From positions 75,200,033 to 75,264,032 of the forward strand of contig CM048845.1 in NCBI GenBank assembly GCA_026545225.1: DNA of 64,000 nt. Reading direction: 5' to 3'. The notes under the pieces were generated by a model that was given only the letters and a program-made list of their open reading frames with translations, did no database searches and had not been told where the DNA came from. A program made the position numbers and the translations under genes. The stretch comes from Cornus controversa (taxonomy: Eukaryota > Streptophyta > Magnoliopsida > Cornales > Cornaceae). Below, in pieces: positions 1-64,000 of this stretch. Position 1 is the first letter of the stretch, and each line of letters opens with the position of its first letter.

Positions 1-1173
1 ATCATGCAGTGCAGTACACTCATAATATCCACAATGCATGTATACTAAAATGTATGCTTATTCAAATTATCTCGATTCTTAGTTGAAAGCAGATGATGAG
101 ATCACAGAGTGCATAGCTCTAATTTCATTACCTCCATAATAGTAGTTTTGGAACCATGTGCCAGTCAAGGTTGAATAGGCTTCTTTAGAAGGGCTAAATT
201 GTTTGTTGACACTTCATGTCGAGGTTTCCCTCATTCATTGGTAATGGTTCTCTTTGCACAACCAGATCCCGAGGTGAGAAGAACAAAAAATGCAGAACTA
301 GCTACGTTGACATTGACATGTATCCTCCTATTGACATTCCCCTATCAGTGCACAAAACAGAAAAACAAGAATAACAGAGAAAGAGAATGTCAGATCTTCT
401 CTAGAAATGAAGCTCAATTTATTCAACAATACAAGACAACACACTTCAAGCAAGATGTATACAAGGAGAAATCAACATTTTTTGCAAGAAGTACTGGCTG
501 GTGTCATCCACTGCAGTATCGGATCCATTTGCACCAAAACTCTATAACAGCCAATGCCTGCCAAAATGATTTTAAAAAATTAAGAACCACAAAGCCAAAA
601 GACAATATAGACTAGAAAAAGAAGTTAAAAAGATTGGAAGGTTCTTTCAGAACTATCTGACCATAAAGGATTAATAACATTGGAATAATGACGGTTTACC
701 TTATAGATATAACACAAGTTCCAGTCTGTTTCACTTAGTCAAGTCCAGAGAACATTCATCACCATCTGGCATTCAGTGCTGGAAGGTACTTCGACAGATC
801 AGCTATCTGAGAGAGAAGCAAATCATTTTTTTTTTAAAAAAAAATTATACCTGATGAGAAGAATAAGATTGTCACGTCAATGGATTGAATACAAAAATTA
901 AAGCATACAATTTTTTTGTGGCCTGTGGCTGTTCCACGCCAATGCAAAATAATCATGAGGACCATGATGTTCATCATCCGTGCATCCAATACCTGTACTA
1001 ACCATCAACCAAAAACAAGAATGAACCTGCTAGAAATTGTTTAAACAACTATATAAAACTCCATGAAAATTTTATGGAAATTGAAGAGACGCAGTATACA
1101 AAATTTTATTGCGTACCTATGGTGTATATACTGAAATTTTAAATAAATTAGTGTATAAATTAGTGTCGATAAG
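1..1173. other. Intergenic, no gene recognised
   Basis: AT-rich sequence. One open frame at 199-615 (+) lacks an ATG at its start, has low-complexity Lys/Asn/Thr-rich content and matches no family I know, so I do not call it a gene. No repeat or element end was recognised. Confidence 0.5.
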
Positions 1174-1482
1174 TTACATCCCCACGCTAGCGGAGGAGGG
1201 AGGAGTGGAGGAGCGTTCAGTAGTTATCCCCAAGGAAGTGTCTGGAAAATCCAAGTGAATATGAACTTGCAAGTCTAGATTCTCATCTTGGAAGTCAAAA
1301 AAATAAGCAAATGCCTCTAGATCGTCATCATTTGGTGCTGCGAAATATGGAACTGCATTATCAAGTACTCCCACCCCATCCACATTTGGGAGATCTATAA
1401 TGTTATCAAGAGCACCAAAACCATAACCCCATTCTCCCTTCTCAGGGGGGAGTGGGTCATTTGGACCATCAGCATCAGCCAT
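1174..1482 (-). CDS. Small acidic hypothetical protein or exon
   Basis: A 102-residue frame starting at an ATG at 1480-1482 and ending just after a Ser/Thr-Pro-Ser-rich tail. It is strongly acidic: it opens MADADGPNDPLPPEKGEWGY and contains a PNDDDLEAF stretch. I do not recognise the family. Directly before the ATG on the coding strand lies a pyrimidine run ending in CAG, a good splice acceptor, so this may be an internal or second exon whose intron phase happens to place ATG first. The N-terminal half is repeated upstream at 1569-1699 in a tandem copy that keeps the acceptor, the ATG and most codons. It could be a small host gene, an exon, or a captured fragment in a mobile element; the sequence does not decide. 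Confidence 0.35.
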   Translation of the reverse strand: MADADGPNDPLPPEKGEWGYGFGALDNIIDLPNVDGVGVLDNAVPYFAAPNDDDLEAFAYFFDFQDENLDLQVHIHLDFPDTSLGITTERSSTPPSSASVGM

Positions 1483-1786
1483 CTGTCAAAAAAATAACAA
1501 TATGTTTCAGTAGCTTAAATTACAAAAAAAAAATCCTCCAAGATATTAAAACTGTACATGTATATGGAAGTGCATTATCAATTACACCCACCCCATCCAC
1601 ATTTGGGAGATCTATAATGTTATCAAGAGCACCAAAAACATAATCCCATTCTCCCTCCTCAGGGGGGAGTGGGTCATTTGGACCCTCAGCATCAGCCATC
1701 TGTCAAAAAAATAACAATATGTTTTAGTAGCTTAAATTACAAAAAAAAAAAAAAATCCTCCAAGATATTAAAATTGTACATGTATC
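1345..1786 (-). repeat. 217-bp tandem duplication of an exon-like unit
   Basis: Two head-to-tail units, 1345-1561 and 1562-1786, share about 95% of bases by eye. The second is longer mainly because an A-run has expanded. Each holds, on the minus strand, a T-rich tract, a CAG acceptor-like site, an ATG and about 40 codons beginning MADA[DE]GPNDPLPPE. The offset between the two ATGs is exactly 217 bp. Confidence 0.85.
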
Positions 1787-2249
1787 ATAAGTCATCCGAA
1801 AAATGGAAAGATGACACTAATGAAGCATGGACATTGATACATGATATGGGCATAGCATGGTACAAATATGGCCACACAACGAATTTTATAAATTCAGAAA
1901 TGTATACAAGGACACAATATATATAAAATATATATAATAGTAATGTACATATGTATAAAACTAAAATACATATATATATATAAATTTAGAATACTAATTG
2001 TTTGTCAACTGTCATGTTATTAATATATTGTTACTAACATTTTCATAAAAAAGTATTACAGTTAAGCTGAGAGTTACAATTTATGGACATAAATTTAAGA
2101 CCAAGTTATACATGATATATTCTCATTATATCTCAATGCTTCTTTAATGGTTTTTTTTTTTGGGTAAATAAGCTACATTTTAATGTTAAATATCTGTTAG
2201 TCAGTAAATTTTCACTTCCTAGTTCGAAAAGAAAATAATCTGAATTTTT
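1787..2249. other. AT-rich intergenic sequence
   Basis: Very AT-rich with short TA tracts at 1915-1985 and a T-run at 2151-2161. No gene, RNA or element end was recognised. Confidence 0.5.
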
Positions 2250-5200
2250 CATCACCGCAAGGATTTTTTATGACAGCATAAAGAAAGATTGGATTTTCAC
2301 AGGTGTTTATGGCTCCTACGAAGATTCAATTAGGAGGCATCAGTGGACTTTAACCTTTATTGAAGAACAAGCAATTGGTTTGGGGGAAAGATGGTTAATT
2401 ATTGGGGATTTCAATGATATTTGCATTTGAGTGAGAAGCTGGGTGGAGCATGTAGATGATGTTGGTCTCTGAATTCTTTCCAAAGCATGGTGAGAGACTG
2501 AAATCTAGTTGAAGTGAGTTTCAATGGTAATCTGTACACTTGAAACAATAAAAGGGATAGGATGAACAATGTTGAAGGAGACTTGATCGAGCTCTCTGTA
2601 GTTTGGGTTGGCTTAACCTCTATTCTAAGGCAATAATGCAACACATTCATGAGGTTGGTTCTGATCATAGTTCTTTAATTATGCACACCAGTGAAGAGGA
2701 ACGTAGGAGAAAGAGACAGTTATACCAGATGGGTGGAGCATGAGGCTTGCAGAGGGGTTATTGAATGAGATGAGGCTTGCAGAAGGGCTATTGAATGAGC
2801 TTGGTCTCAACATTATTCTGGATCAATATGTCCAGGTTAAAGAGCAAGTTGAGTGGATGTAAACAGAAGTTGAAGAATTGGAGCACTAACATGAGAAAGA
2901 ATCAAGAATTTAGACTGAAAATGTTGAGAAGCAGTTGATTTTAACTTGAGGAAAGTCGATCAGGTTTTGACAGTAACCAGTAAAAAGCTTTGGAATCTTC
3001 TCTTAAAAAGTTGTGGTTGGAAGAGGAGAAATTTTGGCAGCGAAAATCAAGGGTTTTGTGGCTGCAGAATGGTGATGAAATACCAAAATTTTTCATCAGA
3101 AAATATTTCAGAAAAGGAATAGGAATTCGCTAAAGGGTTTGGAAAATGAGCAAGGGGTATGGGATGAGGATTTTCAGGGTATGGCCAGTATTGTGCAACA
3201 TTATTTTAAAGAAGTTTTTCAGGCAGCAGACAATCTTCACTTCCAGGATACTATCAGTCTTATTCCTTCGTTAGTCACTGAAGATATGAATAGAATTTTA
3301 TTGAGGGCACTGAGGAAGAAATTGGAAGAGTGGTGATGGAAATGGCTCCACCCAAGGCTCCATGTCCTAATGGTTTGACTCCAAAATTTTTCCAAAAGTT
3401 TTGGGAGATTTTGAAGCAGGATCTGATGAGCTCTTTTAATAACCTTTCACATTCTGGTTAGATGTTAAAAAGCCATAATCATACGAACATTGTTTTAATA
3501 CCTGAAGTAAAGTCCCATATCAATTGCCTACAAAAGATTTTCTCTAAAGTTATTGCAAATCCACTTAAATCTATTTTGGGCAATCTTATTGATGAACAAC
3601 AAAGTGCTTCCATTCCAGGGAGATATTACTGACAATACTTTGTAGCCCTCAAATTGTTCCACTAAAACTAAAAGAAGAGGAAAGGACAAATTTATGGCAA
3701 TTAGCTGGATATCAGAAAAGCTTATGACAGGAGGACACCAATAGTTTCCCATTTACTATTTGCTAATGATTTCCTTTTGTTTTGCAAAGCTAATGAAGGT
3801 GAAGTAAACAGCTACTGAGTTGGCTTCAGGGAAATAAATCAACTTTGAGAAGTCTTCTACAATTGTTAATAGTAACACTGCAGATCAAGACAGAATCATC
3901 CTGAATTCCATTTTAAGGATATCAAGCACCAGCTCTCAAGATCAATATTTGGGTTTGACAGCTACCATTGGTAGATATAAGAGGAAAAAAATTCAGTTTT
4001 TGGAGCAGCAAGTGGAAAAGCAGGTCAAGGGTTGGAAGAGATGTTGTCTGTCACAAGGGGGAGATAAATTATAGTTAAATATGTTTTGGGTGCAATGAGA
4101 ATCTTATTTTTAAGCTATTGGGGAATCTCTGCAATTATTTAACAGCACCGTTTACAAAATTTTGGTGGTTGGGTGCAGTTGACAAAAGGATTTTGGCTCA
4201 GGTGGCTTGGGAAAGGTTGTGTTTGGTGAAAAACAAGGGGGTTTGGGTTTAAGGGATGTGTCATCTATTAATATCCCTTTGCTTGCCAAGCAGGGTTGGA
4301 GGTTGTTGAAGGAAACCCTAAGTTCATTTGTAGTGTGTTTAAAGGCTAATATTTCCCTCATTCTACTTTTCTTGAAGCTGGGGTTCACCATAATCCTGCT
4401 TGGGCATGGAAAAGTTTTCTGGGTGCACAAAACTTTTTAACGGGAGGTGTAAAATGGGAAGTGGCTGATGGTAAAAAAGTTAATATATGGGATGACAATT
4501 AGCTTATAGGTAATAAAGCTTTGACAGTAATTCGCGTGTTCCTGTTGATGTCATATAACTAGGTGGCTGACTTGATTGATTCCAACTTGTGTCAATGGGA
4601 GACTTCTGTCATGATGCTGCTTTTTACTCAAGAAAAGAGAGAGAAATTTTTGAAAGTCCCTTTAAGTATTGGAGGGGGTGAGGATAGACTTGTATGGGTT
4701 CATACTAAGGATGGTGCATTTACAGTGAGGTCAGCCTATCACCTTGATATGCAGTTGATGCATTTGAAGAAGGAATCTAAATCGTGTACTGGAGAGTGCA
4801 GTAGAAGAGTGATTAATCCTTTGTATTGGAAATCCTCATGGGGGTTTGTAGTCGCTTTTGCAGAATATTTAAACATCCTGAAACAGTGGAGCATTTGATG
4901 CTTCAGTGTGAGAGGCCTGTCAGGGTATGGAGTTATCACCACTGAGAATTGATATTTCCTATGAGTCTTCAGTTTCTCGGTCAGCTTGGTGGAGTGGTCT
5001 GTGCAAGATGGAAAAATGAAGAATCCAGAGAGGAATTGCTAAGAATAGCTGCTTTCACAGCTTGGTAATTGTGGAAGTCTTGAAATGATTCAGTGTTCAA
5101 AACAATAAAAGGTAAAAGTGGACAGATTTTGACGTTGTTTCCCAAGCTTTGGTTCAGCATTATGAATTTCTGAATATTAATTCTAATCACACTTCTCCTG

Positions 5201-5700
5201 ATGTCCTTCCAAATCATACTGCTTCCTCTCCAATTAAGTGGTTCCCCCTCCTACAGTTTGGAGGGTGGAGTGGAGATGGTGGAGTGGAGATGGCTGCTAG
5301 GTTTGAGTCCTTTCTGGTGTCAGATGCTTTAAAAGCTGAGTCACATATATGTGTAAAGACAGGCTCTTTTGTTTATGGTTCAGATTAATTTAAAGAACAT
5401 TGTTATTGAAAGTGATGCTCTGGCCATAGTGAAAGCAGTTAAGGGTGAAGGTTGCAGGGACTATTAGAGCTGTCGTGTGTTCGAAGACATTATGAAACTT
5501 TTGGGCACTCTTAATGGTGTTTCGGTGTTTCAGTTGATCAGCCAAGGTATTGTAATAGAGCGGCCCATATTTTTGGGCATGCAGCAGGCTTTAAGTTTCA
5601 TGTAATATGTGTTCTTTACTCACCACATGCCCATATGTCTTCATGAGTTCCGATTGTAATGTTGAATTTTGGAAGTAATATATGTTCTTGCCAGGGGAAA
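2250..5700 (+). mobile_element. Decayed L1-type LINE, 5'-truncated
   Basis: Fragments of plant L1 ORF2 appear in order on the plus strand but in changing frames. The 3' part of the endonuclease is at about 2290-2420 (GVYGSYED... then WLIIGDFNDI). The reverse-transcriptase N-terminal block APKAPCPNGLTPKFFQKFW is near 3350-3410, and the LLFANDFLLFCKA-like remnant of the catalytic FADD block is near 3755-3790. The thumb/connection block (QVKGWKR, then GKVVFGEKQGGLGLRDVSSIN) is at 4010-4310, a zf-RVT-like region (DRLVWVHTKDGAFTVRSAYHL) at 4680-4745, and RNase H remnants (NIVIESDALAIVKAV) at 5395-5560. Nothing before the endonuclease is present, consistent with 5' truncation. Many stops and frame changes mark it as old. 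The catalytic FADD is not intact. The 3' end is put near 5700, at an A-rich run, with low precision; no target duplication was found. Confidence 0.85.
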
Positions 5701-6414
5701 AGAAAAAGTTCCTTAAGAAAATTATCATTCATGCACATTCCTAAACTATCCATTTCAAAATTCACAAGAAGCCAGGATCAAACCATAACAAAGAACAAAA
5801 TAAGGCGTTGTAATTCAAAAAATCCAGAAGAACCGATATGGAATTTCACACCAATTCCTAACACAAGTACCAAATTCATAAATGCACTATCAGCGAGAAG
5901 AAAAGGACTGCAAACTTGGTACAAGCATTTCACCTTGAGAAAAATACCATGTAGGAAGGGAACGAAAGGGCATTTTAAATTCTTGAGTTTTAGTGGGTTT
6001 AGTCTTGATCAGTAAAGAATGTTCTAAGAGTCAACTGAAGAAAATCTACATAACAGCGAAATATTTGAGCTTTACCAAATATTTTATACATTTTTCACTA
6101 CACATGTAATATTGTAGTAGATATATATAAATATACATACGTAATATATTTAAATAATTTACAAAAATCTTATGCTTTTACAAACATATACATGTAAGTC
6201 TGAGTGTATGAACCATACCTCAGAAGCTTCAATACACTCTATCAACTTGCTCAAGAAATGAGTTACTTCTTGAATGGCGTTATTCGAGTATGATTGGATG
6301 TTCTCTTCCTGAAACTTGAATGGCGTTCTTGGAAGATGGTGTTCCTGGAGTTCTTGGAGTACGATTGACCGTTGGCTCTGAAACTTCTTCATACTGAATT
6401 TGGCGGTCATTTTA
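5701..6414. other. Intergenic, no gene recognised
   Basis: AT-rich sequence with open frames on both strands (5659-6015 plus, 6159-6494 minus) that show no known domain. A small internal similarity (two copies of a cttgaatggcgtt motif at 6270-6330) is the only structure seen. Confidence 0.4.
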
Positions 6415-6800
6415 TATATTGGGTAAAATATTACTGACCCCCCCGAAGCTCTAGTGTAATTACACACGGTGCAGCTTTCTCCAAAAAATTTCACTTTTAA
6501 CCCCCTCTAACGTTTTCACGCTTAAAATGAAACTGAAATCGCGTGCCTCGAGAGGAACGCCCTCACGCTGCTCCTGAACGACCGCCGGCCGGAGAACTGC
6601 CGGAGGGGAACGTGAGGAAGTCGTTGAGGCCTGCATTACTCGCCTCGTCATCAGCTTCAAAGGCCTACCATTCACGACCATACTGTGGTCTTCTATCGTC
6701 AGATCTCAGCGTGTGTGGGTCAGATATCGGCGACTGTGAGTCAAAGCCCGGCGAGTACCGCCACTATTTGGGCTGGGGAAAGCTTCGGTAGCCCTGCTGG
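6415..6800. other. GC-rich island with a transposon-end-like motif
   Basis: The block at 6420-6535 starts with gggtaaaatattactgaccc and alternates C-runs with T-rich spacers. A similar block occurs at 15258-15350 (gggtaaaatacaatgacctc), so this is a dispersed repeat, perhaps a decayed terminal region of a DNA transposon; no inverted partner was found nearby. The GC-rich part at 6540-6790 is open on both strands but matches no family I know. It could equally be a relic of a host gene 5' end or a captured gene fragment. Confidence 0.3.
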
Positions 6801-8404
6801 TTTCTAATTTGAGAAAAAAAAACAGATCAACGGTCGGTAATAAATGATCAAACAAAAATGCTCACCATGGGCATCTGGACCATTGGTGCCTTACACGTTC
6901 TGTGGGACTCACGGCGTGTGTAGTTAGGCCTATAAATAAATCAGATTCGGATCAGATCAGGGTTGATTTGATCCGAAACTAATAGGAATTATAGGTGATC
7001 CAACCCGACCCAATAATCCATCTCCTATTTATTGGTTCGAATTCGAATGAGATTTTTATTAACAAGTCTACATGTAATGTAGCGATGACCCAGATGCTCT
7101 CGGTGCATGTGCACTAGGTGCACCGAAAATAGTATCTGAACACCGGACACGACTATGAAAATTTTAAATTAATATATATATATAGAATACGAATCCGTCC
7201 AAAATAAATAATATAAGATATATATGTATATAAATAATAATTTGTTATTATTTTATCCATATAATTACGAATGAAATTACTTTAAAACTTAAAGTTATAT
7301 ATTTTTTATTTTTGTTTTCTTAAATTTTATTTTATTTTTTTAATTAACCCATTATATCTTTTAAATTGGATTGTTTTATTCGAATAAGAAAATAAATAGA
7401 TTCAAATTTTAGACACTTCTAGCCATGTCCAAAGTATATATGCATCCTACAAAACAAGTGTGCGAGAAGGAAAATAGAAATGTTTATTTTGGTGGTCCAA
7501 AATTAGGGTTTCGTGTCTGTTTTGATTCCTGACTTTTTAGTTTAACCAAACAAAACAAAAGATCGTGGTCAATTTTTAATTAATTGAAATTTTTACTCTA
7601 AATACACATTTAGTGGTGTTGTGTTTTTAAGTTGCACTCAAAAGTGCACATTCAGTGTTACGTGTTTTATTTGTTAATGAATTTCAACCTCTATTTGTCA
7701 GTAAATTTCAAGTTGCACTTATAAGTGAACTTGAGGTAATTAGATCATTTGGCATAAATTAAGTTATAAGGGTTAATAAGGTCATTTACCAATAATTGAG
7801 TTTTAATATAGTATGTATTTTTTTTAACAACCTAATATAGTATGCGTAACCAAGGTAATTCGGAGAAATAAGGTCAAGCTACAACTGTCCATGAATAAAG
7901 TCCTTGTTTGTAGTTTCATTATATTTGAGGGGTTACTAAGGTCATTTCAATGTCTGGAATGGCATTTTGGTTTGTATGCTCAATTTTTTTTATTGATCCA
8001 ACGAAAACTTAAACGAGAGAAATTATAATTATCAAACTCTAAAACTGAAGATAACTCGGTGTCATTTTTTTTCAAACACAACACTGTAATTTGATCAAAC
8101 TTCAGTGTACTTGACCCTTTATATATCTATAGTAATAATTTGAAAGAGAAGACCGGAAAAATGATGTGACCGTGGGTTTTAATTTTAGAGAACCAGATCA
8201 AACTACAATTTAGTAAACTCATTTGAGTGTTGTTTTAATAACGGCATGTTTAAAGTAGGTTTATTTCGTTGTTGTAGCTAAGGGTGCAATTTGGGTGGAT
8301 TAATTTAAAGTGTGAGTTAAATTTGATTTTTGTTGTTTATGGCCAATTATTTTAATTACGGTTAGACTTGAGTTGAAAACTCTAATCAAACTTAATTTTA
8401 GCTC

Positions 8405-8449
<45 letters not shown>

Positions 8450-8699
8450 TGTATGTTTGTGCATGAAGCTGCAAGCATCTTCACTGCCAACAGGCATACT
8501 CACCATCCATCATTGACCTGTCAAAGCATGGAAATTAGTTAAGTTCTTCAAAAAAGTCATTATCAACATAATAGCAAACATCTAAGCAAAAATAGCTAGA
8601 AGATGATACCTGTGTTGATGCCAGCTGAGAAAATGGTATGTTTAGAACCTAAAATGAAAAACAGTAGCAACAAGTTAGCTAATTTGTCCAGCAGTAGTA
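6801..8699. other. AT-rich intergenic sequence with a TA microsatellite
   Basis: No gene recognised. A (TA)n microsatellite lies at 8415-8446. The stretch 6930-7060, with several gatcc/gatccg and aaccc motifs, resembles non-autonomous element sequence but no ends were found. Confidence 0.45.
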
Positions 8700-8985
8700 A
8701 TTGTACTACATAAAGTGAAAAACAGTACCACAAAATTTGTTTATATAAAATGTACCTCTTGTCCTTTATTTGAAGGTACTAAAGTTGGAACTTCAGTTCC
8801 TCTTCCTCTCCCTCTACCTCTTCCTCTTGCTGCCATTCCATCATCTCCAACACCACCCATATTTCCCCTTTATTTGAAGGTACTAAAGATGAACTCTTGG
8901 GGTCATCATTTTTCTTATTCCTAGCCTTCTTTGGTCTATCAATCAGTGGGTCTTTCTTCTGCTGTGACTCTTTTAATTTTCTTTT
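8700..8985 (-). pseudogene. Possible MULE transposase C-terminal remnant
   Basis: In one minus-strand frame the sequence reads DGMAARGRGRGRGRGTEVPTLVPS; another, slightly upstream, reads DPLIDRPKKARNKKNDDPKS. An RPKKAR basic stretch followed by an RGRGRG tail is common at the C-terminus of plant MuDR-like transposases, but it is low complexity and no catalytic or zinc-knuckle region is present. A 19-bp stretch (ctttatttgaaggtactaaag) occurs twice, at 8764 and 8869, so a local duplication has also happened. The call is tentative; a fragment of a host RGG protein is the alternative. Confidence 0.25.
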
Positions 8986-9868
8986 TGTGTAATTTCATAT
9001 ATTATTCCAGTTAATTGTAGAGTAATTAGGTAGCTTTAAACAAGTCCTCTAGCTGTTAGTTTTACTTATTTTGTGAAGCAAATGTCAGATGCCAATTATA
9101 TATTTTGCACCATAGCTGCTAATTTATATTCACTGCCACCATTTGATGTGTAAACCAAATGCATGATGACTTCTAATCTATTGTTGTGAATTATTTACAA
9201 TGCATCATTTTTAATGATTTCATCTATTTCTGTTTTCTTGTGTTTATTTTTATACTGGATGGAGTATTTCAATGTATCATAGAACACTGCCTTCCTGATA
9301 CTATGAAAATGGATGGCTTTATGTCAGCTTAATACTTTCAACTAGACAATAAAATCATTTTTTTTTTATCTTGGGTTGACAGGAAATGGAATTGAGAAGC
9401 GGATTTTGAGATGATGAAAAGTTTTATAATTTTTAAATTTTTTTTACAATTATCGGTTAAGTATATATATTCAACAAATCATAAAAAACATGAAATTATA
9501 ACTAACAGAAGAAAAAAAAAAAAAAAGGAAGGAAGGCATTGAGATAAGGATAGAAATTTAACTATTAGAAAATAAAAATTTTAAAAACTCTTATAATCTT
9601 ATTAAAGAAATAAAATAATTTAAAAACTTGATCTTTAGGCAACCGTCTAAGTCGATCGAGCCGGCATACCCTGAGTTGAATGAATGTAACTACTGCTAAG
9701 TGGTGTTACCATTAATAATTATAACGATGATGGAACAACAATTGAAGTATTTTTCCTTTTGTTAATGAACTAATTAGTAACTTAAGCATTTTTTAATTTT
9801 TATCTTAAAACGTTTAGTTAATCTAATGTGGTTGTAACTATGTTGTTTTGGTATGCCTGAAATTCCAG
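8986..9868. other. AT-rich intergenic sequence
   Basis: No gene, RNA or element end was recognised. The last 30 bases form a pyrimidine-containing stretch ending in TTCCAG, a possible splice acceptor for the exon-like remnant that follows. Confidence 0.45.
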
Positions 9869-10053
9869 CTTTGTGAGCGAGCACATTGAAACTCTTGAAG
9901 AGATTGATATGGAGTACAAGGAATTGGCTCTAGAATCTGGCATAGAGAATTGAGGTTGTGTCCCTGCAGTGATTGAAGCCCTTCCTTCGGCGACCGCCAT
10001 GTCAACCTCAAGTGATATGTGCGAAGAAGTAGACGATTCAGTTCAATCTTAGC
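9869..10053 (+). pseudogene. Exon-like remnant of an unidentified gene
   Basis: After a good acceptor (AATTCCAG ending at 9868) a frame starts at 9870 and reads [20 protein letters not shown] and then LESGIEN before a TGA. Past that TGA the same frame stays open for another 31 codons (GCVPAVIEALPSATAMSTSS and on) to a TAG at 10051-10053. Amphipathic, Glu-rich coding-like content right behind a splice acceptor suggests a terminal exon, either ending at the TGA or interrupted by it. No partner exons are seen upstream. I do not recognise the protein. Confidence 0.3.
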
Positions 10054-10122
10054 ATTTGTTTTGGTTTTTCCACCCAAAGTGATATTAGCATTTGTTTTGG
10101 TTTTTTCACCCAAAGTGATATT
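10051..10122 (+). repeat. 36-bp tandem duplication
   Basis: Two adjacent 36-bp units, 10051-10086 and 10087-10122, beginning agcatttgttttgg and differing by one base. They sit directly at the end of the exon-like remnant. Confidence 0.9.
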
Positions 10123-10671
10123 ATCATCTCTAGTAAAGGAAAGGAATTTTTGGGATAAAAATCACTGCTGAATGCATTCTGGAGAATAAGGATGAAATTT
10201 TAATTTGTTGGCATAGTTATTTGAAAATTTTGAGGCTTTTCTAGTAAGTCCTATCCTTTTTCTCCCCTTTTGTTTAAGGGTAAAAATATGATATAAAATA
10301 CATTATTTCTGAGAAATTATTTTTTTAAGCAGGTGATAGTTCTGATTGGTGCAAATCAATTTCTAAATTACATGTTAATATTGTTATGTTTGTTGTAAAG
10401 GTATTGGATTAGACGACATTTGTGCAACAATTTAGATTATACATGTATGTGTTTATCACTTTGTGAAATACTCTTTAAGTTCACAAATTAATTAATAATA
10501 TGACTTACTGTGGACGTGAAGTATAAAATAAAACTTTAGTTTTGCTTTGTACTTTTGAGTACTAATGGCTGTATAATATTGCAGCATAGCATGTTAAAAC
10601 AAGAATTGTGTATTTTTAAGAAATTTATAGGCCTGTAAAATTCAAGCATTCCTCTTGTATAAGAAGAAAAG
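10123..10671. other. AT-rich intergenic sequence
   Basis: No gene or repeat recognised. It forms the left flank of the hAT element. Confidence 0.5.
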
Positions 10672-10691
10672 GTTTGGTTTAGGGATGGCAA
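10672..10691 (+). repeat. Left target duplication and inverted terminus of hAT
   Basis: The target duplication gtttggtt is at 10672-10679, followed by the 12-bp terminal repeat tagggatggcaa at 10680-10691. Confidence 0.95.
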
Positions 10692-11301
10692 CAGGGCGGG
10701 CGGGTTTTGCCTTCCTCATAACTGAAACCGTTTAACATTTTTCGTCCCGTAACCGTTTACAAAATTATCTCCAAACCCTATAATCGAAATCGTTTAACAT
10801 TTCCTACCCCGTCCCGCCCCGTTTGTTTTTTTTTTAATCCAAATGCTGATATTCAATTATCCCTTATAACTTATAAGTAATAAATTTAATAACTTATAGC
10901 ATACTAGGCTAACAAATTTAATAACTCATGGCATACTAGGCTAACCAAGTAAAATAAATTTAATAATTAAACAAACAATACTATCATACTACTAATCAAA
11001 GTAATAGTCCTGTCTTTCAAATTAAACAAACCAAATTAAACAAATCAAATTACATTCTTCCAAAATCAAACTACAAATTCTTAATTAAAAAGCTTTAACA
11101 TCAAATTTCATAAAAAGTCACTCTCAAGCCTCTTCAAATCTCTTCAAAGACTTTCCACAAGCATTCCATGAGTTATAGAGCTGAAAAGAAAATAATATAA
11201 AGGTTAAATCAACTTAAACTAATAGGCTTGTTTAATATGCATAATTATTCCTTGCCCAAAACTGAAAGTTAACTTTTTAAATAACTATTAATCATGTTAG
11301 A

Positions 11302-11410
11302 TTATAAGGTTAGATAGTGAAAACAAAAAATTAATAATAACAAATAATACCTTATTATAAGGTGTAGATAATGAAAACAAAAAATTAATAATAACAAATA
11401 ATACCTTATT
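11302..11410. repeat. About 53-bp tandem duplication in the hAT 3' region
   Basis: Two copies of a unit starting ttataagg and ending aataatacctta, at 11302-11353 and 11354-11408, almost identical. They overlap the end of the predicted last transposase exon and its 3' UTR. Confidence 0.85.
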
Positions 11411-13753
11411 GAGAGAAAATCTCAGAAACACAATTATCATCGTTGTCGTTATATATGTTGATTTTGGATGGCTCAAAGATGAGAGGAGATCCTAAAAACA
11501 AAACACACTTTTTAGTTAACAATTGCATTAGAAAATAATTCATTAAAAAAATTTAATAAACAATTACCATTATCTTCTTGAGACATTAACCAACTCTGAA
11601 CACATATCAAAGCCTCCAAAGTAGATGGATGAAGTCTACTACGGTGTGGACTAATCACTCGACCACCAGTGCTAAAAGCAGACTTTGATGCAACGGTAGA
11701 CACAGGAATAGCTAAAACATCTCGAGCAATCTTTTGCAAAATAGGAAACTTGACTCCATTCGACTTTCACCAAGCTAACACATCAAAATTATCAGTTCTA
11801 GGCAACACACTTTCTTCCAAGTAAAAGTCTAACTCAGTCCTTGTATGCATACTAGTCGCACTCGACTTGACATACTTATAATACTTATCGATACTAGTAT
11901 TCTCCGAATTAGTAGCTCCACTTAAAGAAGGAAACTTAGAAGAAGAAACACCAACATTAGTAGTTCCATCCGACATTGCCTTGCTTTGGTACTCACAAAC
12001 CAAATCATAAACACTTTTGCGAACTTTTTGAATTTCAATAAAATCTTCATCCCCATAAATTTTTCGAAAATGAAATTCAACTAGCTTCATCTTATATCAT
12101 GGATCTAAAACACCAGCCACTGCCATTATAACATGACAAACATCCCAATATTTCAAAATTTTCTCCATCATTTTTGATGCCATCACTCTAATGATCTCAC
12201 TTGAACTTTAAAGCCATGTAGACAATTCCTCTCTAATCTCACAAACTTTATGGAAATAACAATTGGCAGTAAGATAGTTAGTACCGGAAAATAATTCTAT
12301 GATAGTGTAAAACAATTTCAATTTTTCACAAATTTCTTTTCCTTTTTCCCAATCTTGATCAATTGGCAATCTAGTGTAAAGTCTTTCACGTTGTTTTAAT
12401 CGTGGGAACACATCCTTAAAATCCAAAGCAACTTGAAGCATGAGATATGTTGAGTTCCAACGGGTTTTACAATCAAGAGCTAACTTTCTAATGCACGTGA
12501 TTTTTAATTGGCGGGCAGTTTCTTCAAAATTTTCAATTCTACTTGGGGTTGCTGTCCAAAAATGAACACTATCATGTATTTTTTCTATCCCATCCCCAAT
12601 TACTTCTAACTCATCCTTCACAACCAAGTTTAAGATGTGTGCACAACATCTCATGTGAAAAACTCTTCCCTCGAGTAAAAGTGAATTACAATTAAGCTTA
12701 TCTAAAAGACTACCAATGATGGCATCATTTGTGGAGCAATTATCCAAAGTAATTGTGGATAACTTCCTATCAATATTCCAATCCAAAAATCTATTCATGA
12801 GAACATTAGAAAGAACTCCTTTGTTATAGGGAGCGGGCACATACATAAACCTAAAATGAATTAAAATTAAAAATAATACATAATTAACAAAACTATAACA
12901 AGCAAATTAAAGAAAATAAATGAATTCCAAATGACCAAAGAGAAAGATATAGAAGAAGAAAGTAATACTACCTCAAAATTTTTTGTTGCAACTCCCATGA
13001 ATCATCGATGAAGTGAGCTGTTAATGCCATGAAACCTTTCTTTGTGTGATTACAAGTCCACATATCGGAAATGATGGCAATTCTACTATCAAGATTGTCT
13101 AACAACCAACTTGTTTTAGCCTTCTCATATTCATAAACCTTCATGATGTCACTGTTGATTCTGTTTTGAGAAACCACCTTAAATAGAGGTTGAAGTAAAT
13201 TACAAAATCTCTGAAAGCGGACATGGTCAACGATGGAGAGTGGATACTCATGTACTATGATCATGGAAGCAAGCTCATCTCGTGCAGCTTCTTGATCAAA
13301 CACAAAATTACGATATTCCACTTGTCCATCATTTTTTCTTAAATTAGCTTGCAAAACTTGTTGTCTGATATCTTTGTTTTTTCGTTTCGGACACCTTGCT
13401 AAATGTTCACGCAAGCTACTTGTTCCATTCCTACTAGGTGCTTTCAACTTTGAAGTACAATGGTTACAAATACCATAATCCATCCCATCTATGGTTACCT
13501 TTTTAAAATCATTCCAAACAATTGATGTTAATTTTTTTTTTTTGGACGAAATTGTTGAATCAGGAATGGATTCATCAAATGAGTCGGCCACTGAACTGAC
13601 AATTATATTGGGAGCTGTAATGGGAGGAGGATTGGGAGCGGGAGCAGAAATAGAAGCTGAATTGGGAGTAGAATTAGGAAAAGAATTGATTGGAGATGAA
13701 TCATCATTTGTTGACAAATCTACCAATTTACTGTGATTATGTCCTTGTGACAT
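11406..13753 (-). pseudogene. hAT transposase gene (BED finger), three stops
   Basis: Encodes a cut-and-paste transposase of the Ac/Tip-like hAT superfamily. The ATG chosen (13751-13753) starts MSQGHNHSK. After a low-complexity Asn/Pro/Ser leader comes a BED zinc finger (VWNDFKKV, CNHC, HLARC; about residues 80-130). The first catalytic Asp is in IISDMWT and the second in TLDNCSTND. The C-terminal dimerisation block reads IPVSTVASKSAFSTGGRV then SPHRSRLHPSTLEALICVQS. Two introns with GT-AG ends fit: 12853-12971 (119 nt) and 11492-11567 (76 nt). The second adds a final acidic exon ending SEIFSQ at 11406. Three in-frame stops interrupt it: 12208-12210, 12097-12099 (where the family has Arg in DPRYKM, so CGA to TGA) and 11767-11769 (family Trp, TGG to TGA). 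No frameshift was seen. An upstream untranslated exon is possible in 13800-14700. Confidence 0.9.
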
Positions 13754-14404
13754 CTTCCAATTTACCACGCTGGCATAGAAACAAGCATTGAAATTTCAAT
13801 TAAAAATATCACCTTCACCGACAAAAAATTTATATTTCAGCATTTTAGTTTGCACATTATGGTGTTGAAAATAGTTCCCTAAAAACAAATTAGTTCTACT
13901 AGGTTCAATTTTGTTCTTTGTTCTATTAGGAGTACTTGAGTAACGATAACTTCTAAGACTCAAAATATAATACTTTCTTTCAGACAATTTCTCAGCAACC
14001 AAAACAGCACATAATGGAGTAACACAATTCAATTCATAGCCAAAAACAAATACAAGGAACAGATCTGGTAATTCAGAGAAGACAACTACAAAAAATATTA
14101 GAGGTATATAAAAGCTGGACTAGAAAGAGACTTTATGCAATCACAAAAAAACACGAAGATTGTGTGTACAGTCTTTTTGCAAACATACATATGATATATA
14201 GATCAACATGATTAGTACAGTCTTTTTGCAAGTTTTTGGATGCCACGATTGCTTCAAAAGATACACAGTTCAGTTCATCATCGCCTTATTTGGCAATATC
14301 ATCCCAAAACTCAGATGTTCACACTCTCAGTACTCATGCCAATCAACATTCAATATTACTACCACTACCACCACAAGTTCCAAATTTAGATATTTGAATA
14401 CAAA

Positions 14405-14690
14405 AAATATTCCAAATTGCGTATGTGTCTATGAGTGTGAGAGAGAGAATCGAACAGAGAGAGAAAGATTTCTTACCGGATGAAGTCAATCTTTGGGGTG
14501 TCTGAGGTCGCCAGTGATCAGTGGCAGAGTAGCCGAGTAGGGTCCGATCTGTACATATAAAGGTCATATGTGTGCATCAATGATTCAGTGTATGTGTTTG
14601 TGAGTGTGAGAGAGAGAATCGAACAGAGAGAGAAAGAGTTTTTACCAATTACGGAGATGAAGCCGATCTCTTGGATGTTGGAGGTCGACG
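14405..14690 (-). repeat. Diverged duplication in the hAT 5' region
   Basis: The block 14418-14530 (tatgtgtctatgagtgtgag, GA-rich, then a gatgaag...gatcag segment) recurs at 14590-14695 with more divergence. Both lie upstream of the transposase start on its strand and may be duplicated promoter or 5' UTR sequence. A run of nine G lies at 14709-14718. Confidence 0.7.
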
Positions 14691-14976
14691 ACGATCAGCA
14701 GTGAAGTGGGGGGGGGGGCAAGTGGCGATGCTCTGTGATAATCCTTAGCAGTTGAAATTTTTTGAGATTTAGATTTAGGGCTAACTTTCCTTTATATATG
14801 ATATATATAAATATAAATGTATATACCTAAACGGGGTGGGGCGGGGCTGGTAACCGTCGTGTTATAGCCTTGCCCCGTACCCGCACTGGTTATTCCCCTT
14901 CAAACCCATCCCCGCCCCATTTTACTAAACAATTTTGTAAACGGGTTTTTAGCGGGGTGGGGCGGGGCGGGGCAGA

Positions 14977-14996
14977 TTGCCATCCTTAGTTTGGTT
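14977..14996 (-). repeat. Right inverted terminus and target duplication of hAT
   Basis: The terminal repeat ttgccatcctta at 14977-14988 is followed by the second gtttggtt at 14989-14996. Seven bases beyond lies unrelated flanking sequence that would join directly to the left flank before insertion. Confidence 0.95.
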
Positions 14997-15639
14997 GTAT
15001 GCAGGGATTAAAAAAAGGGTTAAGTTCAGGTTAAGTCAAATTACTCTGTTTGACTTTTATTTCTTTCACCTCTCCTAAATTCATTTTTTTGATAATCGGA
15101 ATAAATTTTAAGTTAGTGAATTGAGAAAGCCTCTTTAGGTCATCTTTTTTTCCTTTTGCACCCTTCACTCTTCATATTCACTTTCATAGATATTTTTTTG
15201 GTGTGAAAAAACAATTTTGTCATTACATTATAATATCATATTATACTTTAAATAGGGTAAAATACAATGACCTCCCCTAAAGTTTTTCATAATTGAACTA
15301 ACCTCTTCTAAGGTTTGCTGTAATTGCACTGACCTCCCCTATGATGATTTCATATCAGATTTTAGGATCGTTTTACCATTATACCTCCAAATAATTTAAT
15401 AAAAAAAAATATGATTTCTAAAATGACTAACCACCACCGTCACCACCAATGATAACTATTGATCTTCGATCTTTAACATATCTGATCAATCGTCAAGAAT
15501 TCTATCAAAAATTCTTGTCAAAGATTTTCGATCACGGTGATATATACACACACATACATTGGATCGGATCTGTGCATCGAATTGTTGGGTTTTGTCATGA
15601 GTCAAAGGTACAGGTTGACGAAAATGACCGGGTTGGTAG
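14997..15639. other. Intergenic with a dispersed-repeat motif
   Basis: No gene seen. 15258-15350 holds repeated gacctcccct-type motifs spaced by T-rich sequence, starting gggtaaaatacaatgacctc and related to 6420-6500. This looks like the end region of a decayed transposon family, but no boundaries could be set. Confidence 0.35.
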
Positions 15640-16234
15640 TGTCGTGTGCGTGGAATCATACATATCATTTTGATATAGACGTGACTAGCTCTAATCGTAA
15701 ACTCCAATTAAATGAGATTGAAGAGCTATGCAATGATGCTTATGAGAGTGCAAAAATTTACAAAGCCAAAGCCAAAACCAAAACATTCCATGATATGCAC
15801 ATTCTACGTAAGTTTTTCGAGATGGGTCAAAAGGTGTGGTTGTTCAATTCAAAGCTTCACCTCTTTTTCGGTAAGTTTCACTCACGTTGGGGTGGTCCAT
15901 ACATTATTGTATCTGTTTCTCCTTATGGAGCAGTATATATTTAGAATTCCAAAGATGGTACGCTCTTTAAGGTTAATGGTTAGAGATTGAAACCTTATGT
16001 CGAAGGTGATGTGTACATTGGGGATGTGGGATCTATCACAGATCCCATCTATTATGACTAGAGAGTTAGTTTTTTGTCTTGCTTAAACAATAAACTTGGC
16101 ATTTTGTGGAGGCATTATATGTCTCCAGTGTAGATTAGTTCATTCTTTAGGTTTAATTTTCATTTATTAGGGTTTATGATGGAAATTTAGAATAGGGGTG
16201 AATTTTTTTAAGTATCAAATTCATAGGTCACTGG

Positions 16235-16500
16235 CTACATGGCGATCGAACGCCCTATGTTGTGCAATCAAATGCTTTAATAGGGCGATCAAATGCTTAG
16301 TAAGGTGATCGAACGCCCAAGCCATCCAAAATACACATCTTCGCCAGGTTTGCGATCGAACACCCTCTAAAGGGAGTTCGAGTGCCATGTAAGGACGTTC
16401 GAACGACTTAGGAGGCATTCGAGTGCCTTGCACATCAAGTTTGCATCCCTTTTGCCTTGAAGGCGATCGAATGCCTTATCGTAGTTTGAACGCCTTACCT
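16235..16500. repeat. Cluster of degenerate GATCGAACGCC motifs
   Basis: About nine imperfect copies of a [c/g]GATCGAA[C/T]GCC-like motif in 265 bp, in both orientations (for example gcgatcgaacgcc at 16241 and 16349, gacgttcgaacgac at 16394, gcgatcgaatgcc at 16461). They lie in the non-coding spacer of the gypsy fossil. Function unknown. Confidence 0.7.
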
Positions 16501-18179
16501 AGAATAAGGTTTTTAAACCCACAATCTGCACACTCCCTCACTTTATTTATTCTCTTCTATCTTCACTCTCTTCCCTCTTCTCACTTTATCACCTCATCTT
16601 TCCACTCTCTCCACAGTCTTCTCCCTATTACTCCCAATCTCCTAGATTAACTCCCACTAGTTTCACCTAAATCATTCCATTAACTTTGATTCTCTCATCT
16701 AAATCGTCCATTATCCCATCAATTCATCCCATTACAACCTTATTTGTCTCCTATTCCTCTACTATAAATAGGTGTGTTCAATTCACCAATTGTATGCTTG
16801 TGAGAGTTTAAGGTTGAGTAGTGCATTGTTGATTTTTATTGTTATGTGTGAGGATTCATTTGGTATAGGGGAGTGTTTTTCTTTAGGTGTGTTTAAGTCA
16901 TGCACGCTAGGTTCTCATAACAAATCCTCAACCAATTCCTCTTCTTAAAAATGGTGTGTTCTTCTGCCCCGCCTTAAGAGTGTGTCACATATGCCAAAAC
17001 AAGTATGGGGCAATTGGCAGATGCTGCGGAGGAAGCTGATGAGGAGGATGCTCCAATAGGAGAAGAGGGGGTGAGTTGGTTGAGCAAGTTACATCGGAGG
17101 CCCCATTTGTGTTAACTCAGGCCCACTACAACTATCTCACAGGCAAAATTAAAGGGTTGCAAGCTGACTTTGCCACTCATAAGAAGGGAGTGGCCGAGTA
17201 TTTCCGTTTGGCTCATGAGGATCATTTCCAAACTTAGCGTATGATTAAGGATATGGCTAGGAGGTTTGAGGGCATGGGTTCTAGAGTTGGGCAATATATT
17301 CGTCCTATAGACAGTTAGGTGGCAGATGGTTTTGGAGGCTTTGTTTTGTAGTTCTTTATTTAGGTTTTCTTTTTGATGTTTTTAGGATTTATGCCATGTT
17401 GGCGACTACTTTTATTATTTTATTTTTCGTACTTTGTTTTTATTGGAAACTTGTAGCTTTTTGTAATATCTAAATGCATGTTTTAATTTTTATTGGTGTC
17501 ATGTTATCTACTTCAATATTCTGGTTTGAGTATTGTAAAGTAAGAATGTGGTAGTTTTAATTGCTTATTCATTTATTGCCCCCATTCTTTTCACTTCGTT
17601 GGTAGAGTGGTATGGGTTGTACAAGTTTCTGCACCCAAGTTTGGGGGAAATGCCGTCATACTCCTTCGAGCTTTTGGTTTGCTAATTTTTATCGTCATGT
17701 TTACCCAACTTTGGTAATATCTTTCTATCCTTCATTTATGCTTTTTGATTGATGTACATTGACAACAATGTACAGTTTAAGTTTGAGGGTAAGACGATGC
17801 CTTTTAATATGTTTAATTGATGCAAATAAGGTAGAGAGATGCATTTTTTTTTATTTAGTATACTTTTAGTTTACTTTTTATGATGTTTTGAGCATTATAT
17901 TGAATAAGTAATATTTTATGTAGGTTTAAGAATTGTAATTTTGACCATGCTTAGAATTTCTAGAAACCATGTTTTGAATTATGTGGTTTGCATGTTTGCT
18001 TATGTTGACTTACTTTGTAGTAATTGATATTAGTGTCCTTTATCATTCACAAAGCACACTAGCACATTCTTATGGGGTATATATCTTGGTTCTGAGTTAT
18101 CGGTTGCGTGTGTTGGAAATGAGTTGGTATTCTTTGAGGATGAACACTTTGGGATGTTGTACATTTGAAATGTAAAAAA

Positions 18180-18232
18180 TGATGAAGAAAAAGAAAAAGA
18201 AAAAGAAAAATGAAAAAAGTGAAAAAGAAGAA
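18180..18232 (+). repeat. Purine-rich GAAAAA microsatellite
   Basis: A run of gaaaaa/gaaaaag repeats within the spacer of the gypsy fossil. It explains the T/F-rich open frames on the opposite strand, which are not genes. Confidence 0.8.
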
Positions 18233-19439
18233 GTTGAATGGAAAATATAACAAATAAAGATCAATTTGAACATTTTCATGAAGTAATCGGACCTCTTACC
18301 TCATGAAGCAGTTAGTGTTCATGTCAAAAGTGAGGGGTTAGAAAAGATTGAATCATTGGTTTGTCTTGGTTTGTAACTTAGTTGATTCGAGTTATTAAGT
18401 CTTTTGGGATGTCTTCACACCTAGTGCTCTAAAGCCATTTGGTTGTTATATGGGTCTTCTAAAAAACTTAATAAACTTAGACATTGCACAACTATTGAAA
18501 AAAAAGAAAGTAAAAAGAAGAAACATGGATTTATGCATTTATGCCTCAGATGAAAATTTCAATAAGGGGATCTAATAAGTTAAAAGACATCGTGATTTGG
18601 TATGTTTAGAGCTGGATGAAGCCACATAAAGGTATGCTAGTTCACTGTTCACGAGGGGCCTATGATTGGTTGTTATGAGGTGTGTTAGTTTGAGTATGGT
18701 GTGGGGACTATTGATTTGATTTATGGAATTTTGAAATTTGAAATTATTGTTGAATACAATTCTTTTAAATAATAATGCTAGTTTTCTTTTTGATTGATGT
18801 CTTGAGAAATGTTTGTGGATATCATTTATGTTAAATCCTCACTAGACTTCACTCGTTCACTAAGGATGTCTTGAGGTTTAAAAGACTTGTTGCATACGCA
18901 AAATGCAATCGATTTATCCTTCAAAAGAAGAATTATAGTGTTTTATTTTAGTCTTTGCTTTGTTTGTCAAGGGACTAACAATATGTAAGTTTGGGGATGT
19001 GATACGAACCAAAGTTCTACATTCAAGCTCTAGTGATAGTTATTCGATATTTTTAATATTAGTTTTTAGCTTTCTTTTTTTTATATCCTTAATTGTTAAT
19101 TTACTCAAATCATTGCAATTGGGCTATTGAAAAAGTTAACTTGAAGTGAAATGAATCATAATTTATTGAGAAATTGTAAGTTGAAGATCCAAGGCTAATT
19201 AGACTAAAGAAGTAGCCCAAAAACAAGTACAATTGAACATAATCATTATTAGGCTTGTCTGCATTGGGCCCAATCCAAGTCCAACTGAAGAGGCCCATTC
19301 GGAGTGAAAGGCACTCAGTTGCCTTATTCAAGGCGATCAATACACTATTATTTTATTTCCTTTCATTTTCTTTTCATTGTACCAAATCATTTCATTTCAT
19401 TTCCATTGTTCCTAACATAGCATATATATATATTAGTTT

Positions 19440-20028
19440 AAAGCACTTGCGATGCACGTGGATAAAAAATAAATTAAAATTTTATTATAACACTCAAAAC
19501 ATTCAAAACTATTATAACACATCCAAACACATTAATTAAAACGCCCAAAAATATTTCCATTATATAACCTTGATAATATAAACTCAATTGTTGAAAAATA
19601 AAACTATAAGGTAACTATTATTCACATGGTAGCCGAGAGGAAGAGTGATTTTAGGTGCTTAGGATTTTGCTTGGGTAATTCTCTTTTTTAATTTATAAAT
19701 AAAAAAGGAAAGGGAAGAATGATTTTAGGTGTTTAGGGTTTTGCGAGTTCTAATTCTATTTTTTTAAATTTAAAAATTAGAAATAAAAAGAAAGGGTTTT
19801 AATTGGGAAATGGTTTTGCTTGGGTAATTCTATTTTTTTTTTTAATTTCAAAATAAAAAGGAAAGGTTTTTGCTTGGGTAATTCTATTTTTTTAATTTAA
19901 AAATAAAAATATAGTGTACTAAAACTAAAAAACCCTTTTGTACTTTTAATAGTATATTTAAAAATAAAAATTTAGCGTACTGAAACTAAAAATTCCCTTT
20001 GTACTTTTAATAGTAGTATATATATATA
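19440..20028. other. AT-rich degenerate tandem repeats
   Basis: Units built from ttttgcttgggtaattctattttt and aaaaataaaaaggaaa recur four or five times between 19660 and 19910. A second pair (actaaaa[c]tcccttttgtacttttaatagta) lies at 19917-20015. No coding content. Confidence 0.6.
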
Positions 20029-20209
20029 GAGTAATGATCTCTTGTTCACCGGTGAGAAAAAAATTCATTCACACCAAGCACAATAACCGTTGGATGTGAT
20101 TGCTAAGTTTATTTTGGTAATTGTCTTTTTTATATCAATTACATCTAGCGGTTATTGTGTTTCGTGTGAATGAGTTTCTTACTCACCAGTGAGTAAGAGA
20201 TCATTACTC
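20029..20209. mobile_element. 181-bp MITE with long inverted arms
   Basis: Starts gagtaatgatctctt and ends aagagatcattactc. The two arms, about 70-75 bp each, are inverted repeats with roughly 85% identity (left acaataaccgttggatgtgattg, right arm reverse complement acaataaccgctagatgtaattg). Flanks atatatata and atatgtata could be a 9-bp target duplication as in Mutator-like MITEs, but the TA-rich context makes that uncertain. Confidence 0.8.
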
Positions 20210-20513
20210 ATATGTATATATATATAATACAACTAAGGCTACTAATGAGCCTAGCCATTCGCGATCAGTTCGGGCTCGGTTCGTGAGAAAAAAATTCATT
20301 CACACCAAGCACAATAACCGTTGGATGTGATTGCTAAGTTTATTTTGGTAATTGTCTTTTTTATATCAATTACATCTAGCGGTTATTGTGTTTCGTGTGA
20401 ATGAGTTTCTTACTCACCAGTGAGTAAGAGATCATTACTCATATGTATATATATATAATACAACTAAGGCTACTAATGAGCCTAGCCATTCGCGATCAGT
20501 TCGGGCTCGGTTC
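20052..20513. repeat. 231-bp tandem duplication through the MITE
   Basis: 20052-20282 and 20283-20513 look identical by eye. The unit starts inside the MITE at gtgagaaaa and ends 75 bp beyond it, so the second copy carries a MITE without its first 23 bases. The two breakpoints share a gtga microhomology (20052, 20283, 20514). Confidence 0.95.
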
Positions 20514-20687
20514 GTGAAGAGCTCGATTTGCATTTGTTTATTTAATAAACGAACCGAACTCAAACAGAATTATGAAACTCGATTTGTAAACGAGTTGAGT
20601 TTGAACAACACTAGACTCGGCTTGTTTGTTCGTGAACATGATACAAACAGAGCTCGATAATAAGTTCACGAACAAGATTGATTACAA

Positions 20688-20735
<48 letters not shown>
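20464..20735. repeat. Non-autonomous-element-like sequence and TA microsatellite
   Basis: 20490-20690 is dense in gagctcg, ttcgtgaa and aacgagt motifs in both orientations, the style of plant non-autonomous hAT families, but without clear ends. It runs into a (TA)n microsatellite at 20691-20735. Confidence 0.4.
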
Positions 20736-20736
<1 letters not shown>

Positions 20737-20739
20737 CTT

Positions 20740-20966
20740 TAGCCCAGCCTAACCAAATCAATAAAATGGATTACCAAACTTTTTAAAAATAAAATGGACC
20801 AAATCCAAGAGAATTAACATAGCTCAAACCTAAGCCCATGTTCTGAAAGCCCATCTATATATATTCTTTAACTACTCAATTCCTCTCCACCCTAGCCGCA
20901 CAGCCCGCACTCCTCTCTCTACATCCTAAGTCCCAACTCACGACCGCCGATCTGTATTTTGTGTTT

Positions 20967-21001
<35 letters not shown>

Positions 21002-21146
21002 GCATGGGACGATGGTGACGATGGCTTTGGCGAGATCGGAGCAGTGGCCTTGACGAGATCGGTGATTTTCCAGGTATTTCTACTTTTTATAATTTTGTAT
21101 GAAATTTCTTTTGATGGAAATTTAGTTTTAGACAGATATGTGCATT
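20740..21146 (+). promoter_or_regulatory. Promoter / 5'-UTR-like stretch, no gene proven
   Basis: A TATA-like tatatatattc at 20857-20867 is followed by a C-rich stretch containing a telo-box-like accctag (20890-20897), then a (CT)14 run at 20969-20998. This arrangement is typical of plant housekeeping-gene 5' ends. Behind it short ATG frames stop within 15 codons, and a possible splice donor (CCAG|GTATTT) lies at 21071-21076. No coding exon could be identified downstream, so this may be a relic or the start of a non-coding transcript. Confidence 0.3.
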
Positions 21147-22750
21147 GTGCCCTTTCCTCCTCCTCTTTTTCTTCTTCTTCGACTGCTCTCTCTCTCCCTC
21201 TTCTTCTTCTTCTTCGAACCTTTTTAAGCTTTGAAGTGATGTTCTGTGCCTCTGTTCAAGAATGCGTACTGAATTTCCATTTTCTGTTCTGGTTTTTTTT
21301 TTTATCTTTATCTTAAGTGATTTTTCAATCAATAAGTGCTCAGCTTTGTTTGAAATCTACTATTCTGTATGTTATTTAATCTAGTGCAGCATTTATTGAA
21401 ATCTGCTCTGTCTATTTTAAAAAAAAAAAAATCTGTTTCCTGTTTTTTTTTCCTGTTAATTGCCATGAATATGTTAATTTACTGTTACATATTTTTTAAT
21501 ATGTTTGAAGCTGAAATATGTTTTTTGCTGCTCTTTGGGTGCATTTGGCTACAAATGTTAGAAACTTGAATGATAAATTTGACTTTGCTCCTTTCCTCTT
21601 CTTCTTATCGAGAGTTGAGTTGTTTTTTCTTCTTGTAAGTGAGAGATTTTACTGTTGTTGTTCCATAATGGTTGAGGATATTTTGACTTTGCTCCTTTCC
21701 TCTTCTTCTTCTTCGACTGCTCTCTCTCTCTTTCTTCTTCTTCGACTGCTCTTTCTCTCTCTCCCTCTTCTTCTTCTTCTTCTTCTTCTTCGAACCTTTT
21801 TAAGCTTTGAAGTGATGCTCTGTGCCTCTCTTCAAGAATCAGTATAGAGTATGCTGAATTTCCATTTTCTGTTTCCATTTCTGTTCTGTTTTTTTTTTTT
21901 ATCTTATCTTAAGTGATTTTTCAATCAATAAGATCAGCTCTGTTTGAAATCTTCTATTCTGTATGTTATAAGTAATCATCTCTGTTAATGTAGTGCAGTA
22001 TTTATTGAAATCTGCTCTGTTTATTTTTATAAAAAAAAAATCTGTTTTCTGTTTTATTTCCTGTTAATTGCCATGAATATGTTAATTTACTGTTATATAT
22101 TTTTTGAATATGTTTGAAGCTGAAATATGTTTTTTTGCTGCTCTTTGGATGCATTTGGCTACAAATGTTTGCTCCTTTCCTCTCTTCTTCTTCTTCTTCT
22201 TCGAATGCTGTCTTTCTCTCTCTCTCTCTCTCTTCTTCTTCGACTGCTCTCTCTCTCTTTCTTCTTCTTCGACTGTTCTTTCTCTCTCTCCCTCTTCTTC
22301 TTCCTCGAACCTTTTTAAGCTTTGAAGTGATGCTCTGTGCCTCTCTTCAAGAATGAGTATAGAGTATGCCGAATTTCCATTTTCTGTTTCCATTTCTGTT
22401 GTTTTTTTTAATCTTATCTTAAGTGATTTTCAATCAATAAGTGATCAGCTCTGTTTTATATTGAAATCTGCTATTCTGTATGTTATAAGTAATCATCTCT
22501 GTTTTAATCTATTACATTTATAATGTGTTTCTTAATCTAATGCAGCATTTATTGAAATCTGCTCTGTTTTTTTTAAAAAAAAAATCTGTTTTCCGTTTTA
22601 TTTCCTGTTAATTGCCATCAATATTTCTTGTTAATTGCCATCAATATGATAATTTACTGTTATATTTTTTTTAATATGTTTGAAGCTGAAATATGTTTTT
22701 TTACTGCTCTTTGGGTGCATTTGGCTACAAATGTTAGAAACTTGAATGAT
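21147..22750. repeat. Three-unit pyrimidine-rich tandem repeat
   Basis: Three irregular head-to-tail units of roughly 440-580 bp. Each has a CTT/CT-rich head (21150-21215, 21690-21795, 22170-22310) followed by a conserved body that begins gaacctttttaagctttgaa (21218, 21791, 22308) and ends near gctgctctttgg[ga]tgcattt. A cgagagtt...ccataatggttgagga segment occurs at 21609-21680 and again at 22774-22845, so the array has also been rearranged. Long Ser/Leu or Glu/Arg frames here come from the simple repeats and are not genes. Confidence 0.8.
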
Positions 22751-22845
22751 AAATTTGACTACCTTTATTTTATCGAGAGTTAGAGTTGTTTTTTCTTCTT
22801 GTAAGTGAGAGCTCTTACTGTTGTTGTTCCATAATGGTTGAGGAT

Positions 22846-23593
22846 GTTTTGACTTTGAGTATATTGGTTCTAAAGGCTACAAAACTCTTCACCTATTGTG
22901 TTTTAGACATATAATCATTGTTTTATGTGGATACATAATATTAGTCAATTATGTTGAGAGAATGCTCTATATTCTGAGTTCATGTGTTTCTTGTTTTGTA
23001 GCTGGTATTGCTTTTTCAATTTGTTCATAAATGTTATGATGTAATTACATTTTGAGTGAAGTCAAGCTGGTGCCTTGTTTACAAGATGTATACTCCTGTA
23101 ATATAAAACCACACATCTGTGAGTTGGTTTACTTCTTTGACAAGTTGAATGTTTCATCTTCTTTTTTAGTCTTCACGCACGCGTATGAGATGCATATATG
23201 ACAATATAGAACTTTTTCTCTATACTCGTGTGTGTCTATATGTGGCCTTTTTTTGGGGGGTTGTTGTTGGTGTGCACAACTGCTATGTGTTAGTGCAATC
23301 TTGAACTTCATTTCATCTCCTACAAGTGACATACATCACAATAGTTCTTGCTCACTGTTCGACTGGGTGATGCTTATATTTCAATGTTCTTTTACTATAT
23401 TTAGGTTGTGCCAAAACTCATTTTGAAAACATGACAATACATGATTTATGTTTTTATGTTCCAAAGGTATCTGTTTTAAACAAGCATGAATTTTGTATAA
23501 ATGGTTGTTCTTAATTTTAATTTTTGTTGTTTTTCAGAAGGATGTTAGCTGCAAATGTTAAAGGATCTATATGGTTTAATATCGTTTGATCTC
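22846..23593. other. Intergenic, no gene recognised
   Basis: AT-rich. A TTTTTCAG acceptor-like site at 23531-23538 and several short frames were noted, but nothing supports a gene. Confidence 0.4.
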
Positions 23594-24835
23594 GACACAA
23601 GACATTAAGCATAAGGGTCCGCAACGTTGTTAGATCATTGGTCCGTGACTCTCATTACCTATTATACAGAAATAAATAAATTAAGATTACCCATCTATAC
23701 ACATGGGTTGGTTAAAAGTACACATTTATTTTTAAAAAAATTCCATGGAGTTGCAAACAACAACTTTCCTTTAACTTGTTTTCCACTTTTTGTTATTACG
23801 ATTTCATTAGAAAGATCCTCATGAGACATTCCCATATAAAAAGTTAACTTTAATGTCTTTGTGATGTTCCTGTTTCACAAAAATCAAATAATAATTATAA
23901 TTAATTGAATTATAAAATAATTCTAAATTAAAAATATATATTAATAAATATGGCCTTAAATTTTGGTTTAATGAATTTCAGCCAATTGTCCTCTTCCTTC
24001 ACTTTATATTCATTATAAACCTCGTCCAACCATAAATAAGGTATCTCACTCTAATGAATTAAATATGCTTCTGCAACATATTTTGATTTGAAACCTTTGA
24101 TTTTCTTGAAGTCTTTATGTGCCTTTTCAGAGATAGCTTTGCTGTCGTCCGTTCTCCCATATCTTACCAATGTAATTTCAAACAGGGAGTTTGACAAAAT
24201 ATAGTTGGTGTATATATATTTTGATTTGAAACTTTTGATCAACTGTATTTTGTCAAACTCCCTGTTTGAAATTACATTGGTAAGACATGGGAGAACGGAC
24301 CACATAGAGACTTCAAGAAAATCAAAGTTTTAAATCAAAATATGTTGCAGAAGCATATTTAATTCATGAGAGTGAGATACTTAGCTGTTGAAAAGTTTGA
24401 CCAAACTTTAGACACATGGGACGAGATTTATAATGAATATAAAGTGAAGGGGAGGACAATTGGCTGAAATTCATTGAACCAAAATTTAAGGCCATTTTTG
24501 GGTAAAAAAATCCATTAATATATATTTTTAATTCAGAATTATTTTTTAATTCAATTAATTATAATTATTATTTGATTTTTGTGAAACAATGTCTCATGGG
24601 ATCTTTCCAATGGGATCGTAATAACAAAAAAAAGTGGAGAAGAAGTTAAAGGAAAGTTGTTGTTTGTAACTCCATGGAATTTTTTTAAAGATAAATGTGT
24701 ACTTTTAACCAACCTAACCCATGTGTATAGATGCTTAATTTTAATTTATTTATTTCTGTCTACTAGGTAATGAGATTCAAGCACGGACCAATGATCTAAC
24801 AACGTTGCGGAACCTTATGCTTAATGTGTTGTGTC
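23594..24835. repeat. Large inverted repeat, about 600-bp arms, 32-nt loop
   Basis: The left arm (23594-24207, 614 bp) is the reverse complement of the right arm (24240-24835, 596 bp) with perhaps 85-90% identity and several small indels. The outer ends pair gacacaa with ttgtgtc. Perfect blocks include 29 nt starting ccgcaacgttg at 23619 and about 37 nt near the apex starting taccaatgtaa at 24166. The loop is 24208-24239. A transcript would fold into one long hairpin. Candidates are a fold-back element, an inverted duplication of a gene fragment (one frame in the right arm reads RYLAVEKFDQTLDTWDEIYN), or a hairpin-RNA source. No target duplication was found at the outer ends. Confidence 0.9.
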
Positions 24836-26544
24836 CCTAAGTCCATTTCCCAAAACTTGGTTTTTTCGAGATTGAAAAAAAGATTTGAGGTTCTTTCTTT
24901 GCCAACTCAACAGGCCAATCTCAGTTACCACCAAGTAAGAACCTTTATATATTTTATTGTATTTCAAAATTGACTGCCGGATAACAGCCATTTTTTTTGT
25001 GATTTTAAGGGTCAAAGAGTATTGTGTCTGGGTCATGGATGAGCCTTGCTTTTGGTCGCCGGAGAAAAGAAACATGTTTATGAGAAAAATTTATCACCTA
25101 CACACCAATTTTAATACTTGGGATTCCGTAAGAACCCCTTTGCCTCCATATTCATACCCAACGAGAGGGATGTGTGGCACTTGCTGAAACAACAAGACCA
25201 ACGATTAATTGAAGTGGCAGAACATGGTGCAAGAGAAATAAGAGTAGCACCAATTGAAGCAGCAGTAAGAATACAACAAAACAAAAAGAAAAATTCATTG
25301 GGGCATAGGATGGTACAACTCCCCAAACTATACCAGCACGGATACGAACACTACCACCATGGTCACCAAGTAATTACTTTTTTAAGAATTTAAGAGTGGT
25401 GAATAGATTGTTTAGAATTCTATTTTTTAATCTAAATTTAATATTGCATATCACCGATGTAGCTTATAGTGACAAGATGAATGTGATTTTAGATTATTCG
25501 TGCACCGAGCTGAAGGATTATTTGTCTATTATCTTTTGGGGTAGGGATGGCAAAAAGGACGGTGGTTGGATGTGTTACATGTAATGCTATATCACTAGCC
25601 ACTAATATTACATGGCTCTGTCTTAACAGAACTTAACAAATAATCTTTTATTTATTTTTGCAGGTAGACAATTTTGTTTCTTCGCAGTTCGAAGAAGTTC
25701 TAACCGTGGTAAGCTCTGTTTTATGTGTAACAATAAACCCATTTATGGTTACCAACATTTTACAATCTAACTGGTTAGACCAATAATCAGTCAGTTGAAT
25801 TGAAGGTTTTAGAATTATCAAGTCCCTTAGATAAATGGTCTTGGACGCTAAATATTTATCTTTTTCCTATAAATATGTTTCTATGTTAATTTTCTTTCCC
25901 ATTGTATTTAATTCTTATTACGGCTCTTGTATTATTACTCTTTTACGCATTCGAGTTAATTGCTTGAAATTTAGATTTATGTCGTCAGAATTTCGAGATT
26001 GCTTGGGATTATTTGTTTTTTAGAATGTGGATTAGAATAGTTGGAACAATATAGAGTTTGGGACGGGGATAAAGATCAGAATCTCAACTAGCCTTTTGAG
26101 CTCCTGAAGTTCTCTCATGTCACTTTAATGAAACATGCCTTCTGAATTGTATGCTTTTTTTATTTTTGGGGGAATGATAATTTACCTGACCCACTCCAAT
26201 CATCAACAGAGATGGAGTATATATTACCAGTTATGGCTAATTCAACATACTGAGGAATTGGCTTATCCAAAACTGAGGTTCTTTTGAATCTTTTTTACTA
26301 AAACCAACACAACTGAGAGAGTAGGTTACAATATTAGCTGAATTGTACAAACACGTCAAAATTCACCATTTTTGTCTGTTTCTACCCTCTTCTCAACCTC
26401 TCTCTAAAGTTTGCTTTTAGCCTTTGCATTTTGCTAAAGAATAGGCAATCCTTGTATAGGGCTTGAAAACACTAGTTTACTTTGAACTACTTTCACAAGA
26501 TCAATTGATTTAAACCTATATTTTCAACTTCTACTGCAGCTATT
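24836..26544. other. Intergenic with one coding-like frame
   Basis: The only coding-looking stretch is 25118-25390 (+), which reads NPFASIFIPNERDVWHLL and on to a Gln/Lys-rich part, ending near a possible donor (CACCAA|GTAATT at 25371). It has no ATG at its start and no family that I recognise, so it may be one exon of an unknown gene or a captured fragment. The rest is AT-rich with no recognised element. Confidence 0.3.
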
Positions 26545-27067
26545 GTTATGCAGGATGCTATTTCAACTTTTTTTCATCTTCAGAGGAAGGGTTCGTGTCT
26601 CATCTCAGTGTTGTGATTGTTGCTATAGAGATGTTGAGACTGTGGTTCATTTGTTTGCAATTAGCACATTTGTTACTGGAGTGATTATGCAATTCATGTT
26701 ACCTACTGTAAGTGCAGGATTATCATCTCTTATTTGCTGCTTGATGCATCTGTTAGGCAAGACTTTTCTTTTGTTAATTTCTTGTATTGAGTTGGCTATA
26801 TACAGGAAATGGTTCTTACTGATTTGAGTTTTTTGCTCAACTTTTTTTCATCTTAAGAGGAAGGGTTCGTGTCTCATCTCAGTTTTGTGATTGCTGCTAT
26901 AGAGATGTTGATACTGTGGATCATTTGTTTACAATTGGCACATTTGTTGCTGGAATTTGGATGCAATGCATGTTACCTACTGCAAGTGTAGGATTATCAT
27001 CTCTTATTTGCTGCTTGATGCATCTGTTAGGCAAGACTTTTCTCTTTTGTTAATTTCTTGTATTGAG
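26543..27067 (+). repeat. Tandem duplication of a LINE zf-RVT fragment
   Basis: Units at about 26567-26800 and 26848-27067 share about 90% of bases. Each reads GRVRVSSQCCDCCYRDVETV, then VHLF or DHLF, then a hydrophobic/aromatic stretch. The Cys-x2-Cys...HLF pattern is typical of the zf-RVT region near the end of plant L1 ORF2. No other part of a LINE is present. The right end abuts the segmental-duplication breakpoint. Confidence 0.6.
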
Positions 27068-27394
27068 CTGACCTGATCATCTATGCAAGTGTACTGTGAC
27101 GTAGAAGTTTTCACATTTCCACGTAGTTTGGGTCTTAAGATTGTAACTGTAGGGCTTTTTCTTTTTTTTTCTTCTTCTTTTGAACAAAAGTTTCGTAACA
27201 AGACAAAGTTCCCCTTTTTGGGTAGGATTGGGGAAGAAAGAAAAAGACAAAGTTCCCCTTTCAATTGGGTGCGCCTCTAGCACCCCTTACGCCTGGCGAC
27301 GCCCTGGTGCACGCCTAGTGCATGTCGCTATACCTGCTCACACAACAGGCGCAAGGGCTGCGCCTGGCGCCCAAGCGCGTCTTTGACAGCACTT
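27068..27394. mobile_element. Right-end remnant of a GCGCC-rich hAT-like element
   Basis: Same sequence as the right end of the element at 51623-59912: gcgcc-rich subterminal region, then the terminus cgtctttgacagcactt at 27378-27394 and the flank tatattag. The left part of the element is missing; the sequence switches at 27068 to LINE-derived DNA. Confidence 0.75.
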
Positions 27395-28554
27395 TATATT
27401 AGTACTCGTCTTTTTTTTTTTTCTTATCCTGCTTGCAAGGCAAAAGAACCATATATCCTCAAACTATCCACAAACATCAAAAGCTCCTCCATAGATATAG
27501 AGTATCGACCATGAATTTAAAATTTTAAAGATCTTAGAAACACGAACATCAAGAATTCAATCTCCATTAATAAGGTTATTCAGTGAGCTAAACGTTTCTT
27601 GTCATGGTGTATTAAATACACAGCCACCCCAAACTTCCTTGAGCCTCTTTTTAGTTCTCCAGCCTCCTCCAATTCACCTCTTTGGGTCCCCCTTGACTAT
27701 TTGTGATATCTCAACTCATAATATTATTTTATTCCTGATTCCTTAAAAGAACCCAACCCACACTAGCAATTGAGTAAAAATTTAGGGATCATGTAGTTGA
27801 AATTGAGATTTACAATTGAACATTCCGATGCAACGGATGAAAGATATTTATCGAGCAGTTAGTGTATTACAACGTATCAAGAATATCCTATGTTAGGTCA
27901 ACATTGATTTACACAGGGAAATCTGGAAACCCAATCAAATTTCTCCCACACTAATGCAAGTCATCGTGAACTTCAAAGGTAGTTCAAGCACCAAAAGGTA
28001 GGAATCGCAACTAATTGGGATTCATATATTTTTCAAATGAACTTCAATATCAAGTTCGTTTCAAATATTACGGAAACATTAGAGATGAACACCAAATTAA
28101 GAACAACCACCCTGCTGTCCTTGTGATCTTTGTACTAGTTAAAGAATTAAATTAGAAAAAATCCCTTGAAGTCAAGCAATAGTGTAATACCATACCTGCT
28201 TGAATTAGGGAGCAATTAAACTTCAATCCCAATGTAATTTTATTAATGCAGTTGCGGTATACAAAAAGTGGTGGCATAAACAAAAACTACTTAAAGTGAG
28301 GAAAACAGGAAAGGAAACTGGAAATGATCAGTGGCTTCATGAGTCTATACTGTTGTAGACAGTGGTATTCCCCTAGTACAAGTAAATGATCAGTGGCTTC
28401 ATGAATCATTCATGTAATTGCATGCTTTTAATTGGAATTGGGGTAAAATTAATGCCACGAGAACTTGAGCACAAGAAAATAATTAACAATACTAATATGA
28501 ATAAATAATTAAAAAAATGGAATAAATACAGGAAAGAGAATCCAAAAATAGCAC

Positions 28555-29778
28555 TTACATTGCAATGCCGCTGAGAATGTGGTCGCCATGGACACAGCAG
28601 TAGGTTGACTTCAACACATGAGAGGCAACAAACTTGACCTTTTGTTCACCCTCAAGCTTTGGCTCAGGCTCAGGCTCCTTAGACACCGTAAACTTTAAGC
28701 AGGCAACGACGAGTTGATCCTCTCCATTTGGTCCTTCTAATGTATAATCTTCTTCCCATAGGAGACAGAATTTTGTGCCGCCACGTAGGTGGAGCAAAGT
28801 GGCAGGTGGATACGTACCCAAATTGCTAGGTTGGGGAAGCAAATCCAAATCCTTGTCGTTTAAGAAGGTGAGCTTTTTTGGTTTGGCGTGAGGTATATTG
28901 GAATCAAAACAGAGAATGGAGCCCGGTGCGACTTTGTAATCTAGGGAGCGCTCTAGATCAAAATCCCATGCTGGGTAGTTGCCATGCGAATACAAGATGT
29001 CATGAGAAAAAACGAGACTCATGCACCGATAGCGATAGGGACCAAAGTCATCTGCATAATGACTCCATGAACAGTGATTGAAATTGTATTTATATAGTGA
29101 GTGTACGTGGCAGTTGTCATTAATACGCACCAAAAGCTCCGATTCTCCACTGCTGTTGTTCACCCGAAATTGATGCGCATCTATGTGAAGATATCCTCTA
29201 AAAGCATCGGGTATCTTAGACAATGCTTGTCGCCAGCATCTTCTGCTCTCAGCCTCCTCGGGATCAAAAACTTCGGCATAATATGAAATATAATCATCAT
29301 AATTCCGCCAACCATTATCATCTATGACAAAACCCCCCAGGACGTAGATCTTGCCATGAAGAGTAAAGACCTGAGCACCGATCCTTTCCATGGTCATAGG
29401 AGGACATCTGGTCCACCCACTCTTGGGATCAAGAGTGTTGATGCAATAGACGTCCTTGGAGGGGTCACGATAGTCTGACCATTCCAAATAGCCACCAAGA
29501 ACGTACAATACCGAACCTAAGGCGACACAGGTGGTAGTGTTCATAACGGGTGAATGAATTGGTTGCAAATCGGGAAAAACAGGAGAGAGAGATTCATTTT
29601 CATTTGGCCTTGTATCGTTTTTTATTACGTACCAGTGGCATTTTCCGTCATCGTCATTCCCTTCTGCGGTAAAGTATATGTCTGGATCTTCTTCTTCTTC
29701 TTCGTTGCCCATCATCTCTTCTCCTTTTTCTGCAATAGTTTCTTCTTCTTTGCCAATCATCGATTCTCGATTCTCCAT
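28555..29778 (-). CDS. Kelch-repeat protein, copy A
   Basis: An intact 407-codon frame from ATG (29776-29778) to TAA. The N-terminal 30 residues are Glu-rich. At least two kelch blades are clear: TTTCVALGSVLYVLGGY with the double Gly at residues 95-96, and RIGAQVFTLHGKIYVLGGF with the double Gly at 148-149, each followed by a Tyr or Trp strand and a VFDPEE- or NTLDPKSGW-type turn. Later blades are degenerate. Near the C-terminus is an acidic EPEPEPKLEGEQKVKF linker. No F-box, transmembrane segment or signal peptide is visible. Kelch propellers usually bind protein partners; a specific role cannot be assigned. About 92% identical to copy B. A poly(A)-signal-like AATAAAA lies at 28239-28245. 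The last codons overlap a strong donor (GTAAGT), so the frame may instead be spliced onto a further exon. The frame is undamaged, which suggests a working gene. Confidence 0.85.
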   Translation of the reverse strand: MENRESMIGKEEETIAEKGEEMMGNEEEEEDPDIYFTAEGNDDDGKCHWYVIKNDTRPNENESLSPVFPDLQPIHSPVMNTTTCVALGSVLYVLGGYLEWSDYRDPSKDVYCINTLDPKSGWTRCPPMTMERIGAQVFTLHGKIYVLGGFVIDDNGWRNYDDYISYYAEVFDPEEAESRRCWRQALSKIPDAFRGYLHIDAHQFRVNNSSGESELLVRINDNCHVHSLYKYNFNHCSWSHYADDFGPYRYRCMSLVFSHDILYSHGNYPAWDFDLERSLDYKVAPGSILCFDSNIPHAKPKKLTFLNDKDLDLLPQPSNLGTYPPATLLHLRGGTKFCLLWEEDYTLEGPNGEDQLVVACLKFTVSKEPEPEPKLEGEQKVKFVASHVLKSTYCCVHGDHILSGIAM

Positions 29779-29927
29779 TAGTTCTACAAGGAATTCTTAA
29801 CCCCTCGATTGAAGACGACGGGCAGTCCTGTTCTAAGGTCGGCCCGCTCCTAGTAGTCTTTTCTCTCTTTCTTTACCCAGCTATCAGACGCAACTGACGC
29901 GAGCTATCTTTTGGGGATTCAGGTTAG

Positions 29928-30523
29928 TAGGGGTGTACACGGTACGGTTCCCACGGTTCTTGGTGGAACCGGAATCGTTACCAACGGTTCCTGATTTTCG
30001 GAACCGGAACCGGAACCGTTAAGGGTTGGAACCGTGAGGAACCGAACCGCGGTTCCTTTGGATTTTTTTTTTTTTTAATGAAGCTTGAAAATACAAAATA
30101 TATATATATATATATTCATTAAATAAATGTCAGACCTACAATCTAAAAATGACACCCTATATATATATAATTATTATATTATATTATATATATATATATA
30201 CATATTACGTATAATAATTATATATAATGTATATATAATAATTATATTATCATATATTACATATAGTTATTATATTATATATATATATACATATTTAATA
30301 TAAAACGGTTCCAGTTCCGGTTCGGTTCCAAGGAACCGTTACCCCCAACGGTTCCGGTTCCGGTAAGGTTCTACTGGTCCTGGAACCGGAACCGTTGGTA
30401 ACGGTTCTGGAACCGGAACTGGAACCGTTGGTAACGGTTCCTAATTTTAGGAACCGGAACCGTAGCCACGGTTCGGTACAGTTCCCTTCGGTTCCGGTTC
30501 CGACGGTTCTTTGTGCACCTCTA
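29928..30523. mobile_element. 596-bp non-autonomous hAT insertion
   Basis: Flanked by the 8-bp duplication caggttag (29920-29927) and gaggttag (30524-30531). The unoccupied site in copy B reads gaggttag at 62455-62462. Termini are TAGGGGTGTACAC (left) and TAGAGGTGCACAA (right, reverse complement). Both ends carry many ggaaccg/cggttcc repeats as subterminal motifs; the centre (30060-30300) is TA-rich. No transposase. The family differs from the 10680-14988 element by its termini. It sits about 150 bp upstream of the kelch start codon. Confidence 0.95.
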
Positions 30524-31947
30524 GAGGTTAGGGTTTCCGTCTCCACACAAAAAAAAAAAAAAAGTAAAGGAGGATTGGATTGAAGTTATTATGTACAGTA
30601 TGACTATGAAGTTGTTGGGTTATAGTGGGTCTGTGTATAATTGATTGGACCGCCCAATGGAACATATGTGAACTTGGGATAAAATTGGACACATGGGCTC
30701 GAATTTAAAATTTTAAGTACTCCTACTTCTTCGCCAGCTTAATGGTAGAAAAGGAAATATGACATTTTACAATACCTCGAATCAAAGATGGACATGTTGA
30801 AGTCTCAGTTTGAGTGACCACACACGCACAACTCTGCGTCCCTATCCTGGCTGACCACTCTCCTGACAGTCAGATGGCTGAATAGGAGTACTAGTTGTCG
30901 CTCCCATCACTAGTTGCGAGCTCTGGACTGATGGAATAAGCTGAGGTAGTTGTGGAACCCCAAAACTTGGTTGTACCACATAGGTTTGAGAATAGTGCTG
31001 CAGTGACCTCATAGCACTGTTACCCTTCTTACATGAGCAATTCTTCACCACATGACCAATTTGACCACACCTATAACACATCCTCGTGTCCTAAGAGGAT
31101 TTCATGGACAAATGAGTGAATGGTAATGACCGTGCCTGCTGCAATCCCACTACATAGTAAGTATTGCTCATCTCTTATGGACACTTCTTCCTTAAGTGAC
31201 CTGACTGACCACACTTGAAACAAGTCTTTGACACATAGCCCTGCACAACATGTGATTCCCTTTGTCTCTTATTCAAATAACTCTCAAGATAAGTCTCAAC
31301 CCCACCAAACAATCTCTTTGAACCTTCAGCCTCCATTTGACATTGGCCACTTTCACTGATAATCCTAGCCAATTGTTGAATAGTTGTCATCATATCCCTG
31401 ACCAACTGAACTTCGTTTGTTGGCATTTGTCGAGTAGAATTTGTCCCCTTTCCACGTCCTCCATGTAGTGTCATGTTTCGAAAAGACACATAGAAGGATG
31501 ATTAATCACAAATGCTAAGTAATTAACCATTTCTAAACACTTGCATCTCATGCCAACTCACTCAACAAACATGAAACATAAAAGTTTCCTAACCATTGCC
31601 TTGACAAGCAAAAAAAATTAAGCACGTAAATCCGAACTAACGTGTACACTGACCTTTACCACTCGTTCTTAGGTTTTCAAACTTAATTTCATAATAATCA
31701 ATTCTTAACCTTCGTCTTTAGGTTTTTGAACCTAATACCAAAATTTGTCCCTAGGTATTCCAAACCTAGTGGCTCCGACAACTACATGTCAACACACAAT
31801 TCCAACTATCACTTGATCGGACCCTCACCCATTTGTCCCTAGGCATCTTAACCTAATGCTCTGCTTCTAATTCATAAATCATCAAATCCTTTCAAATCAA
31901 AATGTGGTTCAACCTTTACCTGTCATCCCTAGGTATTCCAACCTAGT

Positions 31948-31959
31948 GCTCTGATACCA
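31948..31959 (-). promoter_or_regulatory. Primer binding site (initiator tRNA-Met)
   Basis: TGGTATCAGAGC on the minus strand, directly after the LTR end, complementary to the 3' end of plant initiator tRNA-Met. Confidence 0.9.
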
Positions 31960-34172
31960 TGTTGTCACGCCCCTACTTTCTGATACCAAGATCGATATAA
32001 AAAGTGGAGGTGAACAGTGAAAGTCTCACCTAGTTCACACTCATGAACCGCTCAATTCCATAACCTAACTTCCTGTGTGGTTGGAATGTCAGAGGAATTC
32101 TTAGTCCATTGGAAAGAAGATCAAAAAATACTTAATTTAAAAAAAAAACACACTTAATTCTGACCTAAAACGAATGAGTTACGCCCATTTGGAGTTTGGA
32201 CCAATCCTGGAGCTTACTCGTAATTACAAGGGCGATTTCATCCATTTACTTCTAATACACCACCTCAATCACTAAACCAACGTAAAAACATAATTGCATG
32301 CGTACAATTACCTATGGCCTCACACGTGGTCACATATTGCATCCCTAAATAATTCTCCAATTTCATTTGAACAAACACACCCAGTCACACATTTCGATGC
32401 ATCGAAATATTGGTTTCGATGTATCGAACAAGATGCAAAATATACTGCGAAACCTACTGGATTTTCGTCCGGAACACTCATCCCTAATTTATCATGCATT
32501 GAAATGGTTTACGATGCATCGACACATTTCGATGCATCAAAATGTGGATTTCGATTCATCAAAATCACTTAGCCTGGAACACTAACAAAAACAGTAAGTG
32601 ATTACAACAACAATTTTCCTCCCAATCCACCCTCCTAACAAACAATCATAGAACATAGTTATCTTTCCAACAAAATCCCTCAAACATCCACAAAGTGATC
32701 AATCAGAACAATTTGATACCACCACATACTTTTACAATAAAAAAAAGAACTTATGCATTATCATACACCAATTGCAAGAAAACATCATTTTTATATAGTC
32801 CTCAAGAGTCAACAAACCTGTCATACATATTTGTAAGTCTCATGCAATACTTCTCATAAAAAAAAAACAAGTACAACACTTCTAAACTGGTCCACATGCC
32901 ACAAGTCGGCATGGACGTTTATACACATGTCTCAAAAGACGCAAAAGTCTAAAAATGATGTTCTTCTACTCTAGATCCAACTCATGGTTATGCATTCTTA
33001 ACCACTTCCTTGCCATGTCCTGAAAGTGTTAGTGTAGGGGGATGAGCAATTTTCAACGAGCTCAAGGTTATTGTATTGTGCAATACATTCAAAGCCACAT
33101 TTCATATTCAATGCATAAAACACAACTCATGTCCGTCAATTACGTGTCATGCTCCCTAGCATTCTAGTTACAAGCTTTAAAGTTCAATTCGTTCACGTCA
33201 TGGCATATACATCAATTATAACTTGACAACCATATAAAACACATTTCATGTATAAGGCACATTTTCATCATCTATATAACATATGACAATAATCGAAAAT
33301 GGATAAACATCCACACAATTCATGTAATTTACTTAAGTTACACACAAGAATCATAAGACACACGTATACATAAGCTAAAACCCCCAAATTAGGCTTTCAT
33401 CATTTTTTCCCAAAAATCACATATATGCAATTCATGCCCCCATCTTGCACATATAGACCATTTATGCAAAATAAAGCATAAACATAATTTTCATCACAAA
33501 ACATATACTTTCATATATCACATGAAAAGAAAACATCTATTTTATGCTTAGACATGAAATTTCATTTGAATTAGAAAACACAACATACACTCCCTACCTC
33601 AATAGCTTTAGTTTCAAGTTATCTCACACTTTCACCAACACTAAAGTTGTCTACTCACGGCTTCGTTCGATTCAAAGTGAAGCCTTTGATGTCCCCTACA
33701 CATTTCCCTCATTCGAGAACTTCCAATTCACACCCTAAGTGCTCCAAAATCTAGAGAGAAGGGAGGGAGATGAAATGGGAGAACTAGAGAGAGATAAATT
33801 TGTAAAAGTGAAATATCTTAGACCCTCAGATATTTATTTCACTCCTAGGGGCGCAAAATGACCGATTTGCCCCCGGGCCACTTAACGTACCCTCCTGACC
33901 TCCGTTTTCGATTTCAAAGACTCTGACGATTTCGAAATCACTTCATTAACACTCTAAATATTTTGTTCAATCCATAACCAAAAAAAATATTTTTTGAAAT
34001 TTTTCTGAAATTCTCTAACTCATTAAACCTCATCTCGGGACCCCAGTTGACCAAAAAGTCAAACTTTTTCAAAAGTTTCCAAACGACACAATAAATATAA
34101 TTTAAAATGCATTTAAAGTAACGAATGATAAAAATAAATAAAAACTAGCCAAAATTGGGCACGATCTCTACA
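31960..34172 (-). repeat. 5' LTR of the minus-strand gypsy fossil
   Basis: 2213 bp from TGTAGAG (at 34172, minus strand) to ...ACAACA (at 31960). It contains a cluster of TTTCGATGCATCGAA palindromes at 32390-32570. Confidence 0.8.
32390..32570. repeat. Cluster of TTTCGATGCATCGAAA palindromes in the LTR
   Basis: The perfect 18-bp palindrome ATTTCGATGCATCGAAAT at 32392-32409 is followed by diverged versions at about 32417, 32490, 32511, 32526 and 32548. The same motif recurs in a different LTR at 35690. Confidence 0.85.
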
Positions 34173-37035
34173 GTTAGGTTAGAACGGTCTACATTTTTGT
34201 TCAAATTTTGAATATTTTATAGTTCTTGCCCTATATTTGTCATAACGGCACAAACATGCACACATGCATCTTATTGTGGGTTATAAGTCGTACGAAAATT
34301 TTTGAAAATGTCCGTTTTCTTTTTTAACAACTTGGAGAACGATTTCTTGTGGCGTGCCAATTCTATAAAAAAAAACAAAAACAAAAACAAAGCTTGCAAT
34401 AAGCCTTCTCACCTATTAAACTGGACCTCCGTGCCTTAGGAAGCATGGAGAGTTCGCGTCTAAAAGTGTGCAAGGTTGAGCAATAAGAAATAAATGGCTA
34501 GTTTGAGTTCGTAGCCTAGCAAGCTCGGGTTATTTAGTTCTTCGGGGTGTTTCTTCACCTAATGCCCTAAAACCGTTCGATTTGGGAGTTATTGACTTAA
34601 AACTCGTTACATGGGTTTGCTAGAAAGCTTAAGGGACTTAGGTGTTGCACAATTGCCTTTAAATAAGCTTTTGTAAAATTTTTATGTTTTAATAGCATGC
34701 CTTGGTGATCTTTTTTGAAAAGAAGTTCTTTTCAAGACGTATGTCGTCTCTATTATCCAATTACGACAATAAGCCACGCATTATGAAGTATGTTCAATTT
34801 TCAAAAAGGATCTTAGGGCTTGCACTTGTATTGGTATCGAACTGACCATTACGTGGGGACTATCATCTAATTCTAATTTTTAAAGGTATATATTTGTTGA
34901 TATCCTTATAGCTCCATAATACTTGTTGCATTTGTCGTTTTGAAAATAAATTGGGTGAACATCTTTTCTAGTTGATGACTAAGCATTTTAATCATTTTTG
35001 CATATTTGTGTGAGTTTAACAAGCATGTTAAACCCAATGAGACTTCACTCGTCCACTAGATGTGTCTAAGGGTTTAAAAAACTTGTTGCATTCACTAAAT
35101 ACAACTGCGTTTCCCACGAAAGCGGAAGTCGTGTAGTTGTTTTCAATTTAATCATTTTGTATTGCTATGAGACTAGCAATATCTAAGTTTGATGGTGTGA
35201 TAAGCGTTAAATGTTATATCATGATTATGCTTATTATTGTAAATTCAATGATAATTGTGTGATAATTAATGCATACATAAGTTGCGTTATGAATGCTATG
35301 AGAACTCAATGATATAACTTATGATGTTTGATACTGAAAAGAGGATGGGATATGATTGATGGTTTATTGGTTGAGTTGTGGAGTGATAAGTGTTGAATGT
35401 TATACTTTTTTTTTTGAAAAGTTGAATGTTATACTTTCTCGTGCTTTTACTTACGTATTTTAATCTCATAGATGCACATATTGTATTGTTTTTATGTATT
35501 TTCATGTTTTTGATGATTTTAGGTTATATTCTAGAATTTGGCATATTTCAACTCCGTTATCAATTCAAGAATGTATTCCTACATCCGTTCATACTTCATC
35601 GAAGGTTTACAACAAGGATTAGTGAATGGCGTGTCAAGACCGGAGCCGGAAAGCAAGAAGAGCCAAGGGTTTCAGAACAAGGAACTTCGATGCATCGAAA
35701 TGGCCATTTCGATGTATCTCAATTAAATTCCTGCAGAAAGATATTTTTACAAGATATTTTTCCCACTTGGCCACTTGTCAAGATTTGATTTGAAGAAGCC
35801 TTACACGAAATTTCTATGATATTTTGAGCCTAAAGTCAGATATATAGGTAGGAAATATGTAATAAAGAGATATATCACCTTTCTTGTAATAGAGAATAAT
35901 AATAGAAATTCTAGAGAGAGAAAGTGGAGTTCTAGAGAGGGAAAGCTTCAAAGAGGGCTTTGTAAGGCCTTGAAGACCATTTTGAGCATGAATATTCATC
36001 TTTATCTATGAAGTTCTTCCAGCCCACCATGATCAACTAATTCTTCTCTAGGGTTGGACAAACCCTAGTCTTGTAACTATGTTCTAATTATAGTGAATTA
36101 GGGCTTTTATGTAATTTTTTTTTTGATAAATAAAAATTGTTTGTAGTCTGTCTGACAACTGTATAACCATCCCAAGCCAAAACTGGCAGAGAACGATCCT
36201 CTACAGCTCTGTTGGTTCAAGACCACAGAGCCATTAATCACGCTCTGGTCACACAATCATGGTTCATTCACCAGACTGGAGTTCTTGTCTCCTTAGAACT
36301 CAAGGATACAGAGGTACGAGCCTATAGAATAGATCTTATTCAAGTAAGGTCGTAGGTTTTTATGTAATTTTTGTGTATATATACCTTGCCTTGAGCCTTA
36401 TGATCAATATAAGTTTGTAAATTTTATATGTTTATGTGACGTGAGTTATCTTCTTGTTTTAGAATGTTTAATTTTTTTTGCATGATCTTCAAACACTTGT
36501 ATTTCCACAAGAACTACAAATGATGGCTTGGTACTAGTTTTCACTTTAACATGCATAGCTAGATTTGCATAGTCCATGCTTAGAGATGACAATTTAGCTA
36601 CACTTAGTTAATTAGGTAAATAGATAAGTAGGTAGGTAGGGAAATTGCACATATCGAAGATGGACTATAGTATATTAAGGTGTATGTATCTTCTTGACGA
36701 CAACATTGTAGGCCACAAGCCAAATGTGTTATTTAGTACACATTTGCATAAATTCTCCGATTTATTATAAGTTTTGCATGTCATGAGGCTAGTGGTGAAG
36801 TCTCAGCCCTAGTTCTTAATTTATCCTTTTCTCAAACTCTGTTAATTTAATTGTCATTTATGTTTTTAAAGTAGAGTAAACAAACAACCAAAAACTTGTT
36901 TGTAAGTTAAACAAGAACCAAACTTCGATTTTTAGCAAATTAATCCAACATAGTCTCCGTGAGACCGACACCTTCAATTTAGAACCATATCCTTCAAGGA
37001 TTCGTTCTATTACGAGTGGTAAAATATAATTTGAT
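34173..37035 (+). mobile_element. Fossil Ty3/gypsy 3' spacer and LTR
   Basis: 34390-35198 resembles the pre-LTR spacer of the 15640-19430 fossil (ttcttcggggtgtttcttcacc, the gttgcacaattg segment, the ttgttgcattcactaaatacaa block and gagactagcaatatctaag just before the LTR). A probable LTR begins tgataagcg at about 35199 and ends near 37035 with a ctccgtgagaccgacacc...ttctattacgagtgg segment typical of plant gypsy LTR ends. It contains a palindrome pair at 35690-35720. It is interrupted by a short non-LTR insertion at 36120-36357 and by rearrangement at about 35215-35425. No coding part remains. Confidence 0.6.
36120..36357 (-). mobile_element. 238-bp non-LTR retro-insertion in an LTR
   Basis: Bounded by a 15-bp duplication ttttatgtaattttt at 36105-36119 and 36358-36372. 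On the minus strand it ends ...TTTTTATTTATC followed by an A-run, so it inserted by target-primed reverse transcription. It is either a SINE or a 5'-truncated LINE tail. No convincing tRNA box A/B pair was found. Its last 12 bases differ by one base from the tail of the L1 at 43115 (TTTTTACTTATC + A-run). Confidence 0.8.
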
Positions 37036-37039
37036 TTCC

Positions 37040-38717
37040 AAGCATACAAAAGGATCACATCATGGAATATGGGATATGATTGATGGTTTGTTGGTTGAGT
37101 TGTGAACTTAAAAACATCATTTCCTTTGCAAAATTTCATATTATATGTTGTTATCCTTGTGAATGAAATCATATCGATAGGGGGAGATTGATTATCTCCA
37201 TATATCATGATTATTGTGCTTATCTTGAATTTTCATTTGAAGCATGACTTATGAGCTTAATTTGCATTTACCATGTAAAACATGACTAATTGGAAAAGAC
37301 ATGCTATTATTATCATTTATACAACATTGTGTTCACAATGTGCATATTGATAGGGGGAGCATTTTTAAATGCAACTCTATATTTGCTTAGAATACATCAA
37401 TGATTTGTCACCATAAAAAAAGGGGAGATTGTTGACTCAAATGTTTTAACTTAAGTGCAATCCAGTAATTTTGATGATAACAAATCATTAATGATATTAA
37501 ATACTAACATCTAAATTGAGTGGTTGCTTAGGATGATTGTCATATACAAGGAAAACATTCACATTGTGGAATAATCATGAAAAGCAACAATGACATGAGA
37601 GAAGCACTCATTGAAGAAGAAGGAAGAACCTCAAAGCCTAAAGACATAGGCAAGCATGAAGAAATGGGGTAGTTATACCTTGGTGAGAGATAGGACTTAA
37701 TATGTCAAAGTTATTTTTGAATAATTTGTTTTGAAGCTCACTTGCATATTAGAATCATGATGCATTCACATACACATCATCTCTTGGTCATTATATCACT
37801 AAGAAATTAGTCTTAAAGCCTTAGAGACATTCTTCAAAGACCAAACCTTTTTGAAAGTCTTTTATGCACTTTGTTGAACATCCTTCAAAGACATATCCAT
37901 TTTGACCTTGCTGAAAAGTCATTTTGAGCTTGCTGAAAACTCACTTTGAGCTTGTTGAAAGTTGAGTTTGAGACTACTATAAGTGCACTTTGAGGCTGCT
38001 GAAAATGATGGTACGAAATGGTGTTTTTAGAACACTTTATTAGCTGACTGAAACATTACTTTCAGCCTACTGAAAGTACCTGAATTTGAATATAATGGCT
38101 AGTTCAGTGCATTTAATGCATCCAACTACCTACCAACAGCCATATTCCTCAAAGTTTCTCTCTATATATATTGATATGCTCTGCATTTATGAACATACAC
38201 CAATACTCTTGAGCATTTATTGAGTTACATTCATTGCAATCTACCATCATTCAATACACTTGAGCTTCAAACTTGTGATTCAACCTTAACTCTAGTATTG
38301 AGAACTTAAAATTGTGTTTCTTTATTTGAGAGAGATCCATTGTATTACAAATACTATTTTATATCACTTGTAAAGGGTTGTTGAACCCTAGAAGACTAAG
38401 TGAAGGAATTAACCTAGTAAGAAGGAGCTTGTGTGCACTATTGTAAGAGTTTGTTCTCCACCAACAAGGAAGAGCCATAGTGGATTTGAAAAAAATCTCA
38501 AGAGGGATCTTGAGTCGTGGAATAGGGCAATCTGAATCACGCTACATTCTTGTGCCAATAGTGTTTGAGTTTCTCTATTCCTATCTCATTTAAATTGTGT
38601 TTGTTTGATTCTATCATTATTTCTATTGCTCATTTCAAATTGCCTCATTATCTTATTGCATATATTTTAATTTCGAATTAATTTCTATTGTTTACCAAAG
38701 GCCCTATTGATCAACCC
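37040..38717 (+). mobile_element. Fossil copia 3' end with 3' LTR
   Basis: A 3' non-coding spacer with several gggggag motifs (37179, 37340) ends in a purine-rich polypurine tract (aaaaaaaggggagat, about 37415-37429), directly followed by an LTR starting tgttgactcaaatg at 37430 and ending near ttgatcaac at 38717. This order is typical of SIRE/Maximus-like and related copia elements. A part of the spacer (gggatatgattgatggttt at 37069) also occurs at 35346. Pol and the 5' LTR are absent, so the element is only a remnant. Confidence 0.7.
37905..38010 (+). repeat. Short tandem units inside the copia LTR
   Basis: Four or five diverged units of about 24 bp built on ttgagcttgctgaaaactcac in the LTR's promoter half. 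Confidence 0.7.
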
Positions 38718-38824
38718 CCCTTGCGGTCATTACTTGAGTAATAGAAGCGTCTGTTCTAAAGCTATTTCATGGAAGATGACTTGTGTGGTGCATTTTCAAA
38801 GAAATCAAGAAGGTGTTATTTCTG

Positions 38825-38995
38825 ATGTAAGTAAATAAAAATGCTGCCCATGGCAGAATCTGAGAAGTGTTAGATATACACAGCTTTGCCTCCGCATATA
38901 TGCATACAGGAGAAGAGGTTGTTTTCGTGTTTCGAAACCGTGAGCTCGAGGTCACAATGAAGTAAGTGTAGCGTTGCGTTGAGGCTAGTCCTGAA
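38825..38995 (-). mobile_element. tRNA-derived SINE
   Basis: On the minus strand: a box-A-like segment tagcctcaacg (about 38978-38988), a box-B-like CGGTTTCGAAACA (38928-38940) preceded by gtgacctcgagctca, then the body tgtgtatatctaacacttctcagattctgccatgg. The last part is the common plant SINE body that usually reads GGCTGCGTACA...CCCTTCCCAGACCCTGCC. Ends and target duplication could not be fixed. Confidence 0.65.
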
Positions 38996-39245
38996 CAACT
39001 TGAACTAACTTAAAATGATGTTGTGTTCAGATTTTCAGTTAAATTGTTAAAAATGATTTAAGATGGATGGTGCAACTCAAAACACAGCCTTGGAGGGATT
39101 TCCACGTCATTAATTACAAACTACAAGTTTACACCATATTCATACATAAAAAAAGTAGAAAGTTGAAAATGCTATAGAATCTTTATTGATTACAGGAACA
39201 TGGTAGCTATCTTCTTTCCAGTTTCATTCATTCGGGAGTGGTGGC

Positions 39246-39915
39246 ATGATCTTTGTCATATGGAAGATTCCCAGGATGTCAAAAACTCGTATAGGGGCGT
39301 TTTGTTGTTGGTCCATTTGGAAATCCTGTAATCGCCTTTGCTTTGAAGTCCCGCTTATGGATACTGTTGTTGTGGCAAGCATATCTCTCTCTCTCTCTCT
39401 CTCTCCTGGGAATTTGCTGATGTTAATTTGAGGAGTCCAATTTGGAATAAATCTGAGACAAACGCATGTTCCGGCTTCAGTTCTTGCTTTGTGGTGCCAA
39501 CTGATGGCATTATCAAATGCAATGTGGATGCTTGTTTCTGCTGATTGTTCGGATTCTATTCTTATTATTGTGGGCTGTGGTGAGTGAAGCTGAAGCCATT
39601 TGCTTTTGTAAAGCTGTCCTTTTTATGTGGCTGAAGCTGAAGCCAAGTTTGGTTCGAGTGTGGTGCTTTGGTGGTTGTTAAATCAGTGGCTGAATCTTCT
39701 ATTGGGCCAGCTGAGTTGGATGATATTATTTATGACATCAAGCAAGATTTCCAACGAGCTTTTCCTTTGTTTCTCGAAATCACACTTCTAATCTGATGTT
39801 GTTCTTGAATCTTTTCCTTTGGATATTCTGGCTCTTGCATCCAGTGATTGTAATCCTTAATCCTTGATTCTTCTTGTTTGCCAGTTAAAAAATAATAATA
39901 ATAATAATAATAAAA
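39246..39915 (+). mobile_element. L1 LINE 3' fragment (RNase H tail)
   Basis: Reads AFCCWSIWKSCNRLCFE at about 39295-39345, the pre-RNase H linker of plant L1 ORF2. Further downstream is a degenerate RNase H region ending LDILALASSDCNP at about 39817-39858. A 3' (TAA)n tail lies at 39888-39914. Frames change several times. Everything 5' of the linker is missing. A CT microsatellite interrupts it at 39387-39407. Confidence 0.65.
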
Positions 39916-40443
39916 TCTAGCAAATAAGGAATACAAGCAACAAACCCAAAGGAAACAAACTTTGACCAAGACATCAATTTCACCAAATCTACTCCAGCAA
40001 AAGAGACTAAGCTATAAGCCAAACATAATTGCATCTATAAATTATAGATTTGGCAAATAACTCCTTATACTATTGTAAAACCAAGCAAAATGCCATGATG
40101 AAAATGAGTCAATCTAAGCACGTCTTTTATAAGAACCAAATGGCCTCCTACAAAGTCACACAGATAATTTTTTTTATTTAAAATCGTTTTTTAACTTAAT
40201 TTTTCACACCCACATTTTAAGAATAGTTAATTAACTACGACAAGTTGAATGATGGAGAAAGGGTTAATTGGAATTTTTTTTTCTAATTTAGAGGGGCTTT
40301 TCGAATGTTCATAATGGTCCTCACAAAAGTTTTATGTTGGCTGGAGTCCTTGATTTTCCAGAATTGGGACAGGCTGTGTAAAGATAATGCACTAAACTAG
40401 ACCCAAGGATAACTAAAGTATACTTGGGATTATTAATCAGGAA

Positions 40444-40478
<35 letters not shown>

Positions 40479-41689
40479 CATAGGATTACCTTTAAGGAGA
40501 AAATTCCTGCATAGGAAAAAACTTTAATGGGCATGCAAGAAAAGATTGTGAAAGGTATGAGACATGGAGATAAAAATAAAACTGGGGAGACTGTAAAAAC
40601 CAGAAATGGAAAAAACCAAGAACTAAAGGCATAGTAAAGTAATTGGAACACATACAATAATAACATCTTCATCAGCTAGACAAAATTATGATGAAACTTC
40701 TGTCCAAAATGTAGATGCTAACTGCAATCAATCACACTGAGTTCAAGTTCCAAAATAGTGCAGTTACACAGCTATGGTTCAAATTCACATCTTCCTGCTG
40801 TTGTTGTATGCTCGGTTTTCATCTTTAATTGCCACAGGTACCCTCCTCACCGTTTTGTGCTTCAAATCGGGGACTATTGACAGAGACAAATCCTCATAAG
40901 TTGCCCAACATAAATACGCATTTACATCATCAAGCAAAAAATAAGCTTTTACATCATCAGATTATGCAAACCATACACACATTAAATTGCATTTTGAGAG
41001 GCCTATTTTTTCTTTTCCATGTGTCTTTGTCAATCCACAATCAATTAATGCAATCAAATGTTAATCAGCATTCAAGATAATACGAGAATCTAATAAAAAA
41101 ATGACATTCTTGAAGATTAAGTCTAGCAAACCCTGCTCATAATGTTCAGGTAATGCTTCATTCAAGCTTGGGTAGCTCAAATTCGTGATCATGTTGATTG
41201 TCCTTTGGCTGAGAGCAATTACAAGAAAGAACCAAAATGGATTGAAATTATTGCACTTTTCATATATACATCAATGTTATGTTCAGGAAGTAGATCTTTG
41301 GAGGTGATAAGCTGAAGTGTTAGCTATGACCTGGGTCTTGTTCTTTGTTTATATTAAAATTAACTAAAAGATGTCCCTGAAAATCATAGCTCCTTAAAAA
41401 GTCAAAACACATGAAACCAAAATGCAGCAACAACCATTGAAATGGTGATACAATAATAACAATAATAATAATAATAAAGTTAACAATAAGGAAAGAGCAA
41501 GTCTGTAACAAGGGTGTTGTCACGGCCAAATGTCAAATTAGAGACTAGCTCTAATAGTCTATCAATCAACAGCTGAGATAACGCTCGCTTTAAGTCTAAA
41601 GAGCACCGTTATGATATGTTTTTTGCAAAGAAAATAAATAGAAATTTAGAAATTACAGAGTATGCTGTTACTATTCAGTGTTGACTCAT
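39916..41689. other. Intergenic, no gene recognised
   Basis: AT-rich with a (TA)13 microsatellite at 40447-40473 and an ATT/AAT-rich run at 41455-41478. Open frames here are short, with no domain. Confidence 0.45.
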
Positions 41690-42470
41690 AGTATTGAATC
41701 ATGCGTTTATTAATGGCCCTGCAAGTCTAGATGGCCCAGTGAAGGCTCGGGTTAACACAGCCTGGAGCAGAAGCGCATTGGCAACATTTTCAAACGTCAG
41801 ATTCTCTGGGGGCGCGTTTGGACATCTTGCGATACACAACCTCCCTCCAAGTGGGACACGCGGTCCGCAACCACGGCATCTCCGATGACGATATCGTCAT
41901 CATTGCCGTTCTTAACCGAGACTCAGGTTACTTTTTTTTCCCTTCCATAAGCCTAGGACGTGGTGGAACGTGCGGAACCACATATTGGATCACTCAAGTG
42001 CCCTTCCGGCCCGTTGATGGAGCTCGACCTCCTTCGCTTCCTCGTCGCTTCTTTCTGGTGACTAACTTCCGATACGAGAATAAAACCAAATCGCACTCAC
42101 TCAACACTCATCCAAAACATCCACTTGTTCTTCACTTGCTAGGGAAAGAAAAAGGCATCAATTGTACAAGTTCGTGAAGAGGGATGGACGAGGGGAATGA
42201 AGGAGGAGACCGGCTCATGTTAATTTCAGTGAAATAGGCTTGCTTGGTATAGCTCAGGATGTTGCAGGACAAGTTTGGCTCTTGAACGGGTCCGAGCTTC
42301 CCAAGCTCTATGCTGTTGGGGGCTGTCCCACGCATCTAACCAGCTCGCGTGGTTCACCGGCTTCGATTGTTTACTAAAGAGAAATTCCCAATAAATGAGG
42401 CAAGGGCAGCTGATGCGAGAGTTCCAGCTAAAGCCTTCTAAACACCTCGGACCTGGGGCTGCTCGCCTTC
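41690..42470. other. GC-richer block of unknown origin
   Basis: Base composition rises to near 50% GC between about 41715 and 42470, unlike both flanks. Frames at 41694-41888 and 41818-42177 (+) lack recognisable domains. The composition and mixed-strand short frames could fit a transferred organellar segment (plant mitochondrial DNA) or an old gene relic; nothing specific was recognised. Confidence 0.25.
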
Positions 42471-43100
42471 AGGTAGTTTGAATACATACCCTACTCGGAA
42501 GACCATGGTATCAAAAGATGCTGATTTTTCAGCTATTAGGCAATTACCTTTTTGCCTTTGTTATATTAAGCTTATCTACCTACAGCGAGGAATATATTAC
42601 AGCACCACCAACGTACAAGATAGATTAGCCCAGGGACTAAGTGACATATGGATGTCCTATATTCAGTACATTCATCGCTATAAAATGTTTTTGAAAAACC
42701 TAAAGTATGCCTCAAAGGTTGAAAAGGGCAATTTTGTACGAAACCTTTATCACTTGAGCACAAGTACTCACTTTTGAGCACCAAGACTCATAATCACAGT
42801 GAACTAAACATAGATAATCAGTTTCACAACAGTACTTGAGCACCAGTACTCAAATCCAAATTGAAAAGTAAGTTTCATATGGCCGACTCCATTCATGTAG
42901 GATTAAGGCAAGGGTGACGATGATGATGTTGTTGCTTTTTAGAGACGGCAAGAGAAAAAAAAGATATTCTCGAGATTTTAATCACTCAGTTTTCCTTCAA
43001 CATTTCATATTTTTTATCCACCTGTCAGATTAAGAGATTATTATGAACATTTGATCACTGATGATTGTTCAAAAAGCAATATTGAAAATTTCGGTAAAGC
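42471..43100. other. Intergenic, left flank of the L1
   Basis: No gene recognised. A small duplication of ttgagcac[ac]agtactca occurs at 42753-42768 and 42838-42850. Confidence 0.45.
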
Positions 43101-43206
43101 AATTATTAACTGTTTTTTTTTTTTTTTTGATAAGTAAAAATATCATAGAAGGGCGCCCAAAAGGGGGGCGCAACTCAAGGAACAAACACAAGAAAAAGTC
43201 TTTACA

Positions 43207-46200
43207 TCAAGACCTTAGATTATCTACAAAAGACAACATGGCTTTCGAAGATAAACAAAAAAAGCCCTCCGACCAAAAGAAGAGGGAGCTAAGGACAGAG
43301 GATCTAAATACTCCCCAAGGCATCTCTTTGTCCTCAAAGGATCTCTTGTTTCTCTCATTCCATAAGGCCCACCATAAGCAATGAGGGGCAACCCTCCATG
43401 AATGCCGAATATCATGCCGTACCCGAAGACAATGCCACGCTAGAATGCAGCTCGCCACCAACTTAGGCATAACCCATTGCACACCAAAAATATCACAAAG
43501 AAGGTCCATCCCTCTCTTGCTCTAGGACAATGAAGAAGCAGATGGTCAACAGATTCCTCCGCCCGTTTGCACATACAGCACCAATTCGTTAACATGTGTC
43601 CTCTCTTTCTTAGATTATCGATTGTCAGGATCTTTCCCATTGATGCAACCCACACAAAGAAAGCCACCTTCAAGGGGGCTCTAGACCGCCAAATACCTTT
43701 CCAAGGAACGGAAGGCTCTTGAGATATCATCAAACTCCTGTAAAAAGTCCATACCTCAAAACGCCCATGATTCGACCCCGTCCAAACAATCTCGCCACGC
43801 CCCTCCCTAGGGCAATCCTGTCCGTAAAGAAAGGCCAAGAACTCCATCATCTCCTCAGTCTCCCAATCATGCAGTCTTCTCTCAAACCGAATATCCCAGA
43901 TCAGTCGTCCGCCATCAAGATGATAGCACTGAGCGACCATTACCTGTCTATCCCGTGCAATGCTAGCAATTCTTAGATAAAGATTCTCTAGCGATCTGTC
44001 GCCACACCATTGATCTTTCCAGAAGTTTACTAGTTGACCATCCTTCACCCTATAGTGAATGTGCTTTGAGAACTCGTTCCATTCTTTCGCAATATACCTC
44101 CATAACCCAACCCCAACCAGTGTCCTCGACCTCATCGAGCACCATCCCGCCCTATCCTCTCCGTATTTATAACATATAACCCACCTCCACAACCTGTTTC
44201 TCTCCATCCCAAACCGCCACAACCACTTCCCTAAAAGAGCTTTATTGAATACCTTCAATTTCTGCACCCCTAGCCCTCCCATTTGAAAAGGACGACAAAC
44301 CTGCTCCCAACTCACTAAATGATACTTAGTCTCCTCCCTCATCCCACCCCATAGAAAATTCCCCTGCAACCTATCCAACTTCCTCAACAAAGCAATCGAC
44401 AATTGGAAGAGGGACATGAAATAGGTGGGAAGACTCGAAAGTGTGCTCTTAATCAGCGTCAATCTTCCCCCTTTTGAAAGGTACTGTTTCTTCCATCCTG
44501 CTAGCCTCCTCTCAAAGCGTTGCACTTCAGGATCCCAAAGAGATGCTCTCCGCGCCTGTACCCCTAACGGTAAACCCAAGTACGTCATAGGGAAAGAACC
44601 CACTCTGCATCCCAAAACATTAGCCAAAAGCTCAATCTCCTCCACCTCCCCTACAGGGGCAATCTCACTTTTCCCAAAATTCACCTTTAGGCCTGAAACT
44701 GCCTGAAAACAGAGAAGTGTCCCTCTCAGGTGCCTCAACTGACTCATCTCAGCATCACAGAACACAATGGTATCGTCTGCAAAAAGCAAGTGAGACACCT
44801 CCATATGACTAGCCGGATTCCTCCCCACTTTAAAGCCTCTGTAGTAACCCAGATCACAAGCTCGCCTCATCAGTTTGCTGAAAGCCTCCATCACAATAAT
44901 AAACAGCGAAGGAGATAGTGGAACCCCCTGTCTCAACCCTCTCGAACTCCCAAAAAAACCAAAAGGAACACAATTGATAAGAACCAAAAATTTCACCGTG
45001 GAGATGCAAAATCTAATCCAGCCCCTCCATCTCTCCCCAAACCCCATCCTCTCTAGAAGATAGATCAAAAAATCCTAGTTCACATGATCATATGCCTTCT
45101 CCACATCAAGTTTACAAACCATCCCTGGCTCACCAGAACAAAAACGGGCATCCACACACTCACTAGCAACCAAGACTGAGTCCAGAATCTGACGACCTCC
45201 AACAAAGGCATTTTAAGATTCCGAGATGACTCCGTCCAACACTTCCTTCAATCTTAACGCTAGAACTTTAGCAATGATCTTATAAACACTTCCCACCAAA
45301 CTAATGGGTCTTAAGTCACGAATATTGTCAACCCCTCCCTTCTTCGGAATCAAAGCAATGAAGGTTGCATTCAAAGATTTTTCGAACTTCCCATTAGCAT
45401 GGAAAGCATGGATAGTTGCCAACACTTCCCTTTTTACCACCTCCCAGTTATGATGAAGGAATGCCATAGAAAACCCATCTGGACCTGGGGCTTTATCCCC
45501 TTTGCAACAATAAAGGGCACATCTCACCTCCTCCTCTTCAAAGGGTCTCTCCAAGCGGTCCCTATCATCCTCAGAAATCCTATCAAACTCCAAAACCCCC
45601 TAACAGGGGCCTCCAATCCACGGTCTCCCTATACAGTTGTTGATAGAAAGAAGTCACACCTCTCACCACCTATTCCTCTTTGTTTAGAACATTTCCATTA
45701 ATTTTAATCCTCCCGATGTTGTTACCCCTCCTATGAGTATTGGCCATCCTATGAAAAAATCTCGTATTTCGATCCCCCTCTTTTAACCACAAAACCCAGG
45801 ATTTTTGTAGCCACGATATCTCTTCCATAATAGCGATCTCCTCAATTTCTGCCCTGTGCTCCTCCCTTCTCGATCTTTCCTCCTCCCCCAAACCCTCCAT
45901 GCTTTCCTTCCTATCCAAGTCAGCTAAAGCTCCCATAGTCCTGTTCTTCCTCCATTCAAGATTGCCAAACGACTCCTTATTCCACTTTTCTAGGTCTTCT
46001 TTCAATCTATGAAGCTTCCCCACAAGCACAAAACTGGGATTGCCCCGGATCTCATAGCCAGTCCACCAACCTTTCACCATCTCCTTAAATCCTTCCGCCT
46101 TGAGCCACATATTCTCAAACTTGAACGACGTTTTCCTCCTTCTCAAACCCCCACAATCCAATAACAATGGAATATGATCTGATGTTAGCCTTGCCATCGC

Positions 46201-46867
46201 CACCTGAGTCACATCCGGATACCTCTCTTCCCAGTCCCCCGAGATCAAAAACCGATCCAACCTAGAAAGAGTCGGGGTATCTCTACCACTAGACCAAGTG
46301 AATCTAGATCCTTCGAGGGGTAAGTCTATCAACTATCAACCCCTCTAAATCAATGAACTCCGAGAAAGAAGACATGGCCGCCATCCATCTTCCACCCGAG
46401 GACCTCTCATCCGGGGATCGAACAACATTTAGGTCTCCCCCCACACACCACAGAACTCCCCATTGCCTGCGCACATCTGACAACTCCTCCCACAAAACAC
46501 TCCTCTCAACATCCTCCACCGGACCATAAACTCCAGAGAACATCCACTCTGCTCCATCCTCTTCAAATTTAAACAAACAAGAAATGGAAAATCTTCCTCT
46601 CCTCACATTTTTTCTAGACACCCATCTCTTATCCCAAATCACCAAAATACCTCCTGCCGTCCCCACTGCATCAAGAGCCTCCCAATCCATAAAACGCCCA
46701 CCACAAATACTGCTCACCGTCTCCTTGGAAACATTACTCAATTTAGTTTCTTGCAAACAAATAACTTGAGCCCCCCACTTACGAAGACCCAACTTCACTA
46801 CCTTCCTCTTGTTCAGGTCATTCAGACCCCGAACATTCCATGTCACTAAGCGCATCTTCATAGACAT
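43207..46867 (-). pseudogene. L1 ORF2 (endonuclease, RT, zf-RVT), interrupted
   Basis: Starts at ATG 46865-46867. An apurinic-type endonuclease has RLVTWNVRGLND, CLQETK, GGDLNVVRSPDERSG-like and LTSDHIPLLL blocks (46.86-46.15 kb). The reverse transcriptase follows: [46 protein letters not shown] and the catalytic LLFADDTIVF near 44.76 kb. Next are the thumb block (GGRLTLIKSTLSSLPTYFMS) and a zf-RVT region (CMCKRAEESVDHLLLHC) near 43.55 kb. Frames shift near 46.31, 45.63 and 43.50 kb. In-frame stops include 45213-45215 (family Gln in SESQNAF) and one at about 45078 (family Trp in NWDFL), both explained by single transitions. The catalytic FADD is intact. Confidence 0.92.
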
Positions 46868-49333
46868 ATGATGGCTTTCTCCTCCTCCCTCCTTCCCTCT
46901 TGACTCCTTCCCCTCTCCGACCCACTCCTCCCTTCGTAGTTAACATAAGAGATAAGGTTACGGAGCTCTCTCTCTCCCTTCCAAGATGAGCATTTCCTTC
47001 TTCCAGCAAACTTCTGTTTTCCTTCTAGGACTCCAAAAATTCCCATAGACCTCTCTTCCTCCCCTGCAAATGTCAACCCAAGATTCTGGCTCATCTCCTC
47101 TACATTGTTTCTCAGCCATCTCTCCACTTCCTCATTAGAGCTTCGTTGTCCTTCTTGATCCCCTCCATCTTCTGGACCCATAGTTGCCAACGGGTGAGTC
47201 ATACCCCATTCTTCCTCTTCCTCATTTCTAGTCACAATGGCCTGCTTAAACTCAACCTATGCAGTAGGAATTTCTTCCTCAGCTTCATCTCCCCCCATTA
47301 GCCCATCTGCATGGCACCCATGTCCTATTTCGGGTTCAACAGAATCTGTTGGGCTGAATTTATTCCCATTACCCACCCCACTGTGCATCTTGATCTCACT
47401 CATTAACACTGCATTCTGGAGGCTCAACTGAATCCCTTTCCCAACACACAGAATAAGTCCCCCATATCTTCTGTCCGGCTTAATTGACAGCTCTGGAGAC
47501 CCATAATCCCTCATATATAATTCTCCACCCACCTGCTCTGTTGTCAGAAGCTGTCTCAACACAGATCCTGAACCAACAACTTTCTCCTTCCTTCCTCCAT
47601 ACAACAACCCCTCTTCACCCGGTTCCCTTCCTGTTCTCCCCTTAAAAGAGACAGATGAAGAAGGATAGAAAGAATAAAGAACAGTGGTTGGGGCCGACCT
47701 TCTAACCTCAGCTATGCCCTGAAAATTTTCACGAATCTGCTCGTGTCGACCTTGACTTCATAACCCACTTCTGTTTCTCCTTTCTCGACCATCTCTTCCC
47801 CACTGAAGAATTATGAGAAAGAGAGCGAGACTTCATTGCATCGTTATTATGGTCACGCATGGTCTCAGATCTTCTGTCCTTGTCCCCATTTCTGTGAGTC
47901 GCCCCTGACCTGTGCCAAGCCACCCCATTCTCGTCAGCCTCCTTTCGTCTCCTTTCAAACACTGCAACATCGTTTGGTGAAGCCTTGTAGCCATTATAGC
48001 TCTGTTCAATCCTCTGTATAACCGAAGAACTTCTGTGCTTAGCTCGGTCCTTTTTGATCCCATTTCCTTTGACTCTTTTACCTTTCAACATGATCCCATT
48101 TTTAAAAGGCCCATTCTCAAGAGGCCCATGCAAGGAAACATTACCCTCTTTCGGCTTCCGCAGAATTTTTCTCTCCTTAAAATTCATTGAGCCCAATCTT
48201 TTGAAGCTGAGGCCCAGCCTGACCTGGTTATCTTCACCATCCCCTTGCTCTTTGTTTATTGGGCTAGAAAGAGGCCCATAACGATTAGAAGAAGTCAGCA
48301 TAGGCTTAGCTGTAAGCCCATCCGAATTTGAATTTCGAAATGGTCTGCGATCACGTGAGGCTTTTGCCACGTGCCCCAACCCCCCACCGCCACGCATCCC
48401 GACAGCTGGCACCCACTCTAATCGCTCGTCCGGATCTGACGACCCACGTGCCCACGCTGTCCTATACTGACCATTCATGTCCTCCTGGTGACGCGTCTCT
48501 GGCGCGTGAAACTCCCATCGTCCCTGTCCTTGCTTCAGCTCCATTCTCGTCCGTCCCTTTCCATGTTTGATCTTCTCTACAGCACCATGATGGTTCCTTT
48601 GAAAGCCCTCATCCTTCAATCTCCACCATTCCGCTTCAGAAATAAGCTCCCGTTCATCTCTTCCAGCAAGGGACACGACTGTGGGAACCATCTCTGGCGA
48701 CTTTTCTTCTGTGACTGGCACCTTGTAACAAAACCGGTCGTCTTCGATCCAAACAAACTCTGGGATCTCACCACCCTCCTTAATCAAGATCGTAACTTTC
48801 GTCGCATCTTTTGTAGCATCAGCCTCCACCCCAACGAACCCACCACACGCCTCCCCCACTGCGGCGAACAAAGAATCACACCATAGATGGAGCGGCAACC
48901 CACAAAGCATAACTCGGCGTTCCCTCCTCACCCTCGATCCTCCAGATATTCCAACTCGAAAGTACCACACGTCGATTCTCAGATTCGCCTCTCCCCACGT
49001 CCTTCTACCTTCATGGAGAACTCTGACGGCCTCTGCGTGCGACGGCAACTGAAAAAGCAATAGTGACTCTGGCATCGGAACCACCCTAACCCCACATGAA
49101 ACTCTCCAAGCCTTCAATGCCCACTCTACTATCCTCTCTACCGACCCAACGTTTTTGTCGAATTTCCCAATAAGACACGCCCTCAACATCTCTCTTCTGT
49201 GCCATAAGCCATCGTCTTCCACTTTGAGACATAACCCTCTCGTTTCCATCGTGTTTAACACTGTAGTTCCCCCCCCCCCCCCCCCCGAGAATAGACTTGG
49301 TAACTTAGCGATTTCTGCGTACGTTTTCGCCAT
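46858..49333 (-). pseudogene. L1 ORF1 (DUF4283-type), interrupted
   Basis: Starts at ATG 49331-49333 (MAKTYAEIAKLPSLF), then a poly-Gly run from a G-tract at 49268-49286. Residues about 30-210 form the DUF4283-like domain seen in plant L1 ORF1 proteins (LCLKVEDDGLWHRREMLRAC, ALKAWRVS, PLHLWCDSLFAAVGEACGGF). This region is thought to bind RNA in the retroelement particle. The first frame runs 534 codons to a stop at 47729. After a frameshift the next frame continues through 47607-47257, a TAG there, and on to 46858, where the family's typical end GERELRNLISYVNYEGRS is found. The end overlaps the ORF2 start by about 10 bases. Confidence 0.85.
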
Positions 49334-49754
49334 TTTTGCCCAAGCTAAACTTTCGTTACTGTTTCACCTTGACAAACAAATCATTTACCGTTACTGTTTT
49401 CACAGATGGAAGAAAATCGTTGCCTTCTCTTTCTCCGATTTCCGATCATCTTCCTAAATAAGTCTTAAAGGAATTCTTCACCTAGTTATATTCGCATACC
49501 TTCGCCGGGGGCTGCGGCTTCTTGACCTGCCACTAGTTCCTGGTCCAAATATTCTTATGTGGTTCCCACGGACCTATGTCACACCTTAACCTCTGGACTT
49601 GTTTGAAGACCTCAAGGAACCTCCATTCTTCTGAAAAACCTGGAGGAGACCACCAAGGGAAGTGACACCTCGACTGAGCTGCCTAGGTTGGGTGCAGAGC
49701 TTAGGGGCCTCACACATACACACAACATAGTATCACTTTATGGGATCCTACGGT

Positions 49755-51295
49755 AATTATTAACTGTTAAAATTCATCATCAATCTATTTCATTATGTTT
49801 CCTTTTGTGGCAGAATTGGCTAATGATAGGTGTGAAGAGAAGACAGATCACAGGTGCCTCACAGCCTTGATAGGTAACTATAGCTGGATATTTTGAGGAG
49901 GAGGTGTTGATCCATTAAGGGATTCTCGAGTTCACAAACCGAACAGGATCATAATACTTACATCACATTAAATAAGGTTATATGTGTCCTTTTCTATAAT
50001 CTTGACCCTCAATAATATAAACATGTTAATAAAGTAGTATTCTAGTTTTTTTCTAGCCTATGCATTATTTCTGCATATTCTAGAAACTAGACATTCAATC
50101 TCGAGACGACATAATTATAAAAGTTAGTTGAAGTAAGGCTTAAACTAAGTTAACGCAATTATTATTAAACTATATTATAAAGTAAGCTCAATCTGTAAAA
50201 CCGAACCAATCCAAAGTGTTATTATACGTTTGAATTGGTTGAGTTTAGGAAGTTAAATCAATTACCATGCACACCCGTACATGTCAGAATTAGATTTCCA
50301 TTTGTGCTAGTCAAAAAGTAACAACAATGACAGCAAGAAGAGATAATTGATAATTCACAATCAAACTTCAACCAATATAATTGATAATTCACAACCAAAC
50401 TTCAACCAATCATTGCATCTCGCACTTTGGCATATTTCTTTATATTTATGTTTTTACTAATATATATATATATAGATGTATATAGCCTTTACTATTTGAA
50501 GCAATTAAATACATTAACATTGCAACAAAAAGACAAGATGAATTTTTAGAAACACATTGACTGGGTGTGCCTTACATCGTGTGTGTCTGAGCCTCATTTA
50601 CTATTATTATAAACCACAAAAAAAAAAAAAAGGAACGACGAATTAAAATGCGTTACTTTGACATAATAAATTTAGAGATTTACTCACTGATCAGATATGC
50701 TTGTAGAGGGAGAAATCTTAATTCCTTGCCATGTATCAAGCATCCTTGTTGAAATTTAGGAGGGCAACAGGTTTCATTAGGTTGTCCTAAAACATTCTTA
50801 TGGACAGTTTCTTATATTAAATTTAACTTGAAAAAGTCAACAAGCAACTTGGAAACAGAAAAGGAAAAAATAGTACCCGAGAAATTTTGACAATCCAAGC
50901 ATAGCCAACCATGGGATTTTGCTTTACGGGTGATTGCATGTATCCGAGGTTTACTTTCCAGCCTAACGTGCCAAAGGTCACAATGTTGGAAGGGTTCCCC
51001 GTTTTCAGGGGAGGGGAATCTTATAAGTCATAGATAAACTAGTCATTTGGAGAACACGGTCTTAAACGTGGATGCAAACAAGCATGCGGACAAACATTAA
51101 CAAGGTGGAGAAATTTCATTGCATTATTGACATTTGCTAATTATTAGGAAAAAAAAAAGTGAACAATAATTTATCCTGTAATAACAAGGTCGTGCTGCTG
51201 CTAATTTTCTTCTCTTTTCTTTATTTTTTTTGGGGGGGGGGGGGGAGAGAGATGGCAGCAGGGGAGGGAGGGTTGAAAGTGGGTGTTATTATTGC
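49755..51295. other. Intergenic, right flank of the L1
   Basis: AT-rich, no gene recognised. A gataattcacaa[ct]caaacttcaaccaat unit is repeated at 50348-50375 and 50383-50410. A G-run of about 12 lies at 51232-51244. Confidence 0.5.
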
Positions 51296-51490
51296 TTGAA
51301 CCCCCTAATCTATTAGCAGTACAACAAATTTGATATCAAATTTTACAGCAATAAATAATTTGTTAGATGAGATGGCCACTTCCACTCAAATTATAGCTTC
51401 AACCCCCTAATCTATTAGCCGTACAACAAATTTGATATCAAATTTGACAGCGATAAATAATTTGTTAGATGAGATAGTCACTTCCACTTT
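51296..51490. repeat. About 103-bp tandem duplication
   Basis: Two units starting accccctaatctattagc at 51299 and 51402, each about 90 bp of close match through gagat[gg/ag]..cacttccact. Confidence 0.85.
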
Positions 51491-52048
51491 GTCAAGAGGA
51501 TGAGAAAGAGCATAGAGTGATGGAGGGGTGGAGAAAAGAGAGGTCAGATGCTGCTCAAGGTAAGAGATAAAAGGAGGAGGAGAAAGAAGAAGAAAGGGGG
51601 TTTGTGTTATCGGGCATATTAGCAGTGTTATCAAAGGCCCAAGGCGCACTAAGGCGCTAAAGGTCCTTAGGAGCCTAGGCAAAAGGGAGGGGGAGGCACA
51701 CGCCTGAGTGAAGCAAGACGCACAATTGAAAAATAAATTACTATATATAGAATTCATATCTCATAATATTCTAAAAATTAATATCAACTAAAAAACTGTA
51801 AATTCATCAACCATATCAGTCAAGCATTCAAGAACCATAAAAATAAATACATAAATTAGATTCCAATAACTAATAGTGCATTGAAAATAAAACAGCAGGA
51901 AATAAAGATGGACAGCATTCAAAGAAAGAAGAAAAAAAGAGTGCGAGAGAGAGAGAACTACATCAAGAAAATATGTTAGCAAATAAAAAAGAACAAACAG
52001 GACAGCATTCAGAGAAGAAGAAAAAAGAGAGAGAGAGAGAAGAAGTAG

Positions 52049-52336
52049 TGATGGAGATCCTAAGCCGGATGGTCTACGCACTTACTATAGGCGTAGACGT
52101 AGAGGATGATTTTGATTTATTTTATTTTATATGTATTTTCCTTATTTATTTAGGACTCTTATTTTCCTTTTAGGGTTATTGTTTTGCCTATAAATAGGGA
52201 TAGCTAATACATTGTGACGGTACTTTTTGATGATTATTATTGAATACATTTCTTGAGATTTCTCTTCTCCTTCTGTTCTTCTCTTTCTCTCTTCTTCTTC
52301 CCCTCTCTCTCCTTTTCTTTCAAGCCTCCTGCATCA
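52049..52336 (+). repeat. 5' LTR of the chromovirus
   Basis: 288 bp, tgatgg...gcatca. It has a TATA-like cctataaatag at about 52188-52198, a plausible promoter, followed by a CT-rich 3' half. Confidence 0.97.
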
Positions 52337-52340
52337 ATTT

Positions 52341-52352
52341 TGGTATCAGAGC
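52341..52352 (+). promoter_or_regulatory. Primer binding site (initiator tRNA-Met)
   Basis: tggtatcagagc, four bases after the 5' LTR end. Confidence 0.92.
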
Positions 52353-52394
52353 GAAGATCCATATTACTTCTGTTAGCATCTACTGTTCACAGCA

Positions 52395-52675
52395 ATAGTA
52401 AACCTACCATTCATCCATCTGAAAACCCTAACAGCCGCCCTAAACCTGCTGTTCATCCATCTGAAAACCCTAGCAGCCGCCCCTAAAGCCCTTGTTTATC
52501 CATATAAAACCCTAGCAGCCGCCTCACATCATATTCCTCACACCCAATCCCTAAACCTACTGTTCATCCATCTTAAAACCCTAGCAGCCGCCCCTAAAGC
52601 CCTGTTTATCCATCTGAAAAACCCTAGCAGCCGCCTCACATCATATTCCTCACACCCAATACCTAAACCCTGCAC
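52395..52675 (+). repeat. Tandem repeats in the chromovirus leader
   Basis: Units built on catccatctgaaaaccctagcagccgcc recur about six times, with a longer-period copy of about 117 bp (the tcacatcatattcctcacaccc segment occurs at 52524 and 52638). Each unit includes an aaaccctag motif identical in core to the plant telomere repeat or telo-box. Confidence 0.85.
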
Positions 52676-55600
52676 CATCTTCAACCCAAACAAAATAATC
52701 CCTAGCCGCCACTACCACCAACTATATAACAAGACCCAAGTCAAGTGAAACCCTACAGAGTATTTCTGCCGGCGACCACTGGAACCCTAATCACCGTTTG
52801 CCATAAACCAGCCAACAATACTTATCCAGACCACAAATACAAAAAAACCAAACGCAGAAATTTTTTTTTTTTTTATCCAGATCTGAAAACCCATCAGCTT
52901 CTCATCATCCCCTTAACACAGCAAATCACCTTCGCCGGAAAACCTTTCATCTTCGCCGATCGTCCCTCCAGCCAACGCATACTCAGATCTTTGCTGCCAG
53001 AATCTACTCGCACTACCAAAGCTGCCAACAACAGAAGCTGGAAGCCAACGTTGCTGGAAGCCATCGTCACCGGAGTCGGAGCCTTCTCGCGGTCAACCAT
53101 CCAGTCCAATCCTCTCTCGCTGATGCCATAGTCAAAGCTTCTCTCGGTCATTTTTTTTACACAGACTGTTGTTGTTTGGGACAGGAGCAGAATTATTAAA
53201 AGGGCCCAGAATTGATCTGTTTGGTTACAAAGTCAGAAATAGACTAGTTCTGGATCCAGTCCAGAACTGAGCCAGTTTCAGCACTACACCAAACTAGTTC
53301 TTTTGTAAACCAGTTCAGCCAAAAAAAAAAAAAAAAACAGAATATCTATTTCAATTTCCAGCCACCTTGGATGTTTCTCTTGCGAACTACTTAAAGCTTC
53401 GGTTAAGGTAAGTTTTCTTCATTTGAAAATTGTTCTAATACTTTATTTCATTTGATTTAAGTCTAGAAATTTGCATGGTCCTAGCTGAACGTTGAACCTT
53501 TAATTTTTACTTGAACCTTTACTTTTCTTACCCATATTTTCTCTTACTAGCACAAAATTCACATCTGTTTTGTTATTATCTTATCCACCATTGCTTTGTT
53601 ATTAACACTTTGGCACCAAAAATACCTCTACTGTATGCACAAACTTTTGCATAATTAATTTCTTTGAGTTTAAATTCCTGATGAGCATCGTAGCATTTAA
53701 TAATTTGAATTACTTAATTTAATTCTCTGTTTGTGCATTTTAATTTAGCATTTTGCATTAAGCTTTAGTAAGGGCACAACCCCAACAAGATAAGGATTGG
53801 ATTTCATCACCAATTCCTTGCCCACCTAGGTTAAACATCTCCTTGCATTTGTATTACCCAAGCCAAGTTTAGATAATTTAAAAATTAATTAGACGTTGGC
53901 CATAGGGTACATGAAGCTTGTAGGACCCTCTTGGAAGGAGTTGACTTCTGGTAACCCCATTGAGCATCCTCCAATTTCACATGTTTGGGAAGGTTCTGTC
54001 TAAGGAGATTGGATATTAAGTGGGACCGTTGTGACCCCTCCATTCTTTCCTGGGAATTTTCCTGCCTGTGTTATTGGTAGAACTTAATTGGAAATCCTCT
54101 AGTTACTCTGAAAAAGAGTAGGAGCTCTTTAATTAGGAGAGAACTATTTTAGAATTAATCCTCTTAATTCTTTAAAAAAAAAAAAAAAAAATCCCTTGCA
54201 TTTAGCTAATTTAAAGTCAAATATCGGCATACTCCCACAACCTTAAACCTGTCGAGTCCATCCTAGTAGTTCACCATGACCATTGGAGACCTATATAACT
54301 TCCAAACTTCAATAGAGGAGCGAGTTCACAACATAGAACAAAACATGACTGGTTTAACAGACTCCATGGCCCGACTAAGTGAAGAGGTGGCTAAGCTGAC
54401 CACTTCCATAGGTAAGCGTCCCATTGATGAACCTAAGGTTGATACATCAATTTCTCCAAAACATAGGACAAATCTTAATGGTAGTCACCATGATGATCCA
54501 ATTGAGTATTTAAATCCTCGTCGTGGTCTTCTCCCTATGCCCGAGGCTACTCGAACCCCTCAGCAAAGGAATCCTAGCTTTAGAGAGAGTCGAGTTCCAA
54601 ATGCTAGCAAACCTCTACCACATGTTCACCATCGAGTCGTAGATCGCAGGTTTCCACTGGAAGACTTTGAGGACTTAGATGAGTTAGAACCAGAACCTAG
54701 GGATGATCACGAGGATCATCAGAGACATTTTAGGCCCCAAGGTAGATACCAAGATAGGCGTCAACATCATCATTTCCCCCAGAGGAATTACCATGAAGCT
54801 AGGTACTATCATGATGGGTCGGGAGATATTACAAAGAAAGTTAAAGTTGATGCTCCTAGTTATGATGGTAGGCTAGATCCTAATGCATTTCTTGATTGGT
54901 TAGATGACATGGAAGACTATTTTGAATGGTATGATATGTCAGATAGTCATAGAGTGAGATTTGCCAAGATGAAATTAGTGGGCTCTGCCAAGAGGTATTG
55001 GCAAGGAGTTCAAAGAAATCTAGAGCACTTAGGTGATGAACCTATTACATTGTGGGCTGAAATGAAACAGAAATTGAAAGAGAAATATCTTCCCACCTAT
55101 CATAGGAGACAATTGTTAGAACAATTGATGAATTTGAGACAGATGTCTTCTAGTGTGACTGAATACTTGTCTCGTTTTGAGGAACTTATGATGAGGTGTG
55201 ATGTAAAGGAAGAGTCATGGGTCACAGTAGCTAAATTTATCAATGGATTAAAAACTGAGATTCAGAGAGAAGTCAACTTGCATGCACCTGACACGCTAGA
55301 AGAAGCTTATCAAAAGGCTTTAGAGATTGAGAAATATTATAAGCTTCCTAACCCTAGGCGAATGACCTCTCAAGCCGGTGTATCCCAACAAACTAAATCA
55401 GTTTCCTTCGAGAGATCTCGTGGGACTATACAATCTGGGACACCTACCTCTAGAGGTAGCAACAACCCTAACCAGAGAGCTAATACTTTTAGGGGTAATA
55501 CATCTAGTTCTCGACCCGATATATCCTCTATAGAATGTTTCCATTGTCACAGTAAAGGTCATTATGCTTCACGTTGTCCTCATCGTACCTTGACCTTAGA

Positions 55601-58600
55601 CACTGAGTCAAATGAAGTTGTTGGGGAGGAAGATCTTAATATTGTTGAAGCTGTAGAAAATCCCATAGAAAATGAAGAAGTTGAGGAAGACTTAGAAATG
55701 GATGATACACGAATCAGTGTCGTGAGGTGCATGTTAACTACTCCTACGGGAAAGGAGGATTGGAAACGCACCAATATCTTCCACACATATCTAAGATTTG
55801 GGGATAAGGTTTGCAAGATTGTCATTGATGGAGGAAGTTCAATGAATGTAGTCTCAAAATCAGGTGCTGATAGGATGAAGCTTCAACCTGAACCACACCC
55901 ACAACCTTATAGGGTAGCATGGGTAGATAAAACTTCCTTGTCAGTTTCAGAGAGGTGTTTGGTTCCTATCCAAATGGGCGAATACTCGGATAAGATTTGG
56001 TGCGATGTCCTACCCATGGATGTAGCCCATATACTTCTTGGTCGCCCCTGGCTTTATGATTTGGATGTTACTAATCATGGTAGAGATAATACCTATGTGT
56101 TCAAATATAAAGGCCGAACTATCATGCTTACACCCACAAGGCCAATTGAGAGAGATAGTAAGTCCAAACATAGGTCACCATCTCAATCCAATGAGAAGAA
56201 ACACCTCCACCTTCTAACCAGAAAGGAGTTTGAAAAAGAAGGAAAAGAATCAGGCATTATACTAGCACTTGTTTCTAAGGAAGTGTCTCAGGAACCTTCT
56301 AATGAAGAGGTAGATTCCCCTCCTGTGGAAGTCACTAAACTGTTGCAAGAGCTCCAAGATGTGACACCGGAGGAATTGCCTGATGAATTACCTCCCATGA
56401 GGAATATTCAACATGCAATTGATTTAGTTCCAGGGTCCCAGTTACCTAATCTATCTCACTATAGAATGAACCCTAAAGAGCGTGTCGAATTGCAACGACA
56501 AGTTGATGGACTTTTGCAGAAAGGCTTTATTAGAGATAGCCTTAGTCCGTGTGCTGTGCCCGCTCTTTTGACTCCTAAGAAAGATGGTTCTTGGAGGATG
56601 TGTGTTGATAGTCGTGCCATTAACAAAATTACAATCAAGTTTTCCTATACCTCGTCTTGATGACATGTTAGATGAAATGGCTGGTTCTCAATGGTTCTCC
56701 AAGATTGACCTGCGCAGTGGTTATCACCAAATTCGAATTAGACCGGGTGATGAATGGAAAACCGCCTTTAAAACACAAGATGGACTTTTTGAGTGGCTAG
56801 TCATGCCCTTTGGGTTGTCAAATGCACCAAGTACATTTATGAGGGTCATGACTCAAGTCTTACGTCCTTTCATAGGGAAGTTTTTGGTGGTTTATTTTGA
56901 TGATGTTTTAATCTATAGCCGGTCTAAAGGAGAACACCTAAGTCACCTTCGACAAGTTCTTGAGGTTCTTCGAGTTGAAAAACTATATGTTAACCTTAAG
57001 AAATGTTCTTTCATGAAGACTGAGGTGATCTTCCTAGGATTTATTGTCTCTGCGCAAGGCATTGCTGCAGACCCTGAAAAGGTAAGAGCAATTAAAGAGT
57101 GGCCTGAACCTAAAACTATTTCAGAAGTTCGTAGTTTCCATGGTTTGGCTACTTTTTATAGGCGCTTTATTAAGGGATTCAGCTCCATTATGGCTCCTAT
57201 CACAGACTGTTTGAAAAAAGGGGAGTTTAAATGGACTGCATCTGCAGCACGAGCCTTTAGTGAAATCAAGCAGAAAATGACCGAGGCCCCAGTTCTACGA
57301 CATCCTGAATTCTCCAGAGTTTTTGAGGTTGCTTGTGATGCATCTGGAGTTGGAATAGGGGGTGTCTTAAGTCAAGAGGGTCAACCCATTGCGTACTTCA
57401 GTGAGAAGCTTAATGAAGCTAAGCAAAAGTACTCTACCTATGAGAAAGAACTTTACGCTGTTGTACAAGCACTCCGTTATTGGCGATATTATCTGTTGCC
57501 TCAAGAGTTTGTTTTATACTCTGATCACCAAGCCTTGAGGTACCTTCAAACTCAAAGGAAATTGAGTGCCAAACATGCAAAATGGGTTGCTTTTCTGCAA
57601 GAGTACACTTTTGTGCTTAATCACCGAAAGGGGTCAGAAAATAAGCCAGCTGATGCTCTCAGTCGGGTTATAGTTGTTCTTCAAGCTATGAGTGTCAGTG
57701 TTATAGGCTTTGAAAGGATGAAGGATGAGTATTCCACCTGTCCTGATTTTGGTGTAATATTTCAAGAGGTTCAGAATGGTAACCGTAGAGACTATCTTGA
57801 CTTTGTGTTTAGAGACGGTTATTTATTCCGAGGCTTTAGACTATGCATTCCTCGCACATCGATTAGAGACTTTTTAGTCTGGGAGTTACATGCTGGAGGG
57901 ATTGCTGGCCATTTTGGTAGAGATAAGACAATTTGCCTAGTAGAGGACAGATTTCATTGGTCGTCTTTAAAGGGTGATGTTGCTAGGATCGTTTCCCAGT
58001 GTCGTACATGTCAATTAGCTAAAGCTAGGAAGAGGAACACTGGACTTTATACACCTTTGCCTGTCCCACATACGCCATGGAAAGATCTTAGCATGGATTT
58101 TGTCCTAGGATTGCCCAAAACCGTTAGAGGACATGATTCTGTTTTAGTGGTTGTAGATAGGTTTTCCAAGATGACACACTTTATTCCTTGTAGCAAGACA
58201 GCAGATGCCTCGCATGTGGCTAAGTTGTTCTTTAAGGAAATTGTTAGGCTTCATGGATTACCCACTTCCATTGTGTCTGATAGGGATGTGAAATTTGTGA
58301 GTTATTTTTGGAAGACACTTTGAAAACTTTTAGGGACTAATCTGAAATTCTCCTCTGCTTTTCACCCCCAAACTGATGGTCAGACCGAGGTCATTAATAG
58401 AAGCCTAGGAGATTTGCTTAGGTGTCTAGTTGGAGAACGCCCGGGCATATGGGATTCCTTGTTACCAACAGCTGAGTTTGCATATAATAGCTCTGTCAAT
58501 AGGACTACCGGTAAGAGTCCATTTGAGATTGTGTATGGATTTTCTCCTCGCCAGCCTGTTGACCTTATTCCATTGCCACCTAAATCCCGTCCTTCTGAGT

Positions 58601-59225
58601 CTGCTGATTCCTTCGCCCAGCACATCCGTGATGTTCATGCCGATATAAAACGGAAAATTGCTTTAAGTAATGAAAATTATAAAATTGCTGCTAATGCTCA
58701 TCGTAGGAATCAGGAATTCAATGAAAGAGATTATGTTATGGTTCGTATACGCCCAGAGCGTTATCCTAAAAACTCTTTCAAGAAATTGCATGCTCGTGCT
58801 TCTGGCCCATTTCGTATCATACGTAAGTTGGGACCTAATGCTTATTTACTTGACTTACCATCTGATATGGGTATTAGTCCAATTTTCAATATAGAGGACT
58901 TGTTTCCTTACCGAGGCACCTTTGAGCCTCCTGCATTTCCGACAGGTACCCCCATAGGTGGAGATGCATCTTCATCATCACCATTGCCAGTTCTTCCAGC
59001 GATTCCGCCACGGAGTACAGATCAGATTGCAGACGTACTTGACCATCAGATTATTGCTTCTCATCAGGGTGGTTGTCAGCGATACCTTGTTCGTTGGAGA
59101 GATCGTTCGGATACAGATGATACCTGGATCACAGAGGAGGAGTTTCGTCGTATTGACCCAGACCTTTTGGAGCAATATCACGAGCTTTACTCTCCAGAGG
59201 AGAGTTCTTCTCAGCCGGGGAGAAT

Positions 59226-59513
59226 TGATGGAGATCCTAAGCCGGATGGTCTACGCACTTACTATAGGCGTAGACGTAGAGGATGATTTTGATTTATTTT
59301 ATTTTATATGTATTTTCCTTATTTATTTAGGACTCTTATTTTCCTTTTAGGGTTATTGTTTTGCCTATAAATAGGGATAGCTAATACATTGTGACGGTAC
59401 TTTTTGATGATTATTATTGAATACATTTCTTGAGATTTCTCTTCTCCTTCTGTTCTTCTCTTTCTCTCTTCTTCTTCCCCTCTCTCTCCTTTTCTTTCAA
59501 GCCTCCTGCATCA
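59226..59513 (+). repeat. 3' LTR of the chromovirus
   Basis: 288 bp, no difference from the 5' LTR seen by eye. A purine-rich tract (ccggggagaa) lies just before it. The pol reading frame ends inside this LTR, about 60 bp from its start. Confidence 0.97.
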
Positions 59514-59588
59514 AGTAGGTGAAGGGAGACAAGAAAGTAGACAAAGATAGAGAAAAACTAGACAAAGAGAAAAGAAGGGGGAGAAGAA

Positions 59589-62500
59589 CTGACATGATCA
59601 TCTCTGCAAGTGTACTGTGACGTAGAAGTTTTCACATTATCCACGTAGTTTGGGTCTTAATATTGTAATTGTAGGGCTTTTTCTTTTTTTTTCTTCTTCT
59701 TCTTTTGAACAAAAGTTTCGTAACAAGACAAAGTTCCCCTTCTTGGGTAGGAAAGGGGAAGAAAGAAAAAGACAAAGTTCCCCTTTTCAATTGGGTGCGC
59801 CTCTAGCACCCCTTATGCCCTGGTGCACGCCTAGTGCATGTCGCGCTGTACCTGCTCACACAACAGGCGCAAGGGCTGCGCCTGGTGCCCAAGTGCGTCT
59901 TTGACAGCACTTTATATTAGTACCCTTTTTTTTTCTTATCCTACTTACAAGGCAAAAGAACCACTATATCCTCAAACTATCCACAAACATCAAAAGCTCC
60001 TCCATAGGTATAGAGTATCGACCATGAATTTAAAAATTTAAAGATCTTAGAAACACAAACATCAAGAATTCAATCTCCATTAATAAGGTTATTCAATGAG
60101 CTAAAGGTTTCTTGTCATGGTGTATTAAATACACAGCCACCTCAAACTTCCTTGATCCTCTTTCTAGTTCTCCAGCCTCCTCCAATTCACCTCTTTGGGT
60201 TCCCCTTGACTGTGTGTGATATCTCAACTCATCATATTATTTTATCCCTGATTCCTTCAAGGAACCCAACCCACACTAGCAATTGAGTAAAAATTTAGGG
60301 ATTATGTAGTTGGAATTGAGATTTACAATTGAACATTCTGATGCAATGGATGAAAGATATTTATTTGGCAGTTAGTGTATTACAACGTATCAAGAATATC
60401 CTTTGGTAGGTCAACGTCAATTTACACAGGAAAATCTGGAAACCCAATCAAATTTCTCCTGCACTAATGCAAGTCATCGTGAACTTCAAAGGTAGTTCAA
60501 GCACCAAAAGGTAGGAATCGCAACTAATTGGGATTCATATATTTTTCAAATAAACTTCAATATCAAGTTCGTTTCAAATATTACAGAAACATTAGAGACG
60601 ACCACCAAATTAAGAACAACCACCCTGCTGTCCTTGTGATCTTTGTACTAGTTAATTAATTAAATTAGAAAAAATCCCTTGAAGTCAAGTAATATTGTAA
60701 TACCATACCTGCTTGAATTAGGGAGCAATTAAACTTCAATCTCAATGTAACTTTATTAATGCAGTATACAAAAAGTGGTGGCATAAACAAAAAATACTTA
60801 AAGGGTGGAAAACAGGAAAGGAAACTGGAAATGATCAGTGGCTTCATCAGTCTATATTGTAGACAGTGGTATTCCCCTAGTACAAGTAAATGAACAGTGG
60901 CTTCATGAATCATTCATGTAATTGCATGCTTTTAATTGGAATTGGGGTAAAATTAATGCCACGAGAACTTGAGCACAAGAAAATAATTAACAATACTAAT
61001 ATGAATAAATAATTAAGAAATGCAATAAATACAGGAAAGAGAATCCAAAAATAGCACTTACATTGCAATGCCGCCGAGAATGTGGTCGCCATGGACGCAG
61101 CAGTAGGTTGATTTCATCACATGAGAGGCAAAAAACTTAACCTTTTGTTCACCCTCAGGCTTTGGCTCAGGCTCAGGCTCCTTAGACACTGTAAACTTTA
61201 AGCAGGCAACCACAATTTGATCCTCTCCATTTGGTCCTTCTAATGTATAATCTTCTTCCCATAGGAGACAGAACTTTGTGCCGCCACGTAGGTGGAGCAA
61301 AGTGGCAGGTGGATACGTACCCAAATTGCTAGGTTGGGGAAGCAAATCCAAGTCCTTCTCCTTTAAGAAGGTGAGCTTCTTTGGTTTCGCGTGAGGTATA
61401 TTGGAATCAAAACAGAGAATGGAGCCCGGTGCGACTTTGTAATCTACCGGTGCGACTTTGTAATCTAGTGAGCGCTCTAGATCAAAATCCCATGCTTGGT
61501 AGTTGCCATAGGAATACAAGATGTCATGAGAAAAAACGAGACTCATGCACCGATAGGGACCAAAGTCATCTGTATAATGACTCCATGAACAGTGATTGAA
61601 ATTGTATTTATATAGTGAGTGTATGTAGCAGTGGTCATTAATACGCACCAAAAGCTCCGATTCTCCACTACTGCTGTTCACCTGAAATTGATGCGCATCT
61701 ATTTGAAGATGACCTCTAAAAGCATCGGGTATCTTAGACAAAGCTGGTCGCCAACATCTTCTGCCCTCAGCCTCCTCGGGATCAAAAACTTCGCAATAAT
61801 ATGAAACATAATCATCATAATTCCGCCAACCATCATCATCTATAAGATAACCCCCCAGGACGTAGATCTTGCCATGAAGAGTAAAGACCTGAGCACCGAT
61901 CCTTTCCATGGTCATAGGAGGACATCTGGTCCACCCACTCTTGGGATCAAGAGTGTTGATGCAATAGACGTCCTTGGAGGCGTCACGATAGTTTGACCAT
62001 TCCAAATAGCCACCAAGAACGTACAATACCGAGCCTAAGGCGACACAGGTGGTAGTGTTGATAATGGGTCCATGAATTGGATGCAAATCGGGAAAAACAG
62101 GAGAGAGAGAGAGAGAGAGAGATTCATTTTCATTTGGCCTTGTATCGTTTTTTATTACGTACCAGTGGCATTCGCAGTCATCGTCATTCCCTTCTGCGGT
62201 AAAGTATATGTCTGGATCTTCTTCTTCTTCGTTGCCCATCATCTCTTCTCCTTTTTCTGCAATAGTTTCTTCTTCTTTGCCAATCATCGATTCTCGATTC
62301 TCCATTAGTTCTAGAAGGAATTCTTAACCCCTCGATTGAAGACGACGGGCAGTCCTGTTCTAAGGTCGGCCCGCTCCTAGTAGTCTTTTCTCTCTTTCTT
62401 TATCCAGCTATCGCAGTTCAGACGCAGCATACGCTAAATATCTTATTGGGGATTGAGGTTAGGGTTCCTTCTCCACAGAAAAAAAAAAGTAAAGAAGGAT

Positions 62501-62613
62501 TGGATTGAAGTTAGTAGGTACAGGATGACTATGGAACATATGTGAACTTGGGATAAAATTCTACACATGGGCTCAAATTTAAAATTTTAAGTACTCGTGC
62601 TTCTTCGCCAGCT
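59589..62613. repeat. Segmental duplication, copy B
   Basis: Partner of 27068-30739. The left limit is at a shared ctgac inside the right part of the hAT-like element, the right limit at cttcttcgccagct. It lacks the 596-bp hAT insertion and has the intact target site at 62455-62462. Confidence 0.95.
61058..62305 (-). CDS. Kelch-repeat protein, copy B
   Basis: An intact 415-codon frame from ATG (62303-62305) to TAA. Same architecture as copy A: Glu-rich N-terminus, clear kelch blades with LYVLGGYLEW and GKIYVLGGYL, degenerate later blades, acidic EPEPEPKPEGEQ linker, C-terminus HILGGIAM. About 33 replacements and a few in-frame indels separate the two by eye (about 92% identity). Differences include extra Ser-Leu residues from an expanded GA/CT run at 62101-62121 and a 21-bp in-frame tandem duplication at about 61427-61468 giving DYKVAPVDYKVAP. 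All length changes keep the frame, suggesting constraint in both genes. The terminal GTAAGT donor-like site and the TTTATT (AATAAA) element downstream (about 60752) are conserved. Its upstream region is free of the hAT insertion. A specific role is unknown. Confidence 0.85.
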   Translation of the reverse strand: MENRESMIGKEEETIAEKGEEMMGNEEEEDPDIYFTAEGNDDDCECHWYVIKNDTRPNENESLSLSLSPVFPDLHPIHGPIINTTTCVALGSVLYVLGGYLEWSNYRDASKDVYCINTLDPKSGWTRCPPMTMERIGAQVFTLHGKIYVLGGYLIDDDGWRNYDDYVSYYCEVFDPEEAEGRRCWRPALSKIPDAFRGHLQIDAHQFQVNSSSGESELLVRINDHCYIHSLYKYNFNHCSWSHYTDDFGPYRCMSLVFSHDILYSYGNYQAWDFDLERSLDYKVAPVDYKVAPGSILCFDSNIPHAKPKKLTFLKEKDLDLLPQPSNLGTYPPATLLHLRGGTKFCLLWEEDYTLEGPNGEDQIVVACLKFTVSKEPEPEPKPEGEQKVKFFASHVMKSTYCCVHGDHILGGIAM

Positions 62614-62857
62614 CAAGGCACTGAGCTTCGCATTGTTTACTTAACAAATGTGTTTGGAATTTTTAAAATTATCTCTCTTGTATTGTACGTAGAAAATTCA
62701 GAGAGAGAGAGAGAACACAAATTCTTCCTGCCAAAACGCAGAACTTTTCATATTTACATTTTTGTCAAATTCAAGACATGATATATTCTAAATATATTGT
62801 GCAAGGAAATATCAGTCTCAAATGCAATTTATGCTAGCAATCATTAAAGTATATGGA
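62614..62857. other. Intergenic between copy B and the partial third copy
   Basis: AT-rich with a GA microsatellite at 62701-62714. No gene. Confidence 0.5.
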
Positions 62858-63021
62858 TGTATCTTCTTCTTTGCCCATCATCTCTTCTCCTCCTTTTTTT
62901 GCAATAGTTTCTTCTTATTTGCCAATCATCGATTCTCGATTCTCTATTAGTTCCAGAAGGAATTCTTAACCCCTCGATTGAAGATGACGGACAATTCTGT
63001 TCTAAGGTCGGCCAGCTCATA
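62858..63021 (-). pseudogene. Third, partial copy of the kelch gene 5' end
   Basis: Matches 62215-62380 (copy B) at about 90%: the first 20-25 codons, the start region and about 80 bp upstream. The position of the ATG reads ATA here and the short coding part has stops. The rest of the gene is missing, so it is a truncated non-functional duplicate. Confidence 0.85.
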
Positions 63022-63953
63022 GTAAAAGCTGAACACTAAAAATAAAAAATATATATATTTTATCCAACACTTAAAATTCATCTCTTAAAATTTTTAGTTT
63101 TAATCAAATAGCGTTATAGTCAACAAATCCAGCACAGTGCATTGTTACTCCTCGCGGGAATAATAAGAAGCAATTGTTTTTGGCTTCCGGTTAACACAGA
63201 CAATGTTTCTTCCTTTATTTAATTTTTTTAGATCTTCCGGCAATTGAAATTGAAGAAAAAAAAATAACACAACAAAATCAACAACAAATGACCCTAATTT
63301 TTATAAACAATAAAAATTTCCAATTCCTCCTTTGAGGTCGAGCTCTCACGATTCATGAAGACACGTGAAAATCTTCCTGTTCTCCCATAAGAGCTTTCAG
63401 GATGAATCCAAAAGTTCTTATTCTTAGACAATTCATATTCAAATAAAGTTCCTCCTGACAAACACACACATACATATCGATACATATCGTAAAACAAAAA
63501 ATATCCAATAAACAAACCAGATTCAAAAGTTATGAGAGCCATGCAAGTTTTTAAGATCATCTGATCACTCCAATATATATTGTATAACAAAATATATTCC
63601 AACTTGTAAGGCAAGTCAGTATTAGTAGTGTTCTATGACTTCTATCTCTCAACCACCTTTGAATATGGTTGTTCCCTTTGCTCTTTAGTCACTTCTTGGT
63701 CCATTTCTAAATGCCACTTCTGTTTAGGTTGTTTTATTCTATTCACAAGCTCTATGGAAATAACTATAAAATAACAATCACTTTACAGATCAAAACTTGA
63801 ATTACTTTGCGCTGTACCAGATAGACAAAAAAGTTGTAGAAATTTATCCAAAGACATCAAGAAGAATAACTTCATCTACTATGCTTTCTTCAATATATCT
63901 AAGAACATGAACAATTCAAAAAGCTTACCAAAATTAAAGCAAAGTGCCATCAA
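63022..63953. other. AT-rich intergenic sequence
   Basis: No gene recognised. The frame at 63294-63614 (-) has no ATG-supported domain content and looks random. Confidence 0.45.
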
Positions 63954-64000
63954 TTAGAAGGGTCTGTTCTGAAGCTATTTCAAGGAAGATGACCTGTGTG
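63954..64000 (+). repeat. Start of a repeat shared with 38742-38786
   Basis: The last 47 bases (tagaagggtctgttctgaag and on to gacctgtgtg) match 38742-38786 with about five differences. The match runs off the window end, so a longer duplication or repeat element probably continues. Confidence 0.7.

What the first reader, a model, noticed from the sequence alone, without database searches (positions are those of the whole stretch)
23594..24835. Long inverted repeat that would form a hairpin of about 600 bp
Arms of 614 and 596 bp at roughly 85-90% identity around a 32-nt loop, with perfect blocks of 29 and about 37 nt. Such loci are known sources of 21-24-nt small RNAs and of young MIRNA-like genes; others are fold-back transposons. 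Neither a transposase nor a target duplication is visible, and the arms contain a coding-like stretch that may come from a host gene, which would then be the silencing target.
Basis: partly seen in the sequence, partly recalled or inferred. Interest (0 to 1): 0.7.

Follow-up and report, generated by a model that had tools for sequence, protein, structure and literature searches.

The report
Single-copy inverted duplication in plant DNA
A 600-base piece of apparently non-coding plant DNA seems to have been copied once, backwards, next to itself; it could make a hairpin RNA if it is transcribed, but it does not look like a transposon or like a copy of a known gene.

Summary
The hairpin is real: arms 23594-24207 and 24240-24835 around a 32-nt loop, 510 of 545 aligned bases identical, 518 base pairs between the arms as RNA. 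I found one copy in the 772-Mb plant genome. The left arm finds the right arm, one diverged locus 184 kb away and a 52-bp AT-rich match; the right arm finds only the left. Two palindromic repeats from the same region gave 645 and 660 candidates in the same search. The diverged locus matches the right arm and also DNA beyond its outer end, so the right arm is in its older context and the left arm is most likely an inverted copy made on the spot. No target-site duplication and no convincing protein match were found. In the loop, 24 of 32 bases repeat a piece of the left arm with one mismatch (0 of 5000 random loops do as well), like the templated filler of polymerase-theta end joining. On the left lies a broken fragment of a PITH-domain gene; a fuller copy lies about 55 kb downstream. 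I see no host gene behind the arms. Small RNAs could not be tested, nor were isolated 21-nt targets searched; if transcribed, it would resemble Arabidopsis endo-IR loci. An ordinary kind of plant locus.

The parts
23594..24207 (+). left arm (614 bp), read here as the inverted copy
   Evidence: its match to the diverged locus L003 starts at window 23588, at about the arm's outer end
24208..24239 (+). 32-nt loop; 24216-24239 is a 23-of-24 copy of 24078-24101, read as templated filler DNA
   Evidence: (family D3)
24078..24101 (+). stretch of the left arm that the loop repeats in direct orientation (proposed template)
24240..24835 (-). right arm (596 bp), in its older context
   Evidence: homology to L003 runs past its end to 24919, with further blocks beyond
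24836..25725 (.). flank 'Y': patchy homology (24836-24919, 25262-25357, 25413-25475, 25630-25725) to C1:75038058-75039182 in collinear, inverted order; no known protein family
22737..23484 (+). broken fragment of a PITH-domain gene: end of intron 1 and about the first 18 nt of exon 2 (23467 on); a fuller copy lies downstream of the window
23485..23593 (.). junction DNA between the PITH fragment and the left arm, no relative found
   Evidence: longest outside match ends at base 744 of the 857-base query

Best explanation
A local inverted duplication, found in one copy. About 600 bp of AT-rich, apparently non-coding DNA next to flank Y was copied in reverse beside itself, probably during repair of a DNA break, with a 24-nt templated filler left in the loop; it has since decayed by substitutions and short indels. 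If transcription from either side runs through it, the RNA would fold into a near-perfect duplex (518 pairs between the arms), a likely substrate for DICER-LIKE 2, 3 and 4. Any siRNAs would then act mainly in cis on the locus, because no other extended close match was found in the genome; isolated 21-24-nt matches elsewhere were not searched. Shown: anatomy, copy number within the sensitivity of the searches, flank homology, loop repeat. Inferred: the repair mechanism, the age, and everything about RNA in the cell.
For: Copy number: the left arm gave 5 matches from 3 candidates: itself, the right arm, two pieces of one diverged locus and a 52-bp match on C7; the right arm gave only the two arms from 1 candidate; 33-nt and 35-nt patterns from the outer end and the tip, up to 3 mismatches, hit only the two arms in 772 Mb. 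Positive controls: a MITE in the window gave 645 candidates, 40 scored, 87 matches; a fold-back palindrome about 178 kb before the window start gave 660 candidates, 40 scored, 96 matches. Right arm in old context: L003 matches window 24608-24919 in one alignment across the right arm's outer end, and further blocks to 25725 follow in collinear order. Loop: 23 of 24 bases repeat 24078-24101; 0 of 5000 Markov random 32-mers (best score 20 against 22) and 0 of 1000 real 32-mers from the flanks score as high. No direct repeat of 3-8 bp at the ends, sought with offsets up to 6 bases. RNA fold -772.8 kcal/mol, 518 pairs between the arms, 12 of them G-U.
Against: The right-arm search missed the diverged locus that local BLAST shows to match the right arm at 67%, so old copies near 70% identity can be missed by the genome search. 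L003 carries arm positions 1-209 followed at once by positions 251-322 in inverted orientation. That could be a small inversion there, or the remnant of an older hairpin; in the second case the hairpin is older than its 93.6% arm identity suggests and the arms were homogenised by gene conversion. In the part shared with L003, 5 sites look derived in the left arm, 5 in the right and 4 are unresolved, so substitutions do not say which arm is the copy; only the flank does. The loop repeat could be a tandem repeat that existed before.
Confidence: 0.8

Rival explanations
1. A fold-back transposon or MITE that moved here, of which other copies have been lost or have diverged.
For: Palindrome with a short loop and no recognised coding capacity, as in MITEs; high-copy palindromes lie nearby.
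Against: One copy found in 772 Mb; no target-site duplication; the only relative shares the flank outside the arm, so it looks like a duplicated segment, not a jump. Limit: copies near 70% identity can be missed (one search missed L003).
Confidence: 0.07
2. A functional endogenous inverted-repeat siRNA locus or proto-MIRNA whose hairpin RNA is kept by selection.
For: Near-perfect RNA duplex with 518 pairs between the arms. Local inverted duplications in plants are reported to give small RNAs ranging from uniform miRNAs to heterogeneous siRNAs (PMC1790633, passages), and IR71 is processed by DCL2, DCL3 and DCL4 (PMC12825306, passages).
Against: No expression data. Differences between arms do not clearly favour G-U wobble on the + strand (13 of 21 transitions, P 0.38). 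No Rfam family reaches its gathering score in the hairpin; mir-786 fits the hairpin tip on both strands (49.9 and 48.9 bits, E 2.2e-9 and 4.5e-9) but lies far below its gathering score of 93. No extended close match elsewhere in the genome; short 21-24-nt targets not searched.
Confidence: 0.2
3. An older hairpin shared with L003, kept alike by arm-to-arm gene conversion.
For: L003 has arm 1-209 and inverted arm 251-322 a few bases apart, as a hairpin with a deleted tip would look; in the part compared, the arms are 201 of 215 identical to each other but only 156 of 212 and 161 of 219 to L003.
Against: The sequence beyond the inverted fragment in L003 shows no further arm homology (Z -0.4 to 0.2); a small inversion explains it as well.
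Confidence: 0.15

Closest known systems
Endogenous inverted-repeat siRNA loci of Arabidopsis (IR71, IR2039)
   Same: A long, near-perfect inverted repeat whose RNA would be a duplex without an RNA-dependent RNA polymerase.
   Different: No transcript or small RNA is known here; the duplex is about 0.6 kb against about 3 kb for IR71 (PMC12825306, passages).
Young MIRNA genes born by inverted duplication of protein-coding genes (MIR161, MIR163 type)
   Same: Local inverted duplication, found in one copy.
   Different: The arms resemble no protein-coding gene in the searches made, and the duplex is far longer and better paired than a usual miRNA precursor (recalled).
Fold-back transposons and MITEs
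   Same: Palindrome without recognised coding capacity.
   Different: One copy found, no target-site duplication, and homology continues into the flank.
Repair-born inverted duplications with templated filler (fold-back synthesis; polymerase-theta end joining)
   Same: Inverted copy beside its source and a 24-nt filler copied from nearby. Templated insertions are described for TMEJ in Arabidopsis (PMC10923293, passages) and fold-back inversions at breaks in yeast (PMC11724301, passages).
   Different: The yeast events are 2 to about 150 bp long; this one is about 600 bp.

Membership tests
Fold-back transposon or MITE | many dispersed copies of the palindrome | tested here: not met
   with positive controls; copies near 70% identity can be missed
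Fold-back transposon or MITE | target-site duplication | tested here: not met
   no shared 3-8-mer at the ends with offsets up to 6 bases
Endogenous inverted-repeat siRNA locus | long near-perfect RNA hairpin | tested here: met
   (prediction)
Endogenous inverted-repeat siRNA locus | transcribed and diced into 21-, 22- and 24-nt RNAs along the arms | not testable with these tools
   no RNA reads available
MIRNA gene by inverted duplication of a gene | arms similar to a protein-coding gene | tested here: not met
   (own genome, Pfam and PDB only)
MIRNA gene by inverted duplication of a gene | one precise miRNA/miRNA* duplex | not testable with these tools
   no RNA reads; mir-786 scores 49.9 bits (E 2.2e-9) against a gathering score of 93, read as a fit to a perfect hairpin rather than kinship
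Local repair-born inverted duplication | inverted copy adjacent to its source in the source's older context | tested here: met
Local repair-born inverted duplication | templated filler or microhomology at the junction | tested here: met
   loop repeat of 23 of 24 bases; an older tandem repeat is not excluded

The most novel reading that the evidence does not exclude
A newborn hairpin-RNA gene: transcription entering from the broken PITH-gene fragment reads through the inverted duplication, and the siRNAs methylate the locus in cis, or act on short matches not searched here or on sequences absent from this reference (other haplotypes, pathogens).
Probability: 0.12. Interest if true: 0.5.

Novelty: new member of a known kind. 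Interest (0 to 1): 0.22.

Why it matters
It shows, with a probable repair scar in the loop, how one inverted duplication that no transposon appears to have made can create a potential siRNA source. Single-copy cases with an identifiable parent arm are useful for testing how often new hairpins are transcribed and silenced. In itself it is an ordinary by-product of a rearranged region.

Tried and rejected
Host gene behind the arms: not supported. miRNA and snoRNA families: four hits on the hairpin at E up to 1, all below the gathering score (mir-786 on both strands, snoZ266, mir-4703), none in the hairpin at the gathering score. Selection on RNA pairing: no significant signal. Polarising substitutions: a first count gave 3 left-derived, 11 right-derived and 5 neither, but the end of that alignment was misregistered, so I replaced it with 5, 5 and 4. 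My notebook calls L003 closer to the right arm; the final count does not support that. Flank Y as a gene: a 92-aa open frame, no Pfam match; the best outside protein match is the diverged locus (E 0.02), then one on C4 (E 0.375). A peptide read from L003 had only a weak Pfam match (E 0.039, 14.2 bits, cutoff 27), taken as chance. A transcript from about 20.9 kb spliced into the hairpin was considered by eye only and is not claimed. Genome-wide baseline of long palindromes: only five 10-kb stretches outside the region were obtained.

Full report
What is there. Window 23594-24835 is an inverted repeat: left arm 23594-24207, loop 24208-24239, right arm 24240-24835. The arms share 510 of 545 ungapped aligned bases (K2P 0.067) and fold as RNA into one long hairpin at -772.8 kcal/mol, with 551 pairs, 518 of them between the arms, 12 of these G-U. 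The window carries a plant U3 snoRNA, so the organism is a plant; the assembly is 772 Mb in 61 contigs and the window is C1:75200033-75264032.

Copy number. The left arm used as query gave 5 matches from 3 candidates: itself, the right arm, two pieces of one diverged locus at C1:75039228-75039523 (L003), and a 52-bp match on C7 that is AT-rich by eye (sequence). The right arm gave only the two arms, from 1 candidate, although local BLAST shows that it matches L003 at 67%; so the genome search can miss relatives of that age. Patterns of 33 and 35 nt from the outer end and the tip, up to 3 mismatches, hit only the two arms. The tool warns that very common words are skipped, so I used two positive controls: a MITE at 20045-20240 gave 645 candidates, of which 40 were scored, with 87 matches; a fold-back palindrome, L009:2386-2700, gave 660 candidates, 40 scored, 96 matches. 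I conclude that the hairpin has no close second copy. Isolated matches of 21-24 nt were not searched.

Which arm is original. L003 matches window 24608-24919 in one alignment, across the outer end of the right arm at 24835, and further blocks at 25262-25357, 25413-25475 and 25630-25725 follow in collinear (inverted) order. The left arm's match to L003 begins at about the arm's outer end (window 23588). So the right arm together with flank Y is the older unit and the left arm its inverted copy. Substitutions are neutral on this: 5 left-derived, 5 right-derived, 4 unresolved of 14. L003 also holds arm positions 251-322 inverted, a few bases after positions 1-209; beyond that no arm homology is found (Z -0.4 to 0.2). 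I cannot tell a small inversion from the stump of an older hairpin.

Birth mark. In the loop, 24216-24239 repeats 24078-24101 in direct orientation with one mismatch. None of 5000 dinucleotide-Markov random loops and none of 1000 real 32-mers from the flanks matches the arms as well. Templated insertions are a described product of polymerase-theta end joining in Arabidopsis (PMC10923293, passages), and fold-back synthesis makes inverted copies at breaks in yeast, though only 2 to about 150 bp long (PMC11724301, passages). A repair origin is therefore likely, but it is inferred. At assumed rates of 1.3e-8 and 7e-9 substitutions per site per year (recalled), the arms diverged 2.6 to 4.8 million years ago, unless gene conversion has reset them.

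Surroundings. On the left, 22737-23480 matches C1:75277763-75278476 at 78% and, in part, C1:75045710-75046174 at 79%. The first of these, about 55 kb away, is the end of intron 1 and the start of exon 2 of a PITH-domain gene: an exon-1-like peptide (D 11665-11748; no Pfam match, named from recall), exon 2 (PITH, E 2.3e-4, 21.3 bits, below the curated cutoff of 23.7) and a C-terminal exon (PITH, E 2.8e-12, 47 bits) lie in order in L016 and L017 (D is L015-L018 laid end to end, starting at C1:75264033). I saw these three pieces, not the whole gene. Neither the window nor C1:75020001-75060000 has any of the three peptides (tblastn at E 0.01), so what they hold are broken fragments. In the upstream locus as well, the arm relative lies within about 70-200 bp of a PITH intron fragment, so the region looks like a set of rearranged segmental duplicates. 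No target-site duplication was found. The frames tested from the arms, the loop and Y match no protein family at E below 0.1 (and the Y queries; one frame has a match at E 0.14; not every frame was tested).

Function. A duplex of this kind, if transcribed, is a likely substrate for DCL2, DCL3 and DCL4: endogenous inverted-repeat siRNAs come from very long stem-loops without an RDR (PMC4687873, passages), IR71 and IR2039 being named examples (PMC5910406, passages; PMC12825306 for IR71, passages). New MIRNA genes can arise by inverted duplication of protein-coding genes (PMC1790633, passages; a genome-wide update of the model, PMC3237417, abstract and section list only). Here the arms resemble no gene that I could find, so a trans target by descent is not expected in this genome; cis silencing or no product at all is more likely. 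There is no significant sign of selection on pairing (13 of 21 transitions are of the wobble type on the + strand, P 0.38).

Verdict. The object is an ordinary local inverted duplication, found in one copy and probably repair-born, in a rearranged region; I see no sign that it is a fold-back transposon or a gene-derived silencer. Whether it makes small RNAs is open.

Noticed in passing
window 28555-29796 and 61058-62323 (- strand): Two kelch-repeat protein genes (Pfam tested on the first only), about 33 kb apart, within a duplicated 2.9-kb segment at 93% identity.
   Followed up: partly
window 52049-59514: Ty3/gypsy-like element (named by eye) between two identical 289-bp direct repeats (52049-52337, 59226-59514), which suggests a recent insertion.
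   Followed up: no
window 20007-20517: Palindromic MITE with an exact 231-bp tandem duplication; 645 candidate copies in the genome, 40 scored.
   Followed up: partly
window 21163-22857: Three diverged direct copies of a roughly 550-bp CT-rich unit around the start of the PITH fragment; 20732-21150 has 83-85% relatives about 170 kb upstream on the other strand.
   Followed up: no
L009:2386-3046: A fold-back palindrome of about 660 bp, 76% A+T, with 660 candidate copies in the genome, 40 scored.
   Followed up: partly
L015-L018: Downstream of the window: pieces of a PITH-domain gene and the start of a ferrochelatase gene, and a MULE-like transposase frame (by eye).
   Followed up: partly
L010 6949-7263 (- strand): Frame that looks like a histone H2B pseudogene (by eye, not tested).
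   Followed up: no
C1:75042900-75045200 (in L011): Frames that look like a Ty1/copia element (by eye); they lie in the 5.5-kb stretch that splits the upstream PITH intron fragment.
   Followed up: no
window 43440-49363 and 12208-13795 (- strand): Long frames that look like a LINE (by eye) and a hAT transposase (weak Pfam match for 12208-12906, E 0.0011, below cutoff).
   Followed up: no
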